Assembly: GCA_031292015.1 (NCBI GenBank)
Contig: JARLHY010000072.1
Coordinates: forward strand, 1-64,000
From: Negativicutes bacterium
Lineage (GTDB): Bacteria > Bacillota_C > Negativicutes > Sporomusales_B > JARLHX01
Direction: 5' to 3'
Length of the DNA stretch: 64,000 nucleotides
Part shown: positions 1-64,000 of the stretch, piece after piece
How the letters are laid out: the number at the start of each line of letters is the position of its first letter
How positions within the stretch are numbered: position 1 is the stretch's first letter
Notes under the pieces: model-generated
What the model was told of the DNA's origin: nothing
The model's input: only the letters and a program-made list of their open reading frames with translations
Database searches by the model: none
Made by a program: the position numbers and the translations under genes

Positions 1-627
1 GGACGGCGCTCGTTGGCCCAGCTCACCCTTTATGACTATGTGATCGGTCTGATTATCGGCAACATCGGAGCCTCGTTCGCTGTCGGCCGGTCGACATCCA
101 TCGCCGAGGGGCTGGTGAGTCTCACCGCCGCCACCGCCTGGGTTCTGGGGGTCAACTTTTTTACCCAGCGAAATCTTGCGGCCAGAAAGTTCGTCGACTC
201 CGAGCCAATCATCGTGGTTTACAAAGGCCGGATTCTGGAAGAGAACCTGCGGAAAAAATATTACAATGTCAATGACCTGCTGGAGGAACTCCGTCATCAG
301 GGGATTTTCGATCCCCGCGACGTGGAGGCGGCGGTCATCGAAACCGACGGCGAGATCAGCGTCCTGGAAAGGAACGGCGCCGACAAGCCGGAGGGCAGTC
401 AAGTCAGGACTGCGGATTTTGATGCCGACAACAGCAAGTTGATCGGGCGGGAACTGATTATTGACGGCAAGGTGATCGAAAAGACGCTGGCTGAAAGCGG
501 AATATCCCGCGAAGGACTTGACGAGAGGCTGACGGCTTACGGCGTACGGGTCGAGGACGTCGTTGTCGCCATGATCACCCCTGAGGGGAAGCTGTATATC
601 GACCAAAAACAGGATGCAATACACTAG
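1..627 (+). CDS. DUF421 (YetF/YdfR-type) membrane protein, 5' end outside window
   Basis: The reading frame is open from base 1 (GRRSLAQLTLYDYVIG), so the true start lies upstream; a TTG at 13 is only the first in-window candidate. The visible part has two hydrophobic segments (YDYVIGLIIGNIGASFAVG and the following LVSLTAATAWVLGVNFF), then a soluble C-terminal region containing KGRILEENLRKKYYNVNDLLEELRHQG, which is typical of the DUF421/YetF family. These proteins have a few N-terminal membrane helices and a cytosolic domain; their biochemical role is poorly known. It ends with TAG 93 nt before a PIG-L deacetylase. Confidence 0.85.
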   Translation, partial: GRRSLAQLTLYDYVIGLIIGNIGASFAVGRSTSIAEGLVSLTAATAWVLGVNFFTQRNLAARKFVDSEPIIVVYKGRILEENLRKKYYNVNDLLEELRHQGIFDPRDVEAAVIETDGEISVLERNGADKPEGSQVRTADFDADNSKLIGRELIIDGKVIEKTLAESGISREGLDERLTAYGVRVEDVVVAMITPEGKLYIDQKQDAIH

Positions 628-720
628 AAAACGACCAATGCCTATTTTGACTGTCAAGGTGGAATTGTTATTAAATGGCGGAAGGTCAGCAGCCGGCTGC
701 TGGGTATCCTGGGAACGGGT

Positions 721-2115
721 TTGCTGCTGTATTTGATCTATACCAGCGTTCTTTACTATCAGGAAAAACCGTCGGAGAGCGATCTGACGGCGGTTTTGCC
801 GCGAATCGCCAAAGACGACCGGGTCTTAATCTTCGCACCCCATTGCGACGATGAGACGATAAGCAGCAGCGGCGTGCTGACGGACGCCGTCCGGGCGGGC
901 AGCCAGGTGTTGGTGGTCTTCATGACCAACGGCGACGGGTTTACCTTTGCGGCCGAAGAGCAGTTCAAGCGCCTGTTTCTGACCAGCGAAGACTATATAC
1001 GGTCAGGGTACAGCCGTCAGGCGGAAGCGCTGACGGCTCTGGAGTCGCTGGGGCTGTCGCCGCAGCAGGTGATTTTTCTCGGGTATCCCGACCGGGGTCT
1101 GGAAACACTGTGGGCCAGGCAGTGGCGGACAGAGGACCCTTTTGTTTCGCATTACACCCGGTCGAGCCACTCGCCTTACGCCTACAGTTACGAGCCAAAC
1201 GCCCCCTACGCCGGCGAAAATGTATTGAAAAATGTCGAAGAGATCCTCGTTCGGTTCAGACCGACGACAGTGCTGCTGCCGCATCCGCATGACGAGCATC
1301 ATGACCATGCCGCCACCTATGCTTTCGTCACCGCGGCGCTCTGCAAGCTGGACCTGGGCCGGGTGCTACCCCGACCGCACCTCTACTATTACCTGGTGCA
1401 CCGCGGCGATTTCCCGATACCGCACGGCTATCTGCCTGACAACTCCCTGCTGCCGCCAAGGCCCCTGCAGTCTCTGAATAAGGTCAAATGGCACGCTTAT
1501 CCGCTGGATAAGGAAACCGAGACAGAAAAATACCGGGCTACCCTGAAATACACCAGCCAGATCAAAGTCCCGATTATGTCCAAACTGCTGCTGAGTTTGG
1601 TGCGAACCAATGAACTGTTCGCCGAGATACCTGCAGTGAGGGTGGGTACGGCGCCAGACGGCGCCGACCTGAGGGAGGCGCGGGCCTGGGGCGGCGATGA
1701 ACTGATGCTGTATCTCAATCCACGGGCCGTGCATCCTGTGGGGGTGGTGGAAAACAGCCGGCGAGTCAGAACCATCTACGGCTGCGTTCAAGACACTGAT
1801 ATCTGGCTGCGGCTGGATATCCCGCTGCTTTCCGACAGCCGCTGGACCTACACCCTGACGTATACCGGGTTCACGGCAGCAGACGGGCGGTGGGTCCGCG
1901 AGGCCAGAACCTTCGCTTTTAACCCGCAGGAGCCGGAGGCAGGCCGGGACGGCGTCATTTTTAGCCAGGACAGCGCGATCATCAAGATAGCGCAGCAAAA
2001 ACCACCGGATTTTTTCTATATCCGGATAGTCGCCAAGGACTGGTGGGGCTTCTCGCCGGATGAAACGGCCTGGTATCTGGGGCTGATACCGCGGCAGGAC
2101 AGCAGCCGCGATTAA
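721..2115 (+). CDS. PIG-L/LmbE family deacetylase with N-terminal membrane anchor
   Basis: Residues 38-46 contain the zinc-binding AP-H-C-DDE motif and residues near 187-197 carry PHPHDEHHDH, the second metal-binding cluster; both mark the PIG-L/LmbE N-deacetylase family acting on GlcNAc-type substrates. The N-terminus is hydrophobic (LLLYLIYTSVLYY), suggesting an anchored, outward-facing enzyme. Start is uncertain: TTG at 721 lacks a good ribosome site. The frame stays open upstream to an ATT at 670 preceded by AAGGTGG, which would add a charged segment before the helix. About 200 residues follow the catalytic domain and are not recognised. The substrate cannot be read from the neighbours. 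Confidence 0.8.
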   Translation: MLLYLIYTSVLYYQEKPSESDLTAVLPRIAKDDRVLIFAPHCDDETISSSGVLTDAVRAGSQVLVVFMTNGDGFTFAAEEQFKRLFLTSEDYIRSGYSRQAEALTALESLGLSPQQVIFLGYPDRGLETLWARQWRTEDPFVSHYTRSSHSPYAYSYEPNAPYAGENVLKNVEEILVRFRPTTVLLPHPHDEHHDHAATYAFVTAALCKLDLGRVLPRPHLYYYLVHRGDFPIPHGYLPDNSLLPPRPLQSLNKVKWHAYPLDKETETEKYRATLKYTSQIKVPIMSKLLLSLVRTNELFAEIPAVRVGTAPDGADLREARAWGGDELMLYLNPRAVHPVGVVENSRRVRTIYGCVQDTDIWLRLDIPLLSDSRWTYTLTYTGFTAADGRWVREARTFAFNPQEPEAGRDGVIFSQDSAIIKIAQQKPPDFFYIRIVAKDWWGFSPDETAWYLGLIPRQDSSRD

Positions 2116-2140
2116 AAGTCGATCCTTGATGCAGCTGCAA

Positions 2141-2782
2141 CTAACGCTGCAGATATTTTTCGAACCATTCGGCGGCGAGGCGGGCGGCGTTTTCCAGCGT
2201 TCCCGGCTCAGGGAACAGATGGGTGGCCCCTGGAACGACAGCCAGTTCCTTGACGTTTTTCAGCTGGGCTAAGGCGGCCTGATTCAGGTCGATCACCCCG
2301 AAATCATGGCCGCCCACAATCAGGAGAACCGGTGCCTGGACCAGAGCCAGGTCGGTTCCCGCCAGGTCGGGCCTGCCGCCGCGCGATACCACCGCCTGGA
2401 TTGAGTTTCCCATGGCGGCAGCGGCCTGCAAGGCGGCGGCGGCTCCGGTGCTGGCCCCGAAGTAGCCTGTGGGCAGGCTGCGGGTCAACGGGTAGCGCTG
2501 CATCCATTCGGTGGCGGTCAGCAGCCGCCGGGTCAGCAGGGTGATGTCAAAGCGGGTTTCGTAATTGCGCTCCTCGTCCGGAGTCAGCAGGTCCATCAGC
2601 AAGGTGGCCATTTTTTTTTGATTGAGGACCTGCGCGACATAGTTGTTACGAGGGCTGTGGCGGCTGCTGCCGCTGCCGTGGGCGAACAGAACCAGGCCGG
2701 CGGAGTCGGCGGGCAGGGTGAGGGCTCCCTCGAGGGTGGCCACACCTGCCGGGATGCGGAGCAATTCTGCCGTAAAGTTCAT
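2141..2782 (-). CDS. Dienelactone hydrolase-like alpha/beta hydrolase
   Basis: 213 residues with a complete alpha/beta-hydrolase triad: nucleophile Ser111 in GYFGASTG, Asp160 in VGGHDFG and His188 in GATHLF. The oxyanion strand LVLFAHGSGSSRHSPRN is near residue 30. Short soluble proteins of this type are usually annotated as dienelactone hydrolase or phosphoribosyl-transferase-associated hydrolases; the substrate is unknown. ATG is preceded by AGGAGG (2791-2796 on the reverse strand), so the start is firm. It converges with the PIG-L gene, 25 nt between stops. Confidence 0.8.
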   Translation of the reverse strand: MNFTAELLRIPAGVATLEGALTLPADSAGLVLFAHGSGSSRHSPRNNYVAQVLNQKKMATLLMDLLTPDEERNYETRFDITLLTRRLLTATEWMQRYPLTRSLPTGYFGASTGAAAALQAAAAMGNSIQAVVSRGGRPDLAGTDLALVQAPVLLIVGGHDFGVIDLNQAALAQLKNVKELAVVPGATHLFPEPGTLENAARLAAEWFEKYLQR

Positions 2783-3097
2783 AAACCATCCTCCTATAAC
2801 GTTGGTATAGGCCAGCCGGAAGTTCAGACCGGCATTTTTGTTGCCGGGAGGCGGTGCTGAGATGCCATAAAATCTTCACTATTACTATGTGACAAATTCA
2901 AATCGTTATCCTCGCTGCAGCCGCGGGCTGAAAAGACTTCCGCTGCAGTCTCCGGACGGTGAAGCGGCAGTATTGCGCCTTGATCAATCGGATATTTTGA
3001 AATAAACTATCGGAACTATCGATTAAAGCTATTGATAATTTTATGGTAGAATATTTCCAGGAAGAAGAAAACCAGGTTCAGCAAAGGGGGACGAGAA
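2783..3097. promoter_or_regulatory. Divergent intergenic region (315 bp)
   Basis: No gene is visible. The right half becomes A/T-rich and contains three spaced CTATCG/CTATCG/CTATTG hexamers (about 3007-3036), followed by TAGAAT (about 3046) as a possible -10 for the Fe-S protein gene. The hexamers could be an operator; this is only a visual suggestion. Confidence 0.3.
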
Positions 3098-3784
3098 ATG
3101 ATGATCAGCAGCGCCGCCGGGATTAAGTCCCGGGCCAAGGAACTGGGGGCCGAATTATGCGGCATAACGCCAGCGGAACGTTTTGCCGATGCGCCGCGGG
3201 GGGTTCATCCCGCCGATGTGGTGAAGGACTGTCAAAGCGTGATTGTCGTGGCAGCGCCGTTTCCGCTGAGCTCACTGGCGGCTTCGTCGCAGGCGGCCTA
3301 CAGTTTCGTGCGGAACAGGCTTGCTGACAAGATGGATTCGATCAGCTTCCAGCTGGCAGCAGAACTGGAAGACCTGGGCGGCTGCGCGGTGCCGATTCCG
3401 TCCACTGATCCTTATGACTACTGGGATGATGCCAGGCGCCACGGCCAGGGGATCATTTCGCTGAAACACGCCGCGGTGCTGGCCGGTTTGGGACAGATGG
3501 GGAAAAACACCCTACTGGTCAACGATAAACTTGGCAATATGCTGTGGCTGGGGGCTGTCCTCAGCGACATGCGATTCGATCCCGACCCGGTGGCCGGGTA
3601 TCAGACCTGTCCGCCGGAATGTCGGATTTGTCTGGATGCCTGCCCGGCCCAAGCTCTGGACGGCACCACCATCGTGCAGGCCAGATGCCGACCGGTCATG
3701 GGAAAATACACCGAAGGCGGCGGCTTCGTTTACGCCTGCAATATGTGCCGCAGGGTCTGCCCGTCCTACCGGGGGCTAAGGTAA
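3098..3784 (+). CDS. QueG-like double [4Fe-4S] cluster protein (epoxyqueuosine reductase family, short form)
   Basis: 228 residues. The C-terminal part carries C171-C175-C178-C182 (CPPECRICLDACP), C197, and C214-C217-C221 (CNMCRRVCP), enough for two [4Fe-4S] clusters as in the ferredoxin-like domain of QueG. The preceding region (HAAVLAGLGQMGKNTLL) is the conserved QueG-family signature. True QueG is about 300-380 residues and binds cobalamin; this protein is shorter, so it is better called a QueG-related Fe-S oxidoreductase of unknown substrate. ATG follows GGGGGACGAGAA. An ATG one codon later is an equal start. Confidence 0.75.
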   Translation: MMISSAAGIKSRAKELGAELCGITPAERFADAPRGVHPADVVKDCQSVIVVAAPFPLSSLAASSQAAYSFVRNRLADKMDSISFQLAAELEDLGGCAVPIPSTDPYDYWDDARRHGQGIISLKHAAVLAGLGQMGKNTLLVNDKLGNMLWLGAVLSDMRFDPDPVAGYQTCPPECRICLDACPAQALDGTTIVQARCRPVMGKYTEGGGFVYACNMCRRVCPSYRGLR

Positions 3785-3889
3785 AGCAGGAAGATATGGA
3801 ATAAGGGGGAAGATTAATCAGACGGCACCCGTACCTGAAAACCAGAGCACGGAGATAAAACACAGCAGCATATGCGTGGGAGGTAAATC

Positions 3890-4705
3890 GTGCTGAAAAA
3901 TAGCATCATCAGCGTCATCGTCTGTCTGACGATCGGAGCAGCGGTTTCCTTTGTCCTGAGTGCCTGCGGAATGGCCGGGCAGGACAGCAGCAAAGGCACG
4001 GTGACAACTGTCGCCAGCCAGAGCGGCAGCAAAACCGCCGATCAGAAAGAAACGTTCGTCGAGAAGAGAGACAGCTTCTCTTATCATGGCGAAGAATTAC
4101 ACTATCTGCTTATTCTTCCTGGCGGCTATTCGCTCACCGCTGATAAGTGGCCGATGATTCTCTTTCTCCACGGGGGCTCTGGCCGCGGAAGGAACCTGGA
4201 TATGGTCAAAAGCTACGGTCCACCATGGCTCGCGGAAGAACAGTCAGACTTTCCTTTTGTCGTTCTGGCTCCCCAATGCCCGGAGCAGGAATATTGGACG
4301 ACGAAAGCTGATTTGTTGGCGGCGCTGCTTGACGATATTTCGCAAAAATATCGCATTGACCGGCAGCGGGTGTATCTGACCGGGACCAGCATGGGCGGCA
4401 ACGGCACCTGGGAGTTGGCCAGCCGGCACCCGGAATACTTTGCAGCAGCAGCTCCGATGGCCGCTAATCCGACGCTGCCCGGCGTTTGGCCCGAACGGCT
4501 GGTTACTTTGCCGATATGGGCGTTTCATGGTGATCAGGACGATGTTTGTCCCCTGAAAAGTGATGAAGCGATGATTGAAGCCCTGCGGGCCCGGGGAGCC
4601 ACTCCCCGGTTCACGGTGCTGTCAGGCGAGGGACATTATATCGGCGGCGTATACAAAAACCGGGAACTTTACGACTGGTTCCTTGCACATACTCGCAGGC
4701 CCTGA
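3890..4705 (+). CDS. Lipoprotein alpha/beta hydrolase (esterase/depolymerase type)
   Basis: GTG start with GGGAGG 9 nt upstream. An N-terminal helix ends in the lipobox LSAC (Cys26), so the product is predicted to be lipid-anchored after Lgt/Lsp processing. The catalytic domain has the oxyanion strand ILFLHGGSGRGRN, nucleophile Ser167 in GTSMGGNG, an Asp in GDQDD near 215 and a His in EGHYIGG near 249. This matches feruloyl-esterase/PHB-depolymerase-like or phospholipase/carboxylesterase families, 271 residues. Substrate unknown. It is followed 33 nt later by a DUF2284 gene. Confidence 0.8.
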   Translation: MLKNSIISVIVCLTIGAAVSFVLSACGMAGQDSSKGTVTTVASQSGSKTADQKETFVEKRDSFSYHGEELHYLLILPGGYSLTADKWPMILFLHGGSGRGRNLDMVKSYGPPWLAEEQSDFPFVVLAPQCPEQEYWTTKADLLAALLDDISQKYRIDRQRVYLTGTSMGGNGTWELASRHPEYFAAAAPMAANPTLPGVWPERLVTLPIWAFHGDQDDVCPLKSDEAMIEALRARGATPRFTVLSGEGHYIGGVYKNRELYDWFLAHTRRP

Positions 4706-4738
4706 TGACAAGGCAGAAATAGTTGAGGAGGGAAAACA

Positions 4739-5278
4739 ATGGCTGACCGAAAAGCTCTGGAAACCATCTTCCGACAACACGGTTTCGACGATTTTCGCTG
4801 GATGGACCCCAAAGACATGGTTGTGGCCCACTGGGTCCGGATGAAATGCGCGTTCGGCTGCGGGAACTACGGCAAGAACGCCTGTTGTCCGCCCAACACC
4901 CCGGCGGTGGAGGCGTGCCGGACTTTCTTCCAGGAATACACCAAGGGAGTGATCTTTCATTTTGCCCATGCCGTGGAAAAACCGGAAGACAGGCACCTGT
5001 GGTCCAAGGGGATCAATCTGAAGCTTTCCGGCCTGGAGCGGGAGGTTTTTCTAGCCGGGTACAACAAAGCCTTTCTGCTGTTCATGGACGAATGCGCCAT
5101 CTGCGGGGAATGCGGCAAGGACCGCAGCCGCTGTGTGAATCCCAGGATTGCCCGCCCCAGCCCGGAAGGGATGGCGGTGGATGTGTTCAGCACTGTCAGG
5201 GAACACGGCTACCCAATCGATGTGCTGACCGACTATCAGGCAACAATGAACCGTTATGCCTTTTTGCTTGTGGAATAA
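4739..5278 (+). CDS. DUF2284 cysteine-rich metal-binding protein
   Basis: 179 residues with an N-terminal Cys group (KCAFGCGNYGKNACCPPNTP) and a second group (DECAICGECGKDRSRCVNP), the pattern of DUF2284 predicted metal-binding proteins common in anaerobes; an Fe-S cluster is likely but the role is unknown. ATG is preceded by GAGGAGGG. A long overlapping frame at 4846-5850 is a GC-rich shadow of this gene and the next one. Confidence 0.8.
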   Translation: MADRKALETIFRQHGFDDFRWMDPKDMVVAHWVRMKCAFGCGNYGKNACCPPNTPAVEACRTFFQEYTKGVIFHFAHAVEKPEDRHLWSKGINLKLSGLEREVFLAGYNKAFLLFMDECAICGECGKDRSRCVNPRIARPSPEGMAVDVFSTVREHGYPIDVLTDYQATMNRYAFLLVE

Positions 5279-5362
5279 CGGGCGGAAGGGCTTTCGTATG
5301 TTACCGGCTGCCGGCGCATAAACATAGACCATCGACGACTTCCTTGAGGGGGGCAGCGGCCG

Positions 5363-5782
5363 ATGGTCTTATTTTATGCCTTTTTGGCGACGATCTGCTG
5401 GGGGCTGGCTCCGCTGTTTGGCAAAATGGGCCTGAACGGGGTCAATCCGGCGGCGGCCCTTTCGCTGCGGACCCTTATCGCCGCAACCTTTGTCTCAAGC
5501 TGGGTGATTGGGACCCGCGGCTACAGCGAGATGATCCAGATTCCGCTTCTTTTATGGGTATTTATTGCGATCGAAGCCTTGCTGGCGACGCTACTGGGGG
5601 ATCTGGCCTATTTTATCGCCCTAAAATACGGCAATATCAATGTGGTCACCTTGATCCTGTCATGTGCGCCGCTGGTTACGATGCTGGCGAATTATCTGTT
5701 TCTCGGCGACGCCGCCACCTGGCGGCAGCTGTTCGGGGCCCTGTTTATAACCCTCGGCTTGCTGCTGGTATGCCTGGAATGA
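5363..5782 (+). CDS. Small EamA/DMT-family transporter (single EamA unit)
   Basis: 139 residues with four to five hydrophobic helices, beginning LFYAFLATICWGLAPLFGKMGLNGVNP and ending FGALFITLGLLLVCLE, the two ends of one EamA repeat. Full-length DMT carriers have two such repeats (about 300 residues), so this one would act as a dimer. ATG at 5363 follows a GGGGGG run. Substrate unknown. It converges with the MATE gene, 21 nt between stops. Confidence 0.8.
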   Translation: MVLFYAFLATICWGLAPLFGKMGLNGVNPAAALSLRTLIAATFVSSWVIGTRGYSEMIQIPLLLWVFIAIEALLATLLGDLAYFIALKYGNINVVTLILSCAPLVTMLANYLFLGDAATWRQLFGALFITLGLLLVCLE

Positions 5783-5803
5783 GCCAGGCTGTTTCAGAAT
5801 TCT

Positions 5804-7144
5804 TTACCCCGGCCAGGACGGCCGGGGGTTGTTCCAGGAGCAGCGGGTGAAGCGCAGGGCCAGGATAGCGGCCCGGACGAAATGGTCGCCGGCGGTGATG
5901 AGCCAGGCGACGGCTATGCTGCTGCCCTGGTCGGTGATAAAAAGATAGGTCAGCGGGATGCGGACAAGCCACATGCCTACCATGGTGCTGTACGCCGGCC
6001 AGCGGGTGTCGCCGCCGCCGCGCAGGGCGTTGCCCAGAATCAGGGTTGTCGCCATACCGGGCTGTTCGAGGATGGCCAGCTTGATGCAGACAGCGGACCA
6101 GGCAATTACATCAGGGTCAGCGGTGAACAGGCGATTCAGCGGTTCAGAGACCAGGGACAGTACCGCGCAGACAACGGTCATCGCCACGATGGTCAGTGCG
6201 GCAGTAAAGCGGGTGAATTGTTCGGCGACCCGGGGCAGATTTCTACCGAGGCTCTGGCCGACCGCCGTCAGGACGGCGGCCGAGAAACCGATGCCGATGA
6301 TCAGCGGGATGCCTTCCAACTGCTGGGCGATCTGATTGCCGGCAAACTGTTTGACGCCTACGTTGACCAGCTCAAAGGAATACAGGGTGAACCCCAGCTG
6401 CAGGGCGACCTGCTCCCAGGCCACCGGCAGGCTGATCCGGAGAATCCGGGCGACGATGGTGGGGTTGATAAGGTAAAGATGGTGGGGCCGCAGCCTGAGA
6501 TGCCTGTGACAGCAAAGGATGACCAGGGCGGAAGCGGCGCTGGCCAGCGAGCCCAGTCCCGCTCCCCAGACTGCCCCGAAGACGGCGGGGCCGGTAAAGT
6601 GGGCTCCGATCAGAACAAGGGTGGCGACAAGCGTAACAGTGTTATTAACGGCGCTGATGACAAATGCCAGCCGGGTTTCGCCCATGCCCCGCAGAACGCT
6701 CTTGCCCAGCCAGGCCATGAGCATCGGCGGTGCAAAAAGAATCAGCGGACCCAGCAATTCCCCGGCTAGCAGGGCGACGCCCCGGTCGGTGTCGAGAACC
6801 AAGGGCAAATAGCCTGCCGCTTTGGTGCCGGCGATGGCGAGGACGGCGCCGGCCACCAGCCCCAGGGCCAGGGTGTGGCCGGTGATCTGCCGCAGCAGGC
6901 CCAGGTTGCCTGCGCCGAGCTCACGGGCGGCCAGAACGGCTGCTCCGGTGCCGATCACCCCGATAATGGCCAGGGCCGAAGACTGGACAAGCCCGGCCAG
7001 GGTGAAGGCAGTCAGTTCATCAGGCCCCAGACGGCCGATGACGGCGGTGACGACCGCGCCTAACAACAGGGAATAGGTTTCTTCGGCGAATACCGGTCCG
7101 GCAAGATTCAGGGAAGCATAGAACAGCCCACGTTTTGCCGCCAT
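5804..7144 (-). CDS. MATE family multidrug/Na+ efflux protein
   Basis: 446 residues with about 12 hydrophobic helices and MATE landmarks such as LMAWLGKSVLRGMGETR and LGNALRGGGDTRWP, the repeated G(x)GDTR motifs at equivalent points of the two halves. It exports cationic drugs or metabolites using an ion gradient. I place the start at ATG 7144 (MAAKRGLFYASLNLAG) because GGAGG lies 7 nt upstream; the frame is open 22 codons further but without a ribosome site. Confidence 0.88.
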   Translation of the reverse strand: MAAKRGLFYASLNLAGPVFAEETYSLLLGAVVTAVIGRLGPDELTAFTLAGLVQSSALAIIGVIGTGAAVLAARELGAGNLGLLRQITGHTLALGLVAGAVLAIAGTKAAGYLPLVLDTDRGVALLAGELLGPLILFAPPMLMAWLGKSVLRGMGETRLAFVISAVNNTVTLVATLVLIGAHFTGPAVFGAVWGAGLGSLASAASALVILCCHRHLRLRPHHLYLINPTIVARILRISLPVAWEQVALQLGFTLYSFELVNVGVKQFAGNQIAQQLEGIPLIIGIGFSAAVLTAVGQSLGRNLPRVAEQFTRFTAALTIVAMTVVCAVLSLVSEPLNRLFTADPDVIAWSAVCIKLAILEQPGMATTLILGNALRGGGDTRWPAYSTMVGMWLVRIPLTYLFITDQGSSIAVAWLITAGDHFVRAAILALRFTRCSWNNPRPSWPG

Positions 7145-7161
7145 AGTATACCTCCGCTGCT

Positions 7162-7181
7162 CCGGCCTTCGGCCGGTTTTT
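7162..7181 (+). terminator. Hairpin with T-run in the MATE/decarboxylase divergent region
   Basis: CCGGCC-TTC-GGCCGG (7162-7176) followed by TTTTT. On the + strand it reads as a terminator that would stop antisense transcription running from MATE toward the decarboxylase. On the - strand it forms a hairpin just upstream of the MATE ribosome site. Confidence 0.5.
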
Positions 7182-7258
7182 CCCGTCCTTGGGATTTTCA
7201 GCCGTACCAAGTCGCGGCTTCGGGCATAGAATAGATTGAAATCCGATTAGACGGGAGA

Positions 7259-8722
7259 ATGATAATGTTGCGAACGGAGGAGACACCGATCATCGCCGCC
7301 CTGGAGAAGTACATCAACGCCAGGACGGTGCGGTTTCATATGCCCGGCCACAAGGGAGGCCGGATTTTGCAGCAGAATGTTCGCCGCCTGTTAGGGCGGA
7401 GGGTTTTTCGGGCCGATGTCACCAATATTCCGGATATGGACGACCTGCATCAGCCCCACGGCGCGATAGAGGCCGCCCAGCGGCTGGCGGCGAAGGTCTT
7501 CGGCGCCGAAAGTACTTATTTTCTGGTGAACGGCAGTTCCTGCGGGCTTCAGGCGCTGGTCCTGGCGGCCTGCAACCCGGGTGACAAGATCTTGGTGCCC
7601 CGCAACATTCACCGGTCGATTCTCGGGGGAATTATTCTCAGCGGTGCGACCCCGGTTTTTTTTGTTCCGGAATACGACCGGGAATACGGTATTCCCCTCG
7701 GAACCGCACCGGAAACAATCCGGGATCGGCTGGACCGCCAGCCGGACATCAAAGCGGTCATGGTGGTCAATCCGACTTATCACGGCGTGATAAGCGATAT
7801 AGCTGCCGTGGCGGCGGTGGTGCATGAGCGGGGAATACCGCTGCTGGTCGATGAAGCCCATGGTCCGCATCTCGGTTTTCACGAGCGGCTGCCGGCCAAT
7901 TCACTACACTGCGGCGCCGATGCGGTGGTGCACGGCACCCATAAAATCCTGGCCGCGCTGACCCAGGGGTCGATGCTGCACATACAAGGAAATTTGGTGG
8001 ACAGGCAAAAACTGGAGACTGCCCTCAGGATGCTGCAGAGCACCAGCACTTCCTATCTGCTGTTGTCTTCCCTCGACGCAGCCCGGGCTCAGTTTGAAAG
8101 CACCGGCAGGCAGCTTATCGACAAGGCGGTGGTGCTGGCTGATTACGCCAGGAAAAGGCTGAGCGAAGTCGAAGGGGTATCAACCCTCAGTGCCGACCGT
8201 CCCGGGATTTTCCGGCTGGATCCGATGAAGGTAACCATCCTGGTGCGCAAGCTGGGGGTGCCGGGATTCTGGCTGGAGGAACGCCTGAAACAGGGATATA
8301 ATATCCAGGTGGAAATGTCGGAGCTATACAGTCTGCTGCTGATGATCTCATTCGCCAATACCCGCAGTGATATCGACCGCTTTGCAGCGGCCCTGGCCGC
8401 CTCTGCCACCGCCCTGCGGGCCGGTCCGACCGCGGCTATGGCTGAAATAAGCGAGAAGCTGCTTTTTTTGCCGTTGCCGGAGATGATTCTGCCGCCACGG
8501 GAGGCCTTTTTTTCCCCGACGATCAGCGTTCCGCTGGAGGACTCCCACGGCAGGGTGAGCGCCGAGGTAATCGCCTGCTATCCGCCCGGAATACCGGTCA
8601 TCTGTCCGGGCGAGAAAATATCGGCGGAGACGGTGGCGTACCTGGCGGCCCTGCGTGAACTGGGAGCCCATTTTCAGGGGTGCTACGACCCCAGCCTGCA
8701 GTTTGTCAGTGTAATTGCCTGA
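7259..8722 (+). CDS. Orn/Lys/Arg decarboxylase (PLP-dependent, short clostridial type)
   Basis: 487 residues. VRFHMPGHKGG near the N-terminus and HGTHKILAALTQG with the PLP-binding Lys near residue 229 mark the fold-type I arginine/lysine/ornithine decarboxylase family; LLVDEAHGPHLGFH holds the cofactor Asp. It removes CO2 from a basic amino acid to give agmatine, cadaverine or putrescine, for polyamine supply (Negativicutes use cadaverine/putrescine in their peptidoglycan). The exact amino acid cannot be fixed by eye. Two ATGs lie 6 nt apart (7259, 7265). Confidence 0.88.
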   Translation: MIMLRTEETPIIAALEKYINARTVRFHMPGHKGGRILQQNVRRLLGRRVFRADVTNIPDMDDLHQPHGAIEAAQRLAAKVFGAESTYFLVNGSSCGLQALVLAACNPGDKILVPRNIHRSILGGIILSGATPVFFVPEYDREYGIPLGTAPETIRDRLDRQPDIKAVMVVNPTYHGVISDIAAVAAVVHERGIPLLVDEAHGPHLGFHERLPANSLHCGADAVVHGTHKILAALTQGSMLHIQGNLVDRQKLETALRMLQSTSTSYLLLSSLDAARAQFESTGRQLIDKAVVLADYARKRLSEVEGVSTLSADRPGIFRLDPMKVTILVRKLGVPGFWLEERLKQGYNIQVEMSELYSLLLMISFANTRSDIDRFAAALAASATALRAGPTAAMAEISEKLLFLPLPEMILPPREAFFSPTISVPLEDSHGRVSAEVIACYPPGIPVICPGEKISAETVAYLAALRELGAHFQGCYDPSLQFVSVIA

Positions 8723-8797
8723 GCGGTGCAGGGAGGTCCGGGTCAAGACAATATATGCGTCGCCGGGACAATTTTTCCGTAAAAATGAAAAAGAGAG

Positions 8798-8824
8798 GCC
8801 GCAGTTACCAGGCTGCGGCTTTTG
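8798..8824 (+). terminator. Terminator after decarboxylase
   Basis: Stem GCCGCAG (8798-8804) / CTGCGGC (8813-8819), loop TTACCAGG, then TTTTGC. Confidence 0.7.
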
Positions 8825-8957
8825 CATTTTTTGCGGCTCTCCCTGGAAGAATCGCCGGCGAAGATCCGGGCCAAGGAAGGCAAGCTATAAGCTGGCGGGA
8901 TATCTTCCGCTGCAGCGTCATATATTTTGTAGCAAGGATTGCGCGGGAGGGCTGGCG

Positions 8958-9674
8958 ATGAAGCGGCTGCAGGTGCTTAAGGTAAACCGGCAATACTTGT
9001 TCTTCGGGGCGGTGCTGCTGATTCTTGTCGGCATGCTGGCCGGCGTGTGGGGTATGGATTACCTTGACGAGCAGGAGCTTGCCGCGCTGCCGAATCAGAC
9101 CCGCCAGGCTCCGAAAGGCGAGGTCTCCCTGGTGATAAGAATCAATGAACAGATGCTGGAAGTGTACGATAATGAAAAATTGCACAAAAAATACCGGATA
9201 GCGGTGGGGAAAAGCGACACGCCCACCCCCATCGGCGAGTGGAATGTCGTCTGGAAGGACTACAACTGGGGTGACGGGTTCGGCACCCGCTGGATGGGAC
9301 TGAACGTCACCTGGGGCTTGTACGGGATTCACGGCACCAACAACCCCTGGAGCATCGGCCGGTATTCGAGCCACGGCTGCATCCGGATGCGCAACCGCGA
9401 TGTCGAGGAATTGTTCGAGTGGACACCCATCGGAACGAAGGTTACGATTGTCGGCCGGAAGGTAAGGGTACAGCGAAGGCTGCAATATCAGATGTCCGGT
9501 GCGGATGTCGTGGTATTGCAGATGAAGTTAAAGGAAATGGGCTTTCTTGAGGGCCGGGCCGACGGGCTTTTCGGTACATCCACCGAGGCGGCGGTCCGTG
9601 CCTATCAGGTCACCCAGGGGCTGGAACCGACCGGGGTGGCGGATAAACGGATGGCGGAACAACTGGGCATCTAG
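8958..9674 (+). CDS. L,D-transpeptidase (YkuD) with C-terminal peptidoglycan-binding domain
   Basis: 239 residues: N-terminal membrane anchor (YLFFGAVLLILVGMLAGVWG), YkuD domain with catalytic Cys141 in SSHGCIRM, and a C-terminal PG_binding_1 repeat (VVLQMKLKEMGFLEGRADGLFG). It forms 3-3 cross-links or attaches proteins to meso-DAP peptidoglycan outside the membrane. Start is ATG 8958, 9 nt after GGGAGGG; the open frame further upstream runs through the terminator and is not coding. The stop is 31 nt before the next gene's start, so they are likely co-transcribed. Confidence 0.9.
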   Translation: MKRLQVLKVNRQYLFFGAVLLILVGMLAGVWGMDYLDEQELAALPNQTRQAPKGEVSLVIRINEQMLEVYDNEKLHKKYRIAVGKSDTPTPIGEWNVVWKDYNWGDGFGTRWMGLNVTWGLYGIHGTNNPWSIGRYSSHGCIRMRNRDVEELFEWTPIGTKVTIVGRKVRVQRRLQYQMSGADVVVLQMKLKEMGFLEGRADGLFGTSTEAAVRAYQVTQGLEPTGVADKRMAEQLGI

Positions 9675-9705
9675 CAAGTGGCCCGGCAAGTTGGGAGAGA
9701 TCGTC

Positions 9706-10398
9706 TTGAGGTTCAGGTTGTGGAGCGTCTTCACTGTTGGCGTGGTAACAGCATCATTGCTGGCGGGGGTTATGACAATGGAGTCGGGTATGGCTGTGAA
9801 AAAAGTGCCGACGAGCCACAAGGTAGTGGCGCTGACTTTTGACGACGGGCCGCATCCGGTGACAACCCCGGCCCTGTTGGCGGTGCTGCAGGCCAAACAG
9901 GCCAAGGCGACTTTTTTTGTATTGGGCAACAGGGTGCAGCTATATCCGAATCTGGCGGCAGATATTGTCAACAGCGGCCAGGAACTGGCCAGTCACAGCT
10001 ATACCCACCGCTTTCTCAACAGGTTGACACCGGAGGAACTGGCGGAGGAGATCGACAAGTCGGAGAAAGTCATCTCCGCCGTCGGGCCAAAGCCGACGCT
10101 GATCCGTCCGCCGGGTGGCGGGTATAACGACAGGCTGGTGTGGGAGCTGCGCCAGCGGGGCTATACAACGGTGTTATGGTCGATTGATCCGCGGGACTGG
10201 GCCGGCAAGAGCGTCCAGCGTATTGTCGAGATTGTGGTGACTCAGGCCGGACCGGGGAGCATCATTCTGCTGCACGAAGGCGAGTATGCCGCGTCGACGC
10301 CGGCGGCGGTGGGGATCATCATTGACCGCCTGCGGGCCCAAGGCTACGAATTCGTCACCGTCAGCGAGCTGCTGCAGTACTACGAGATACGTCCATGA
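9706..10398 (+). CDS. Polysaccharide deacetylase (NodB domain, PdaA/PdaB-like)
   Basis: 230 residues. TTG 9706 is chosen because GGGAGAGA lies about 7 nt upstream and the product then starts with a signal anchor (LWSVFTVGVVTASLLAG). NodB motifs are all present: TFDDGPHP (about residues 44-51), SHSYTH, RPPGGGYND, WSIDPRDWAG and ILLHEG. It would de-N-acetylate peptidoglycan sugars at the cell surface; sporulation or muramic-lactam roles are known in the family but not shown here. Confidence 0.88.
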   Translation: MRFRLWSVFTVGVVTASLLAGVMTMESGMAVKKVPTSHKVVALTFDDGPHPVTTPALLAVLQAKQAKATFFVLGNRVQLYPNLAADIVNSGQELASHSYTHRFLNRLTPEELAEEIDKSEKVISAVGPKPTLIRPPGGGYNDRLVWELRQRGYTTVLWSIDPRDWAGKSVQRIVEIVVTQAGPGSIILLHEGEYAASTPAAVGIIIDRLRAQGYEFVTVSELLQYYEIRP

Positions 10399-10610
10399 GG
10401 CGGGCCGGTGCCTGCCTCTTTCTGTTTTTTGCACGCAGAGGCCGTGGCGGCGGCGGGCGGCTGGCAAAACAACCAACTGAAAAAAGCGACTTGATGCGGA
10501 TTTAATAGAAAATTAACATCAAATTAACGCCTGCCGGGCCGATATTTTCTATAATTAGTGCGTAAAACAAAGGTTTCTTCCATCTGGTGACGATTGGAAC
10601 AGGTGATTTG

Positions 10611-13600
10611 ATGCGATACTTATTTGACCCTGTTGTGAACTTGATGAACCGACTCAAATACGCCTATAAATTTGCCCTGATCGGGATGCTGATCATCGCG
10701 CAGGCATCGGTTCCAATCTATCTGTTGGTCACCGAGCTGAATAAAAACATCGATATTGCCGCTCGGGAGCGCCTTGGCGTCGAATACAGCCGGGTGCTGC
10801 TTACCTTGCTTGACGAGGCGCAGGGCTACAGAACACTTCAGTATTTATACTCCATGGGCGACTCATCACTGCAGGAGGCTCTCCTGGCGAAACAGGCCAA
10901 AGTCGACGAGGCTTTCGCTGTGCTGGAAAAGGTGGATCAGCAGCTGAACGGTTCGCTGGATTCCACTTGGAAGCTTGAGGTGCTGCGTAAGGACTGGGAT
11001 AATCTCAAGCAGCAAGCTTTTCAGTTCGACCCAGGGCAGGGTAGGGTGGCTTTTGATCTAAACAGCCGCTGGATTGTCGAAATTATCGGTCTGCTCCAGT
11101 ATGTGGGCAATTCGTCGAACCTGGCTTTGGACGCTGATCTGGATACCGCCTATCTTGTTGATTCGATGCTCAGGAAGCTGCCGGTTTTGCTGGATACGCT
11201 GGGACAAGCTCAGGGGCTGGGCGAGCAGTTGTCTGATCAAGCGGCCCTGTCAAGTGCCGATAAGGACAGGCTGCTGGTGGTTGCCGGGCTAATCCGGTCA
11301 GGCCTCGAACAGTATGACGGCAATGCCCAGTTGGTCTTTCGCCGCAACGAGAAAGTACAAGCGGCTCTCAAGAAACAAAGCGACGCTGTGGACGATTCGG
11401 TGCCGATCTTTGTCTGGAATTGCGAACAAAGAGTCAACGGGCCACAAGGCATGGCGGTGCCGAAGCAGCTCCTTGTCAGTGGCGGACAGCAGGCCATTGG
11501 CGCCGTAACGGTGCTCTACCGGGAAGAATTCAGCGCTATCGAAGAGTTACTGAAGGCCCGGGTCGAACGGTATTCGCGGGATCGGAACAACGTGACTGCT
11601 TTTACGGTGAGTATTCTGCTGCTGGTGTTTTATTTGTTTCTGGCTTTTGACATTTCTGTGCGCAAAGGGGTCTATCGTCTCAATTCAGTGCTGGAGGCGG
11701 TCGCACAGGGGGATCTCGGCGCAAGAGGCTCGGTCTATTCCAAGGATGAGATGGGGTCGCTGACTGGTTCGATAAACAGCATGCTCGCCTCGCTTGAGGG
11801 CATGTATGAAGAAGTGCGGCGCTCCCACGACCGGCTGGAAGTCTGGAATCAGGAACTGGAAGGGAAGGTGGCGGAACGCACCGCTTCACTGCGAAATCTG
11901 CTGGACCACGCGGGGCAAGGGTTTCTTTCCTTTGGCGCTGACCTGAAAGTCGCCGGTGAACACAGCGCCGAGTGTGAGAAGATATTTGACCGTAAAATCA
12001 CGGGAGAATCGGTGGTGTTGCTTTTTTATCCCGAAAATCGAAGCGAGCAGGTTTTCCTGGAAGCATTATTCGAAAAAATATTCCAGGAAGGGGACGAACT
12101 GCTCCGGGAGACTTATTTCTCCCTATTGCCGCCTGAACTTATTTTAGGCAGCCGGTATATCCGGGTCGGCTACAAGATGATCACCAATCCGGTCAACCCT
12201 GAGCAGCGGGAAATCATGCTTATTCTTACCGACACCACGCTGCAGAAGGAACTGGAAGGCCAGATGCAAGAGGAACAAAATATTCTTTCCATGGTGGTGC
12301 GGGTCGTCACTCATTCAGGAGATTTTTCGGCGGCGATACGTCAGTACTTGTCCTTTTGTCAGGATGGTTTCGTGCATTTGTGGCAGGAAGGCGGCAGGGA
12401 GGGTGATTCCATCGAAGCCATTTTCCGGACCGTCCACACCTTCAAGGGTACTTTCAGTCAACTGGGTATGAGCCATTTGGTAACTAAGCTGCATGAATTG
12501 GAAGCCGTTTTGGCAACAATCCGGGATGAAGGCGCAGAAGCTTCCGCATCGCTGGAACCGCTCAAAGCTTATAGCGAAGAAGAAATGGCCGGCTGGCTGG
12601 ACGAGGATATGACTGTCCTCCAAGAGACCCTGGGAGAGTCTTTTTTTCACCAGGAAGACACCCTTGTTGTCGAAAGTTCCAGGCTGCTGGATATCGAGGA
12701 AAAAATCCAGCGCAGTCTCAGCCCGGGCGAGTGCCGGCTGCTGATCCCGGCTCTGCGCCGGTTGCGGTATAAGCCATTGAAGGATTTGCTGAAAAACTAC
12801 CCGGAATACTTGCTCAATATGGCGGACCGGTATGATAAATTGGTTAATCCGTTCATCATTGAAGGCGATGATATTCTGGTTGATCCCATTACATGCGGTG
12901 ACTTCAGCCAAGCTTTGGTCCATGTCTTTCGCAACGCGCTGGCCCACGGTCTGGAGACGCCTGACGAGCGGCTGGAGGCCGGCAAGGAAGCGACCGGGAA
13001 TGTGAAGTGCTTTATCCGCGAGGAAGCGCAGGGCATCCTGGTGGTAATCGCGGACGACGGACGGGGAATCGACGCCGCCCGGGTCAGGGAAATCGCCGTG
13101 AGCAAGGGGTTGTACGATGAGCGGACCGCCCTGGGACAATCCGATGCAGAAGCACTCCTGCTGATTTTTGCCGATGGTTTTTCCAGCAGCGACGAGGTGA
13201 GTGAATTGGCTGGGCGCGGGGTCGGTCTTTCCGCTGTGAGGGAGGAGATCGAAAAGCTCGGCGGTTCATTTTCGGTACATACGGTGGTCGGGAAAGGTAC
13301 AGAGTTCAGGTTTTTCCTGCCCTTGTCCGATATGGAAGAACACGAACTCCCGACAATGCTGCAGATGTCCAGGCCGCTGGTGGAGGCGGCCCAAATCCGC
13401 CTGAAAGAAGCAGGGCTTCCGGTGAAGAAAGCGGTTCACAGTGAGGCCGCCGGCGGCAAGTTGGCGCTGCGCCGGGTAACCACTTTTGTTGATGTCAAGG
13501 GTTTGGTGAGCGGCAAACTGCTGCTCAGCGCCGATGATTCGCTGGTTGAGTGTCTGGTCGCGAAGCAAAAGGACGGGCCTGGGCAGGTTTCCCAGGAAAA

Positions 13601-13808
13601 GTGGCTGGAAAATGTTCTGGCCCGCTGGGCCAATGAAGTGGTCCAGGAGGTGCTGGAGCAAATGCCGGGACTGGACGACGCAGTGAGAGCCGAAGCCTTG
13701 GTCACCATTATGGCGGAGGATGCTTCGGCAAAATACCCGCGGGCCGAGATTTCCAGCTGGATGCTGGAAACACAGTCGGGATGCCTGCAGATAAGCCTTA
13801 TTTATTAA
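10611..13808 (+). CDS. Membrane CheA-like hybrid kinase: HAMP, Hpt, HATPase and C-terminal CheX-like domain
   Basis: About 1065 residues from ATG 10611 (ACAGGTGAT upstream; a GTG 8 codons earlier is weaker). Order: helix 1 (about 20-43), long extracytoplasmic sensor region, helix 2 (about 330-350), HAMP, a coiled segment, PAS-like region, Hpt with HTFKGTFSQLG near residue 608, then a CheA-type HATPase (FRNALAHGLETPDER; DDGRGID; GRGVGLSAV; GKGTEFRFFLPL). The last ~150 residues (FVDVKGLVSGKLLLS) resemble CheX phosphatase domains. There is no classic His-kinase H-box, so phosphate should start at Hpt as in CheA. The signal sensed is unknown. CheY and a CheX-like gene follow. Confidence 0.75.
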   Translation: MRYLFDPVVNLMNRLKYAYKFALIGMLIIAQASVPIYLLVTELNKNIDIAARERLGVEYSRVLLTLLDEAQGYRTLQYLYSMGDSSLQEALLAKQAKVDEAFAVLEKVDQQLNGSLDSTWKLEVLRKDWDNLKQQAFQFDPGQGRVAFDLNSRWIVEIIGLLQYVGNSSNLALDADLDTAYLVDSMLRKLPVLLDTLGQAQGLGEQLSDQAALSSADKDRLLVVAGLIRSGLEQYDGNAQLVFRRNEKVQAALKKQSDAVDDSVPIFVWNCEQRVNGPQGMAVPKQLLVSGGQQAIGAVTVLYREEFSAIEELLKARVERYSRDRNNVTAFTVSILLLVFYLFLAFDISVRKGVYRLNSVLEAVAQGDLGARGSVYSKDEMGSLTGSINSMLASLEGMYEEVRRSHDRLEVWNQELEGKVAERTASLRNLLDHAGQGFLSFGADLKVAGEHSAECEKIFDRKITGESVVLLFYPENRSEQVFLEALFEKIFQEGDELLRETYFSLLPPELILGSRYIRVGYKMITNPVNPEQREIMLILTDTTLQKELEGQMQEEQNILSMVVRVVTHSGDFSAAIRQYLSFCQDGFVHLWQEGGREGDSIEAIFRTVHTFKGTFSQLGMSHLVTKLHELEAVLATIRDEGAEASASLEPLKAYSEEEMAGWLDEDMTVLQETLGESFFHQEDTLVVESSRLLDIEEKIQRSLSPGECRLLIPALRRLRYKPLKDLLKNYPEYLLNMADRYDKLVNPFIIEGDDILVDPITCGDFSQALVHVFRNALAHGLETPDERLEAGKEATGNVKCFIREEAQGILVVIADDGRGIDAARVREIAVSKGLYDERTALGQSDAEALLLIFADGFSSSDEVSELAGRGVGLSAVREEIEKLGGSFSVHTVVGKGTEFRFFLPLSDMEEHELPTMLQMSRPLVEAAQIRLKEAGLPVKKAVHSEAAGGKLALRRVTTFVDVKGLVSGKLLLSADDSLVECLVAKQKDGPGQVSQEKWLENVLARWANEVVQEVLEQMPGLDDAVRAEALVTIMAEDASAKYPRAEISSWMLETQSGCLQISLIY

Positions 13809-13833
13809 GCAGCAAGTAGAAAGGATGATACGA

Positions 13834-14229
13834 ATGGCACGAATACTTATTGTCGATGATTCCATGATGATCAGGAGGACGATCCGGATTATGCTTGAAA
13901 AAGCAGGCCATACCGTGGTGGGGGAATCTGTAAACGGTCAACAGGCCATAGCCGATTACGCCAGATACAAACCCGATTTGGTGACACTGGATATCACCAT
14001 GCCAGGCCTCAACGGGATTGAAACCATCAAACGAATCGTAGCCGATGACCCTGACGCCGTGGTCATAATGGTGAGCGCCCTTGGACAAAAACACATGGTC
14101 TTTGACGCTCTCCAGGCCGGGGCAAAAAATTATATCCTGAAGCCGTTGAATGAGGAAAGGCTGCTTGGCGTGATCAGCACGGTCCTGCAGCAGAGCGGCG
14201 GTTCTTTGCCGGCAGCCGGGGCGAGATAG
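13834..14229 (+). CDS. CheY-like single-domain response regulator
   Basis: 131 residues. ILIVDDS gives the acidic pocket, LVTLDITMPGLNG holds the phospho-acceptor Asp, VIMVSA the conserved Ser and YILKPL the conserved Lys. No output domain. Start ATG 13834 has AAAGGA 8 nt upstream; the ATG at 13825 sits directly on that site and is rejected. It is the probable partner of the preceding CheA-like kinase, 25 nt after its stop. Confidence 0.92.
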   Translation: MARILIVDDSMMIRRTIRIMLEKAGHTVVGESVNGQQAIADYARYKPDLVTLDITMPGLNGIETIKRIVADDPDAVVIMVSALGQKHMVFDALQAGAKNYILKPLNEERLLGVISTVLQQSGGSLPAAGAR

Positions 14230-14323
14230 ATCAGCCCGGGCCGCAGAGCAGCTGCGAGCTAAAGTTTCGCGAAGACCGCCGGTTATACGGATTTTGAAAT
14301 TTGGCAATAAAGGAGAAAAGGAC

Positions 14324-15211
14324 ATGTTTGCCCATTATTTCGCGCACTATCTGTTGAACAAAAATATCCTCACTCCCCGGCAAATGCAAGATGTGCTTGA
14401 ATACGAACGCTCGGTCCGGGTGAAGCTCGGGGTAATAGCGATGAATGCCGGGCTGATGTCCGCGGGTCAGGTCGAGGAAATCCACGCTTTGCAGCGCAGT
14501 CAGGATAAACCGTTCGGGGCGATCGCCGTCGAAAGGGGTTATCTCACCGACGAGCAGCTCGACAGATTGCTTGCTGCCCAGGGGAACGAGCAATCTACCC
14601 TGGTTCAGGCGATAGCCGACAAGGGTTATCTTTCGCTGGCCGCTATGGAGCGAATCCAGGCAGACTATCGCCGCGAGGACAACGAGGAGGAAGAGGACCA
14701 GACTTCGCAAGGCACTTTCGACTGGGAAAGGATCATAAAAAGTGCGGCAGACTTTTCCGGTGCCGGGGCTGAGGCGGGATGTTTCTGCCGCTACACCGGC
14801 CTGCTCCTCAGAAATATAGTGCGGTTCCTGAACGAAACCCCGGTCATTCTGGCATCAGCTTCTGCAGAAGCCGGCGGGAACGACTGGCTCGTGAGCCAAA
14901 AAATTGTCGGCTCAGTCAAAATGGAAACCGGACTGATCATGAAAGAAGCGGTGCTGCTGGCTGTGGCAAACCGCTTCAGCGGTGAAAACCTGACTGAGGT
15001 CAATGACCTGGCGCTCGACAGTGCGGCAGAGTTTCTCAATCTGAACAACGGGGTTTTCAGCGGCAGCCTGTCCCAGGACGGGACAGAAGTGGACCTGATG
15101 CCGCAGCAGATAGAAAAAGGCAACGCCTGTGCGGACCGGACCGTCTGCCGTGTCCCCATCGGACTGTCGTTCGGCAGGATCGATCTGTTGCTCTCGCGGT
15201 CTGGGGAATAA
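14324..15211 (+). CDS. Two-domain protein: MshEN/GspE-N-like N-terminus and CheX-like C-terminus
   Basis: 295 residues from ATG 14324 (AAAGGAG upstream). The N-terminal third has two copies of a motif like GVIAMNAGLMSAGQVEEIHALQ and GAIAVERGYLTDEQLDRLL, which resembles the N-terminal domain of type II secretion/MshE ATPases (some bind c-di-GMP). After an acidic linker (EDNEEEEDQ) the C-terminal half (VGSVKMETGLIMKEAV, LTEVNDLALDSAAEFLN) resembles CheX/CheC phosphatases. In this operon it could dephosphorylate the CheY and link it to c-di-GMP. Domain calls are by eye and moderate. Confidence 0.55.
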   Translation: MFAHYFAHYLLNKNILTPRQMQDVLEYERSVRVKLGVIAMNAGLMSAGQVEEIHALQRSQDKPFGAIAVERGYLTDEQLDRLLAAQGNEQSTLVQAIADKGYLSLAAMERIQADYRREDNEEEEDQTSQGTFDWERIIKSAADFSGAGAEAGCFCRYTGLLLRNIVRFLNETPVILASASAEAGGNDWLVSQKIVGSVKMETGLIMKEAVLLAVANRFSGENLTEVNDLALDSAAEFLNLNNGVFSGSLSQDGTEVDLMPQQIEKGNACADRTVCRVPIGLSFGRIDLLLSRSGE

Positions 15212-15260
15212 GCTGCGTCCTGGATCAGGACGCCTTCATCGCTGCAAGATGCTTTGCTAT

Positions 15261-15284
15261 ACCACCCGCGGGTGGTGTTTTTTT
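15261..15284 (+). terminator. Terminator of the CheA/CheY/CheX-like operon
   Basis: ACCACCCG/CGGGTGGT inverted repeat (15261-15276) followed by a GTTTTTTTT run. Confidence 0.8.
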
Positions 15285-15432
15285 TAGAAACTATTGGTTC
15301 GGCATTTTTTCATTTCATCAACAAATGGAGGCAGGAATAAAACTCGCCGCCAAGAATATATTATGGTAAACAAACGGGGTTTCTTCATCAATCAGACTGG
15401 ATTTTCCAGGCCAAACATGGGAGGCATGATCA

Positions 15433-16281
15433 ATGTTTCGACGGACACTTTCGCTGCTGGTACTCGCCGTCTTTTTGCTGCAAGCTGTGGCTATCGCCGC
15501 GCCGCCGAAGGTGCTCGCCCCGCCGCTGACTGTCGGGCCGCCGCCGGCGATTGGTGCAGAAGCGGCTGTAGTGATGGTCGCCAACACCCGGCGGGTATTG
15601 TTCGGGCAAAACCCGAACAGCATCATGTATCCGGCCAGCACCACCAAAATGATGACCTTGTTGCTGGCTCTGGAACGCGGCAACCTGGACAGTGTGGTGA
15701 CAGTGAGTTCCCACGCTGCGGCGTGTGAGGAATCGAGCCTTGGTCTTCGACCGGGCGATCAGATCACTTTGCGGGAACTGCTTTTCGGAATGATGATCGT
15801 CTCAGGCAATGACGCCGCCGAGGCGGTAGCCGAGCACATCGCAGGTTCGGTGCCTGCTTTTGTGAAACTGATGAATGACCGGGTCGACAAGCTGGGGCTC
15901 AAGAATACGCATTTTTCCAATCCCCACGGCCTGCCGGACCCGACGAACCACTATTCCACCGCTTATGACCTGGCCCAGATCGCGGCCACCGGAATGCAGA
16001 ACCCGATGTTCGCCAAAATCGTGTCAACCGCCGATTATACGGTTCGCTTCATCAATCGCGGCCCGATGCAGGTCAGCACCACCAATAAGCTGCTGAGGTC
16101 TTATCCGGGAGCCAACGGGATCAAGACCGGTTATACCGAGGCGGCCGGCGACTGTCTGGTGGCCGGGGCCAAGCGCCAGGACATCCAGCTGATCGCGGTG
16201 GTTCTGAATGACGACGACCGCTGGACCGATGTCCCCAAGCTGCTCGACTACGGTTTCCAACGATCCGGGTTCACCCAGTAA
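15433..16281 (+). CDS. dacF: D-alanyl-D-alanine carboxypeptidase (PBP5/DacF type)
   Basis: 282 residues with a Sec signal peptide (LSLLVLAVFLLQAVAIAAPP). Active-site motifs: SxxK as STTK (Ser69, Lys72), SGN in SGNDAAEAVAEH, and KTG in IKTGYTEAAGDC. It removes the terminal D-Ala from peptidoglycan stem peptides. It ends soon after the KTG domain and lacks the usual C-terminal amphipathic anchor, so it may be periplasmic/soluble. Which Dac paralogue it is cannot be decided. ATG follows GGGAGGCATGATCA. Confidence 0.88.
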   Translation: MFRRTLSLLVLAVFLLQAVAIAAPPKVLAPPLTVGPPPAIGAEAAVVMVANTRRVLFGQNPNSIMYPASTTKMMTLLLALERGNLDSVVTVSSHAAACEESSLGLRPGDQITLRELLFGMMIVSGNDAAEAVAEHIAGSVPAFVKLMNDRVDKLGLKNTHFSNPHGLPDPTNHYSTAYDLAQIAATGMQNPMFAKIVSTADYTVRFINRGPMQVSTTNKLLRSYPGANGIKTGYTEAAGDCLVAGAKRQDIQLIAVVLNDDDRWTDVPKLLDYGFQRSGFTQ

Positions 16282-16290
16282 CGGTAGATT

Positions 16291-16318
16291 GAAGCCGCGG
16301 CCTTCTGGTCGCGGCTTC
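16291..16318 (+). terminator. Hairpin after dacF
   Basis: GAAGCCGCG / CGCGGCTTC with a 10-nt loop; the following tract (GCTGTTTC) is only weakly T-rich. Confidence 0.5.
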
Positions 16319-16389
16319 GCTGTTTCAAGGTGGATTTGAATCAGTCCTTTTTTCGATATCCTGGAAAATAGGTGTTGAAAAAGCCAGAA

Positions 16390-16418
16390 GCGAGCAGAAT
16401 ACTACTGCTCGCTTTTTC
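16390..16418 (+). terminator. Terminator upstream of the cell-wall sugar operon
   Basis: GCGAGCAG (16390-16397) / CTGCTCGC (16405-16412) then TTTTT. It insulates the operon starting at 16505 from dacF. Confidence 0.75.
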
Positions 16419-16504
16419 CTGGCGGATAAAGGAAAGAGCCGCTCCGGTGTCAAATATTGTGGAAAAAGAGGCTAAAGAGCCGCTGAGGGATTTGGTGGTT
16501 TGGC

Positions 16505-17428
16505 GTGAAGTGGATTATCGGGATCGACGGCGGCGGGAGCAAAACCGCCGCCATCGCCGGGGATATGACTGGCGGCGTTCTGGGCCGGTGTGAAACAGGG
16601 CCGGCCAACTATCAGGTGGTTGGGCTGGGCGCTTTCCAGGCCCGCATCAGCGAGATCGTCGGGGAGCTGAGCCATGTCTGCCAGCTCGATCCGGCCGAAT
16701 TGCAGCTGATTAGCCTGGGTTTGGCCGGGGTGGACCGGGTGCGGGACAGGGAGCTGATTATGGCGGCACTGAACGACCTGAAGCTTGGCTGCCCTTTCGT
16801 GATCAACAATGACGCGGTGGCGGCGCTCACTGCCGGACTGGGCAGGCGTGAAGGGATTGTGCTTGTCGCCGGAACAGGCTCCATCGCCTTCGGGGTGAAT
16901 GCCGGAGGCAGCGCGATCCGGGCCGGCGGCTGGGGCCATGTCATCGGCGACGAAGGCAGCGGCTACGATATCGGCCGCCAGGCCCTGGCCCGCAGCGTAA
17001 GGGCGCGGGAAGGCAGGGATAAGCCTACGGTGCTTCTGGAAAAAATAATGGAGTACATAAAAGTCGACTCTCCGGACGGGGTGATCGAATTCGTCTATAA
17101 CCCGGAGGGCAGCAAACCGGCGATCGCAGCGCTGGCCGGGGTGGTGGCGGAGGCGGCCCGGCAGGGAGACGGCGTGGCCCGGGAGATTCTCACCGCCGCC
17201 GCCGACGAGCTGGCCGGTCTTGTTGAATCGGTGATCAGCCGGGGATTTCCTGACGGGCAGGTGGTCCAGGTGTGCACTTACGGCGGGGTGCTCAGCAATA
17301 TCCCGTTTATCAGCCAGCGGATCGCGGCGCGGCTTGCCGGCAAGGCCGAACTGGTGACGGCCGGCAGGGAGCCGGCTTGGGGGGCGCTGCAGCTGGGGTA
17401 TGAATATTTGGCTGGTCGCAAGACTTAA
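16505..17428 (+). CDS. BadF/BadG-family sugar kinase, MurK/NagK-like (GlcNAc/MurNAc kinase)
   Basis: 307 residues. IIGIDGGGSKTAA (phosphate 1), VAGTGSIAFG (phosphate 2) and GWGHVIGDEGSGYDIG identify the ASKHA BadF/BadG/BcrA/BcrD family, which includes N-acetylglucosamine kinase and the clostridial MurK that phosphorylates MurNAc and GlcNAc. Its position directly ahead of murQ favours MurK: it would supply MurNAc-6-P for the etherase. GTG start with GGTGG upstream. First gene of an operon reaching 25101. Confidence 0.85.
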   Translation: MKWIIGIDGGGSKTAAIAGDMTGGVLGRCETGPANYQVVGLGAFQARISEIVGELSHVCQLDPAELQLISLGLAGVDRVRDRELIMAALNDLKLGCPFVINNDAVAALTAGLGRREGIVLVAGTGSIAFGVNAGGSAIRAGGWGHVIGDEGSGYDIGRQALARSVRAREGRDKPTVLLEKIMEYIKVDSPDGVIEFVYNPEGSKPAIAALAGVVAEAARQGDGVAREILTAAADELAGLVESVISRGFPDGQVVQVCTYGGVLSNIPFISQRIAARLAGKAELVTAGREPAWGALQLGYEYLAGRKT

Positions 17429-17442
17429 AGTGGGGCGATGAT

Positions 17443-18345
17443 TTGGATCTGAAGACAGAGGGCCTGCTTACCGAGCAGGCCAATCCGGCCACAGTGAATA
17501 TCGATTTGCTGCCAACGGCGGAGATCCTGCGGCTGATCAACGACCAGGACAAGACGGTGGCCCTTGCAGTGGAGCGGGAGATACCCCGGATCACCGCGGC
17601 GGTGGACGCCATCGCCGCAGCTGTCAGGCAGGGCGGCCGGCTGATTTATATCGGGGCAGGCAGCAGCGGCCGGCTGGGAGTGCTTGACGCGGCCGAGTGT
17701 CCGCCGACCTTCGGGGTCGAACCGGGGCTGGTGATCGGTCTGATAGCCGGGGGGGAAGCGGCGCTGGTCCGGGCGGTGGAAGGGGCGGAGGACGAGGCCG
17801 GCCTGGCTCTGGAACAACTGGCCGACCTGGAGCTTTCCGGCCGGGATGTGGTGGTGGGGATAGCGGCCAGCGGCCGGACTCCTTATGTGGCCGCCGGACT
17901 CAAGTACGCCAAAGGCCTGGGGGCGGTCACCATCGCCGTCAGCTGCTCGCCCTGTTCGGAGATCGAAAGCCTTGCCAACCTGGCGATAACACCTCTGGTC
18001 GGACCGGAAGTGATCGCCGGGTCCACCAGGCTCAAGGCCGGGACGGCAACCAAGCTGGTGCTGAACATGCTTACCACCGCGGTGATGATCCGGCTGGGCA
18101 AGGTTTACGGCAACCTGATGGTTGACGTCCGGCCGACCAACGAAAAACTGCGGGACAGGGCCATAAAGATGGTGGCCGGGGCTGCCGGAACGACCGCGGG
18201 GCAGGCGGCTGCCGCCCTCGAGGAGGCCGGCATGAACGCCAAGACGGCCATCGTCATGCTGCGGTGCGGTTGTCCGGCCGAAGAGGCCCGGGCCCGGCTC
18301 GCCGCCGCCGACGGCTTTATCCGCAAAGCAATCAACCAGGTCTGA
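17443..18345 (+). CDS. murQ: N-acetylmuramic acid 6-phosphate etherase
   Basis: 300 residues, TTG start. SIS-fold signature IYIGAGSSGRLGVLDAAECPPTFG and GIAASGRTPYVAAGL are diagnostic for MurQ, which cleaves the lactyl ether of MurNAc-6-P to GlcNAc-6-P plus D-lactate. Fourteen nt separate it from the kinase. Cytoplasmic; central step of MurNAc salvage here. Confidence 0.95.
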   Translation: MDLKTEGLLTEQANPATVNIDLLPTAEILRLINDQDKTVALAVEREIPRITAAVDAIAAAVRQGGRLIYIGAGSSGRLGVLDAAECPPTFGVEPGLVIGLIAGGEAALVRAVEGAEDEAGLALEQLADLELSGRDVVVGIAASGRTPYVAAGLKYAKGLGAVTIAVSCSPCSEIESLANLAITPLVGPEVIAGSTRLKAGTATKLVLNMLTTAVMIRLGKVYGNLMVDVRPTNEKLRDRAIKMVAGAAGTTAGQAAAALEEAGMNAKTAIVMLRCGCPAEEARARLAAADGFIRKAINQV

Positions 18346-18359
18346 AAAGGGGAATCATC

Positions 18360-18665
18360 ATGAATATACTATTGGTTTGTTCAGGCGGCATGTCCAGCGC
18401 CATCGTGGTCAAGGCCATCCAGGGCGAAGCCGCGAAAAAAGGTCTGGCAATGAATGTGAAATCCATCGGCGCCGGGGAACTGCACGAGCAGCTGAAGATC
18501 GGCTGGGACGTGGTGCTGGTCGCTCCGCAGGTCCGGCACCGGCTGGCTGAGTTCAAGGAAGCGGCGGCCCAGTCCGGTGTTCCGGTGGCGCTGATCCCGC
18601 CGCAGGGCTACACGCCGCTGGGAGGGGCGACAGTCATCGCCGAAATCCAAAAGATCCTAAAGTAA
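18360..18665 (+). CDS. PTS lactose/cellobiose-family IIB component (ChbB-like)
   Basis: 101 residues. The N-terminal LLVCSGGMSS loop carries the phospho-Cys at residue 7. ATG 18360 has AAAGGGG 7 nt upstream; the longer open frame from 18264 overlaps murQ and is rejected. It passes phosphate from IIA to the incoming sugar bound on IIC, which is the next gene. Confidence 0.9.
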   Translation: MNILLVCSGGMSSAIVVKAIQGEAAKKGLAMNVKSIGAGELHEQLKIGWDVVLVAPQVRHRLAEFKEAAAQSGVPVALIPPQGYTPLGGATVIAEIQKILK

Positions 18666-18678
18666 CGGGAGACGTTTC

Positions 18679-19944
18679 ATGGATAAATTCTTTCAGCTGC
18701 TGGACCGCTATCTGATACCGGTGATGACCAGGCTGTCCGAGCAGCGTCACCTGAGGGCCGTCCGCGACGGGATCATTTCCACCATTCCGCTGATCATCGT
18801 CGGCAGTTTTTTTCTGATTATCGCTTTTCCGCCGATACCGGCCCTGGCCGAGGCGGTCAAACCGTTTGCCGGAAAAATCCTGCTGCCGTTCCGCCTGACC
18901 ATGGGCCTGATGGCCCTTTACGCCTGCCACAGCATCGGCTATTATCTGGCAAGGTCGTACAAACTGGACGGAGTGGCCGGCGGGGTGCTGGCGATGGCGG
19001 CTTTTCTGCTGACAAGCGTGCCGATGGACGTCGGCAACAAGGGGCTGGCCCTGTCGATGGAGAATCTGGGCGGTGGCGGGATGTTCGTGGCTATCGTCAT
19101 GGCGATCTTCGCGGTGGAGGTGCTGCGGTTCACCAAAGAGCGGAAGCTGATCATCAGGATGCCGGAAGGAGTGCCGGACTCGGTGGCCAGGTCTTTTGAG
19201 GCCCTGATTCCGGCGGCGGTGATCATTCCCGTCGTCTGGGGGCTGCGGGACGTGGCCGGTTTTGATATCCAGATGTTCGTGACCGGGCTGTTCCAGCCGC
19301 TGGTGGTGGCCGGCAACACCCTGGGCGGGGTGCTGGCGCCGGTGATCATCATCACCCTGCTGTGGGCCACAGGCATTCACGGCGATTCGGTGGTGGGGAC
19401 GGTGGCCCGGCCGGTGTGGCTGGTGCTGCTGGACCAGAACATCGCCGCCGCCGCCGCCGGCCAGCCTATCCCGAACATAGCCCCTGAGCCTTTTTTCCAG
19501 TGGTTTGTCTGGATCGGCGGCAGCGGGGCGACCATCGGTCTGGTATTTTTGATGCTGCGGTCCAAATCGCCTTACCTGCGCAGCATCGGCCGGGCGACGC
19601 TACTGCCCGGGGTGTGCAACATCAACGAGCCGGTTATCTTCGGGGTGCCGGTGATGCTCAATCCGCTGCTGTTCGTGCCCTTTTTACTGGGCCCGGTGAT
19701 CATCGCCACACTGACCTATTTTACTATGCAGCTGGGACTTGTGACCAAACCGTACATCCTCGTCCCCTGGACGCTGCCGGCTCCGATCGGGGCTTATCTG
19801 GCCACCGGCGGCGACTGGCGGGCGATCGTCCTGGCCCTGGTCAATATCAGCATTGTCACGCTGTGCTATTATCCTTTCTTTCAGGCTTACGAACGGAAAA
19901 TGCTGCGGGAAGAGGCCGCAGGAACCCAGGAGGAAACCAAATGA
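18679..19944 (+). CDS. PTS lactose/cellobiose-family IIC permease (ChbC-like)
   Basis: 421 residues with about ten helices. Start region LDRYLIPVMTRLSEQRHLRAVRDGI and the central NINEPVIFGVPVMLNP motif are characteristic of the cellobiose/diacetylchitobiose IIC family. It translocates and phosphorylates a disaccharide. The surrounding genes suggest chitobiose or a MurNAc/GlcNAc disaccharide rather than cellobiose. Stop overlaps the IIA start (ATGA). Confidence 0.9.
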   Translation: MDKFFQLLDRYLIPVMTRLSEQRHLRAVRDGIISTIPLIIVGSFFLIIAFPPIPALAEAVKPFAGKILLPFRLTMGLMALYACHSIGYYLARSYKLDGVAGGVLAMAAFLLTSVPMDVGNKGLALSMENLGGGGMFVAIVMAIFAVEVLRFTKERKLIIRMPEGVPDSVARSFEALIPAAVIIPVVWGLRDVAGFDIQMFVTGLFQPLVVAGNTLGGVLAPVIIITLLWATGIHGDSVVGTVARPVWLVLLDQNIAAAAAGQPIPNIAPEPFFQWFVWIGGSGATIGLVFLMLRSKSPYLRSIGRATLLPGVCNINEPVIFGVPVMLNPLLFVPFLLGPVIIATLTYFTMQLGLVTKPYILVPWTLPAPIGAYLATGGDWRAIVLALVNISIVTLCYYPFFQAYERKMLREEAAGTQEETK

Positions 19945-20273
19945 GCGAAACAGTAATTTTCGAGATCATCCTGCACGCCGGCAACGCCAGGGCCGAAGCC
20001 TACGACGCCCTGCGGGCGGCCCAGGCGGGGGATTTCGCCAAAGCCGGGGACCATTTGCGCCAGGCCGAGGAAGAGGTGGGGGCGGCCCACCGGACCCAGG
20101 CTGATATGATTCAGCGGGAGGCCGGGGGGGAGAAGACGGAACTGTCGCTGCTGCTTATCCACGCCCAGGATCATCTGATGACCGCCATGGCCGAAAAAAA
20201 TCTGATCGAAAATATGGTCGGGATGCATAAAACCATTCAGGAGCTGTCCCGCAAACTGGAGGGAAGCCGATGA
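19941..20273 (+). CDS. PTS lactose/cellobiose-family IIA component (ChbA-like)
   Basis: 110 residues, all-helical. LLIHAQDHLMTAMAEKNL carries the phospho-His, nearly identical to the ChbA/LacF signature. ATG 19941 overlaps the IIC stop as ATGA with AGGAGG upstream; its own stop overlaps the next ATG the same way, so translation is coupled. It receives phosphate from HPr, encoded further down the same operon. Confidence 0.92.
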   Translation: MSETVIFEIILHAGNARAEAYDALRAAQAGDFAKAGDHLRQAEEEVGAAHRTQADMIQREAGGEKTELSLLLIHAQDHLMTAMAEKNLIENMVGMHKTIQELSRKLEGSR

Positions 20274-21589
20274 AAGGACTGAAGATCGCGGTGATCGGCG
20301 GCGGCAGCAGCTATACGCCGGAACTGGTGGACGGCTTCATCCGGCGGGCCGGGGAACTGCCGACAGCCGAAATCTGGCTGGTGGACATCGCCGCCGGCCA
20401 GAAAAAGCTGGACATTGTCGGCAAACTGGTGCGGCGGATGATCGCCCGGGCCGGGCTGGACATCAAGGTGGTGCTGACGCTGGACCGGCGGGAGGCTCTG
20501 CGCGGAGCCGATTTCGTTGTCAGCCAGCTGCGGGTCGGGGGGCTGGAAGCCAGGATTCAGGACGAGCGGTTTCCTCTGAAATACAACGTGCTCGGTCAGG
20601 AGACCACCGGACCGGGCGGTTTTGCCAACGCCCTGAGGACCATCCCGGTGACCCTCGCCATCTGTCGGGACATCGAAGAGCTTTGCCCGCAAAGCTGGCT
20701 GATCAATTTCACCAATCCGTCCGGACTGATTACCGAAGCGGTGCTGAAGCACACCAGCGTCAAATGCCTCGGGCTGTGCAACGTGCCGATCCATATGGTG
20801 ATGACGGTGGCCAAGCTGCTGGAAGCCGACAACCGGGATATCGCCATCGATTTCGTCGGTCTCAACCACCTGGTGTGGGGCCGGACGGTGAAACACAAAG
20901 GCCGGGACATTACCAGGGCGATACTGGACAAGCTGGCCGACGGGGCGGCGCTGTCGATGAAGAACGTGCCTGACCTGAAATGGGACGGCGAGTTTCTCCA
21001 GGCCCTGGGGATGGTGCCCTGTCCTTACCACCGCTACTACTACATGACCGACCGCCTTGTGGCCGAGGAACTGGCGGCGGTGGCGCCGGGCGGGCCGGGC
21101 ACCAGGGCCGAGCAGGTCCAGGCGGTGGAAACCAGCCTGTTCCGACTGTACGAGGACGAAAATCTGGCCGAAAAGCCGAAAGAACTTGAGAAACGGGGCG
21201 GCGCCTACTACTCGGAAGCAGCGGTATCGCTGATTAGCGCTGTATATAACGATAAACAGGAAATTCACACTGTCGACACCGCCAACGCCGGCGCCATCCC
21301 TTTTCTGCCTGACGACAGCGTTGTTGAGATCAACTGCGTTGTCGGCAGGGATGGGGCGAGACCGGTCCCGGCCGGGGCTGTTCCCTTCGAAATCCTCGGC
21401 CTGATCCAGCAGGTCAAGGCCTATGAAATTCTGGCGGTGGAAGCCGGAGTTAGGGGGGACGAGGCCAAGGCCCTGCTGGCGCTGGTGAATCATCCTCTCA
21501 TTCCCTCGGCGACGGTGGCCAAACAGATTTTGGCCGAGCTGCTGACCATCAATAAGGAATATCTGCCGCAGTTCGTGCGGAATCAATAG
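20270..21589 (+). CDS. Glycoside hydrolase family 4, 6-phospho-beta-glycosidase (ChbF/LicH-like)
   Basis: 439 residues. Rossmann start KIAVIGGGSSYTPELVDGF (NAD+), NFTNPSGLITEAV, metal-binding Cys in CNVPIHM and His in GLNHLVW are GH4 hallmarks; the enzyme uses NAD+ and a divalent metal and cleaves a 6-phosphorylated disaccharide. In E. coli the same gene order (chbB-C-A-(R)-F-G) handles diacetylchitobiose-6-P. With MurNAc genes on both sides, GlcNAc/MurNAc-6-P disaccharides are an alternative substrate. Long reverse-strand frame over it is a shadow. Confidence 0.88.
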   Translation: MKGLKIAVIGGGSSYTPELVDGFIRRAGELPTAEIWLVDIAAGQKKLDIVGKLVRRMIARAGLDIKVVLTLDRREALRGADFVVSQLRVGGLEARIQDERFPLKYNVLGQETTGPGGFANALRTIPVTLAICRDIEELCPQSWLINFTNPSGLITEAVLKHTSVKCLGLCNVPIHMVMTVAKLLEADNRDIAIDFVGLNHLVWGRTVKHKGRDITRAILDKLADGAALSMKNVPDLKWDGEFLQALGMVPCPYHRYYYMTDRLVAEELAAVAPGGPGTRAEQVQAVETSLFRLYEDENLAEKPKELEKRGGAYYSEAAVSLISAVYNDKQEIHTVDTANAGAIPFLPDDSVVEINCVVGRDGARPVPAGAVPFEILGLIQQVKAYEILAVEAGVRGDEAKALLALVNHPLIPSATVAKQILAELLTINKEYLPQFVRNQ

Positions 21590-21608
21590 AGGAAACGGGG
21601 TTAGTTTT

Positions 21609-22358
21609 ATGCGACAACTGATTATCAACGCCGACGACTTCGGACTGACGCCGGGCTGCAACGCCGGGATCATCCGGGCTCTCACCCAGGGTATCGTCAG
21701 CGACACCACCATTATGATCAACACCGATTACGCCCAGGCGGCGGTGGAGCTGGCCAAAGCCAACGGCATCGGCCGGATCGGGCTGCATCTCAATCTGACC
21801 TTCGGTTCGCCGGTGTCGCCGGTGAGTGAGGTGGCCAGTCTGGTGGACGGTGAAGGCCGGTTTTTCCGCAAGATCGCCCGCTCGGTGGCAGGCCTCGATC
21901 CCCTGGAAGTGGAGCGGGAACTGCGAGCTCAGGTGGCTAAATTTCTCGCCACCGGGCTGAGTCTGACCCATCTTGACAGTCACCATCACGCCCATACCTA
22001 CCCCAAAATCACCGCCATGGTCGTCACCCTGGCGAAGGAGCTTGGGGTTCCGCTGCGGCAGACCGGCCCGGCGCTGCGATACCTGATAAAGGGAGCCAGA
22101 GTGGCAACCACCGAGGGATTTTCACCGAATTTCTACGACAAGGGCGTCACGGCGGAAAACCTGAAAAAGATCATCGGCGGCTGGCGCGAAGGCACACTGG
22201 AGATTATGTGCCATCCGGCCGAGGCCGGGCAGCTGATCTATGAAATAAGCGACTATAACGCCTGCCGGGAGCGGGAACTGGCGATCCTTACCGACCCGGA
22301 AATGAAGGATTTTCTGCAGGAGAACGGCGTCCGGCTGATCGGTTTCGCCGAGCTTTAG
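21609..22358 (+). CDS. ChbG/YdjC-type carbohydrate deacetylase
   Basis: 249 residues. LIINADDFGLTPGCN and HLDSHHHAHTYP provide the metal and catalytic residues of the YdjC/ChbG family, which removes one acetyl from chitooligosaccharide-6-P so that the GH4 enzyme can act. Its place right after the GH4 gene matches chbFG. Start ATG 21609 is preceded by GGAAACGGGG. Confidence 0.9.
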   Translation: MRQLIINADDFGLTPGCNAGIIRALTQGIVSDTTIMINTDYAQAAVELAKANGIGRIGLHLNLTFGSPVSPVSEVASLVDGEGRFFRKIARSVAGLDPLEVERELRAQVAKFLATGLSLTHLDSHHHAHTYPKITAMVVTLAKELGVPLRQTGPALRYLIKGARVATTEGFSPNFYDKGVTAENLKKIIGGWREGTLEIMCHPAEAGQLIYEISDYNACRERELAILTDPEMKDFLQENGVRLIGFAEL

Positions 22359-22364
22359 GCAAGT

Positions 22365-23528
22365 ATGGAACGGCTGCTGAGGATCTACCGCAAAAAGGAG
22401 CGGCTAGTGGCCGGGCTGATGTCCGGCACCTCCCTGGACGGCATCGATGTCGCCCTTGTCCGTATCAGCGGGAGCGGAGTCGCTTCAAAGGTGCGGCAGG
22501 TGGCCTTTCAGACCATCCCGTTTCCTGACGGTCTGCGCGAGGAGCTTCTGACGGTCTGCGTCAAGCAGACCTCGGATGTGGAAGCAGTCTGCCGGCTGAA
22601 TTTCCGGCTGGGGGAGGCGCTTGCCGCCGCGGTAGGTGAAGTCTGCGCAGGTTGCGGCGTGGCCCTGGCCGAGCTGGATATCATCGGTTCCCACGGCCAG
22701 ACGGTGTTTCATGTTCCCGGGGATTCCACCCTTCAGATCGGCGAGGCGGCAGTGATCGCCCAGCGGACGGGAGTCGTCACGGTGGACGACTTTAGGGTAA
22801 GGGATGTGGCGGCCGGTGGACAGGGGGCGCCGCTGGTTCCCTACAGTGAGTATATTCTGTACCGTGATCCGGTCAAGAGCCGCCTGCTGCAGAACATCGG
22901 CGGCATCGCCAATGTGACGCTGCTGCCGGCTGGGGCCGGGCCGGGCGAAATAACGGCCTTCGACACCGGTCCGGGCAATATGGTGCTGGACGCCTGCATG
23001 GCGATACTGACCGGGGGCCGGGAGCGTTTCGACCGGGACGGGCGGATGGCCGGCCGCGGCGAGGTCGACGGCGGGATGCTGCAGGAGCTGCTGAGCCACC
23101 CCTACTTTTCCCAGCCACCGCCGAAAACCACCGGGCGGGAGAGCTTCGGCGCCGAATACAGCGAAGGGGTTGTTGGCAAATATCTGGGGCAGGGCCTCGC
23201 GGCCGAAGATGTCGTGGCTACCCTTACCGCTTTTACGGCCCGCAGCATCGCCCGGGCCTACCGCGATTTTGTTTTTCCCTGCTGTCGGGCGGAGGAAGCG
23301 GTGGTCGGCGGCGGCGGACGCCTCAATCCGACCCTGATGGCCATGCTCAGGCGGGAACTGCCGGAGCTGACCATCCTCACCCAGGAAGACCTGGGCTTTG
23401 ACGGCGACGCCAAGGAAGCGGTGGCTTTCGCGATCCTGGCCAACGAAACGGTCAGCGGTCTGCCAAACAACCTGCCGGCCGTAACAGGGGCTTACCGGCC
23501 GGTAATTATGGGTAAAATATCATTATGA
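22365..23528 (+). CDS. anmK: Anhydro-N-acetylmuramic acid kinase
   Basis: 387 residues. VAGLMSGTSLDGIDVALV, IGSHGQTVFHVPG, NIGGIANVTLLP and FDTGPGNM are the AnmK signature set. It converts 1,6-anhydro-MurNAc (from lytic transglycosylases) to MurNAc-6-P, feeding MurQ upstream. ATG is only 6 nt after the deacetylase stop. Confidence 0.95.
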   Translation: MERLLRIYRKKERLVAGLMSGTSLDGIDVALVRISGSGVASKVRQVAFQTIPFPDGLREELLTVCVKQTSDVEAVCRLNFRLGEALAAAVGEVCAGCGVALAELDIIGSHGQTVFHVPGDSTLQIGEAAVIAQRTGVVTVDDFRVRDVAAGGQGAPLVPYSEYILYRDPVKSRLLQNIGGIANVTLLPAGAGPGEITAFDTGPGNMVLDACMAILTGGRERFDRDGRMAGRGEVDGGMLQELLSHPYFSQPPPKTTGRESFGAEYSEGVVGKYLGQGLAAEDVVATLTAFTARSIARAYRDFVFPCCRAEEAVVGGGGRLNPTLMAMLRRELPELTILTQEDLGFDGDAKEAVAFAILANETVSGLPNNLPAVTGAYRPVIMGKISL

Positions 23529-23538
23529 GGAGAAAATA

Positions 23539-23805
23539 ATGTTGGAAGAAACTGTTGTCATCACCAATAAGGTCGGGCTGCACGCCAGACCGGCGGCCCT
23601 GCTGGTCAAGGCCGCGAGCGGCTTTGCCGCCGACGTGGCCATCGCCAAGGGCGAAAAAGTGTTTAACGCCAAAAGTATTCTGGCGATCATGGGCGCCGCG
23701 GTGCGACAGGGGGACACAGTGGTGGTCAGGACCAGCGGTGCTGACGAGGCCGCGGCGATGGCCGCAGTCGCCGCCCTGATCAGATCCGGCTTTGGCGAGG
23801 AGTAA
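23539..23805 (+). CDS. HPr-family PTS phosphocarrier
   Basis: 88 residues. GLHARPAALLV carries the phospho-His; NAKSILAIMGA includes the regulatory-Ser region (KSI). An operon-borne HPr suggests a dedicated phosphate relay for the IIA-IIB-IIC genes upstream; whether it is the cell's general ptsH is not clear. ATG has AGGAG 8 nt upstream. Confidence 0.9.
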   Translation: MLEETVVITNKVGLHARPAALLVKAASGFAADVAIAKGEKVFNAKSILAIMGAAVRQGDTVVVRTSGADEAAAMAAVAALIRSGFGEE

Positions 23806-23850
23806 GCGGGAATACCGGGTCAACATTCTATTTGAGCGGGGGTTACCTAT

Positions 23851-25101
23851 TTGATACGTTGGGCAAGGCTACTGACTTCGACCCTGGTGCTGGCGGCCAT
23901 CCTGATTCTGCCGCTTTTCACCGGCGGCTGCGCCAGCGCGCCCAAACCGGAACCGGCGAAGGTCCCGGTCAGGCTTGGTATCGACAATCTCGACCAGCAC
24001 CTGGACCTGTTTGCCGGCAAGCGGGTCGGACTTGTCACCAACGCCACCGGGATGAACAGCGATTACGAGAGCACCATTGATGTGCTGAAAGCCAAGACCA
24101 ACCTTGTGGCGCTGTTTTCACCGGAGCACGGCATCCGCGGGGCGGCGACGGCCGGAGCCAAGGTCAGCAGCCAGGTGGACGACAAGACGGGCCTGCCGGT
24201 CAACAGCCTGTATGGCGACACCAAGAAGCCGACGCCGGAAATGCTGGCAGACATCGATGTGCTGGCTTTCGATATTCAGGATATCGGGGCACGGTCCTAC
24301 ACCTATATCTACACTATGGCCTACGCTATGCAGGGGGCCAAGGAGGCCGGGAAAACCTTCGTGGTATTCGACCGCCCCAACCCGGTAGGCGGGGTGGAGG
24401 TGGAGGGTGGCCTGGTGAAACCCGGCTTCGAGTCTTTCATCGGCATGTATCCTATACCGATCAGGCACGGGATGACGGTGGGCGAGCTGGCCAGGCTGTT
24501 CAACAAAGAGTTCGGGATCGGCTGTGACCTGGCGGTGGTGGAGATGACCGGCTGGAGAAGGGGCATGTACTTCGACGAGACGGGGCTGCCCTGGGTCATG
24601 ACTTCACCCAATATTCCCACCCCGGACACGGCGCTGGTTTATCCGGGAACCGGCCTGTTCGGCGGCACCAACATTTCCGAGGGAGTCGGCACCACCAGGC
24701 CCTTCGACTTTGTCGGCGCACCCTGGTTGGACGCCGACGCTTTTGCCGCCAGGATGAACGCCCAGAAACTGCCGGGGGTTATTTTCCGGCCGGCTTATTT
24801 CATGCCGCGGTTCGGCAACTTCAGCGGCGAAAACTGCGGCGGGGTGCAGCTCCATATCACCGACCGCAAGGCTTTCCGCCCGGTCAGAACAGGGCTGACG
24901 CTGCTTTATGCCGTCCAGGACATGAGTGGTGACAAGTTCGCTTTTAAAGAAGGGAGCAAGCGGCCGATGATGGACCTGATCACCGGCGATGATTCGGTGC
25001 GGGTGGGCCGGTACAGCCTGGAAGAACTGCTGGCGGCCTGGGATGCCGAGGCGCTGCGCTTCAAGGAGACGGCGAAAGGGTACTATATTTATCCGCGGTG
25101 A
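23851..25101 (+). CDS. DUF1343 lipoprotein, NamZ-like exo-beta-N-acetylmuramidase
   Basis: 416 residues. Signal peptide with lipobox TGGC (LPLFTGGCAS). VGLVTNATG, LFSPEHGIRG, FDIQDIGARSYTYIYTM, FDRPNPVGG and LVYPGTGLFGGTNISEG match DUF1343. The B. subtilis member NamZ removes MurNAc from the non-reducing end of peptidoglycan. As a lipoprotein it would act outside the membrane and deliver MurNAc or MurNAc-containing sugars to the operon's uptake system. TTG start after GGGGGTTACCTA. Last gene of the operon. Confidence 0.88.
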   Translation: MIRWARLLTSTLVLAAILILPLFTGGCASAPKPEPAKVPVRLGIDNLDQHLDLFAGKRVGLVTNATGMNSDYESTIDVLKAKTNLVALFSPEHGIRGAATAGAKVSSQVDDKTGLPVNSLYGDTKKPTPEMLADIDVLAFDIQDIGARSYTYIYTMAYAMQGAKEAGKTFVVFDRPNPVGGVEVEGGLVKPGFESFIGMYPIPIRHGMTVGELARLFNKEFGIGCDLAVVEMTGWRRGMYFDETGLPWVMTSPNIPTPDTALVYPGTGLFGGTNISEGVGTTRPFDFVGAPWLDADAFAARMNAQKLPGVIFRPAYFMPRFGNFSGENCGGVQLHITDRKAFRPVRTGLTLLYAVQDMSGDKFAFKEGSKRPMMDLITGDDSVRVGRYSLEELLAAWDAEALRFKETAKGYYIYPR

Positions 25102-25126
25102 CAGGATTTTTGACGGAAAATACAAA

Positions 25127-25163
25127 GAAAATCCAGCTTCTATATGGAAGGCTGGATTTTTTT
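25127..25163 (+). terminator. Terminator of the cell-wall sugar operon
   Basis: AAAATCCAGC(TTC) ... (GAAG)GCTGGATTTT with loop TATATG, one bulged base, followed by TTTG; it lies between the convergent namZ-like and prpR-like genes. Confidence 0.8.
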
Positions 25164-25179
25164 GTATAGTCATCGGTTG

Positions 25180-27099
25180 TTAGTAACTTCGCCTTAATTC
25201 AATTTTGTACGCTTTGAGCTTGCGATAAAGGGTGCTTCTGTCCAGCCCCAGCAATTGGGCCGCCTGCGTAATGTTGGAGCCGGATTCCTTCAAGGCGTTA
25301 ACAATCAAGGTTTCTTCAGGTACCGACGGAACGTGGACGATAATGTTGCCGGGGGTTGACTCTTCCTCCTGGTCTTCGCTTTCTTCCCAGTATTTTCGCA
25401 TTGCCACTTTATCTATATTGCTTTCTTTGGCAATGACAACCACCCTTTCGATAAAATACATTAATTCCCTGACGTTTCCGGGCCAAGTATATTTGGTCAG
25501 GTACTCGTAACCATCCGGGGTAATTTCGAGTTGTTTTGCGTGCAGCTTCTTATAGAATTCCAGGAAGTGTTTGGCCAAGAGCTTGATATCACCGTTTCTA
25601 TCCCGTAATGGCGGTATTTTGACCGACAAAACTTTCAGCCGGTAAAACAAATCTTGGCGAAATTCGCCGTCTTTGACCAAGCCCGGCAATTTTCTGTTGG
25701 TTGCGGTGATTATCCTTACGTCTACCGGAATATACTTGTCATCTCCCAGCCGCATGACTTGTTTTTCCTGTAATACCCTAAGAAGGCGACTTTGCCCATA
25801 TTTGTCCATTTCTGAAATCTCATCCAGAAACAAAGTGCCCCGATGCGCCATTTCAAATAATCCTGGCTTGCCTTTTTTAGTCGCTCCGGTAAACGCCCCT
25901 TCGACGTAGCCAAACAGTTCGCTCTCCAATAAGTTTAGCGGGAGGGCCGCACAGTTAACGGCGACGAAGGGGCGTTCCCTTCGTCGGCTGGCATTGTGGA
26001 TGCTTTGCGCAAACAACTCTTTTCCTGTTCCGGACTCCCCGGAAATCAGGACGGTTGAGTCGACCAGAGCTATTTCCTGAGCGATTCTTTTGGCCTCGGC
26101 GATTTGATCGGAAAGTCCAATGATCTTGGCAAAGGTGTGTTTGGCGACAAACCTTTTAGCCGACAATTCGTTGCGGATTTTGACCTCCATCTCCTGGATT
26201 CGCGTAATATCCTGAAGGGTTATTATTGCTCCGGCAACTGTCTGATCAATCGTTATGGGGGCAATATTGAAGGTAATCCAGGTATTTCCGAAATGAAAGG
26301 TCTGACCGACTGATTCTTTTCCTTCGCTGAAGCAACCATCCACATTGATAAAACTAAGTACCGAATCGATCTTCTGTCCAATCATTTCGCAGGCGGAACA
26401 CTTTAGCAAACGTTCGGCCGCACGACTGAATACCTTGATGATTTTATCGCTGTTTATACTGATAATCCCTTCGGATGAATGGTCGGCAAGAGCTTTGAAT
26501 TCCTCCGCCCGCTCCTTTTCAATCTTACGGGCCAGGACAATTTTCTGAGCTTCAAGGAATGCTGCCCGCAGAGAAAAGTCGCCGGAAGTGATAATCTGTG
26601 CCTTTAAACTCTTCTTCAGGGCTATATGGAAGGCCCTAACCCCGCCGACGATGATGTCGGCGTCTGACTTTGCTGCTTTTTCGACGACCGCGGGTATGTC
26701 TTCGATTTTATCCACGGAATAAATCTGTAAATGGATCCCCATGATCTCGGATAGGGCCTCTACATCACGAGCCATTTTCCGGAAATCTATCAGAGCAATT
26801 TTGGGGTTTTGCAAACCGGTAATGATTTTCGCCTGTTTGAAGGTTTGGGCTATGTCCTGTCCGGTAATAGCGATTTCGACAACAGGCATTCTGACCTCTG
26901 CGGCGATGACATAGGCGGTTCCTCCCCGGGAAACGATCACGTCTACCGCTTGGTTCTTCAGTCGTTTAGCCAGTTGAACCGCTCTGCGGGGCCTTGCCAG
27001 ATATATGTCGACTTCATCTTGCAAGCCGAGCTCGCTAACATTCCTTTTCCCTTGTAAATACAGGTGTTTATCTGGAGCAATAAAGGCTATTCGCGACAA
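25180..27099 (-). CDS. PrpR-N/PAS/AAA+/Fis sigma-54-dependent activator
   Basis: 639 residues from TTG 27099 (AGAGGTG 6 nt upstream; the frame is open to 27141). N-terminal PrpR-like sensor (VSRGGTAYVIAAEVRMPVVEIAITGQDI), a PAS region (residues about 210-300), AAA+ core with GESGTGKE, the sigma-54 contact motif EGAFTGA and an intact Walker B (GTLFLDEI), and a C-terminal Fis helix (NITQAAQLLGLDRSTLYRKL). It should drive the divergent LarA-like/enolase/MFS operon from the sigma-54 promoter at 27312. The ligand is probably a small carboxylate or sugar acid. Confidence 0.92.
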   Translation of the reverse strand: MSRIAFIAPDKHLYLQGKRNVSELGLQDEVDIYLARPRRAVQLAKRLKNQAVDVIVSRGGTAYVIAAEVRMPVVEIAITGQDIAQTFKQAKIITGLQNPKIALIDFRKMARDVEALSEIMGIHLQIYSVDKIEDIPAVVEKAAKSDADIIVGGVRAFHIALKKSLKAQIITSGDFSLRAAFLEAQKIVLARKIEKERAEEFKALADHSSEGIISINSDKIIKVFSRAAERLLKCSACEMIGQKIDSVLSFINVDGCFSEGKESVGQTFHFGNTWITFNIAPITIDQTVAGAIITLQDITRIQEMEVKIRNELSAKRFVAKHTFAKIIGLSDQIAEAKRIAQEIALVDSTVLISGESGTGKELFAQSIHNASRRRERPFVAVNCAALPLNLLESELFGYVEGAFTGATKKGKPGLFEMAHRGTLFLDEISEMDKYGQSRLLRVLQEKQVMRLGDDKYIPVDVRIITATNRKLPGLVKDGEFRQDLFYRLKVLSVKIPPLRDRNGDIKLLAKHFLEFYKKLHAKQLEITPDGYEYLTKYTWPGNVRELMYFIERVVVIAKESNIDKVAMRKYWEESEDQEEESTPGNIIVHVPSVPEETLIVNALKESGSNITQAAQLLGLDRSTLYRKLKAYKIELRRSY

Positions 27100-27311
27100 C
27101 CTAATCACCTCTTCGCGTCGAGTTGGCAAAATCTCAGTCAAAGGCTAACACCATCCTAAAGGATTTGAAGTTGAACATTTGCCCTAATTATACCATTGAC
27201 AAGGAAACCGGCAACAACAATTGCTGTAAAAATACCACGGGTGTTGCGACGATCGCCGTTTTTTTTCAGCAGAGATCGGCGAATAACCCGGAAAATGAGG
27301 CGCTCACAAAC

Positions 27312-27327
27312 TGGCACACTAATTGCA
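27312..27327 (+). promoter_or_regulatory. Sigma-54 (-24/-12) promoter
   Basis: TGGCAC-ACTAA-TTGCA, an exact match to the sigma-54 consensus spacing (GG at 27313-27314, GC at 27325-27326). It lies about 130 nt upstream of the LarA-like gene. The 358-bp gap 27100-27457 holds this promoter and presumably the activator's upstream sites, which I could not define. Confidence 0.9.
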
Positions 27328-27457
27328 TCTAACTGAATTAGTTCACTGTTGCAGCAGATGAAGCAAGCGCCCTCGTTTTCGACAATATTCGCCGAGCGTC
27401 TGTCGACTTGAAAAACACAGCAGAGCAGCGGACAGATAAGAGAGGAGAATTTTTTTG

Positions 27458-29942
<2,485 letters not shown>

Positions 29943-29992
29943 CCCGGGACAGTGCAAGCCTATCACTTATTGTCGGATAAGGAGATTATAGT

Positions 29993-31333
29993 ATGAAAAT
30001 TAAACAGGGGGATTTAAAAAAAAGTAATGTCCGTTACTTCGTGTTAATTATTATCTTTATTGTCACGACTTTCAACTATGTCGACCGGGCAACCCTTTCC
30101 ATCGCCGCCTTCGCCATGAGAAAAGAGCTTGGGTTTGACGCCGCCGCCATGGGTCTTGCCTTTTCCGCCTTTGGCTGGGCCTATACGGCCATGCAAATAC
30201 CGGGCGGCTGGATTTTAGATAAATATGGTGCGCGCAAGGTCTACGGCGTCGGTCTTTTGTGTTGGTCTGTTTTTACTTTCTTGCAGGGGTTTGTAGGGTA
30301 TTTTGCGTCGGCTTTTGCGTTGCTGTTTGCCTTGCGCTTCTTGATGGGAATAGCTGAATCCCCGGCATTCCCGGCCAACAGCCGGATCACCGTAATGTGG
30401 TTTCCCAATCATGAACGCGGTTTGGCAACATCCGTATACCAGTCGGCACAGTACTTTTCCCTGGCAGTATTCACTCCTTTGATGACATGGACGATATATA
30501 CCTGGAGCTGGCACTACATTTTCTTCTGGACAGGCGCTGTTGGCATCGGCATCGCTTTCGTCTGGTTTCATTATATCCGTGAGCCGAAAAACCACAAAGG
30601 CGTCAATCAGGCAGAACTGGATTATATACAGTCCGGCGGAGGGTTGACCGATATCGGTGAAACCAAAACGCAAATAAAATGGTCTCAGGTAAAGGCGCTT
30701 ATTAGTAATCGAATGATGATTGGCGTATATCTGGGACAATTCTGCCTGGCTACGATTACCTGGTTTTTCTTGACCTGGTTTCCTACTTATCTTGTCGAAG
30801 CCAAAGGGATGTCGATTCTAAAAGTCGGGCTTGTTGCCGCAATCCCCGCTATTGCCGGCTTTATCGGCGGGATGCTGGGCGGGGTTTGGTCTGACTGGCT
30901 GCTAAAGCGCGGCAACAGTCTCACATTTGCTCGAAAAACACCCATTATTCTGGGATTGTTATTTTCCTGCATTATCGTTGTAGCCAATTATGTTTCCTCG
31001 GAAATATTGGTTATAGCCGCCATGTCGCTGGCGTTTTTTTCGAAAGGCATAGGAAATTTGGGCTGGTGCATTATTGGTGATACTTCACCTAAAGAGCTGC
31101 TGGGGGTTAGCGGCGGGATTTTTAACCTCTGCGGCAATATATCAAGTATTGTAACCCCGATTGCGATAGGATACATTTTGAAATCCAGCGGTTCTTTTGA
31201 CGGAGCGTTGATATATGTAGGCCTGATAGGATTTATCGGAAGTATGTCCTATCTGTTCATTGTCGGCGATGTCAAAAGAATGGAGCTTTGCACCGAGATG
31301 AAAGAACAGGCCTCCTTTGTTAACCAGTCTTAG
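29993..31333 (+). CDS. MFS transporter, anion:cation symporter (ACS) type
   Basis: 446 residues, 12 helices. FNYVDRATLSIAAFAM and GWAYTAMQIPGGWILDKYGARKVYG are the signature of the ACS subfamily (glucarate, galactonate, hexuronate carriers). It would import the acid used by the two preceding enzymes. ATG is preceded by AAGGAG. Confidence 0.88.
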   Translation: MKIKQGDLKKSNVRYFVLIIIFIVTTFNYVDRATLSIAAFAMRKELGFDAAAMGLAFSAFGWAYTAMQIPGGWILDKYGARKVYGVGLLCWSVFTFLQGFVGYFASAFALLFALRFLMGIAESPAFPANSRITVMWFPNHERGLATSVYQSAQYFSLAVFTPLMTWTIYTWSWHYIFFWTGAVGIGIAFVWFHYIREPKNHKGVNQAELDYIQSGGGLTDIGETKTQIKWSQVKALISNRMMIGVYLGQFCLATITWFFLTWFPTYLVEAKGMSILKVGLVAAIPAIAGFIGGMLGGVWSDWLLKRGNSLTFARKTPIILGLLFSCIIVVANYVSSEILVIAAMSLAFFSKGIGNLGWCIIGDTSPKELLGVSGGIFNLCGNISSIVTPIAIGYILKSSGSFDGALIYVGLIGFIGSMSYLFIVGDVKRMELCTEMKEQASFVNQS

Positions 31334-31828
31334 TCCAGGGATGCTGACAGGGCTGATGAAATCAGAATATGCATCTAGGCCTCTTTGAACAGACTGAGAG
31401 GTTGGCAAAAGACGAAGTGACGGGGGCTTGCTGCTGAAGTTCTTTAAGAAGCCGAATTTAACATAGCGCTATAAGTACTGATTATTTACAACTATGATAG
31501 TGGTAAATACAGTGGTTGCTTACGTGTATTTTCGACAGGGCGTTTTATTTCTCGACTGGTTTCGCCGTTTCTGCCGGCCGGCCCGGCACAATTTGACATG
31601 GCCTTTGCTGCCTCGGCAGCCTTTGGGTGCTGATATCCCTTTGGACAAAGGCCAGGAAGCCAGTAATTGCGCGATGTTCCAGCAAATGGATAATCACTGT
31701 TGTTTTATACTATCATTTTAAATGCCTATTAATCATCTCTGATAAAAATAGGCCACCGTTCCCCGGTTTCATTCCGGGTGATGATGGCCGCGTTATTTCA
31801 GAACAAATTATGTTGTCTGCCTGGACGG

Positions 31829-31853
31829 AAAAAGACCACCCGTCCGGGTGGTC
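31829..31853 (-). terminator. Minus-strand terminator
   Basis: On the minus strand GACCACCCG-GA-CGGGTGGTC is followed by TTTTTCC. Best explained as the end of the pfkA transcript, about 250 nt past its stop. Confidence 0.65.
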
Positions 31854-32001
31854 CAGAGTGTCGACAAAGTGCCAAGAGCGGGAGGGGAATTCCTCCGCTA
31901 CGGACGATATCCTACGCCGTTTCACATGGCCGCCATGCCATCCTTGGCCGTCGCCGGCAGCAAAGCTGCCGATAACGGCCAAGGATATTAGTGAAACTAA
32001 G

Positions 32002-32031
32002 ACTCGGGTGATTTTGTCACCCGAGTTTTTT
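32002..32031 (+). terminator. Plus-strand terminator
   Basis: ACTCGGGTGA (32002-32011) / TCACCCGAGT (32017-32026), loop TTTTG, then TTTTT. No plus-strand gene lies directly before it, so it may end a non-coding transcript or the MFS operon. Confidence 0.75.
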
Positions 32032-32100
32032 AGCTGAACTTATCCACGTATGTGGGGGAGTCCCGCTGCGGAAATCCCCTCCCGTTTCCTTCTAACTACT

Positions 32101-33183
32101 TTAGTCGCCGAAGGAAATGCCGATGGAGCGGCCGACATGAAGGGCTTCGAGAGGTACGTTGCTGGGTTTGCCGGCAACATCCCGGATGGGTACGCGAACG
32201 ATTTCGTTTTTCTGAAGAGCGACCATGCAGTTGGTTTCGCCGGCGACAATGGCGTCGACAGCGGCTACTCCGTAGCGGGTCGCCAGCACCCGGTCAAAGG
32301 CGGTGGGACTGCCGCCGCGCTGCAGGTGGCCGAGGGTGGTACAGCGTGACTCGGCTCCGGTCAGGTCTTCGATTTGGCGGGCCAGTTTTTCGCCTACGCC
32401 GCCCAGGCGGATTTTTTCGGCGCTGCCTTCGACGATGCGGGAGACGGTGACTTCGCCGCCGGCCGGGAAAGCCCCTTCAGCGATGACGATGATGCTGAAC
32501 AGCTTGCCCTGGGCTTTGCGGGCGTTGATTTTGGCTACGACTGACTCGATGCGGAAGGGCAATTCGGGAATAAGGATGACGTCGGCACCGCCGGCCATCC
32601 CGGAATGCAGGGCAATCCAGCCGGCGTAGCGGCCCATGACTTCAAGCACCATGACCCGGTGATGGGACTCGGCGGTGGTGTGCAGTCGGTCGAGGGCGTC
32701 GCTGGCACAGGCCACGGCGGTGTCGAAACCGAAGGTCCGCTCGGTGTGGGGGATGTCGTTGTCAATAGTTTTGGGAACGCCAACCACCGGAAATCCCAGC
32801 TTGTCGAATTCACCGGAGATAGCCAGACTGCCGTCGCCACCGATGACGATCAAGGCCTCGATACCCCGGCTGCGCAGATTTTCCAGCGCCTGGCCGGACA
32901 TGTCGCGATAGCTGACCACGCCGTTTCTCTCTGTATAATATTTAAAAGGATTATCGCGGTTTGTCGTGCCCAAAATGGTGCCGCCGCGATGGAGAATTCC
33001 GGATACCTGGCTGTCGCTCATTTCTTCAATCTGATTTTCCACCAGACCGCCGAAGCCATTTTTGATGCCCCAGATTCTGATGCCATGGCTTAAACAGCTT
33101 CTTGTCACACTGCGGACAACTGCGTTCAGGCCGGGACAGTCCCCGCCTCCTGTTAAGACGCCGACTCGTTTGAAATTACCCAT
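32101..33183 (-). CDS. pfkA: 6-phosphofructokinase
   Basis: 360 residues. VGVLTGGGDCPGLNAVVRS, VIGGDGSLAIS (the Gly form that favours ATP over pyrophosphate) and PKTIDNDIPHTERTFGFDTA are PFK signatures; the length and GGDCPGLNA form fit group III/mixed-substrate PFKs. It phosphorylates fructose-6-P in glycolysis. Two ATGs are adjacent; 33183 is 7 nt from AAAGGAG and is preferred. Confidence 0.93.
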   Translation of the reverse strand: MGNFKRVGVLTGGGDCPGLNAVVRSVTRSCLSHGIRIWGIKNGFGGLVENQIEEMSDSQVSGILHRGGTILGTTNRDNPFKYYTERNGVVSYRDMSGQALENLRSRGIEALIVIGGDGSLAISGEFDKLGFPVVGVPKTIDNDIPHTERTFGFDTAVACASDALDRLHTTAESHHRVMVLEVMGRYAGWIALHSGMAGGADVILIPELPFRIESVVAKINARKAQGKLFSIIVIAEGAFPAGGEVTVSRIVEGSAEKIRLGGVGEKLARQIEDLTGAESRCTTLGHLQRGGSPTAFDRVLATRYGVAAVDAIVAGETNCMVALQKNEIVRVPIRDVAGKPSNVPLEALHVGRSIGISFGD

Positions 33184-33385
33184 CATTCCACTCCTTTATT
33201 TGAATAATGAAAAAGAATATCCTGGAAAAATTATATACTACAGCCGCACCAAGGGCAAGGAAATGTCGACTGCTGTCGATAAAGGAGTTGGCTGAAAGGG
33301 CGTGGAAAATAGAAAAAGCAGCCGAATTTGGCCTGCTTTGTCAAGCACCGCTGCCGGGAAGCAGCGATAGACAAGGGAGATAGAC

Positions 33386-34561
33386 ATGGCGAAACCCTTC
33401 AGCCTGTTGTCACGAAATTTTATTTGTGTCTGTGCCGCCAATTTCCTTTATTTCGGCAGTTTCTACCTGCTGATGCCGACTCTGCCGCAATACGTCGCCG
33501 GGCTGGGCGGCTCAGCCGGTCAGATCGGGCTGGTGGTGGGGGCCCTTACCCTGGCGTCGGTGGTGGTCCGGCCCTATTTCGGAAAGCTTGCCGACACTTA
33601 TGGCCTGAAGCGGTTCATGCTGCTGGGGTCCGGCTTTTTTTCCCTGCTGTTTTTAGCCTACGGGCATATCCAGGCGGTGGCGCCGCTGTACGTTTTACGG
33701 GTGGCACACGGTTTTGCCCACGCCGCTTTTTTGGTGGCGTCGGCGGCTTATGTCGCCGACCTGGCTCCGGCTGAGCGCCGGGGCGAAGTCATCGGTGTCT
33801 ATGGCACCGCTAGCGTAGTGGCCATGGCCATGTTTCCGGCCCTCGGTCTGGCGATTGTCCGGGATTACGGCGGCTTTCCGGCCCTGTTCGCCGGATCGGT
33901 GCTTGCCGCCGGAGCGGCTTTCGCACTGATTCTCTTTGTAAGCGAGGTCAAACCGGGCCGGCATCGCCCCGACAGGCTGAGTCTCGCGGCCATCGCCCGC
34001 CGGCGGGTGGTTCTGGTGGCCTCGCTGGCTCTATTCAGCGGAGCGACATCCTACGGGGCGATCATTACTTTTTTGCCGGTATACGCTCCGGAACGGGGCC
34101 TCGCCGACTTTGGAATCTTTTTCAGTATTTATGCTGTAAGCACGCTGGCCAGCAGGGTGCTGGCCGGAAAACTGTCGGACCGCATCGGCCGCCGCCGGGT
34201 GATTCTGCCATGCATGGGACTGGTGGCAGGGGCGATTTTTCTGCTGCCGCAGCTTTCCAGCCTCTGGCTGCTAGGCTTTATCGGGGTGTGCTTCGGGCTG
34301 GGATTCGGCGCCTTTATGCCGACCCTGAACGCACTGGTGGTCGACGACACGCCGTCGCAGCACCGGGGCAGCGTTCTCGGCTTTTTTACGTCGTTTATGG
34401 ATGTCGGCATTACCACCGGCGCGGTGGTTTTGGGACTGGCCGGGGAACACTGGGGTTATGGGACGATGTTCGCCCTTGGCGGGATCGTCGTCATCGGCGG
34501 CATTTTGGTTGTCGCCGCCGGCATCCGGACCGACGCTGCAAGACCGCACAATCAATCATGA
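33386..34561 (+). CDS. MFS transporter (DHA1-like)
   Basis: 391 residues, 12 helices. Loop 2-3 motif GKLADTYGLKRFMLLG and the second-half GKLSDRIGRRRVILP are classic major-facilitator motifs; the short N-terminus and length fit drug-efflux type carriers. Substrate unknown. ATG follows GGGAGATAGAC. It ends 16 nt before gluQ. Confidence 0.85.
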   Translation: MAKPFSLLSRNFICVCAANFLYFGSFYLLMPTLPQYVAGLGGSAGQIGLVVGALTLASVVVRPYFGKLADTYGLKRFMLLGSGFFSLLFLAYGHIQAVAPLYVLRVAHGFAHAAFLVASAAYVADLAPAERRGEVIGVYGTASVVAMAMFPALGLAIVRDYGGFPALFAGSVLAAGAAFALILFVSEVKPGRHRPDRLSLAAIARRRVVLVASLALFSGATSYGAIITFLPVYAPERGLADFGIFFSIYAVSTLASRVLAGKLSDRIGRRRVILPCMGLVAGAIFLLPQLSSLWLLGFIGVCFGLGFGAFMPTLNALVVDDTPSQHRGSVLGFFTSFMDVGITTGAVVLGLAGEHWGYGTMFALGGIVVIGGILVVAAGIRTDAARPHNQS

Positions 34562-34577
34562 CAACAGGTGGGAGCTT

Positions 34578-35528
34578 ATGAACAAGATACGCGGGCGTTT
34601 TGCCCCCAGCCCTTCGGGGGAAATGCATCTCGGCAACGCCTGGACGGCGCTGCTGGCCTGGCTTCAGGTGCGCAGCCTGGGAGGCAGGATGGTGCTGCGG
34701 ATGGAGGATCTGGATCCCGAGCGGTCCCGGCCGGAATACGCCGGCCAGATCATCCGGGATCTGCACTGGCTGGGCCTGGATTGGGACGAGGGACCGGATC
34801 GCGGCGGACCTTACCGGCCTTACAGCCAGAATGAGCGGCGCGGCCTGTATCAGGAGTTTCTCGACAGTCTGACCGAGCGGGGTCTGGTGTATCCGTGCTA
34901 CTGCACCCGGGCCGAGATCCTGGCCGCGGCGTCGGCGCCCCACGGGGGAGAAAATCCGTATCCGGGAACCTGCAGGTTCCTGAGTCTCCAAGAGCGGGAG
35001 AGCAGGCAGGCTCAGGGAAGAAGGCCGGCTCTCAGGCTGGTGGTGCCGTGCGAGCCGGTGGCTTTCGACGACGGCCTGCACGGACATATGGAAGAAAATC
35101 TGGCCGCGGCCTGCGGCGACTTCACGGTCCGCCGTTCGGACGGGGTACACGCCTATCAGCTGGCGGTGGTCATCGACGACGCCACCATGCATATCAGCCA
35201 TGTGCTGCGCGGGGCCGACCTCCTGGCCTCCACGGCCCGGCAGCTGCTCCTGTACCGGCTTTTCGGCTTCACGCCGCCCCGCTTCACCCATGTGCCGCTG
35301 CTCATCAGTCCGGATGGGCACCGGCTGTCCAAGCGGCAGCAGGATCTGTCGCTGGCGGCGCTCCGGGCCGGCGGGGTGACAGCAAGGGAAATTATCGGCT
35401 ATCTGGCCTGGAAAGCCCGCCTGAGCGACGATGCCACGCCGCTGGCCGCCGGCGAGCTTATCGGCCGGTTCGACTTAAGCCGGCTGCCGACAGAACCGGT
35501 TGTTGTGGAATTCCCGGCAGGCTGTTGA
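34578..35528 (+). CDS. gluQ: Glutamyl-queuosine tRNA(Asp) synthetase
   Basis: 316 residues from ATG 34578 (GTGGGAG upstream; the longer frame overlaps the MFS gene). HIGH-like PSPSGEMHLGN, KMSKS-like HRLSKRQ and the zinc ligands in YPCYCTR and YPGTCR, with no C-terminal anticodon-binding domain: the GluQ/YadB form, which attaches glutamate to queuosine in tRNA(Asp). The stop TGA lies inside a GCTGTTGAAAAAG repeat end (35521-35533). Confidence 0.9.
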   Translation: MNKIRGRFAPSPSGEMHLGNAWTALLAWLQVRSLGGRMVLRMEDLDPERSRPEYAGQIIRDLHWLGLDWDEGPDRGGPYRPYSQNERRGLYQEFLDSLTERGLVYPCYCTRAEILAAASAPHGGENPYPGTCRFLSLQERESRQAQGRRPALRLVVPCEPVAFDDGLHGHMEENLAAACGDFTVRRSDGVHAYQLAVVIDDATMHISHVLRGADLLASTARQLLLYRLFGFTPPRFTHVPLLISPDGHRLSKRQQDLSLAALRAGGVTAREIIGYLAWKARLSDDATPLAAGELIGRFDLSRLPTEPVVVEFPAGC

Positions 35529-35589
35529 AAAAGACATGCTCTAAATAATTTCTGGAAAGAGAAAACTTAGCTTGTTGAGTAACTATTCC

Positions 35590-35713
35590 TCAGGCCGTTC
35601 AGAAATCCCCAGATGCACGACGGCCCCGCAAGCCCAGCAGCGACGCGTACTGGGAAGTACGCTAGCAATGGGATTGTGGGGCCAACAAAGCAGATGGGGG
35701 TTTATCAACGGCC
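35590..35713 (-). repeat. Palindromic intergenic repeat, family A, copy 1
   Basis: Ends are near inverted repeats: CAGGCCGTTGATAAACCCCC and CAGGCCGTTCAGAAATCCCC (each read inward). The core has GGCCCCGCAAG, GCTAGCGTACTTCCCAGTACGC and GGGGCCGTCGTGCATCTGGGG-like blocks. The same blocks recur at 61252-61485 inside the mobile element. No transposase; looks like a MITE or structured repeat. Confidence 0.7.
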
Positions 35714-35714
35714 T

Positions 35715-35738
35715 GACTCCGACCTTTCGGTCGGAGTC
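35715..35738 (-). terminator. Hairpin after the NlpC/P60 gene
   Basis: Perfect stem GACTCCGACC / GGTCGGAGTC with a 4-nt loop, 4 nt beyond the stop of the minus-strand gene; no long T-run, the family A repeat follows directly. Confidence 0.6.
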
Positions 35739-35742
35739 AAGA

Positions 35743-36651
35743 TCAGCGGTAGCGTCTGGCGCCGCAATATTCGTCACCATATACGCCGGCGGCGAAGGGT
35801 TCCTCGCGGACGGCGGAGCGGCTGTTGGGGGCGTGGATCATCAGGCCTTCACCGGCGTAGATGCCGACATGGTGGATAGCGCCCTGGCCGTTGTCACCGG
35901 CGAAAAAAAGCAGGTCGCCGCAGGCAAGGTCGGCCCTGGCGACGGCGGTGCCGGCCCGGGCCTGCTCGTCGGCGTCGCGGGGGATCCGCAGTCCCTGGGA
36001 CTGATAGAGCCGCAGGGCGAACCCGGAGCAGTCGAAGCCATAAGCTGAGGTGCCGCCCCAGATATAGCGCAGCCCCAAAAAGCGCCTGGCCTCGGCCGGC
36101 AGATTTTCCGGCCGGAAGGAAATTTCGTCGACCGCGGTTGTGGCAGCGGCGGGCAGAAAACCGGTGCCTCCGTCAGGCAGACGGACCGTGACGGTCTCGC
36201 CGCACGCCGCCAGGCGGGGCAGCCTGGTCTGATAGGTCAGCCCGGTCAGGACGGCGGTGGCGCCGGAATTCAGGTACAGAGGAGTTCTCGCCGCAGTTAC
36301 CGCGACAAGCGGCAACTGCTCCTGCTCCCGCAGGTAGGTTTCGTCAAAGCACACCTGAGCCGCCGGCAGCCAGCCGGGATAACCCCGGCCGTCCTGGTCG
36401 GTGAGCTGCTCCACGGCGGCCACCTTCAGCCAGTCGCCCTGCCGGTCGAGAATAGCCAGCCGCTCGCCGAACAGGACCTGGGTTTCGACTTTGCCCACCA
36501 GCCAGAGGCGCATTTCGTCATCCATGCCGTCGGCCCAGGCGGCCGGGGCGTTGGCCGGCGCCAGGATCAGCTCATCGTAAGCCCGTTTGGCGCCCGGCTC
36601 GGTCCACAGGACGGCGACCGGAACGTTTACCGCGCCGAAGGTTTCAGTCAT
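35743..36651 (-). CDS. NlpC/P60 peptidoglycan endopeptidase with N-terminal SH3-like domains
   Basis: 302 residues from ATG 36651 (GGAGG 5 nt upstream). The C-terminal NlpC/P60 domain has the catalytic Cys in FDCSGFALRLYQ, His in IHHVGIYAG and polar third residue in IHAPNS. The N-terminal ~170 residues contain SH3b-like segments (RLAILDRQGDWLKVAAVEQ; GYPGWLPAAQV), as in gamma-D-Glu-diaminopimelate endopeptidases of the YkfC type. No signal peptide is visible, suggesting a cytoplasmic recycling role. The beta-lactamase-like gene upstream runs the same way. Confidence 0.85.
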   Translation of the reverse strand: MTETFGAVNVPVAVLWTEPGAKRAYDELILAPANAPAAWADGMDDEMRLWLVGKVETQVLFGERLAILDRQGDWLKVAAVEQLTDQDGRGYPGWLPAAQVCFDETYLREQEQLPLVAVTAARTPLYLNSGATAVLTGLTYQTRLPRLAACGETVTVRLPDGGTGFLPAAATTAVDEISFRPENLPAEARRFLGLRYIWGGTSAYGFDCSGFALRLYQSQGLRIPRDADEQARAGTAVARADLACGDLLFFAGDNGQGAIHHVGIYAGEGLMIHAPNSRSAVREEPFAAGVYGDEYCGARRYR

Positions 36652-36683
36652 ATATACCTCCAATAATGCAAATCACTTTCAAT

Positions 36684-37481
36684 CTACGGATTGAGACTGT
36701 CATACACGGCCCGGGAAAGACGGGCGATGGTCCGCTGGCCCCGCAGCGCGTCAGGCAGGTCGTCGCTCATGGCGACAATGGCGTAGTGGCGGCTGGGACC
36801 ATAGACGATGCCGGCGTCGTGCTCGGCGCCGTCCAGCTCCCCTGTCTTGTGGGCCAGTTGGACTCCCTCCGGCAGCAGCAGCGGCAGCTTGCACTTGTCC
36901 TGTTGGCCCCTAAGGATCGACAGCATGGTCTCGTCCCTGTCAGGGCCGAGGCAGCGGTGCCGGTAGAGGCATTCCAGCACCGACACCATTTCGCCGACCG
37001 ATGTATAGTTCTCGCGGCCTGCTTCGGCGCTGACAAAGTCCATCATCTTGCGCCGCAGCACGGTGTCGCGGCAGCCCAGCCCGGCGATGGCGGCGTTGAC
37101 AGCAGCAAAGGTCAGCCGGTTGATCAGCATGTTGGTGGCGGTGTTGTCACTTTCGACGATCATCAGGTCGATCAGTTCGTACCAGGTCTTCAGCGTCCCA
37201 GGCGCGGCGTGTTCCAGCGGACCGGCGCCGCCGACCTGTACGTCTTCGGTGACCGGCTGCTTTTCGTCGAGGTTCAGCCGCCCATCGGCCGACTGGCGAA
37301 AGGCTTCGATCATGATAAAAATTTTGATCAGGCTGGCGGACCGCATCGGGCGGGGATTCCACTCCCACTGCCGGCCGGAGGCCAGGTCTTTTACGGCCAA
37401 CGAATAACAGCCCGGCTCACCGGCCAGGATGTCGTCAACCATGGTTTTAAGGGTATCCTGCGGCAAAAAGATCAACTCCAT
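36684..37481 (-). CDS. Class A beta-lactamase-like serine hydrolase
   Basis: 265 residues. SxxK in SASLIKIFIM, SDN in VESDNTATN and KTG in HKTGELDGAEHDAG follow class A order and spacing. No signal peptide is seen, and the protein pairs with an NlpC/P60 gene, so a role in processing cell-wall fragments is as likely as drug resistance. The canonical Omega-loop ExxLN is not obvious. Start uncertain: ATG 37481 or TTG 37499; neither has a clear ribosome site. Confidence 0.75.
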   Translation of the reverse strand: MELIFLPQDTLKTMVDDILAGEPGCYSLAVKDLASGRQWEWNPRPMRSASLIKIFIMIEAFRQSADGRLNLDEKQPVTEDVQVGGAGPLEHAAPGTLKTWYELIDLMIVESDNTATNMLINRLTFAAVNAAIAGLGCRDTVLRRKMMDFVSAEAGRENYTSVGEMVSVLECLYRHRCLGPDRDETMLSILRGQQDKCKLPLLLPEGVQLAHKTGELDGAEHDAGIVYGPSRHYAIVAMSDDLPDALRGQRTIARLSRAVYDSLNP

Positions 37482-37659
37482 GACTAAATTGCTATACAAT
37501 AATTCGGCAAACGCCGGCTAAACCCTTGTGTTCCCGGGATAATGGGGGGTATGGATTGGCTGCCGGCTGCGCAAATTATCTTTGTATAGGCCGCTTCCAA
37601 AAGGCCGAAGTCAGTTTCAAGCCATATGATTGATATCTTTTTATGGGAAGGTGTCTGCT

Positions 37660-39261
37660 GTGTTCAACCGAAAGTCAATACTTCTTCTGGTACTTATCCT
37701 GGTCTGTGTTGCCCTGCTGAGTGGCTGCGGCCGCTTCGGCGGCAAGGCGGGGCCCAAATACCTGCGCTACGCGGTTGGGGCGGAGCCCGAGACCGTTGAT
37801 CCGCGCAAATCCACCAGCGTGGCGGCGTCGACCGTCGAGGCCCAGCTTTTCGAAGGGCTGACCGGGCTGGATCGTGACAACAAACCGGTGCCGGCGGTGG
37901 CTGAGCGGTGGGAAGTGTCGGCTGACGGCCTGAAGTACGTTTTTTATCTGCGCAGCGACGCCAGGTGGTCCAACGGCGAACCGGTGACGGCCCAGGATTT
38001 CGAATACGCCTGGAAGTCGACTCTCAGTCCGGAACTGGCCAGCAGCTACGCCTATCAGCTGTTTTATCTCAAAAACGGCGAAGCCTACAATACCAAACAG
38101 GTCGACGCCGGCGAGGTGGGAGTGAAGGCGGTGGGGGACCGTATGCTTGAGGTCACTCTGGAGAAGCCCACGCCCTACTTCTTATCATTAACCGCTTTTC
38201 ATACATATTATCCTGTCAACAGGCAGGCAGCCGCCAACGGAAAATGGGCCAGCGATCCCAAGACCATTGTCGGCAACGGACCGTTCAAGATGACCAGTTG
38301 GGTTCATGACAGCAAAATGGAGTTTGTCAAAAACGATAATTATTGGGACGCCGCCAAGGTCCCGATGGCGAAGCTGGATCTCATTCTGGTGGACAACAAC
38401 AGCACGGTGCTGACAATGTTCGAAAATGGCCAGCTGGACATGGCCGAGAATACGCCTGCCAGCGAGATTCCCCGGGTGATTAAGGAGGGAAAACTGAAGA
38501 TATTTCCGTTCCTGGCCACCTATTATTATACCTTCAATGTCAGCCAGCCGCCCTTCGACAACCCCAAGGTGCGAAAAGCCTTCAGTCTGGCCATCGACCG
38601 CCAGAGCATCATCAGCCGGATCCTCCGGGCTGAACAACAGCCGGCCCTGGCCCTTGTGCCAAACGGTCTGCCTGACGCCAGCGCCGGCGAAGATTTCCGG
38701 CTGAAGGGCGGGAATTATCTCCAGGACAACGATGTCGCCACAGCCCAGAAGTTGTTGGCTGAAGCCGGCTATCCCGAAGGCAAGGGGCTGCCGGCCGTCA
38801 CACTGCTGTATAATACGAGCGAAAGCCACAAAATGATCGCCGAGGCGGTCCAGGAAATGTGGAAAAAGAACCTGGGGGTAGTCGTCCAGCTGAGCAACCA
38901 GGAGTGGAAGGTGTTTCTCGACAATCTGGATAAACGCAACTACCAGGTGGCCAGGGACAGCTGGATCGGCGACTATGCCGACGCCATGACCTTCATCGAC
39001 CTGTTCGAGTCTGAGGGTGGCAACAACACTCCCGGCTACAAAAATCCGGCCTATGACGCGCTGGTGAAGGCTGCCAAGTCGACGCCGGACCAGGCCGACC
39101 GGATCGCGGCGATGCACAGGGCCGAGAAAATGCTGATGGATGACGCAGTCATCGCCCCAATCTATTTTTACACCAATCCGGTCCTGGTCAGGGACAATGT
39201 AAAGGGCTACATCCGTTCGATCCTGGGGACGGTGTACCTGAAAGAAGCCTATGTCGAATAG
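37660..39261 (+). CDS. Oligopeptide ABC transporter substrate-binding lipoprotein (OppA type)
   Basis: 533 residues from GTG 37660 (GGAAGGTG upstream). Lipobox LSGC after a hydrophobic helix, then SBP_bac_5 features: AEPETVDPRKS, LFEGLTGLDRDNKPVPAVAERWEVS and YFLRSDARWSNGEPVTAQDFEYAWK-like segment. It binds peptides (possibly murein peptides, given the neighbours) outside the membrane. No permease or ATPase genes are adjacent, so it is an orphan or shares a system elsewhere. Confidence 0.9.
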   Translation: MFNRKSILLLVLILVCVALLSGCGRFGGKAGPKYLRYAVGAEPETVDPRKSTSVAASTVEAQLFEGLTGLDRDNKPVPAVAERWEVSADGLKYVFYLRSDARWSNGEPVTAQDFEYAWKSTLSPELASSYAYQLFYLKNGEAYNTKQVDAGEVGVKAVGDRMLEVTLEKPTPYFLSLTAFHTYYPVNRQAAANGKWASDPKTIVGNGPFKMTSWVHDSKMEFVKNDNYWDAAKVPMAKLDLILVDNNSTVLTMFENGQLDMAENTPASEIPRVIKEGKLKIFPFLATYYYTFNVSQPPFDNPKVRKAFSLAIDRQSIISRILRAEQQPALALVPNGLPDASAGEDFRLKGGNYLQDNDVATAQKLLAEAGYPEGKGLPAVTLLYNTSESHKMIAEAVQEMWKKNLGVVVQLSNQEWKVFLDNLDKRNYQVARDSWIGDYADAMTFIDLFESEGGNNTPGYKNPAYDALVKAAKSTPDQADRIAAMHRAEKMLMDDAVIAPIYFYTNPVLVRDNVKGYIRSILGTVYLKEAYVE

Positions 39262-39352
39262 GCGGTTTCCATTGACCCGGCAGGGTCCGAGGGAATATAA
39301 TGAAATTAGAAAAGTTATCCAGTAGGAACCAATAAGCATTAGGAGGAATAGA

Positions 39353-39745
39353 ATGGACAGCATCGACCAGACCATGGGTTGCAAAACCTGGGCGGTGGTA
39401 GGAGCCAACAACAATGACGATAAATTCGGCTGCAAGATATTCCGGTATCTGAACCGGGCGGGGAAATACCAGGTGTTTCCGGTCAATCCCGGACTGGAAG
39501 AGGTTCAGGGGCAGAAATGCTACGCCAGCGTGAAAGACCTGCCGGAGAAGCCGGACGCCGTGAATGTGGTGGTGCCGCCGCGGGTGGGCGAGCAGGTTAT
39601 GCGCGACTGCGCCGAGGCCGGCATCAAGACGGTCTGGCTGCAGCCCGGCGCTGACGCCGATTCGGTGGTTAAATTGGGCAAGGAATTGGGGCTGGAAGTC
39701 ATTTGCGCCTGCGTCCTGGTGGAAGGACGCCGCCGCGGTATCTAG
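39353..39745 (+). CDS. CoA-binding domain protein (YccU-like)
   Basis: 130 residues, a lone Rossmann CoA-binding domain: WAVVGANNNDDKFGCKIFRYL, VFPVNPGLEEVQG and VVVPPRVGEQVMRDCAEAGIKTVWLQPGA. Small proteins of this type are thought to bind CoA in redox or metabolic regulation. ATG after AGGAGG. Thioredoxin follows 39 nt later. Confidence 0.88.
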   Translation: MDSIDQTMGCKTWAVVGANNNDDKFGCKIFRYLNRAGKYQVFPVNPGLEEVQGQKCYASVKDLPEKPDAVNVVVPPRVGEQVMRDCAEAGIKTVWLQPGADADSVVKLGKELGLEVICACVLVEGRRRGI

Positions 39746-39784
39746 GGTTAGGGTTCGAACTACGAAGAATAAAGGAGGATTACA

Positions 39785-40108
39785 ATGGCGAACGTAATTG
39801 AGGCCAACGAGGGCAATTTTCATGAGGAAGTCTTAGAGGCCGACCAACCGGTATTTGTTGATTTCTGGGCGCCCTGGTGCGGTTATTGCCAGCGGCTGTC
39901 GCCGATCATCGACGAACTGGCGGCTGAAATGGGCGACAAACTCAAGATCGTAAAAGTCAACGTGGACGCAAACCGGAGCCTGGCCCAAAAACACGGGGTC
40001 ATGAGCCTTCCCACGATGTTGATCTTCAAGAACGGCGAAGCGGTGGAAAAGCTGATGGGTTATATGCCCAAGGCTAATATTACCGCCAAGATCACGCCCC
40101 TGCTGTAA
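39785..40108 (+). CDS. trxA: Thioredoxin with CGYC active site
   Basis: 107 residues with the full thioredoxin fold: FVDFWAPWCGYCQRLSPIIDEL, VNVDANRSLAQKHGVMSLPTMLIFKNG (cis-Pro). The active site is CGYC instead of CGPC, which normally raises the redox potential. Strong ribosome site AAAGGAGG before ATG. Ends at a clear terminator. Confidence 0.93.
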   Translation: MANVIEANEGNFHEEVLEADQPVFVDFWAPWCGYCQRLSPIIDELAAEMGDKLKIVKVNVDANRSLAQKHGVMSLPTMLIFKNGEAVEKLMGYMPKANITAKITPLL

Positions 40109-40121
40109 ATAAATGCGAGCC

Positions 40122-40155
40122 AACGCGGACCGAGGGGTCCGCGTTTATTTTTTTT
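40122..40155 (+). terminator. Terminator after trxA
   Basis: AACGCGGACC / GGTCCGCGTT with loop GAGG, then TATTTTTTTTTC. Confidence 0.92.
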
Positions 40156-40345
40156 CTGATCGTTGGCTCCAGGCGGCCTGCTTGAAGCATGTGGAAATTT
40201 TGTAAAATTTATGATATTCTGAATATTGAGACATAAACGACATTGCGTCTGCCGGGAAACTGCTGCAAATCGATGGCGGGAGGAGGGTTAGGGAGTAACG
40301 GAGGCCACCTGGATAACTGGATAATTCGAAGGGAGTGTACGATGA

Positions 40346-41980
40346 ATGACTTGGTCTCAAGTGTATAATCCTTTGGGGAACATCTGGTTTTCGGCTTTGA
40401 TAGCAGCAATTCCGCTTTTTCTCTTACTGTATATGCTGGGAATAAGAAGGGCGAAAGGTCACTTAGCCGCCTTGCTCGGCACAGGCTCAGCAGTTCTGAT
40501 TTCCATTCTGGTATGGGGTATGCCGGCCGGTCTGGCGATCAATGCCACTGTGATGGGGGCTGCCTTCGGCATTTTTCCCATCGTCTGGATTGTCATCAGC
40601 GGCCTGTGGATTTATAACATAACCGTGGAATCAGGCGAATTCGAAATCATCAAGAATTCTCTGGCCTCCATCACCGACGACCGCCGCCTGCAGGCCCTGT
40701 TCATCGCTTTCGCCTTCGGCGCTTTTATCGAGGGTACTGCCGGTTTCGGCACGCCAGTGGCGATTACGGCGGCGATGCTGGTGGGCCTCGGATTCAATCC
40801 GATTTACGCCGCCGGCATCTGTCTTTTGGCGAACACGGCGCCAGTGGCTTTCGGGTCGATCGGTATCCCCATCGTCACTGCCGGTCAGGTAACAGGCCTT
40901 GATCCGATGCGGCTCAGCCAGATCGTCGGGCGGCAACTGCCGCTGTTGTCGGTGATCGTACCTCTCTGGCTGGTTGTCACCATGTGCGGCTGGAAACGGT
41001 CGGTGGAGGTGCTGCCGGCGGTGATCGTCGCCGGACTGTGCTTCGCGGTGACCCAGTTCCTCACATCAAACTTCTCCGGCCCCTACCTGCCGGACATTGC
41101 TTCGGCCCTTGTCACCATCGTAGGCCTGCTGCTGTTCCTGCGGGTCTGGAAGCCGTCTTCCACCTGGCATTTCCCGGATGAAAAGCCGTCGGCGATAGGG
41201 AAAGCCGAGCTTCATTACAGCGGCGGCCGGGTTCTGCGGGCATGGGTGCCATATATCTTCATGGCGATCTGTGTGCTGCTGTGGGGCCTGGTGCCTGTGA
41301 AGAATGTTCTGAATGACATCTATATGACGAGTTTCAACTGGCCCGGGCTGCACAATGTGGTCATCAGGACGGCGCCGATCGTGGCCAAGGATACCCCGTA
41401 CGCCGCGGTCTACCTGGTCAACCTGATGAGCGCCGCCGGAACGTGCGTCTTCTTCTCCGGCCTGCTGTCCCTGCTGGTTATCCCGAACTACGGCTACGGG
41501 CGGGCCATCGTCTGCCTGGGAAAGACGATCAGGCAGATCGTCTTTCCGATCATCACCATCGCGCTGGTGCTGGGACTGGCCTATATCATGAACTACTCGG
41601 GGATGAGCGCTACCCTGGGGCTGGCTTTCGCCTCCACCGGATCGCTGTTTCCGTTCTTCTCGCCGCTTCTCGGTTGGCTGGGCGTCTTTCTGAGCGGCTC
41701 GGATACGTCGTCCAACGCGCTGTTCGGTTCGCTGCAGAAGACCACCGCGGAGCAGATCGGCGTCGACCCCAATCTTATGGTGTCAGCCAACTCCACCGGC
41801 GGCGTCACCGGCAAGATGATTTCGCCTCAGAGCATTTCGGTGGCCACCGCGGCTACCGGCCTGGTGGGCGAAGAAGGGGTGATCTTCCGGTTCACCCTGA
41901 TGCACAGCATCGCGATGGTGCTGGTCATCTGCGTCCTGACCTTCGCCCAGGCCTATGCCCTGCGCTGGATGCTGCCATAG
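40346..41980 (+). CDS. lctP: L-lactate permease family transporter (LctP/LldP)
   Basis: 544 residues, about 13-14 helices. GAFIEGTAGFGTPVAITAAMLVGLGFNP and NTAPVAFGSIGIPIVTAG are the LctP family signature, and SGSDTSSNALFGSLQ marks the second half. It imports lactate or glycolate with protons. D-lactate released by MurQ, or fermentation lactate, are possible sources. The 237-bp leader holds the trxA terminator and nothing else I recognise. Confidence 0.88.
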   Translation: MTWSQVYNPLGNIWFSALIAAIPLFLLLYMLGIRRAKGHLAALLGTGSAVLISILVWGMPAGLAINATVMGAAFGIFPIVWIVISGLWIYNITVESGEFEIIKNSLASITDDRRLQALFIAFAFGAFIEGTAGFGTPVAITAAMLVGLGFNPIYAAGICLLANTAPVAFGSIGIPIVTAGQVTGLDPMRLSQIVGRQLPLLSVIVPLWLVVTMCGWKRSVEVLPAVIVAGLCFAVTQFLTSNFSGPYLPDIASALVTIVGLLLFLRVWKPSSTWHFPDEKPSAIGKAELHYSGGRVLRAWVPYIFMAICVLLWGLVPVKNVLNDIYMTSFNWPGLHNVVIRTAPIVAKDTPYAAVYLVNLMSAAGTCVFFSGLLSLLVIPNYGYGRAIVCLGKTIRQIVFPIITIALVLGLAYIMNYSGMSATLGLAFASTGSLFPFFSPLLGWLGVFLSGSDTSSNALFGSLQKTTAEQIGVDPNLMVSANSTGGVTGKMISPQSISVATAATGLVGEEGVIFRFTLMHSIAMVLVICVLTFAQAYALRWMLP

Positions 41981-41987
41981 CTAAGCG

Positions 41988-42166
41988 GCTGTTGAAAAAC
42001 TTCGCCTAGCTGCGTTGCTCCTCAGAGTGTTTGCCTGCGTACTAAGTACGCAAGCAAACACTCTTCCGGGCGACCCGCACACAAATCGTACCGACTGTCA
42101 CTGACAAGCCAGGAGCGCTGGTACAACCGGAATAATCAGGACGTGCTATGCTTGTTTTTGAACAGC
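41988..42166. repeat. MITE-like repeat, family B
   Basis: Terminal inverted repeats GCTGTTGAAAAAC (41988-42000) and GTTTTTGAACAGC (42154-42166) enclose 179 bp. Inside is a 19-bp inverted repeat with one mismatch (42025-42043 / 42045-42063) centred on CGTACT-A-AGTACG. A half copy of the end (GCTGTTGAAAAAG) occurs at 35521-35533. No coding capacity. Confidence 0.7.
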
Positions 42167-42187
42167 CTGGAGTTGTATATATTCCGA

Positions 42188-42223
42188 GAAACCACAGGGC
42201 AGGAATGCTTCGTGGTTTCTTTT
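42188..42223 (+). terminator. Hairpin upstream of feoB
   Basis: GAAACCAC (42188-42195) / GTGGTTTC (42212-42219) then TTTTCTTG. Confidence 0.6.
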
Positions 42224-42383
42224 CTTGTTTATCCGTGTCAGCGCCTGACTCCAGGCTGCCAAGGAGAAAGACGGGGGAGCCAGCAGGCTCGCTTCGACGA
42301 ATTTAGCGCAGGGGCGGGAATCATAAACGGCCCTTCCGCTGAATAGAAAATTAGGAAGCCGGGAAGGAAGGGCAGGGAAGGGA

Positions 42384-44309
42384 ATGCAGCAGGAAGTCGT
42401 CCTGGTGGGGACGCCCAATGTCGGAAAAAGCGTGATATTCAACGCGCTCACCGGCCGCTATGTCAATGTATCCAATTATCCGGGCACGACGGTGGAGGTG
42501 GCCGGCGGCCGCTGCCGGCTGAAAAATAAAGTCTTCGCGGTCGTCGACACTCCCGGTATGTATTCGCTGTCGCCGCTGACCGAAGAGGAGCGGGTCACCC
42601 GGGCGCTGCTGCTGGCCCACAGGCCGGCGGTGGTGGTCCATGTGGCGGACGCCAGGAATCTCCGCCGGGGACTGCAACTGACCCTTGAACTCATCGACGC
42701 CGGTCTGCCGCTCATTCTTGATCTCAATCTGATGGATGAGGCCGCGGCCGCCGGCATCCGCGTCGATGTTCCGCAGCTGTCGCGATTGCTGGGTATACCG
42801 GTGGTAGCCACGGCGGCGGTGAAAAAAATCGGCCTGGAGAATCTGAAGGCTGCCATCGCCGATTATCGGGGCCAGAATATCGCTCCACCGGGGTTCAGCC
42901 CGGGAATCGAAGCCGTCATCGCCGGCATCACCGCCCGGCTGACAGGGGAATATCCCCTGGCCAAACGGATGATGGCTTTGCTGCTGCTGCAGGGGGATGA
43001 GGAAGCCAGGAACCTGATCCGCGGTGAAGACGAGTACTCAGCGATACTGGCCGCCACCGCCGTCGCGGCTGAGGTTTACCCGCAGCCGCTGGGCTATGTC
43101 ATTGCCATGGAGCGGCAGGCGGTCATCGACAGGCTGCTGGCCAAGGTCGTCAGTACCGGCAGGCCCCGCCGCCGAACCTGGGCCAACCGGCTGGACCGGC
43201 TGACCAGGCAGCCGCTGACCGGGGTGCCGCTTCTGCTGCTGGTGCTGTATTACGGGCTGTATAAATTTGTCGGCGGCTTCGGGGCGGGGGTCCTGGTGGA
43301 GTATATCAATGATGTGGTTTTTGCTCAGCACTTGACGCCGCTGGTGACTTACGCGGCCGAACGCTATCTGCCGTGGGAATGGCTGCAGTCGATGCTGGTG
43401 GGCGATTACGGTCTTTTTACCCTGGGGCTGCGGTACGCCGTGGCTATTATCCTGCCGGTGGTGGGAACCTTTTTCCTGGTGTTCGCGCTGCTGGAAGACT
43501 GCGGCTATCTGCCGCGGCTGGCCATGCTCCTGGACGGTCTGTTCCGGACGATTGGCCTGAACGGCCGGGCGGTCATACCGATGACTCTGGGGCTGGGCTG
43601 CGGGACGATGGCCGTGTTTGTCACCAGAACCCTGGAAACCCGCCGGGAGCGTCTTCTGGCCACCTTTTTGCTGTCGCTGGCGATACCCTGCTCGGCTCAG
43701 CTTGGGGTTGTCCTGGCGCTGCTTTCGGATAACGGCTGGACGGTACTGGTATGGGCGGCCTATATCGGGCTGATATTCCTCGCCGCCGGCTGGCTGAGCG
43801 CCAAAATCCTGCCTGGTGAACGCAGCCCGTTTTATCTGGAGATACCGCCGCTGCGGCTGCCGGTCCCAGGCAATGTGGCGATCAAGGCTTATACCCGGAT
43901 GGTGTGGTATTTTGCCGAGATCCTTCCGGTGTTTATTTTGGCCGGTCTGCTGCTGTGGCTGGGTGACCGCAGCGGCGTCCTGGCATATATTATAAAAACG
44001 ATGGAACCGCTGATGGGGCTGCTTGGTCTGCCCCCGGAGGCGGCCGAAACCTTTCTGCTGGGTTTCTTCCGGCGCGATTACGGCGCGGCGGGGCTTTACG
44101 ACCTGGCGGCCAGCGGTCTGCTCAGCGACCGGCAGCTGCTGGTGGCGGCTGTCACCATTACGCTGTTTGTGCCCTGCGTCGCTCAGTTCCTTGTGATGAT
44201 CAAGGAACGGGGGCTCATCGCCGCGCTGGCCATGATGCTGCTGATCGCACTGATTTCCTTTGCCTCAGGCTGTCTGGTGTATCGACTGTCGGCACTTTTC
44301 ATATCCTGA
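42384..44309 (+). CDS. feoB: Ferrous iron transport protein B
   Basis: 641 residues. N-terminal G domain: G1 GTPNVGKS, G2 NYPGTTVE, G3 DTPGMYSLSP, G4 as NLMDEA; then about eight helices with LGLGCGTMAVFVTRTLETRRERLLATFLLSLAIPCSAQ and FVPCVAQFLV, the conserved Cys-containing gates. GTP-driven Fe(II) importer of the inner membrane. feoA follows, the reverse of the usual feoA-feoB order. Confidence 0.95.
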   Translation: MQQEVVLVGTPNVGKSVIFNALTGRYVNVSNYPGTTVEVAGGRCRLKNKVFAVVDTPGMYSLSPLTEEERVTRALLLAHRPAVVVHVADARNLRRGLQLTLELIDAGLPLILDLNLMDEAAAAGIRVDVPQLSRLLGIPVVATAAVKKIGLENLKAAIADYRGQNIAPPGFSPGIEAVIAGITARLTGEYPLAKRMMALLLLQGDEEARNLIRGEDEYSAILAATAVAAEVYPQPLGYVIAMERQAVIDRLLAKVVSTGRPRRRTWANRLDRLTRQPLTGVPLLLLVLYYGLYKFVGGFGAGVLVEYINDVVFAQHLTPLVTYAAERYLPWEWLQSMLVGDYGLFTLGLRYAVAIILPVVGTFFLVFALLEDCGYLPRLAMLLDGLFRTIGLNGRAVIPMTLGLGCGTMAVFVTRTLETRRERLLATFLLSLAIPCSAQLGVVLALLSDNGWTVLVWAAYIGLIFLAAGWLSAKILPGERSPFYLEIPPLRLPVPGNVAIKAYTRMVWYFAEILPVFILAGLLLWLGDRSGVLAYIIKTMEPLMGLLGLPPEAAETFLLGFFRRDYGAAGLYDLAASGLLSDRQLLVAAVTITLFVPCVAQFLVMIKERGLIAALAMMLLIALISFASGCLVYRLSALFIS

Positions 44310-44338
44310 GGTCACTAACAACACAGGAGTTGACCCGG

Positions 44339-44581
44339 ATGGCGAGAGAAACGCCGCTGGTGAACTTGAGGCGGGGCGAGCGGGGCGTTGTCGCCACCCT
44401 GCCCGCTGAGGCGAGGCATTTACATAAGCTGTTGGTTTTCGGGGTGCTGCCGGGAACGGAAATCGAAGTGCTGCAGGTGTTTCCCGGCTATGTGATCGCC
44501 GTCGGCAATACCATGCTGGCGCTGGACCGGGAGATCGCCGGCAGCATCACGGTGATCAGCAACCAAGGCAACAAAAAGTAA
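44339..44581 (+). CDS. feoA: Ferrous iron transport protein A
   Basis: 80 residues, SH3-like FeoA fold: LVNLRRGERGVVATLP, LLVFGVLPGTEIEVLQVFPGYVIAVGNTMLALDREIAGSI. Partner of FeoB. ATG 44339 has AGGAG 9 nt upstream; TTG 44330 lies directly on that site. Confidence 0.93.
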   Translation: MARETPLVNLRRGERGVVATLPAEARHLHKLLVFGVLPGTEIEVLQVFPGYVIAVGNTMLALDREIAGSITVISNQGNKK

Positions 44582-44608
44582 AAGACAGGAGCAATCTCCT
44601 GTCTTTCA
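44582..44608. terminator. Bidirectional terminator, feoA / DUF1858
   Basis: AAGACAGGAG-CAAT-CTCCTGTCTT with flanking A- and T-rich sequence serves both convergent genes. Confidence 0.8.
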
Positions 44609-44621
44609 TTTCAGTGTGCGT

Positions 44622-44855
44622 TTATTGGCCGCAACCGCAACCGCAGCCGCAGCCGCATTCTCCCTGCGCTGCCTTGTTCAGGTCGGCGACGAGCGCATCC
44701 ACATCGATGCCGTGAGCCTGGGCCCCCTGTTCGATATTCTCAAACCGGGCGGCGGCGCAGCCAAAGCAGCCCATACCGTAATTACGGAATATTTCAATGG
44801 TTTTCGGATATTTCTGGACCACCTCGATAATACCGAGATCCTTGGTGATGACCAC
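44622..44855 (-). CDS. DUF1858 protein with Cys-Gly repeat tail
   Basis: 77 residues, GTG start with AAAGGAGG 8 nt upstream. The DUF1858 core (IIEVVQKYPKTIEIFRNYGMGCFGCAAARFENIEQGAQAHGID) is often found with hybrid-cluster and Fe-S enzymes. The C-terminus is GECGCGCGCGCGQ, five Cys alternating with Gly after the core pair, a possible metal-binding tail. Its place behind feoBA suggests iron handling; inference. Confidence 0.85.
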   Translation of the reverse strand: MVITKDLGIIEVVQKYPKTIEIFRNYGMGCFGCAAARFENIEQGAQAHGIDVDALVADLNKAAQGECGCGCGCGCGQ

Positions 44856-45476
44856 GAGGCTGACCCTCCTTTCTTATGGAAAAGTTTTCTGAATCAAAGA
44901 CATTATATCATACCGGACACCGGCCTGACAGTGGTCGAAAGAAGAAAGTGGATAAACGTAAAAAAGAAAATGGAAAGAGCCCGTAATGATCTTCGCTACA
45001 GCCAATGCTCATCATTACATACCTGCACGCAATCTTTCGACTACATACAAGCATTACACAACCAACACTGACCTTTGCTCGACTACCAAAAGTACCTTGG
45101 AAACCTACTGCAATCTCCCGACTGCAATAGACCTCGAAAAGGTCCCCGGAAAACCTACGGAACCCTTGGCAGTCTTAGCTCGACCACTATACATCCCTTT
45201 TGACCACACGGCAACAGTTGAGCTGTCGTACAGCCTTACAAGACATACAGCGATCTGCCCGCCGACCAATACCAAGCCTTACAGACCTGATATTAATCTT
45301 TGGCCGACCAATACCGAACCCCGGTTGCGAGATCCGATACCGATCTTGGCTCGACCATTACGAACCCTTACGCTCATATTATGGTTCGTTTGCATCGCCA
45401 TTATTCAAAAAGATTCTAGCATTTTTTGTCGATCCAAGTTAAAATACTAGTATTACAATAATACTAGGTGAAAAAT
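44856..45476. repeat. 621-bp gene-free region with degenerate ~43-50-nt tandem repeats
   Basis: From about 45030 to 45365 a TCGACYA-type core (CTCGACCA, TTCGACTA, GCCGACCA) recurs at 45036, 45079, 45179, 45261, 45303 and 45350, with a weaker CTCGA at 45129. Spacing is 41-50 nt or about twice that. Base composition (C/A-rich, low G on the + strand) differs sharply from the GC-rich genes around it. A 154-codon open frame across it has no ribosome site and unlikely composition. Confidence 0.6.
45447..45467. promoter_or_regulatory. Inverted repeat overlapping the lgt ribosome site
   Basis: CTAGTATT (45447-45454) / AATACTAG (45460-45467), spacer ACAAT. The right arm runs into AGGTG, the ribosome site of the Lgt homologue at 45477, so a protein or a small hairpin here could control expression. 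Confidence 0.55.
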
Positions 45477-46265
45477 ATGTGCAAAGTGGCCTTCTCGCTG
45501 GGTCCGTTCGTTTTCTACTGGTACGGCATGACGATCGCCGTGGCCGTCCTGGCCGCTTTTGCCGTGGTTTTCTGGCAGTTGAGGCTTTTTCGCGATCCGC
45601 TGCTGCCTCTGGTCGACCTGACGCTTTACGGCGTGCCGGCCGGCATCGTCTGCGCCAGGATATTCTATTGTCTAGCCAACTGGGGACTCTACCGGAACCA
45701 TCCCCTGGAAAGTCTTTATATCTGGCAGGGCGGTCTGTCCATTGCCGGAGCAATGACCGGTTTTATCGCCGTTCTTTATTCCTACGTCCGGGCCAACAAC
45801 CTGTCGTTTTGGCACTGGACCGATCTTCTCGCCCCGGGGCTCGCCATCGGACAGGCGGTGGGGCAGTGGGCCAACCTGATCAGTCAGGAAGCTTTCGGAC
45901 GCCCTGTGAACTCGTCCTGGGGCGTTTACCTCGATTATGCCCTGCGGCCCGCCGGTTATGAGCAATATGACTATTTTCAGCCTGTTTTCGGCTACGAATC
46001 GGCCTGGAATATGGTGTTGTTCCTGGTGTTGGCAGTTTTGGCCATCGGCCAGCGGAAGTACAAGTGGCTGCAGCCGGGGAGTTTATTTTTGCTCTATGTA
46101 GGCTTTTATTCCCTTGGTCACTTCTTTCTGACCGGCCTGCGCTTCGACAGCGACCCGGTCTCGGTCTTATCGGTCCAGGCTGTGAGCGCTGCGACGGCCG
46201 CAGCAGCTTTCCTGTTTTTTATCCGCGTCAATCGCCGCGCTGCCGCAGCCAAGCGGGCAGCATAA
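45477..46265 (+). CDS. Divergent prolipoprotein diacylglyceryl transferase (Lgt) homologue
   Basis: 262 residues from ATG 45477 (AGGTG upstream), seven helices. FYWYGMTIAVAVLAAF and YIWQGGLSIAGAMTGF align with Lgt. But the usual HGG/HGA after GGL(S/A)I is AGA here, and the signature GRxGNFxNxExxG reads GQWANLISQEAFG, so the conserved His and Arg (His103 and Arg143 in E. coli Lgt) are both replaced. It is either a paralogue with another role or inactive. Several lipobox proteins in this window imply a normal Lgt elsewhere. Confidence 0.75.
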   Translation: MCKVAFSLGPFVFYWYGMTIAVAVLAAFAVVFWQLRLFRDPLLPLVDLTLYGVPAGIVCARIFYCLANWGLYRNHPLESLYIWQGGLSIAGAMTGFIAVLYSYVRANNLSFWHWTDLLAPGLAIGQAVGQWANLISQEAFGRPVNSSWGVYLDYALRPAGYEQYDYFQPVFGYESAWNMVLFLVLAVLAIGQRKYKWLQPGSLFLLYVGFYSLGHFFLTGLRFDSDPVSVLSVQAVSAATAAAAFLFFIRVNRRAAAAKRAA

Positions 46266-46307
46266 AGAGATCTGTTAAGACGCTGTCGATGCCGAGGGCC
46301 TCATTTG

Positions 46308-46336
46308 CAGCCGGAGGTTTTCCACCGGCTGTTTTG
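46308..46336 (+). terminator. Terminator after the Lgt homologue
   Basis: CAGCCGG (46308-46314) / CCGGCTG (46325-46331), then TTTTGTT. Confidence 0.65.
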
Positions 46337-46431
46337 TTATTGGCTGATCGGCATAATAACCGCAGGCATTGCATCAGCTGTCCTTATTGCGGTAAAATGT
46401 TACTATATTTTGTTGTTTTAAGGAGAAAGAA

Positions 46432-46908
46432 ATGGCAATAACAAAGGTAAAAGAGTATTTCAGGAAATATGGCCGGGAAAAAGATATATTGGAGTTTGCG
46501 GTATCCAGTGCAACGGTGGAGCTGGCCGCGCTGGCTGTGAACGTGATTCCCGCCAGGATCGCGAAAACGCTGTCTTTCCGAAGCGACAACGGCTGTACTC
46601 TGATTGTGACCGCCGGGGATGCCAAGGTGGATAACCAGAAATTTAAACAAGAATTCGGAATCAAGGCAAAGATGCTGTCGCCGGATGAGGTTCTTGACTT
46701 TACAGGCCATGCGGTTGGGGGCGTTTGTCCGTTCGCCCTTCCCAGTCAGGATGTCGCGGTTTATCTTGATATCTCGCTGCAACGTTTTGCTACTGTTTTC
46801 CCAGCCTGTGGAAGCGATAATTCGGCGATAGAGCTTACCTGTGACGAACTCTTTCAGTATGCGCAGGGGATAACCTGGATTGATGTCTGCAAAGACTGGA
46901 ATTCTTGA
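46432..46908 (+). CDS. YbaK/ProX-family aminoacyl-tRNA deacylase
   Basis: 158 residues. GCTLIVTAGDAKVDNQKFKQEFG, MLSPDEVLDFTGHAVGGVCPFAL and VYLDISLQRFATVFPACGS match the YbaK/EbsC fold that hydrolyses misacylated tRNA (for example Cys-tRNA(Pro)). ATG after AAGGAG. Stands alone. Confidence 0.9.
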   Translation: MAITKVKEYFRKYGREKDILEFAVSSATVELAALAVNVIPARIAKTLSFRSDNGCTLIVTAGDAKVDNQKFKQEFGIKAKMLSPDEVLDFTGHAVGGVCPFALPSQDVAVYLDISLQRFATVFPACGSDNSAIELTCDELFQYAQGITWIDVCKDWNS

Positions 46909-46965
46909 CTGGGAAATCTTCCTGACCACCAGACCGACTGCAGGATTTTACCGGGGCGAAAGGCA

Positions 46966-46994
46966 TTGACGTCTGCCGCCCAAGGGTCTAAACT
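46966..46994 (+). promoter_or_regulatory. Sigma-70-type promoter for the deacetylase gene
   Basis: TTGACG (46966-46971), 17-nt spacer, TAAACT (46989-46994), about 65 nt upstream of the GTG start. Confidence 0.6.
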
Positions 46995-47059
46995 AAAGGA
47001 AGAATGCCAGGAGAACAGGGGAACATCTTTGCACGGCGTTGTGCGGAGGGGGAGTCGGT

Positions 47060-47872
47060 GTGCGCTACAGAAATCTGGTGATGGCACTTATTGCCGCGGT
47101 GCTGCTTGTTTCGCTGTTGGCTTCTTCCGGCGTCGGTACCCGGGCGATAGCCGGTCGGCAGTATCACCCCGCCAACCTGATCGATATTCCGGTTCTCAAC
47201 TATCACAAGATCGATGCACACTACAGCAGCGCGCTGTCCCTTTCCCCCCAGGAATTTGACGAGCAAATGAGCTATTTGTACGAAAATGGCTATCATACCA
47301 TCACTCCCGATCAACTCATGTCCTATCTCAAATACGGCCATGACCTGCCGGAGAAACCGGTATTGATCACTTTCGACGACGGCTATTTCGACAACTACAC
47401 CCAGGCCTTCTTCATCATGAAGAAATATGGGTTCACTGGCACTGTTTTCCTTGTGACAAGCAAAATCGGCCAGGACGCACGGTTTATGAGCTGGAGCCAG
47501 GTCCGGGAAATGCAGCAGAACGGCTTCGTGTTTGGCTCTCATACCGTCAATCACCAGCCCCTGACCGGCCTGAGACCGGAAGAGGCTCTCGGCGAACTGG
47601 AGGAATCCGGCCGGGTAATCGAGCAGCAGCTTGGGGTCAAGCCCCGCTATTTTGCCTATCCGTCCGGGGCGTATAACCAGCAGGTGGAGCAACTGGTGCG
47701 CCAAGCCGGCTACAGGGCCGCGTTCACGGTGCGCTACGGCCAGGCCGGACTGGAAAGCGATCCCATGGCCATCGAACGGATCCCGATTTTCAAAAGCTCG
47801 CAGAGTTTCCGCAGTTTTTATTACCGTCTGACCGCCGCTCCGCTGCTGGAAAGACTGGGCCTGATTCATTAA
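47060..47872 (+). CDS. Polysaccharide deacetylase (NodB domain, exported)
   Basis: 270 residues from GTG 47060 (GGAGGGGGAG upstream). N-terminal signal anchor (LVMALIAAVLLVSLLASSG). Motifs: IPVLNYHKID, ITFDDGYFDNY, FGSHTVNHQPL and YFAYPSGAYNQQ, the IcaB/PgaB-like and PdaC-like deacetylase set. It would deacetylate a surface polysaccharide or peptidoglycan. Followed by an A/T-rich tract. Confidence 0.87.
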   Translation: MRYRNLVMALIAAVLLVSLLASSGVGTRAIAGRQYHPANLIDIPVLNYHKIDAHYSSALSLSPQEFDEQMSYLYENGYHTITPDQLMSYLKYGHDLPEKPVLITFDDGYFDNYTQAFFIMKKYGFTGTVFLVTSKIGQDARFMSWSQVREMQQNGFVFGSHTVNHQPLTGLRPEEALGELEESGRVIEQQLGVKPRYFAYPSGAYNQQVEQLVRQAGYRAAFTVRYGQAGLESDPMAIERIPIFKSSQSFRSFYYRLTAAPLLERLGLIH

Positions 47873-48010
47873 TTTTGAAAAATAAAATAAAATTTTTTTA
47901 AAAATTTTTTCCCCATATATAGCGGGAGTCACCATAATGTGTCACTACATCTTGTTGATTTGGCTGTCTGAAAGGCCCGGAATAGCGCGAACTGACTGAA
48001 CGTCCTTAGA

Positions 48011-48042
48011 AAATCCTTCATTTTTTTGAAGGATTTTTTTAT
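48011..48042 (+). terminator. Terminator upstream of mraZ
   Basis: AAATCCTTCA (48011-48020) / TGAAGGATTT (48027-48036), then TTTT. It separates the division cluster from upstream transcription. Confidence 0.85.
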
Positions 48043-48063
48043 TATAGCGAGAAATGATAGTAA

Positions 48064-48092
48064 AAGTGGTGAAATGTGGTGTAAAGTGGTTG
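48064..48092 (+). promoter_or_regulatory. MraZ operator boxes
   Basis: Three GTGGT direct repeats exactly 10 bp apart (48066, 48076, 48086) in AAAGTGG/AAATGTGG context, with a further GGTGGTGGTG at about 48106. Repeats of this type upstream of mraZ are the known MraZ autoregulatory sites. Confidence 0.75.
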
Positions 48093-48120
48093 AAAAAACC
48101 GCAAAGGTGGTGGTGAGGCC

Positions 48121-48552
48121 ATGTTTATGGGTGAATACTCCCACACAATAGACAATAAAGGGCGCCTCATCTTTCCAGCCAAGTTCCGTGATGAACTGGG
48201 CGAGAAGTTTATCGCCACCAAGGGTCTTGACAACTGCTTGTTCGTATACACCCAGGAAGAGTGGGCCATCCTAGAAAATAAGCTGAAGCAGCTGCCATTG
48301 GCCAAACCCGAGGCCCGGGCTTTCGTCCGGTTCTTCTTCGCCGGGGCGGCGGAGCTGGAGGCCGACAAACAGGGGCGGGTTTTGCTGCCCACCAACTTGA
48401 GGGAACACGCAAGGCTGGATAAAGATGTCATCGTCATCGGGGTTTCCAGCCGGATTGAAATATGGGGCAAAGAAGCCTGGGACGAATACAACAGCAAGAT
48501 TGGACCCGAGGTTACCAAGATTGCCGAGAATCTGGTCGATCTGGGAATCTAG
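48121..48552 (+). CDS. mraZ: Transcriptional regulator MraZ
   Basis: 143 residues with the duplicated SpoVT/AbrB-like fold: [26 protein letters not shown] and [22 protein letters not shown]. First gene of the division/cell-wall cluster, acting on its own promoter. ATG follows GGTGGTGAGGCC. Confidence 0.97.
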
Positions 48553-48567
48553 ACGGAGTGATCGTGC

Positions 48568-49500
48568 GTGGAATTTGAACACAAAAGCGTGTTGCTGGAA
48601 GAAGCGTTGGCTGCGCTCATCACCGATCCTGACGGTGTTTACGTCGATTGCACTCTTGGCGGGGGCGGACACGCCCTGGCCCTCAGCAAAAGGCTCAGCT
48701 CCGCAGGCTGGCTTGTCGGGATTGATCAGGACCCGGCTGCCATAGAGGCCGGCCGGACCCGTCTGGCGGGTGCCGCCTGCAAAGTCAGCATCATGTACAG
48801 TAATTTCCGGCAGCTTGCCGCGGTTCTCGAGGAACTGAAGATTCCGGCGGTAAACGGCGTGCTGTTCGATCTCGGAGTTTCTTCCCACCAACTGGATGTG
48901 GCTGAACGCGGCTTTTCCTATATGCAGGACGGACCGCTGGATATGCGGATGAATCCTGCCGGTGATCTTTCGGCCCATATGGTGGTCAACGGCTACTCGG
49001 AAGAGAAGCTCAGCGATATCATCCACCGCTATGGCGAAGAGCGCTGGGCAAAGCGGATCGCCAAGTTTATTGTCCAGGCCCGCGCCGTCCGGCCCATCGG
49101 GACCACCGGCGAGCTTATGGATATTATCAAAAAGGCCATTCCGGCCGCGGCCAGACGGGAAGGCCCGCACCCGGCCAAACGGACCTTTCAGGCCATCCGC
49201 ATCGAGGTAAACGAGGAGCTGACAATCCTGCAGGCCGCCTTTACGGCGGCGGTGGACGCCCTGAAGCCCGGCGGGAGGATATGTATCATAACTTTTCATT
49301 CGCTGGAAGACCGGATCGCCAAACAAACGCTGCAAGAGTTGGCCAGAGGATGTGTCTGTCCGCGAGATTTCCCGATTTGCGTCTGTAAGCACGAACCTAG
49401 CGTTAAGATCATAGGCAAGCCGTTCACACCATCGCCGGCCGAGCTCGAAGGGAATCCAAGGTCCCGCAGCGCCAGGCTGAGGGTGGCAGAAAAGGTATAA
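48568..49500 (+). CDS. rsmH: 16S rRNA (cytosine(1402)-N4)-methyltransferase
   Basis: 310 residues, GTG start 15 nt after mraZ. FEHKSVLLEEAL, VDCTLGGGGHALAL (AdoMet loop), GVLFDLGVSSHQLDVAERGFSY, RTFQAIRIEVNEEL and ITFHSLEDRI are the full RsmH/MraW signature. Methylates N4 of C1402 in 16S rRNA. Confidence 0.97.
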   Translation: MEFEHKSVLLEEALAALITDPDGVYVDCTLGGGGHALALSKRLSSAGWLVGIDQDPAAIEAGRTRLAGAACKVSIMYSNFRQLAAVLEELKIPAVNGVLFDLGVSSHQLDVAERGFSYMQDGPLDMRMNPAGDLSAHMVVNGYSEEKLSDIIHRYGEERWAKRIAKFIVQARAVRPIGTTGELMDIIKKAIPAAARREGPHPAKRTFQAIRIEVNEELTILQAAFTAAVDALKPGGRICIITFHSLEDRIAKQTLQELARGCVCPRDFPICVCKHEPSVKIIGKPFTPSPAELEGNPRSRSARLRVAEKV

Positions 49501-49542
49501 TCAGGGATGAATTTGTTCTAATTTCCAGGGAGGGAAAATACT

Positions 49543-49986
49543 ATGTTAGTAAACCGCCAGCAAGAGTGGGTCGAAGTTACGCCGCCGGAACGGGTCAGGA
49601 AGTCTGCCGCCGCATCGACGCGCCGGGACAACAGTCTCAGGCGTAAATGCCTGCAGCTCATCCTGCTTGTTGTCGCCGCGGCGATGATGGTCACCATTCA
49701 TAGTGAGATGTCGGTGCGGGCGGGTTATGACCTGGTCGACCTGAAGGAACAAGCTGCGAAACTGGAAAAAGAGAATGAATTGCTCCGCCTGGATATCGCC
49801 AGACTGAAATCGCCGGAGCGTATCCAACAGATCGCGATCCGCGATCTGGGTATGGTCCAGCCGAAAAATACTTATTACGCCACAACCAAACCGGAGTCGG
49901 GCCAACCGGACGCAGCGGTGGCAGGTAATCAGCCGGCCAAGGGTCTGGTCATTGTCAACAAGGCGGAGGCGAGTAAAGCGCGTTAA
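49543..49986 (+). CDS. ftsL: FtsL-like cell division protein
   Basis: 147 residues: basic N-terminus, one helix (LQLILLVVAAAMMVTIH), then a heptad coiled coil (LVDLKEQAAKLEKENELLRLDIARLKSPERIQQIAIRDLGM) typical of FtsL/septum initiators. Its place between rsmH and the PBP gene confirms the call. ATG has GGGAGGG upstream. Confidence 0.9.
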   Translation: MLVNRQQEWVEVTPPERVRKSAAASTRRDNSLRRKCLQLILLVVAAAMMVTIHSEMSVRAGYDLVDLKEQAAKLEKENELLRLDIARLKSPERIQQIAIRDLGMVQPKNTYYATTKPESGQPDAAVAGNQPAKGLVIVNKAEASKAR

Positions 49987-50009
49987 GTTTATTCAATGGA
50001 GGCGATCGC

Positions 50010-50435
50010 GTGGCGTCGGCTTCTCATGTCACTATTCGTAAAAGGGCAGCCCTGCTTTTTCTTTTTGTTGTGGTAGTCATGGTGGGACTCATCGGCCGGC
50101 TGGGGTATCTTCAGTTTTTCCGCAGTTCCTGGCTGACGGAGAACGCGATGGATCAGCGGATCAGGGAGATACCGGTGGAAGCCAGGCGGGGAATGATCTA
50201 CGACCGGACCGGCAGGGAGCTGGCGGTCAGTGTGAGCACCGAATCGGTGTACGCCATCCCTGCGGAAATAAGGAGTCCCGAGGAAACAGCAGCCAAACTG
50301 GCTGCTATTTTGGCATTATGGGCCATTTGGTGGGAGAGAATAAAAACAAACTCCTGCGATACCCGGCGAAGCGGTGTATCACAGGGGTTTTCTTCCGCTG
50401 GTGACGCTGCGGTTCTTTCGGGTAGGACCCGGTAG
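50010..50435 (+). CDS. Class B PBP (SpoVD/FtsI), N-terminal fragment split by the mobile element
   Basis: GTG start after GGAGGCGATCGC. Host-derived codons 1-103 give a cytoplasmic tail, a helix (LLFLFVVVVMVGLIGRLGYLQF) and the class B PBP start motif RRGMIYDRTGRELAVSVST. From 50319 onward the sequence belongs to the inserted element and the frame ends at 50435 after 39 foreign codons. The rest of the gene resumes at 63748 in the matching frame. In Bacillus this place holds pbpB then spoVD; many clostridia and Negativicutes have a single gene annotated spoVD. Which one it is depends on sequence past the window (a PASTA domain would favour SpoVD/PBP2b types). Confidence 0.9.
   Translation: MASASHVTIRKRAALLFLFVVVVMVGLIGRLGYLQFFRSSWLTENAMDQRIREIPVEARRGMIYDRTGRELAVSVSTESVYAIPAEIRSPEETAAKLAAILALWAIWWERIKTNSCDTRRSGVSQGFSSAGDAAVLSGRTR
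50305..50318 (+). repeat. attL core repeat
   Basis: CTATTTTGGCATTA, in frame as the end of LAAILAL of the PBP. Identical to 63748-63761; bases on either side differ (G versus T before, T versus G after). Confidence 0.9.
50353..50385 (-). terminator. Inverted repeat downstream of the integrase
   Basis: CCTGCGATAC (50353-50362) and GTATCACAGG (50376-50385), one mismatch. Read on the minus strand it is followed by AGTTTGTTTTTA, so it may end the integrase transcript; it may also be a recombinase-binding site. Confidence 0.5.
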
Positions 50436-50486
50436 CGGCCGGAGGGGGAGGCTGCCCTAAGCACCCGATAAACTCTTGTTGCGGCG

Positions 50487-51623
50487 CTAGGGGAGGAGTT
50501 TGGCGGCGATGAAGGCCGCCGCGTCCTTGTCCTTTTCCGGCAGGGCGTGGGCGTAAATCTGCATTACGGTACGGACGTCGTCGCCGATGCGGGCTGCGAC
50601 CATCTTGAGGTCGTAGCCGTGAGCCAGCAGGTGGGTGACATGGGTATGCCGCAGGTCGTGGAGCCGCACTTTTTTGGTTATGCCGGCCCGCACCAGCAGT
50701 GAACGGAAGGTCCGGCCCAGGGTCGAAAACGGAACCAGCCGCCGGTTGTCGCCGGTGAAAACCAGGCCGCCGTCAGGGGTCCACAGGTCGTTTCTGAGAA
50801 TTTCCAGGACCGCCGGTTCTACCGCTATGGTCCGCCACGACCCCTGGGTCTTGGGCGTGCCGCGAACTTGTTTGCCGGCGATCTCGACAATGTTCTCCGA
50901 CACTTTCAGCACACCGTTCGCCAGGTCGATATTCTCCCAGCGCAGGCCGACGATTTCACCCCGGCGCAGACCGGTGGACAGGGCGAGGAGGATAACATGG
51001 TAGATCTGCCTGAACCCTCTTTTGACTTCTGCAGCGAAGGCTCTGGCGGCTGCGAGCAGCCGCAGCATCTCGTCTTCGGTCAGGATATTTTGTTCTTTCG
51101 GCTGCCTGGGAATGGGTCCGGCCCCGGTGGCGGCGTTTCGACCGAGACAGCCCTCAGTCACCGCCAGGGCCAGAATGTTGTGCAGAATCGCCCGGTGCTG
51201 GCTCAGGGTGGCCGCGGACAGTCCCTCCTGGGCCTTGGCCCGCAGATAGTCGTTGACATGGGCTGTGGTCAGTTTCGTCAGCTTGCAGCGGCCGAGGAGC
51301 GGCAGGATATGCTTGACGCAGGCCAGCTCGTAAGCGGCGCAGGTCTTTTCTTTGGCGGTGAATTTCTTGATCGACAGCCACCTTGCGGTGAACTGTTCTA
51401 CGGTGGTACCGCCGGACAGGACCGGGCCCATGGTCTGATGGCCGGCTTTAAGCCTGTCGAGCATTGCAACAGCTTCCCGCTGGGTTTTGGCTGTGAAGGA
51501 TTTCCGGCGTTGCCTGCCGCTGGCGTCATAGCCCACAGTCACCTGAATTTTGAATTTATCCCTGGCCAGGCGCTGGAGCGAGCCATCACCCCTGGGCCGG
51601 CGTTTTTTCGGCGTTGTGGCCAA
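50487..51623 (-). CDS. int: Tyrosine recombinase / phage-type integrase
   Basis: 378 residues, TTG start with GGGGGAG upstream. N-terminal arm-binding domain (GDGSLQRLARDKFKIQVTVGYDASGRQRRKSF), SAM-like core-binding domain (TVEQFTARWLSIKKF), catalytic domain with Arg in STGLRRGEIVGL, HxxR in LHDLRHTHVTH and nucleophile Tyr357 in MQIYAHAL. A complete, probably active enzyme that would integrate and excise the element. It ends about 170 bp from attL. Confidence 0.95.
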   Translation of the reverse strand: MATTPKKRRPRGDGSLQRLARDKFKIQVTVGYDASGRQRRKSFTAKTQREAVAMLDRLKAGHQTMGPVLSGGTTVEQFTARWLSIKKFTAKEKTCAAYELACVKHILPLLGRCKLTKLTTAHVNDYLRAKAQEGLSAATLSQHRAILHNILALAVTEGCLGRNAATGAGPIPRQPKEQNILTEDEMLRLLAAARAFAAEVKRGFRQIYHVILLALSTGLRRGEIVGLRWENIDLANGVLKVSENIVEIAGKQVRGTPKTQGSWRTIAVEPAVLEILRNDLWTPDGGLVFTGDNRRLVPFSTLGRTFRSLLVRAGITKKVRLHDLRHTHVTHLLAHGYDLKMVAARIGDDVRTVMQIYAHALPEKDKDAAAFIAAKLLP

Positions 51624-51727
51624 AGCTATCTCCCCCTTATAGGAAAATGTACCGCCGGCGGAGGGGAATTAGAACCGGGCGGTCAAATGTTTCAGCCGCT
51701 GTCGCCGAACGCGGCTGGAGGAGAAGG

Positions 51728-51796
51728 ATGAAAGCGGCGCCGGGTGGAATAAAGCTTAAGGACAAAGATGGTTCGGGAACGGCGGTGACAGCGTGA
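51728..51796 (+). CDS. 22-codon leader ORF coupled to the activator gene
   Basis: ATG 51728 is preceded by GGAGGAGAAGG, a stronger ribosome site than the activator's own. It encodes MKAAPGGIKLKDKDGSGTAV.. and stops with TGA overlapping the activator's GTG (51793). The overlap suggests translational coupling. The peptide resembles nothing I know. Confidence 0.45.
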   Translation: MKAAPGGIKLKDKDGSGTAVTA

Positions 51797-53859
51797 AAGT
51801 CAAAGAGATCATGATTCCGGTCAGTCCGCTGGTTATGACCGGGAACGGCGGACCGACGGACAGTCCTTTGTCGGCCGGGAGCGATTTTCTGCCGGTGGTC
51901 GATGGTGAGGGGCGGTATATCGGTTCCATCGATCTTGTCGGCAGGACGCTCGAGAGCGGGGGCGCCGGGCAACCTGACGACATTTGGACCTTTCCGGCCC
52001 GGGATGTGGTCTGCGTTGCCGGCGACACCGACATCGACTCGCTGCCCAAGGATACCGCCAGGGCGGTGGTTGTCGATGAAACGGGCCGGGTTATCGGGAC
52101 AGTCGGACCGGTGGACTTTTTACGGACAGTGAGCCACAGCCTGGCCGAATTCAAGGAACAGTTATATGCGATCATCAATTCCGCCCAGAACGGCATCCTG
52201 GCCATCAATGACCGCGGGGTTCTCATCCTGGTCAACAATGCCGCCGAGGAGCTGACCGGCAAGAATAAGGACGAACTGATCGGCCGGCACGTCAGCGAAG
52301 TCATTCCCAACTCCCTTCTGCCTCAGGTTCTGGCGATGGAAAAGCCGCTGCTGGGTCAGAAAATTGGCCTTGGCGATACTGCTGTGATGGCCAACTATTC
52401 CCCGATCATCGCCAACGGCAAGGTTATCGGGGCGGTGTCGGTGTTTCAGGATGTGTCGATCCTGGAAAACACTTTTCAGGAACTGACCCAGGTCAAGACC
52501 CTCAGCAAGGAGCTGGAGGCGATCATCAATTCCTCCTATGACGGCATGTTCATAACCGACGGTCAGGGAGTGGTGCTCCGGGTCAACAAGGCTTATGAGC
52601 GCATTACCGGCATCAGGGCCGAGGAGGTCATCGGCAGGAGCATGCGGCGCCTGGTCGAGGAGAAGTACTACGATCAGTCGGTGACTCTGCTGGTGCTCGA
52701 GTCGAGGAAAAGCATGACCATCAATCAGACGGTGAAAGGCGACCGCAAATTACTTGTCACCGGTAACCCGATGTTCGACGATGCGGGTGAGATTGTCCGG
52801 GTGCTGACCAATGTGCGGGACGTAACCGAGCTTGTCAGGCTTCAGGACAAGCTGGCCAAAACCCAGGAGCAGACCCTGAAGTATAAGACTGAGCTGACCC
52901 ATCTGCGGTCGATGCAAATCAAGGAGGAGGATCTGGTCTACCGCAGCCAGGCGATGGCCCAGGCGGTAGAACTAGCCCTTAAAGTGGCCGAGGTGGATTC
53001 CACCGTCCTTATCACCGGTGAATCCGGCTCCGGCAAAGAACTGATCGCCAAGCTGATTCACAAGCACGGCAAAGGCGCGGGCACACCCTTCATCAAGATC
53101 AACTGCTCGGCCATACCGGACCAGTTGCTGGAGTCGGAATTGTTCGGCTACGAGGGAGGGGCGTTCACCGGGGCAAAAAAGGAGGGCAAGCCCGGTCTTT
53201 GTGAACTGGCCCATCATGGGACGCTGTTCCTGGATGAAATCGGCGACCTGCCGCTGCTGCTGCAGGCCAAAATACTGCGAACCATCCAGGAGAAAGAAGT
53301 TGTAAGAGTCGGCGGGACCAAGGCGATCAACGTGGACATCAGAATCGTCGCCGCGACGAACCGGGATATGACCGAGATGGTTAAGGCCGGAAAATTCCGG
53401 CAGGACCTGTATTACCGGCTGATGGTGGTTCCGATCCATCTGGCTCCGCTGCGGGAGCGGAAAGAGGATATTCCCCTCTTAAGCAAGTATTTTGTCGATA
53501 AGTTCAACAAGCGGTTTCGCTACAGCAAACGAATGGCGCCGGCGGTGGTTGACAAGCTGATGGAGTATTCCTGGCCAGGCAACGTCCGGGAACTGGAAAA
53601 TGTCATCGAGCGGATGATGGTTACCGCCGCCGGCAATGATCTGACTGAGGAGTTGCTGCCGGAAACGGTCCGCAAGAAGGTTTTTTTGCCGAAACAAGGG
53701 GCCAGGCTGAAGACTGCGGTAGAACAGACCGAGGCTTTTTTGCTGGCCGAAACCTACCGGGAGCATCCATCCTGGCCGAAGGTGGCGGAAATCCTGGGAG
53801 TGGACCGGGCGACGATTTTCCGCAAAGCCGCCAAGTACGGGCTGCTGAAAAAAACGTAA
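51793..53859 (+). CDS. CBS-PAS-PAS-AAA+-Fis sigma-54-dependent activator
   Basis: 688 residues, GTG start. N-terminal CBS-like pair (residues about 1-110), two PAS domains (about 118-225 and 235-345), AAA+ core with GESGSGKE, sigma-54 contact loop GGAFTGA, Walker B GTLFLDEIGDL, and a C-terminal Fis-type HTH (WPKVAEILGVDRATIFRKA). Cytoplasmic enhancer-binding protein. The consensus sigma-54 promoter at 54014 and TGCGAC repeats between this gene and the permease show its likely target: the cargo operon that follows. Confidence 0.93.
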   Translation: MKVKEIMIPVSPLVMTGNGGPTDSPLSAGSDFLPVVDGEGRYIGSIDLVGRTLESGGAGQPDDIWTFPARDVVCVAGDTDIDSLPKDTARAVVVDETGRVIGTVGPVDFLRTVSHSLAEFKEQLYAIINSAQNGILAINDRGVLILVNNAAEELTGKNKDELIGRHVSEVIPNSLLPQVLAMEKPLLGQKIGLGDTAVMANYSPIIANGKVIGAVSVFQDVSILENTFQELTQVKTLSKELEAIINSSYDGMFITDGQGVVLRVNKAYERITGIRAEEVIGRSMRRLVEEKYYDQSVTLLVLESRKSMTINQTVKGDRKLLVTGNPMFDDAGEIVRVLTNVRDVTELVRLQDKLAKTQEQTLKYKTELTHLRSMQIKEEDLVYRSQAMAQAVELALKVAEVDSTVLITGESGSGKELIAKLIHKHGKGAGTPFIKINCSAIPDQLLESELFGYEGGAFTGAKKEGKPGLCELAHHGTLFLDEIGDLPLLLQAKILRTIQEKEVVRVGGTKAINVDIRIVAATNRDMTEMVKAGKFRQDLYYRLMVVPIHLAPLRERKEDIPLLSKYFVDKFNKRFRYSKRMAPAVVDKLMEYSWPGNVRELENVIERMMVTAAGNDLTEELLPETVRKKVFLPKQGARLKTAVEQTEAFLLAETYREHPSWPKVAEILGVDRATIFRKAAKYGLLKKT

Positions 53860-53884
53860 CGCAAGTCTCAATATTGCGATTGAT

Positions 53885-54047
53885 GCAAAAATGCGACTAG
53901 CCGCGGAAAAACAGGTTAAAATAGTTTTTTGAATTATCTGAATGTCGCATTTGTGCGACGGAAAAATACTGCCCGAAAGAGAAGCCTTGAAGTAAATCAA
54001 GGCTTCTTTCTGTTGGCACGAAATTTGCAAGTAAGTACAAATGCGAC
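53885..54047 (+). promoter_or_regulatory. Putative upstream activator sites (TGCGAC repeats)
   Basis: ATGCGAC at 53891, a perfect palindrome GTCGCA-TTTG-TGCGAC at 53944-53959, and ATGCGAC again at 54041; a related TTGCGA lies at about 53875. They lie in the 270-bp gap around the sigma-54 promoter and are plausible binding sites of the adjacent activator. Confidence 0.6.
54014..54029 (+). promoter_or_regulatory. Sigma-54 (-24/-12) promoter of the cargo operon
   Basis: TGGCAC-GAAAT-TTGCA matches the consensus exactly, about 100 nt upstream of the permease gene. Confidence 0.92.
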
Positions 54048-54129
54048 AATGCCGGGGAGGAGGGAAAAAATCAGCTTTCGCTAAGGGACGACGCAGGAAA
54101 ATCCAAATCAAACTGGAAAGGATGTTACT

Positions 54130-55545
54130 ATGAGCTTGTTAGGACCGGTTTATAAGCGCGAATATGGCAAGGAGCAACCGTATATTCCTTTTGGTCCGTT
54201 TCATCTGAGGATTCCCTTCATCCACTATCGGTTTGAGCTGCCTGACTTTATCCAAGGTCTTATCATGTGCGCCGTCTGCCTGGGAATTATTCCGATATTG
54301 CAAGAATATCTCGGCATGTCCTTTGAAGTTGCCATTACCATTGTCATACTGAACGGTTTTTTCTATCTGTGGCACGCCCACCTGGGCGACCCGGTGGTGC
54401 CTGGTTGGATCACGCCGGCCATTCCGCTTCTCCTGCTGTGGCTGAAGACCTTTCCTGAAGGGGTGGCCAGGATGCATGCCCTGATCGCCTTTGAATTCGA
54501 GTTGGGCGTGTTTTCTCTGCTGCTGGGCTCGACCGGCCTGGCCAAACGTTTCGTCGACCTTGTTCCTGACGCCTTAAAGGCCGGCATTCTGCTGGGGGCC
54601 GGTATCGCGGCGGTCCGGCTTGTGTTTCAGCCAGGCGGACGCTTTGACCTCTATCCCTGGACCATCACCATTGCCATCGGTTTTGCCTTTTACATCCTTT
54701 TCTCTAACCATTTCAAGACTCTGCGCAACAGGAACATGGCGCTCAAGCACCTGTCGGATCTGGGGCTGATGCCGGCGCTGGTGCTGGCCATCTTCGTGGC
54801 GCCGCTGGTCGGCGAGTTGCCCTGGCCCACCATCCAGTGGGGCTTTACCGTTCCGCAGTTTTATACTTTGTTCACTGAGTGGACGCCTTTTTCGGCCCGG
54901 ATCGGTTTTCCGCCGCTGGAGCTTTACATGAAGGCGGCTCCGCTGGTGGTGGCTGTGTATATCGTGCTGTTCGGCGAATTGATCCAGGCCGAGGCGCTGA
55001 TTGACGAAGCCCGCGAATTCCGGCACGGCGATGAGGACGTTCATTTCAACGCCAACCGCAACAACATGATTGTCGGCATCCGTAATATCGGCATGTCGAT
55101 GATGGGCCCCGACGCTTCGATGTGCGGCCCGATGTGGGCAGCCATGCAGGTGGTGGAGTGCGAGCGCTACAAGCACGGCCCGGAAGCCATGGACAGCCTG
55201 GTGGGCGGTGTGGCGTCCTTCCGGCTGGGGACCTTTGTCAGCTATTTCATACTGCCTATCGTCACGCTGGTCAAGCCTATCCTGCCGATTTCCCTGGCGC
55301 TCACCATGCTGGTCCAGGGCTATGTCGCAGTCCGGGTAGGCGTCCTGAAAGCCAGGACCTTCAATGACCTCGGCGTCGCCGGCATTGTTGCCGCGGTGCT
55401 GATTACCCGCGAGGCGGCGGCGGCTTTCGGCGTAGGCATCATTCTGTGTCTTTTGATCTACGGCAAGGATATTTTCCGCAACTGGAGCACCTATGACAAA
55501 AGCAAGGACCCGGTGTTCAACAGCCGCATCAGCGACTCGGAGTAG
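54130..55545 (+). CDS. Multi-helix permease, NCS2/SLC23-like (substrate unknown)
   Basis: 471 residues with about 12-14 hydrophobic segments. The fold pattern (repeated ALKAGILLGAGIAAVRLVF and late MGPDASMCGPMWAAMQVVE with a broken helix) resembles the xanthine/uracil/SulP-type carriers, but I do not recognise a specific subfamily. ATG has GGAAAGGATGTTACT upstream. First gene after the sigma-54 promoter and directly before 4-hydroxybutyryl-CoA dehydratase, so uptake of 4-hydroxybutyrate or a similar acid is a reasonable guess only. Confidence 0.6.
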   Translation: MSLLGPVYKREYGKEQPYIPFGPFHLRIPFIHYRFELPDFIQGLIMCAVCLGIIPILQEYLGMSFEVAITIVILNGFFYLWHAHLGDPVVPGWITPAIPLLLLWLKTFPEGVARMHALIAFEFELGVFSLLLGSTGLAKRFVDLVPDALKAGILLGAGIAAVRLVFQPGGRFDLYPWTITIAIGFAFYILFSNHFKTLRNRNMALKHLSDLGLMPALVLAIFVAPLVGELPWPTIQWGFTVPQFYTLFTEWTPFSARIGFPPLELYMKAAPLVVAVYIVLFGELIQAEALIDEAREFRHGDEDVHFNANRNNMIVGIRNIGMSMMGPDASMCGPMWAAMQVVECERYKHGPEAMDSLVGGVASFRLGTFVSYFILPIVTLVKPILPISLALTMLVQGYVAVRVGVLKARTFNDLGVAGIVAAVLITREAAAAFGVGIILCLLIYGKDIFRNWSTYDKSKDPVFNSRISDSE

Positions 55546-55609
55546 CTTTTCCGCGCTTGTCTCTTTGCTGGCAGGTAGCTTATTTAAATTCTAAGGAGTG
55601 TGGTTCCAA

Positions 55610-57094
55610 ATGGCTCTTAAAACCGGACAACAGTATGAAGACAGTCTGCGCAAACTCAAATTCAAGGTATATCTGCAAGGCGAACTGGTGGAGAATCCGG
55701 TGGATCATCCGATCATCCGTCCGTCGATGAATTCGGTAAAGATGACGTACGATCTGGCCCAGGATCCCGAGTTCGAGGATCTCATGACCGCCAAGTCCCA
55801 TCTTGACGGCCAGAAGGTTAACCGCTTCTGCCATCTGCACCAGAGCACCGACGACCTGGTGAAAAAGGTGAAAATGCAGCGCCTGCTCGGACAGAAAACC
55901 GCATCCTGCTTCCAGCGGTGCGTCGGCATGGACGCCATCAACGCCGTGGACAGCGTTACCTTTGAAATGGACAAAAAACTTGCCACCAACTATCACGACC
56001 GGTTCCTCAAATTCCTGAAAATGATGCAGGATGAGGATCTGACGGTGGACGGAGCCATGACCGACCCCAAAGGCGACCGGAGCCTGCCGCCCCATAAGCA
56101 GCCCGACCCGGACCTCTTCGTCCATGTGGTGGAAAAACGCGACGACGGTATCGTCGTCCGCGGCGCCAAAGCCCACCAGACCGGGGCCATCAATTCCCAC
56201 TGGATTCTGGTCATGCCCACCATCGCCATGAGCAAGGAAGATGCCGATTACGCCGTATCGTTCTGCGCCCCGGCCGACGCCGAGGGGATCTTCTACATTT
56301 ACGGCCGCCAGTCCTGCGACACCCGCAAGCTGGAAGGCAGCGAACTTGATGTCGGCAACTGCCAGTTCGGCGGCCACGAAGCCCTGATGGTCTTCGACAA
56401 TCTCTTCATTCCCTGGGAGAATGTCTTCATGTGCGGCGAATACGAATTCAGCGGCGCGCTGGTGGAACGCTTCGCGGGTTATCACCGGCAGAGCTACGGC
56501 GGCTGCAAGGTCGGCGTGGGCGACGTGCTGATCGGCGCCGCGGCGCTGGCGGCCGACTATAACGGCGCAAACAAGGCCTCCCATGTCAAAGACAAACTGA
56601 TCGAGATGGTTCATTTGAACGAGACACTTTATTCCTCCGGCATCGCCTGTTCGGCCGAGGGTTCGAAAACTGCTTCCGGGACCTATCTGATCGATCTTTT
56701 ACTGGCCAATGTCTGCAAACAGAACGTGACCCGCTTCCCCTACGAGATCACCCGGCTGGCGGAAGACATCGCCGGTGGGCTGATGGTCACCATGCCGTCC
56801 GAGAAGGACCTGCGCCATCCGGAAATCGGCAAAGTAGTGGAAAAGTATTTCGGCGCCGTCTCCTCGGTTCCCACCGAGCATCGGATGCGGATCCTGCGGC
56901 TGATCGAGAACCTCACTCTGGGCACGGCGGCTGTCGGCTACCGCACCGAGTCGATGCACGGCGCCGGCTCGCCTCAGGCTCAGCGGATCATGATTGCCCG
57001 CCAGGGTAATATTGAGCAGAAGAAAGAACTGGCCAAAGCCATCGCCGGTATCCCCGATGCGGCAGCGGCAAAAGAGGCTGCGGCTTCCAAGTAA
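55610..57094 (+). CDS. abfD: 4-hydroxybutyryl-CoA dehydratase / vinylacetyl-CoA delta-isomerase
   Basis: 494 residues, HpaB/AbfD flavoprotein family. The [4Fe-4S] ligands that separate true AbfD from HpaB hydroxylases are present: Cys100 and Cys104 (ASCFQRCVG) and His293 and Cys300 (YHRQSYGGCKVG), matching C99/C103/H292/C299 of the Clostridium aminobutyricum enzyme. It dehydrates 4-hydroxybutyryl-CoA to crotonyl-CoA through a ketyl radical. ATG 55610 with AAGGAG 13 nt upstream; GTG 55598 is too close to that site. Confidence 0.93.
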   Translation: MALKTGQQYEDSLRKLKFKVYLQGELVENPVDHPIIRPSMNSVKMTYDLAQDPEFEDLMTAKSHLDGQKVNRFCHLHQSTDDLVKKVKMQRLLGQKTASCFQRCVGMDAINAVDSVTFEMDKKLATNYHDRFLKFLKMMQDEDLTVDGAMTDPKGDRSLPPHKQPDPDLFVHVVEKRDDGIVVRGAKAHQTGAINSHWILVMPTIAMSKEDADYAVSFCAPADAEGIFYIYGRQSCDTRKLEGSELDVGNCQFGGHEALMVFDNLFIPWENVFMCGEYEFSGALVERFAGYHRQSYGGCKVGVGDVLIGAAALAADYNGANKASHVKDKLIEMVHLNETLYSSGIACSAEGSKTASGTYLIDLLLANVCKQNVTRFPYEITRLAEDIAGGLMVTMPSEKDLRHPEIGKVVEKYFGAVSSVPTEHRMRILRLIENLTLGTAAVGYRTESMHGAGSPQAQRIMIARQGNIEQKKELAKAIAGIPDAAAAKEAAASK

Positions 57095-57118
57095 CAGCAC
57101 CATTTGAGATGTCGACAT

Positions 57119-57146
57119 GTCGCCGGAGCTTATCAGCTCCGGCGAC
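57119..57146 (+). other. Strong intercistronic hairpin between abfD and the CoA-transferase
   Basis: Perfect 12-bp stem GTCGCCGGAGCT (57119-57130) / AGCTCCGGCGAC (57135-57146), loop TATC, no T-run. It may stabilise the upstream mRNA or lower downstream expression. Confidence 0.7.
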
Positions 57147-57186
57147 CCATTGGTCTTGAAGACTTGGCGGAAGGTGAGGAATTAGT

Positions 57187-58481
57187 TTGAGCCAGTGGCA
57201 AAGCAAGGTTAAGAATAAGCTGGTATCGGCTGCCGAGGCGGTGCAAAGGATAAAATCCGGCGACAGGGTAGTCACCGGCCACGCATGCGGCGAGCCGGCG
57301 GCGCTGATCGACGCCATGGTGGCAAGGGCCCCGGAGCTTGAAGCGGTGGAAGTCGTCCATATGGTGGCGATGGGGCAGGCCAAATATGCTCAGCCGGGTA
57401 TGGAGCGGAGCTTCCGCCACAACGCCCTTTTCGTGGGGGCGTCCACCCGCAAAGCCCTGGAGGAAAAGCGGGCCGACTACACGCCCTGCTTTTTTTCGGA
57501 AATACCGCGGTTGTTTCAAAGCAAAATCCTGCCGGTCAACGTCGCCCTGATTCAGGTAACACCGCCGGATGAAGAGGGCTATGTCAGTTTCGGGGTGTCG
57601 GTGGACTACACTCAGGTGGCGGCGGAGTGCGCCGACCTGGTCATTGCCCAGGTGAACCCCCTTTTGCCGCGTACCGGCGGGGCTAAAATCCATCTGGATG
57701 ATATAGACTATATCGTGGAAGAAGAGCAGCCTGTCATCGAGCTGAAGCCGCCGCAGATCGGCGATGTCGAGAAAGCCATCGGCGAAAACGCGGCCAGCCT
57801 CATTCCCGACGGCGCCACCCTGCAGCTGGGTATCGGCGCCATTCCCGACGCCGTGCTGCTGTTTTTGCGGAACAAGAAAGACCTCGGGATCCATTCGGAG
57901 ATGTTTTCCGACGGCGTTGTGAGCTGGCCGAGGCCGGAGTGATCACCAACCGGAAAAAGACCATCAATCCCGGGAAATTCATGGCTACTTTCCTGATGGG
58001 GACCCGCAAGCTGTACGATTTCGTTGACAACAACCCGAGTGTCGAGCTGCACCCTGTGACCTATATCAACGATCCTTACGTCATCGGCCAGCATGACAAT
58101 ATGATTTCCATCAATTCGGCCCTGCAGGTCGATCTGATGGGGCAGGTGAACGCCGAGATGATCGGTTCCCGTCAGTTCAGCGGCATCGGCGGCCAGGTCG
58201 ATTTCATCCGGGGCGCCAGCCGGTCCCGCGGGGGTAAGTCGATCATCGCCCTGCCTTCCACCGCCTCAGGGGGAAAGATTTCGCGGATCTGCCTGGAACT
58301 TGACCGGGGCGCCGGAGTATCGACTTCACGCAACGATGTGCACTATGTAGTCACCGAGTATGGCGTGGCGGACCTCAGGGGCAAGAGCCTGCGTCAGCGG
58401 GCCGCAGCCCTGATCGCCATCAGCCACCCGGATTTTCGGGAGAAGCTGACCGCCGAGGCCAAGGAGAAAGGCCTGCTGTAA
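57187..58481 (+). pseudogene. 4-hydroxybutyrate CoA-transferase, frameshifted
   Basis: The acetyl-CoA hydrolase/transferase family is clear: SGDRVVTGHACGEPAALIDAM, LQLGIGAIPDAVL and catalytic Glu in IHSEMFSDGVV in the first frame (57187-57942), then ITNRKKTINPGKFMATFLMGTRKLYDF and YGVADLRGKSLRQRA in the second (57939-58481). Expected codons GTG-GAG-CTG read GTG-AGCTG: one G is missing at about 57920. Restoring it joins 431 residues without interruption. TTG start 57187. It would activate 4-hydroxybutyrate for AbfD. The break may be real decay or an assembly error. Confidence 0.85.
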
Positions 58482-58553
58482 CAAAACAAGACCCGCTGCC
58501 GATGGAAGCCTGGTGGAAACGAAATCTGGCGAAAGCGCCCGGAGGGTTGATCT

Positions 58554-59210
58554 ATGCCGGTCCTTACCTTTATGCATGATCTTTTTTCCTTTGCCCGCGG
58601 ATCATACGAGCGGATCGTCGGCCGCCATACCCGGCGTTTTTGCAGCCGGGCGGCGCAAAAGGCCAAAAACGACGCCCAGAAGAGGCTGCTGCTGGTGGCG
58701 GCGGTGTGTGCCGACGAGCTGCTTGCCGCGATCTTCGGGGTGAGCGAAAAAAGCCGCGGGAGCGGGCTCTCTGCCGCGGTCCCGGCCGGAGCCGACAAGA
58801 CAAAGGTGCGGGAGGCGATGCGGATTTATCTGTCCGCCCTTCTGATCCGGCTGGGCAGCGGCAAAACGCTGCTGCTGGAGAAGACCGGTGTTGGCGAAGA
58901 GGACTTTCTGCGGCTGTGGTGTCAGGTTTTCGAGTATCAGCCGGCCGACATGTTGCATTTTGACCAGGAACTCGGGCCGGCTTACCAGAGCAATGGTGAG
59001 GCAGAGCTGGCCGCCGCCGCTGCCGGCCTTATCTGCAGCCAGCTTTTTGGCAGCGTGGACGGCATCGAGACCGCCTGGCTCCAAGAGCGGCTGGCGGACG
59101 ATGCGGCGGCGATGATCCGCGTCCTTGAGACGCTGGGAGGGAGGGATGAATTGTGTTCTCCATCGACCGGGAAGCCTGTGAATACATCAAGAAAAGGACC
59201 GGGGCGGTAG
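58554..59210 (+). CDS. Unknown helical protein next to the selenoprotein gene
   Basis: 218 residues, ATG with GGAGGG upstream. Not recognised. It is mostly helical and Ala/Leu-rich, with scattered Cys (RFCSRAA, VCADELL, LWCQVFEY, LICSQL) and no signal peptide or membrane helix. The last 19 codons overlap the selenoprotein gene in another frame, and the residues after about 198 (SPSTGKPVNTSRKGPGR) look like low-constraint read-out of the overlap. Close packing suggests joint function with the selenoprotein. Confidence 0.6.
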   Translation: MPVLTFMHDLFSFARGSYERIVGRHTRRFCSRAAQKAKNDAQKRLLLVAAVCADELLAAIFGVSEKSRGSGLSAAVPAGADKTKVREAMRIYLSALLIRLGSGKTLLLEKTGVGEEDFLRLWCQVFEYQPADMLHFDQELGPAYQSNGEAELAAAAAGLICSQLFGSVDGIETAWLQERLADDAAAMIRVLETLGGRDELCSPSTGKPVNTSRKGPGR

Positions 59211-59488
59211 TAATCGCCATGACGCTGGAACCGGCCATCGGCGGCTGAGCCTGCTCAAACAAACGCGTAACAGGTAGTTACGTACCGGGTATTTCGCTGG
59301 GAGAACCGGCGCAGGAGGAAAAAGACCGTTATCTGAGTACCATCGTCGACGGAGTCACGGTGTATCATTCGTCCACCGTCGGGGTCAAGACCGGGTTTTC
59401 CGCTGTCCGGATCCGGCTGCGCAAGCTGCTTTTTTGGGGCTGGCTTGAACTGGAAGGGGCGAAAGCAGTTCCGGTCACGCAGGAATAA
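59153..59488 (+). CDS. Small selenoprotein with UGA-encoded Sec32 (CC/Se-motif-like)
   Basis: GTG 59153 lies about 7 nt after GGGAGGGAGGG. The frame reads FSIDREACEYIKKRTGAVVIAM..EPAIGG, meets TGA at 59246-59248 (codon 32), and stays open for 79 more codons to TAA at 59486, ending RIRLRKLLFWGWLELEGAKA. Reading TGA as selenocysteine gives 111 residues with the redox-type motif GG-U-A-C. A SECIS-like hairpin stands 16 nt after the UGA. The N-terminal half resembles small HesB-like / CC/Se-motif (seleno)proteins as I remember them. Conventional ORF calling breaks it. Function unknown; a redox or metal role is likely for the family. Confidence 0.78.
59265..59283 (+). promoter_or_regulatory. Bacterial SECIS-like hairpin
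   Basis: GCGTAAC (59265-59271) pairs with GTTACGT (59277-59283, outer pair G-U); apical loop AGGTA carries the GGU that SelB-bound SECIS loops use. The stem begins 16 nt after the UGA, within the normal bacterial range. Confidence 0.75.
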
Positions 59489-59893
59489 ACAAGAAGGAAC
59501 AGGCAATCTCAGCCAATGGCGCCTGTCTAAGTGCTTGCATCGCGGCCGAAGCGTCGTGTTCCCGATTATCCACAACGCCGCCGGCACTTTTGCGGCCTCG
59601 CGGGTTAAGGGCGGATTAACTTTCTGCAGGAATATTTTGTCCATAACCGAAAAGGAGCACCATCAAGGTGCTCCTTTTTCATGTCCATGCCAGTGGATGC
59701 GGCAGGAGAAGAGCCTGACGCGACGTAATAGTAGTAGTATTGTACATACCAGAACCAGCTGAAAACAGCGTATCGAAAACGGATGCAGGCGCTGCGTGCC
59801 TTTGAATTGTCTCCTGTTGCTCGTATTGATTATATTAATCATACCGTTACCGTGAATGGATAAAAATAGCGTATCGAAAACGGAGGGGTGTTT
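59489..59893. promoter_or_regulatory. 405-bp gap upstream of the PLP enzyme
   Basis: Holds a terminator (59651-59681), two copies of AGCGTATCGAAAACGGA (59767-59783 and 59868-59884, 101 bp apart, the second covering the ribosome site of the next gene) and a palindrome TGATTA-TAT-TAATCA (59827-59841). These look like regulatory sites for the gene at 59894. No gene is seen. Confidence 0.55.
59651..59681 (+). terminator. Terminator of the selenoprotein/abfD operon
   Basis: AAAGGAGCACC (59651-59661) / GGTGCTCCTTT (59667-59677), loop ATCAA, then TT; A-run precedes, so it could work in both directions. Confidence 0.85.
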
Positions 59894-61258
59894 ATGGCCA
59901 AGATTCCTTTCGGTCCTACTTATGACGAAATGCTCAACCCTGCCGCCGTTGCCGGCGAAGTTCGGGCAAAAGCGCTGCAGGCGCTTCAAGAAAACGAACT
60001 CGACCCTGTCAACTTGTTCAATATTACCTGGAAAAACGAAGCCGATCAGGTGCGCAAGGTGGTTTTGCCGCCGGAACTCACCGGGGTGTACGCCAATGTC
60101 GTTGTGTTGCTGGGGTATGGCTTTCCCTCCGGGTCCCACAAGGTCGGACCGGCCTACAGCACTTTGATCGAAGGACTGGTGGACGGCGAAATCATTCCCG
60201 GCGAGCACACCATTCTCGGCCCTTCCACAGGCAACTTCGGCATCGGCACCGCCTATATATCAAAGCTCCTCGGCTTTAAGGCCGTGGTCATCATGCCTGA
60301 CAACATGAGTAAGGAGCGCTACGAGCGGATCCGCAAGTACGGCGGTGTGCTGGAACTGACCCCCGGCTCGGAGTCGGATGTCATTCTGACTTTGGAACGG
60401 ACCCATGAGATGATGAAAAATCCCAAGAACAAGGCTCTGGCGCAGTTCGAGCTGTTTCCCAACTACCGCTTCCACCGCCACGTTACCGGCAACAGCGCCA
60501 TCGAAGCGGTGCGGGGCGTTGGCAACGGCCGTATTGCCGGCTTCACCTCGGCGCCGGGTTCGGCGGGTACCCTTGCTGCCGGTGATCAGATCAAGGCTCT
60601 GTTCCCGGAAGCGAAGATCGCCGCCCTGGAACCGTATGAATGCTCTACCCTGGCCACCGGCGGCCGGGGCCAGCACCGCATCGAGGGCATCGGCGACAAG
60701 ATGTGCACCCTGATTCACAATGTTCTGGCCACTGATTTTGTCATATTAATTAAGGATGAAGAAACGGTGCAGGGACTCAAAATCTTCCGGGATGGCGTGG
60801 AAAGTCTGGTACGGCTGGGGCTGGACCGGGACTTCGCCCTGGCTCTCAGGGACTGTTTCGGGCCGTCAGGCATCGGCAATGTGCTGGGGGCTATCAAGCT
60901 GGCTAAATTCCTGCGGCTCGGGCCTGGCGACAATGTCGTGACTGTGGCCACCGACGGTTTCGACCGCTACCAATCGGTGCTGGAGGAGCTGGACTGCCGC
61001 TATCTGGAGACGGCGCCCTTTGTCCTGGACCGCTGGGCCAACGACATCTTCCTGGGCGCGAAGGACGATGCGGTCTACGACTTCCGCCGGCCCTCCGTCA
61101 AGGAGCAGTTGTTCCGGCAAAAGGAGAGCGACTGGCTGAAGTTCGGTTATTCCCAGCAGTTTCTGGACTCGATGCGGGATCAGTCCTTCTGGGAAAACGA
61201 GTACGCCAAGGTGCCGCATTATAATAAGAAGATCGCCGAGATGCGCTCAGACCGTTGA
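59894..61258 (+). CDS. Fold-type II PLP enzyme, cysteine synthase-like
   Basis: 454 residues from ATG 59894 (GGAGGGG upstream). FPSGSHKVGPAY carries the PLP Lys, GPSTGNFGIGTAYISKLLGFKAVVIMPDNMSKERYERIRKYGG resembles cysteine synthase/threonine dehydratase, and SAPGSAGTLAAGD is the phosphate loop. About 100 residues longer than CysK, with a distinct C-terminus (LFRQKESDWLKFGYSQQFLDSM). Product unknown; likely acts on a hydroxy- or amino-substituted C3/C4 amino acid. The following serine dehydratase genes are on the other strand. Its stop TGA lies in the family A repeat. Confidence 0.75.
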   Translation: MAKIPFGPTYDEMLNPAAVAGEVRAKALQALQENELDPVNLFNITWKNEADQVRKVVLPPELTGVYANVVVLLGYGFPSGSHKVGPAYSTLIEGLVDGEIIPGEHTILGPSTGNFGIGTAYISKLLGFKAVVIMPDNMSKERYERIRKYGGVLELTPGSESDVILTLERTHEMMKNPKNKALAQFELFPNYRFHRHVTGNSAIEAVRGVGNGRIAGFTSAPGSAGTLAAGDQIKALFPEAKIAALEPYECSTLATGGRGQHRIEGIGDKMCTLIHNVLATDFVILIKDEETVQGLKIFRDGVESLVRLGLDRDFALALRDCFGPSGIGNVLGAIKLAKFLRLGPGDNVVTVATDGFDRYQSVLEELDCRYLETAPFVLDRWANDIFLGAKDDAVYDFRRPSVKEQLFRQKESDWLKFGYSQQFLDSMRDQSFWENEYAKVPHYNKKIAEMRSDR

Positions 61259-61485
61259 TAACCCCCCACCTGCTTTGCACCCGCAGGGGGCAGGCCGCAT
61301 TTCTAAGCGCTGAAGCGCAAGAACTACGCACTTGGCCCCGCAAACCTATTGCTAGCGTACAACCGGTACGCGCGATGCTGTTAAATCAGCCAGTGCAAAC
61401 CCTTATGCTTAAAGAGTTCTCGGAGGAAACGGTGCTGCGGTTCGCGGGGCCGTCGTGCATCTGGGGGGGGCTGAACGGCCTGAGG
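61252..61485 (+). repeat. Palindromic intergenic repeat, family A, copy 2
   Basis: Shares with 35590-35713 the outer CCGTTGATAA-CCCCC and CTGAACGGCCTGAGG ends and the inner GGCCCCGCAA, ATTGCTAGCGTAC, GTACGCG and GCGGGGCCGTCGTGCATCTGGGG blocks. It is about 110 bp longer than copy 1 through inserted sequence. It starts inside the last codons of the PLP gene. The rest of the 453-bp gap (to 61711) holds no gene, only this repeat and the sdaAA terminator. Confidence 0.75.
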
Positions 61486-61636
61486 GTTTGGTTTATTAAG
61501 AAGTTGTTTCGACTTTCTTTTTCGGGCATAACGAGGAATCATAATGTTGAGTATAGGCAGGACCGCAAAAGTGATCGGCAGTGGCGCGGCGTTGCCGGAT
61601 TTTTTTCGACTAGTATACCTGATGGTTTTTGGCAAG

Positions 61637-61682
61637 AAAAATACCTCGTAGAGTAGTCTTAATACTATCTCAACGAGGTATT
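61637..61682 (-). terminator. Terminator of the serine dehydratase operon
   Basis: On the minus strand AATACCTCGT and ACGAGGTATT form a 10-bp stem with a 23-nt loop, followed by TTTCTT. Confidence 0.75.
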
Positions 61683-61711
61683 ATTTATGATGTAAGAACA
61701 GCGCCGTTCTT

Positions 61712-62599
61712 CTACGCCTGTTTCCCGGCGAGGATGCGTTCGGTGATTTTTTGAGCGGTGGGGGTTTTGGCAAGGCCGCCTTCTGAGGTTTCCCGCAGGG
61801 CCTTGGGCATGGACAGCCCGATCTGGTGCATGGCGGCGATGACCTCATCGGCGGGGATGACGCTCTGGATACCGGCCATGGCCATCTCGGCGGCCACCAG
61901 GGCGTGGACGGCCCCGAAGGCATTGCGCTTGACGCAGGGAATTTCCACCAGACCGGCCACTGGATCGCAGACCAGGCCCAGCATGTTTTTCAGGGACAGG
62001 GCGACGGCTTCGCCGCTTTGCTGGGGCGTTCCGCCGGCCATTTCCACGATGGCGCCGGCGGCCATCGCCGCCGCCGAACCGCATTCGGCCTGGCAGCCGC
62101 CGTAGGCGCCGGAAATCGAGGCATTTTCGGCGATGACCAGACCGATCACCGCGGCGGTAAACAGGCCGCGAATGAGGGCCGGATCGTCAAAGTGAAAGAA
62201 TTCCGCCGCCGCCAGCATCGCTCCCGGCAGAATGCCGCAGGAACCGGCGGTGGGGCAGGCTACGATCCGGCCCATGCAGGCATTGAGTTCGTTTACCGCC
62301 ATGGCGTAGGCGGCAGCCCTGGCGGCCACCGGCCCGGCGAGGCAGACGGGAGAGTCCGCCCGGGAGATCAGGCGGGCGGCGTCACCGCCGACCAGGCCAC
62401 TGAAGGATTTTTCCTGCTGGGTCAGGCCCGTCTGGACCGACTCTCGCATCACCGTCAGGCTGGCTGCCATGTTGTCCCACACTGCCTGGGGCGAAGCGTC
62501 GCTTCGTTCGGTCTCCCAGCGCCAGCCGATTTCGGACAGCGGGATGGCCATTTCTTGGCTGATGGCCAGAAGATCGCTGATATGATTAAATTTGAACAT
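61712..62599 (-). CDS. sdaAA: L-serine dehydratase, iron-sulfur-dependent, alpha subunit
   Basis: 295 residues. Cluster-binding and catalytic segments VACPTAGSCGILPGAM, GGCQAECGSAAAMAA and GLVCDPVAGLVEIPCVKRNA carry the conserved Cys of the [4Fe-4S] enzyme that deaminates L-serine to pyruvate. ATG after GGAGGCGAAAGAAT. Thirteen nt after the beta subunit. Confidence 0.95.
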   Translation of the reverse strand: MFKFNHISDLLAISQEMAIPLSEIGWRWETERSDASPQAVWDNMAASLTVMRESVQTGLTQQEKSFSGLVGGDAARLISRADSPVCLAGPVAARAAAYAMAVNELNACMGRIVACPTAGSCGILPGAMLAAAEFFHFDDPALIRGLFTAAVIGLVIAENASISGAYGGCQAECGSAAAMAAGAIVEMAGGTPQQSGEAVALSLKNMLGLVCDPVAGLVEIPCVKRNAFGAVHALVAAEMAMAGIQSVIPADEVIAAMHQIGLSMPKALRETSEGGLAKTPTAQKITERILAGKQA

Positions 62600-62612
62600 A
62601 TTCTTTCGCCTC

Positions 62613-63275
62613 CTACAGCGGTGGAATCATCAGGGCCGTATCGATGGAGGGTGCGGTGCGTATCGACTGCAGGCATTCGATCGCTATCGGCTGGTCGGCT
62701 TCGATGACGGCCAGAGCCTGAGAACCCCTCTGCCGGCGGGAGACCCGCATGAAAGCGATGTTGACGTTGTTGGCGGCCAAAATGCTGCTGATCATCGCCA
62801 CGACGCCCGGCTTATCCTGATGGATGGAAATGAGGGTATGGTATTCTCCCGTCAATTCTACGGCGAAGTCATCGATTTTGGTGATGACGATATTGCCGCC
62901 TCCCACTGATGCTCCGACGATCCTGACTTTCTTGCCGGAGACTCCGGTCAGTCGGATAATCGCGGTGTTGGGGTGGGCGTCCCCCAGGTCCACCGGCGTA
63001 AAGCTGACCGCCAGTCCCTGCTGGCAGGCGGTTTCGAGGGAATCCCTGATCCGGATGTCGTCCGGAAGGTAGCCGAGCAGCCCGGCGGCGAGGGCTTTGT
63101 CGGTGCCATGGCCGCGATAGGTCTGGGCAAAGGAACCGTGGAGCTCAATGGCGGCGGCCACCGGCTGCTCGCCCAGAATAATCCGCGCCATCTTGCCCAG
63201 CCGGACGGCGCCTGCGGTATGGGAACTGGACGGTCCGATCATAACCGGCCCGATGATGTCGAAAATCCCTGGCAT
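62613..63275 (-). CDS. sdaAB: L-serine dehydratase, iron-sulfur-dependent, beta subunit
   Basis: 220 residues: IIGPVMIGPSSSHTAGAVRLG start, RGHGTDKALAAGLLGY, and a C-terminal ACT domain (HTLISIHQDKPGVVAMISSILAANNVNIAFM) that normally senses serine. ATG 63275 is 9 nt after GGGAG. The frame is open to 63719 but that extension reaches the excisionase region and lacks family similarity. Confidence 0.95.
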   Translation of the reverse strand: MPGIFDIIGPVMIGPSSSHTAGAVRLGKMARIILGEQPVAAAIELHGSFAQTYRGHGTDKALAAGLLGYLPDDIRIRDSLETACQQGLAVSFTPVDLGDAHPNTAIIRLTGVSGKKVRIVGASVGGGNIVITKIDDFAVELTGEYHTLISIHQDKPGVVAMISSILAANNVNIAFMRVSRRQRGSQALAVIEADQPIAIECLQSIRTAPSIDTALMIPPL

Positions 63276-63314
63276 CCGGATCATCTCCCATAATAATCTT
63301 CCCTGCTCTGCCGA

Positions 63315-63328
63315 GTGAAATGGTTCAC
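63315..63328. promoter_or_regulatory. Palindrome upstream of sdaAB
   Basis: GTGAA-ATGG-TTCAC, 40 nt upstream of the sdaAB start; a candidate operator in the 186-bp gap between sdaAB and the divergent excisionase gene. Confidence 0.4.
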
Positions 63329-63461
63329 GCTCTGGTCTGACTATCAAGATTCGTCGCCTGCTTTGCAGATACCTGCCCCGGGGCAGCAGCCGGAATCGTC
63401 GATAATCCTCCGGGCCGGCGAATAAATATGTAGTGAAGTTCGGCGAGAGTGGGGTGAGACG

Positions 63462-63650
63462 GTGGAAAGCCCGGTGATGACGGTGCAGGAGGCGGCCGAG
63501 TACCTTAAAGTGTCGACAGATACGGTTTATGTCCTTGTTCGCGCCCAGACCTTTCCGGCGATAAAAATTGGCAACAGTTGGCGAATTTTGAGGAAGGAAT
63601 TGGACGAATGGATGAGAAAGCAGTATAATGAAAAACCGGAGAACCTTTAA
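63462..63650 (+). CDS. xis: Excisionase-family small HTH protein
   Basis: 62 residues, GTG with GGGGTGAG upstream. TVQEAAEYLKVSTDTVYVLVRAQTFPAIKIGNSWRILRKELDEWM is the MerR-like HTH_17 excisionase domain. It ends 98 bp before attR, with two TAAGCACT boxes just downstream. It would act with the integrase to favour excision, so its control decides when the PBP gene is rebuilt. Confidence 0.88.
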   Translation: MESPVMTVQEAAEYLKVSTDTVYVLVRAQTFPAIKIGNSWRILRKELDEWMRKQYNEKPENL

Positions 63651-63657
63651 AAAACGG

Positions 63658-63675
63658 TAAGCACTTTTAAGCACT
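63658..63675 (+). repeat. Putative recombinase arm sites
   Basis: TAAGCACT at 63658-63665 and 63668-63675, 10 bp apart. A matching TAAGCACC lies at 50458-50465 near the other end, between attL and the integrase gene. Confidence 0.5.
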
Positions 63676-63747
63676 CGCCGGCTCGGCGGGGGGCTTCGCG
63701 AAGGAGATTTCTCCGGCATTTTCAGTGGTTGGCGGCGAAAGCGGCCT

Positions 63748-63761
63748 CTATTTTGGCATTA
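63748..63761 (+). repeat. attR core repeat
   Basis: CTATTTTGGCATTA, identical to attL. The similarity to attL extends in degenerate form upstream: 24 of 30 bases agree between 50289-50318 and 63732-63761, encoding AAKLAAILAL and AAKAASILAL. Confidence 0.9.
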
Positions 63762-64000
63762 GATGCCAGCGAGCTTGCGAATAAACTGAAGCGGCGCCAG
63801 GCCTTTACCTGGATCAAACGCAAAGTTGACGAGCCGGCCGCGCTGGCGGTAAAGAAGCTCAATCTGCCGGGGATCGGGATTACCCAGGAAAGCCGCCGAC
63901 AATATCCTTACGACACTCTGGCGGCCCACATGCTGGGATTCACCGGTATTGACAGCCAGGGGCTGGATGGCGTGGAGCTGACCTTCGACAGCTATCTGAA
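63748..64000 (+). CDS. Class B PBP (SpoVD/FtsI), continuation after the element; 3' end outside window
   Basis: From attR the frame reads LDASELANKLKRRQAFTW.. then LPGIGITQESRRQYPYDTLAAHMLGFTG and GLDGVELTFDSYL, the dimerisation/pedestal domain of class B PBPs. Upstream of attR the frame is open to 63651, with no ATG or GTG and only a TTG (63729) 22 nt from an AAGGAG, so it is probably not translated unless the element leaves. Transpeptidase motifs lie beyond the window. Confidence 0.9.

Follow-up and report, generated by a model that had tools for sequence, protein, structure and literature searches.

A 13,443-bp integrase island in spoVD of a Negativicutes bacterium: a candidate sporulation rearrangement with a tyrosine recombinase

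Introduction

Elements interrupting sporulation genes are known from sigK, spsM, spoVFB, spoVR and gerE (PMC5595907, PMC6957869), and within the portions of these two papers on which we draw, the rearrangements described come from Bacilli and Clostridia and depend on serine recombinases. Among them, the gin element in gerE of Bacillus cereus ATCC10987 (PMC5595907, in part) has much in common with the locus reported here, in which spoVD of a Negativicutes bacterium is split: both elements are of non-phage character, lie in a sporulation gene between short repeats (9 bp in gin) and encode a recombinase and a directionality factor of their own. The two differ in that gin measures 28.6 kb and has three serine recombinases, whereas the spoVD element has a tyrosine recombinase and an HTH excisionase and a Negativicutes host; moreover, gerE is rejoined by excision, while the rejoining of spoVD is only predicted. 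A further likeness is found in yin, an element in yabG with a 14-bp repeat, a recombinase beside the 5' gene part and a candidate directionality factor, although the yin recombinase, with its resolvase and recombinase Pfam domains, reads as serine type, and both the gene and the bacterial class are different (PMC10747680, in part). The same portion of that paper places the skin recombinase gene just past the 5' gene part, as in the spoVD element. In heterocyst cyanobacteria, nifD- and hupL-type elements also split a developmental gene, in the heterocyst rather than the spore, and a partial view of PMC4874684 gives 48 serine and 52 tyrosine recombinases among the xis genes counted there.

Like the spoVD element, skin in sigK (B. 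subtilis, C. difficile) and SPbeta in spsM split a sporulation gene; unlike it, they use serine recombinases and are prophages or prophage remnants, and their excision has been demonstrated. Elements of the lambda type carry int and xis at their ends and use as target a tRNA or the end of a gene, which is rebuilt on insertion. With such phages and islands the spoVD element shares terminal int and xis genes, core repeats and arm-type-like repeats, and one of its relatives (IMG/VR record L190) is phage-borne; its target, however, is an internal site of a protein-coding gene, which insertion breaks.

Results

Within the window, by which we mean the whole 64,000-nucleotide stretch analysed, the 5' part of spoVD (codons 1-103; 50010..50318, plus strand) is recognized by TIGR02214 (E 2.1e-19 on the fragment) and by intact homologues, and its frame continues into element DNA to a stop at 50435. 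The 3' part (63762..64000, plus strand) leaves the window and continues as P0147, an intact 593-aa frame with transpeptidase and PASTA domains that scores 677 bits against TIGR02214 with the C-part alone; P0147 lies on an 82,110-bp contig, the same size as that given for the longest contig of the window's integrase and N-fragment. Decay of the distal half beyond the window, which the first-pass annotation had listed among the outcomes that would speak against it, is ruled out by this intact frame. Both junctions carry CTATTTTGGCATTA, found on the plus strand at 50305..50318 (attL core) and 63748..63761 (attR core) and nowhere else when both strands of the whole window were searched. The two direct repeats are identical at 14/14 bp and spaced by 13,443 bp (0 modulo 3), and recombination between them would restore the spoVD frame. 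The joined flanks encode 182 aa that align end to end and free of gaps with the intact proteins of three relatives (78% with L041, 77% with L001 and 79% with L002) and match the intact gene of a fourth, L005, likewise free of gaps, at 66% over 180 aa. These four, MAGs labelled Selenomonadales, Bacillota or Negativicutes by a search with the rsmH stretch 48568-49497 as query, all have the empty site. Repeats and gap-free homologues thus agree with the initial claim of a PBP frame broken at 50318, resumed at 63762 and restored by deletion between 14-bp repeats, and the uninterrupted gene that was to be sought in relatives was found. An assembly artefact or chimeric contig is scarcely credible as the source of this arrangement, given that the N-fragment with element tail is reported on six contigs and the integrase on three, that related split genes lie on other contigs, and that a 14-bp repeat is short for a mis-join.

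Its place in the dcw cluster, its TIGR02214 match, a tree and its joint occurrence with spoIVA identify the split gene as SpoVD, the PBP of sporulation and not that of division; the first-pass annotation had considered both. It follows genes that we take, from gene order and sequence, to be mraZ (48121-48552), rsmH (48568-49500) and ftsL (49543-49986), all on the plus strand (48121..49986). Against TIGR02214 (cut-off 688), the dcw gene of relative G002 scored 704 bits and the PASTA-less dcw gene of G004 654 bits, with 550-563 bits for the three second PBPs tested. Among 380 genomes, spoVD was present in 52, spoIVA in 51 and both in 48, so that spoVD occurs in 48/51 genomes with spoIVA vs. 4/329 others. 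In the tree, the C-part of the window's protein clusters with the dcw SpoVDs of its class (support 99/99), and the second PBPs cluster with the FtsI-type PBP of non-spore-formers (100/99). Scores, co-occurrence and tree together rule out an FtsI identity for the split gene. Since the two dcw PBPs of Bacilli pair with each other (93/93) and the SpoVD of this class joins neither, the case for spoVD orthology between classes is built on TIGR02214 and the position of the gene. Of four relatives studied closely, G001, G002 and G004 have a separate FtsI-type PBP, so vegetative division could proceed without the split gene; no such PBP was seen in G003, a 1.8-Mb, probably partial MAG. The portion of PMC10693644 drawn upon here describes dcw SpoVD as sporulation-specific, with Negativicutes appearing to own FtsW and FtsI besides.

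By sequence families, the element has its own putative recombinase and directionality factor, both in intact frames. The tyrosine recombinase gene int (50487..51623, minus strand; 378 aa; PF00589 E 4.6e-23, PF14659, phrog_1; relatives P0002-P0021) is a complete frame 168 bp inward of the left core, and the gene for a 62-aa xis-like HTH protein (63462..63650, plus strand; TIGR01764, PF12728, phrog_66) ends 97 bp ahead of the right core; the PF00589, PF12728 and TIGR01764 matches bear out the original description of such genes near the ends. The xis-like protein is 64% like a frame adjoining int in phage record L191. The catalytic set of tyrosine recombinases comprises R, K, H-x-x-R, H/W and Y, and residues R220, K258, H322, R325 and Y357 are present in the integrase. 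At the H/W place, 12 of the 15 aligned sequences, the window's included, have Gly-Asp-Asp instead of the catalytic Gly-His of tyrosine recombinases, and this we counted against the reading favoured below. The 8-mer AGTGCTTA stands twice as a direct repeat near the right core (63658 and 63668; 63658..63675, minus strand), and GTGCTTA at the left (50458..50464, minus strand) has 7/8 of its bases; the full 8-mer is also paired near int in L190, L191 and L192. These repeats resemble integrase arm-type sites and are candidates for that role, and with xis and the core repeats they make up a lambda-type set as far as sequence can tell.

The cargo opens with a PAS/sigma-54-activator regulator (51793..53859, plus strand; PF00158, PF00989) and a 471-aa protein that looks permease-like by eye and has no family match (54130..55545, plus). 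On the same strand follow a member of the 4-hydroxybutyryl-CoA dehydratase/vinylacetyl-CoA isomerase family (55598..57094; HpaB families; best solved relative 1u8v_A, E 6.3e-236), a CoA-transferase in two overlapping frames (57187-57942 and 57939-58481; 57187..58481; TIGR03948 positions 3-251 and 259-436), which looks like a frameshifted gene or a sequencing error, a 218-aa protein matching no family (58554..59210), and a PLP enzyme of the cysteine-synthase fold family (59888..61258; PDB cysteine synthases; TIGR01136 E 1.1e-35, under the cut-off). L-serine dehydratase alpha (61712-62599) and beta (62613-63278) lie on the minus strand (61712..63278; TIGR00718 and TIGR00719, above cut-offs). Two cargo proteins had no match in either family profiles or PHROGs, and Rfam gave none over 49500-64000. 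In contrast to a prophage, and to L190, which carries phage genes including those for replication, the 10 cargo frames hold no phage structural or phage-replication genes by PHROGs; a weak match (E 1e-4) of the sigma-54 activator to a clamp-loader profile is due to its AAA domain.

When the DNA ahead of int and xis was scanned for motifs of sporulation-sigma promoters, nothing scored better than in shuffles. This result, the catabolic cargo and the fact that no excision-timing gene was seen in the element would suit an ordinary integrative element that prefers an attB in spoVD and excises for its own transfer only, such that an integrated carrier makes no cortex and developmental timing does not exist. 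In the same direction, ICEBs1 put experimentally into B. subtilis spoVD showed undetectable excision (PMC3715440, in part), and no excised form was seen among 120 listed of 200 protein matches; against it, several described insertions in sporulation genes do excise in sporulation (PMC5595907, PMC6957869, in part). We consider this explanation possible, if rather doubtful. Nothing in the scan ties int or xis to a stage, which would also accommodate stochastic excision, whereby loss occurs at any time in a small share of the cells, which alone are able to sporulate, the element being a brake and not a timed switch. In its favour we also counted the intact sequences of Int and Xis. Losers would, however, transmit empty sites, and the 120 listed of 200 protein matches include no same-species intact allele at >=90% (the best intact SpoVDs among them have 83-84% identity over the scored part); this objection is weak. 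We rate stochastic excision as improbable.

The same target appears to be used by related integrases, adjacency being deduced from equal sizes of longest contigs. Besides the window, seven integrase/SpoVD-fragment pairs each share such a size (1973, 3105, 5761, 91162 and 141591 for N-fragments; 10722 and 165013 for C-fragments). The N-part matched 26 short SpoVD proteins. Ten of them, the window's among these, stop or lose similarity at codon 103; nine others stop 5-11 codons later, several with a common tail that perhaps marks a second element type, and seven fit neither class. That all short SpoVDs are contig ends was rejected, although some may be. Among the 120 listed of 200 matches are nine C-fragments of 593-611 aa, our own included, and all nine keep the STFK, SCN and KTGT motifs, which speaks against an ordinary element; P0212, P0163 and P0150 begin at or near the core, their upstream DNA being outside the data. 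Integrase and SpoVD divergence are correlated over six lineages (r 0.70, with 25/720 permutations as high), the near-identical P0253 and P0255 being taken as one lineage, and this correlation hints at residence rather than fresh insertion. P0019, the integrase of the 165013 pair, is letter for letter that of L190, which ends exactly at CTATTTTGGCGTTA, a core one base off that of the window; this adds to the case for a recurrent target, and a related integrase in a phage record also favours the ordinary element. Against the reading favoured below we counted that the P0006 integrase is frame-changed by eye, although a split spoVD seems to lie on the same contig, and that all 52 reference genomes with spoVD have the gene unbroken at this site, so carriage is rare in described species. 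More distant integrases (311/380 genomes matched, best 41%) showed no SpoVD in 30 listed loci with about 1.5 kb of flank where the contig allowed, and in IMG/VR no stretch fitted two peptide patterns for SpoVD fragments.

Separately, we observed that the element's target lies partly within a stretch of host spoVD that can form a hairpin and whose synonymous sites are conserved. The dyad, AGCAGCCA-AAC-TGGCTGCT followed by ATTTT (50288..50311, plus strand), overlaps attL. The exact AGCAGCCANNNTGGCTGCTATTTT occurs once per genome in 42/380 genomes, always at the SpoVD site, and GCAGCC-N5-GGCTGC is kept in 46 of 49 sequences, which may suit a sequence-specific binder. The three exceptions still fold into a hairpin with different letters, as would suit a role of structure; in these, 19-23 of 200 synonymous recodings fold equally well, so that their hairpin could be chance. 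Terminator, operator and translation pause are all candidate roles of the dyad.

Discussion

The first-pass reading of a skin-type developmental rearrangement stands as regards spoVD identity, precise insertion, intact int, xis and gene halves, and empty sites, and is extended to an integrase family that appears to use the same site, with one member in a phage record; the promoter scan gave it no help. We cautiously favour a mobile island, docked at the 14-bp site inside spoVD, that would be excised by its own Int and Xis when the cell sporulates, and most probably in the mother cell. Full SpoVD would then arise only when the cortex is built. With division served by a separate FtsI, the split would probably be tolerated in growth; the spore genome would retain the element, and hence transmit it. 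Activity of Int and Xis, the occurrence of excision and its timing in sporulation are here inferred, neither a joined junction nor a circle having been found. A split sporulation frame, frame-restoring repeats and families of recombinase and directionality factor are shared with the skin-type group, from which the element departs in lacking a serine recombinase. With its tyrosine enzyme it would work like skin or gin, by analogy and with excision predicted, and we class it by this manner of working, outside the group described so far.

More tentatively, and at somewhat less than even confidence, spoVD may be a recurrent dock in spore-forming Negativicutes for a clade of tyrosine-integrase elements spanning phages and catabolic islands, every one of which would excise in the mother cell and so restore SpoVD; among sporulation rearrangements it would be the first to be driven by a tyrosine recombinase and an Xis, at a site that a host hairpin with its own function would make possible. 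Whatever its role, the conserved spoVD hairpin is a separate lead to a DNA- or RNA-level function in a spore gene. If the proposed readings are true, a phage and a catabolic island would be connected through one site, and hiding in a gene needed only by the doomed mother cell would have arisen with unrelated recombinases.

The split gene and its distal half

Downstream of genes that we take to be mraZ, rsmH and ftsL, at the start of the dcw cluster in the window, the reading frame of a class B penicillin-binding protein (PBP) matches its family up to codon 103, beyond which it continues into foreign DNA. The 14-bp direct repeat CTATTTTGGCATTA occurs in the window only at 50305 (attL) and 63748 (attR), a core-to-core distance of 13,443 bp, which is a multiple of three. 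When the flanks were joined in silico, they gave a gap-free match to the intact genes of four relatives, so an empty site does exist in related species. These data confirm the first-pass annotation, which had described a PBP frame broken between identical repeats and restored by deletion, and had proposed looking for the uninterrupted gene in relatives. The frame is also open through the site (500–731 aa) in all 52 reference genomes with a dcw-type gene, which makes the split state a rare one among described species.

Searching with the distal residues encoded in the window returned P0147, a 593-aa protein whose contig measures 82,110 bp, also the size of the longest contig for the window's integrase and for its N-fragment (the SpoVD part before the break). 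P0147 carries PBP-dimer, transpeptidase and PASTA domains and by itself scores 677 bits against TIGR02214. Because this protein is intact at 593 aa, the stop codons past the window that had been considered earlier are not borne out. Motifs are intact in all nine C-fragments (proteins covering the part after the break) among the 120 of 200 matches listed.

Identification of the gene as spoVD

Three genomes of the relatives (G001, G002 and G004, via loci L001, L041 and L005) encode a pair of close class B PBPs, of which one belongs to the dcw cluster and the other lies elsewhere, and in G003 (locus L002; 1.8 Mb, probably partial) the dcw PBP alone was seen. Against TIGR02214 (cut-off 688), the dcw protein of G002 scored 704 bits and the shorter one of G004 654 bits, while the three second PBPs scored 550–563 bits. 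In a tree of 23 rows, P0147 clusters with the dcw SpoVDs of the class (support 99/99). The second PBPs form a group with PBPs from Veillonella, Selenomonas, Megasphaera and related bacteria (100/99). The dcw PBPs of two Bacilli pair together (93/93) and neither joins the SpoVD of the class. Of 380 genomes from the class, 52 have the dcw-type gene, scored as present at a match of at least 59% identity, 51 have spoIVA and 48 have both. In one of the three spoIVA-positive, gene-negative genomes, G082, a contig end carries the gene's distal part; a close copy was sought in the other two and none was found. This co-occurrence agrees with the role given in an excerpt of PMC10693644, where the SpoVD and SpoVE encoded in the dcw cluster are enzymes of sporulation, with FtsW and FtsI apparently kept additionally in Negativicutes. 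According to part of PMC3906833, B. subtilis without SpoVD forms spores lacking cortex. Cumulatively, the TIGR02214 scores, the tree grouping and the co-occurrence with spoIVA uphold what had been a conditional reading of the gene as the sporulation PBP.

Ends and cargo of the element

The tyrosine recombinase gene (int, 50487–51623, minus strand) and the excisionase-like gene (xis), already noted as flanking the element, were placed at its opposite ends, each transcribed toward its own core. AGTGCTTA repeats lie between xis and the right core, a 7-base version lies near the left end, and paired copies of the full 8-mer are found near int in three phage records, L190 (from IMG/VR), L191 and L192. 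In L191 (5499–7110) and L192 (10001–11498), int and an xis-like frame converge on a paired AGTGCTTA stretch that looks like an attP; the spoVD core was searched for in these two records and not found.

The cargo comprises a sigma-54 activator, a probable permease, a relative of 4-hydroxybutyryl-CoA dehydratase (1u8v, E 6e-236), a CoA-transferase (57187–58481), a PLP enzyme and an L-serine dehydratase. Because the CoA-transferase occupies two overlapping frames, its gene looks frameshifted or mis-sequenced. Comparison of ten cargo frames with PHROGs revealed no phage structural or replication genes, save that the AAA domain of the activator weakly matches a clamp loader; some frames match PHROGs of unknown function and two have no family. 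The G+C content of the element (52–62%) overlaps that of the preceding 4 kb (52–57%), and the element is thus not compositionally distinct. Elsewhere in the window, 27455–28756 scores above the cut-off of NCBIfam nickel-pincer-cofactor-dependent isomerase group 22.

A family of integrases at a probably shared site

Relatives of the integrase (P0002–P0021) show 41–80% identity. A search with the N-part of SpoVD alone returned 26 short proteins, of which 10, counting the window's own, terminate or diverge at codon 103 and 7 fit neither break class. The other nine (P0132–P0134, P0136–P0141) stop 5–11 codons past the window's break, several with a common NIVRK-like tail, and perhaps reflect another element type at a neighbouring break. 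The longest contigs are same-sized for five N-fragment/integrase pairs (1973, 3105, 5761, 91162 and 141591 bp) and two C-fragment/integrase pairs (10722 and 165013 bp), from which we infer that the integrase adjoins the SpoVD fragment in these contigs, most strongly for the 1,973-bp contig. P0019, which belongs to the 165,013-bp pair, is letter-for-letter the integrase of L190 and 46% like the window's. Since L190 (18.6 kb) terminates exactly at CTATTTTGGCGTTA, one base different from the window's core, and carries helicase, primase, exonuclease, ssDNA-binding and anti-repressor genes, the spoVD site appears to be used by both a phage and a metabolic island. Of 15 aligned integrases, 12, the window's among them, have Gly-Asp-Asp (GDD) where the active site of tyrosine recombinases usually has Gly-His.

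Within the spoVD coding region, around the element's target, spore-forming Negativicutes share a hairpin-forming dyad conserved at synonymous sites, AGCAGCCA-N3-TGGCTGCT-ATTTT (50288–50311 in the window). Mean synonymous entropy is 0.34 bits across codons 93–100 (7 conserved codons), whereas the remaining 53 conserved codons average 1.44 (49 sequences, with two duplicates left out; P 5e-5, kinship not corrected for). The exact motif occurs once per genome in 42 of the 380 genomes, always at the SpoVD place (42 of the 52 carriers). Among loci L001–L080, only the four Negativicutes relatives have it in spoVD, allowing up to one mismatch; one additional near-match lies elsewhere in L002. For 46 of the 49 sequences, no more than 5% of 200 synonymous recodings folded equally stably; the remaining three have altered letters and still form a hairpin, with 19–23 of 200 recodings as stable. 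This host dyad may explain the integrases' choice of site.

Proposed timing of excision and relation to known elements

Insertion would be made by Int, and its reversal by Int and Xis together. As spoVD serves sporulation, its splitting would cost growth little, and the element would exit in sporulating cells, most likely the mother cell. Several observations count against such timing: the protein search revealed no joined junction or intact same-species allele among the 120 of 200 matches listed, no sporulation promoter was found, one integrase relative (P0006) is frame-changed, and GDD replaces Gly-His in most of the integrases. In its favour are the intact motifs of the C-fragments, the recurrence, a correlation of integrase divergence with that of SpoVD (r 0.70, matched by 25 of 720 permutations; six lineages, some from partial sequences) and precedent. 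That the element would leave during sporulation, like skin, SPbeta and gin, is the best-supported reading.

As the first-pass annotation supposed, no natural element in spoVD turned up as described in searches of the open PMC literature, outside which most subscription papers lie. The single related report among them, part of PMC3715440, is experimental: ICEBs1 was inserted in B. subtilis spoVD, a secondary site for it, and its excision was undetectable. Described sporulation elements, in the excerpts consulted, use serine recombinases, and in PMC6957869 the word tyrosine is confined to the reference list; tyrosine recombinases have been described for heterocyst elements (PMC4874684, in part). 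With its tyrosine recombinase, unlike those sporulation elements, the window's element is filed here as one that would work like skin, outside the serine-recombinase group.
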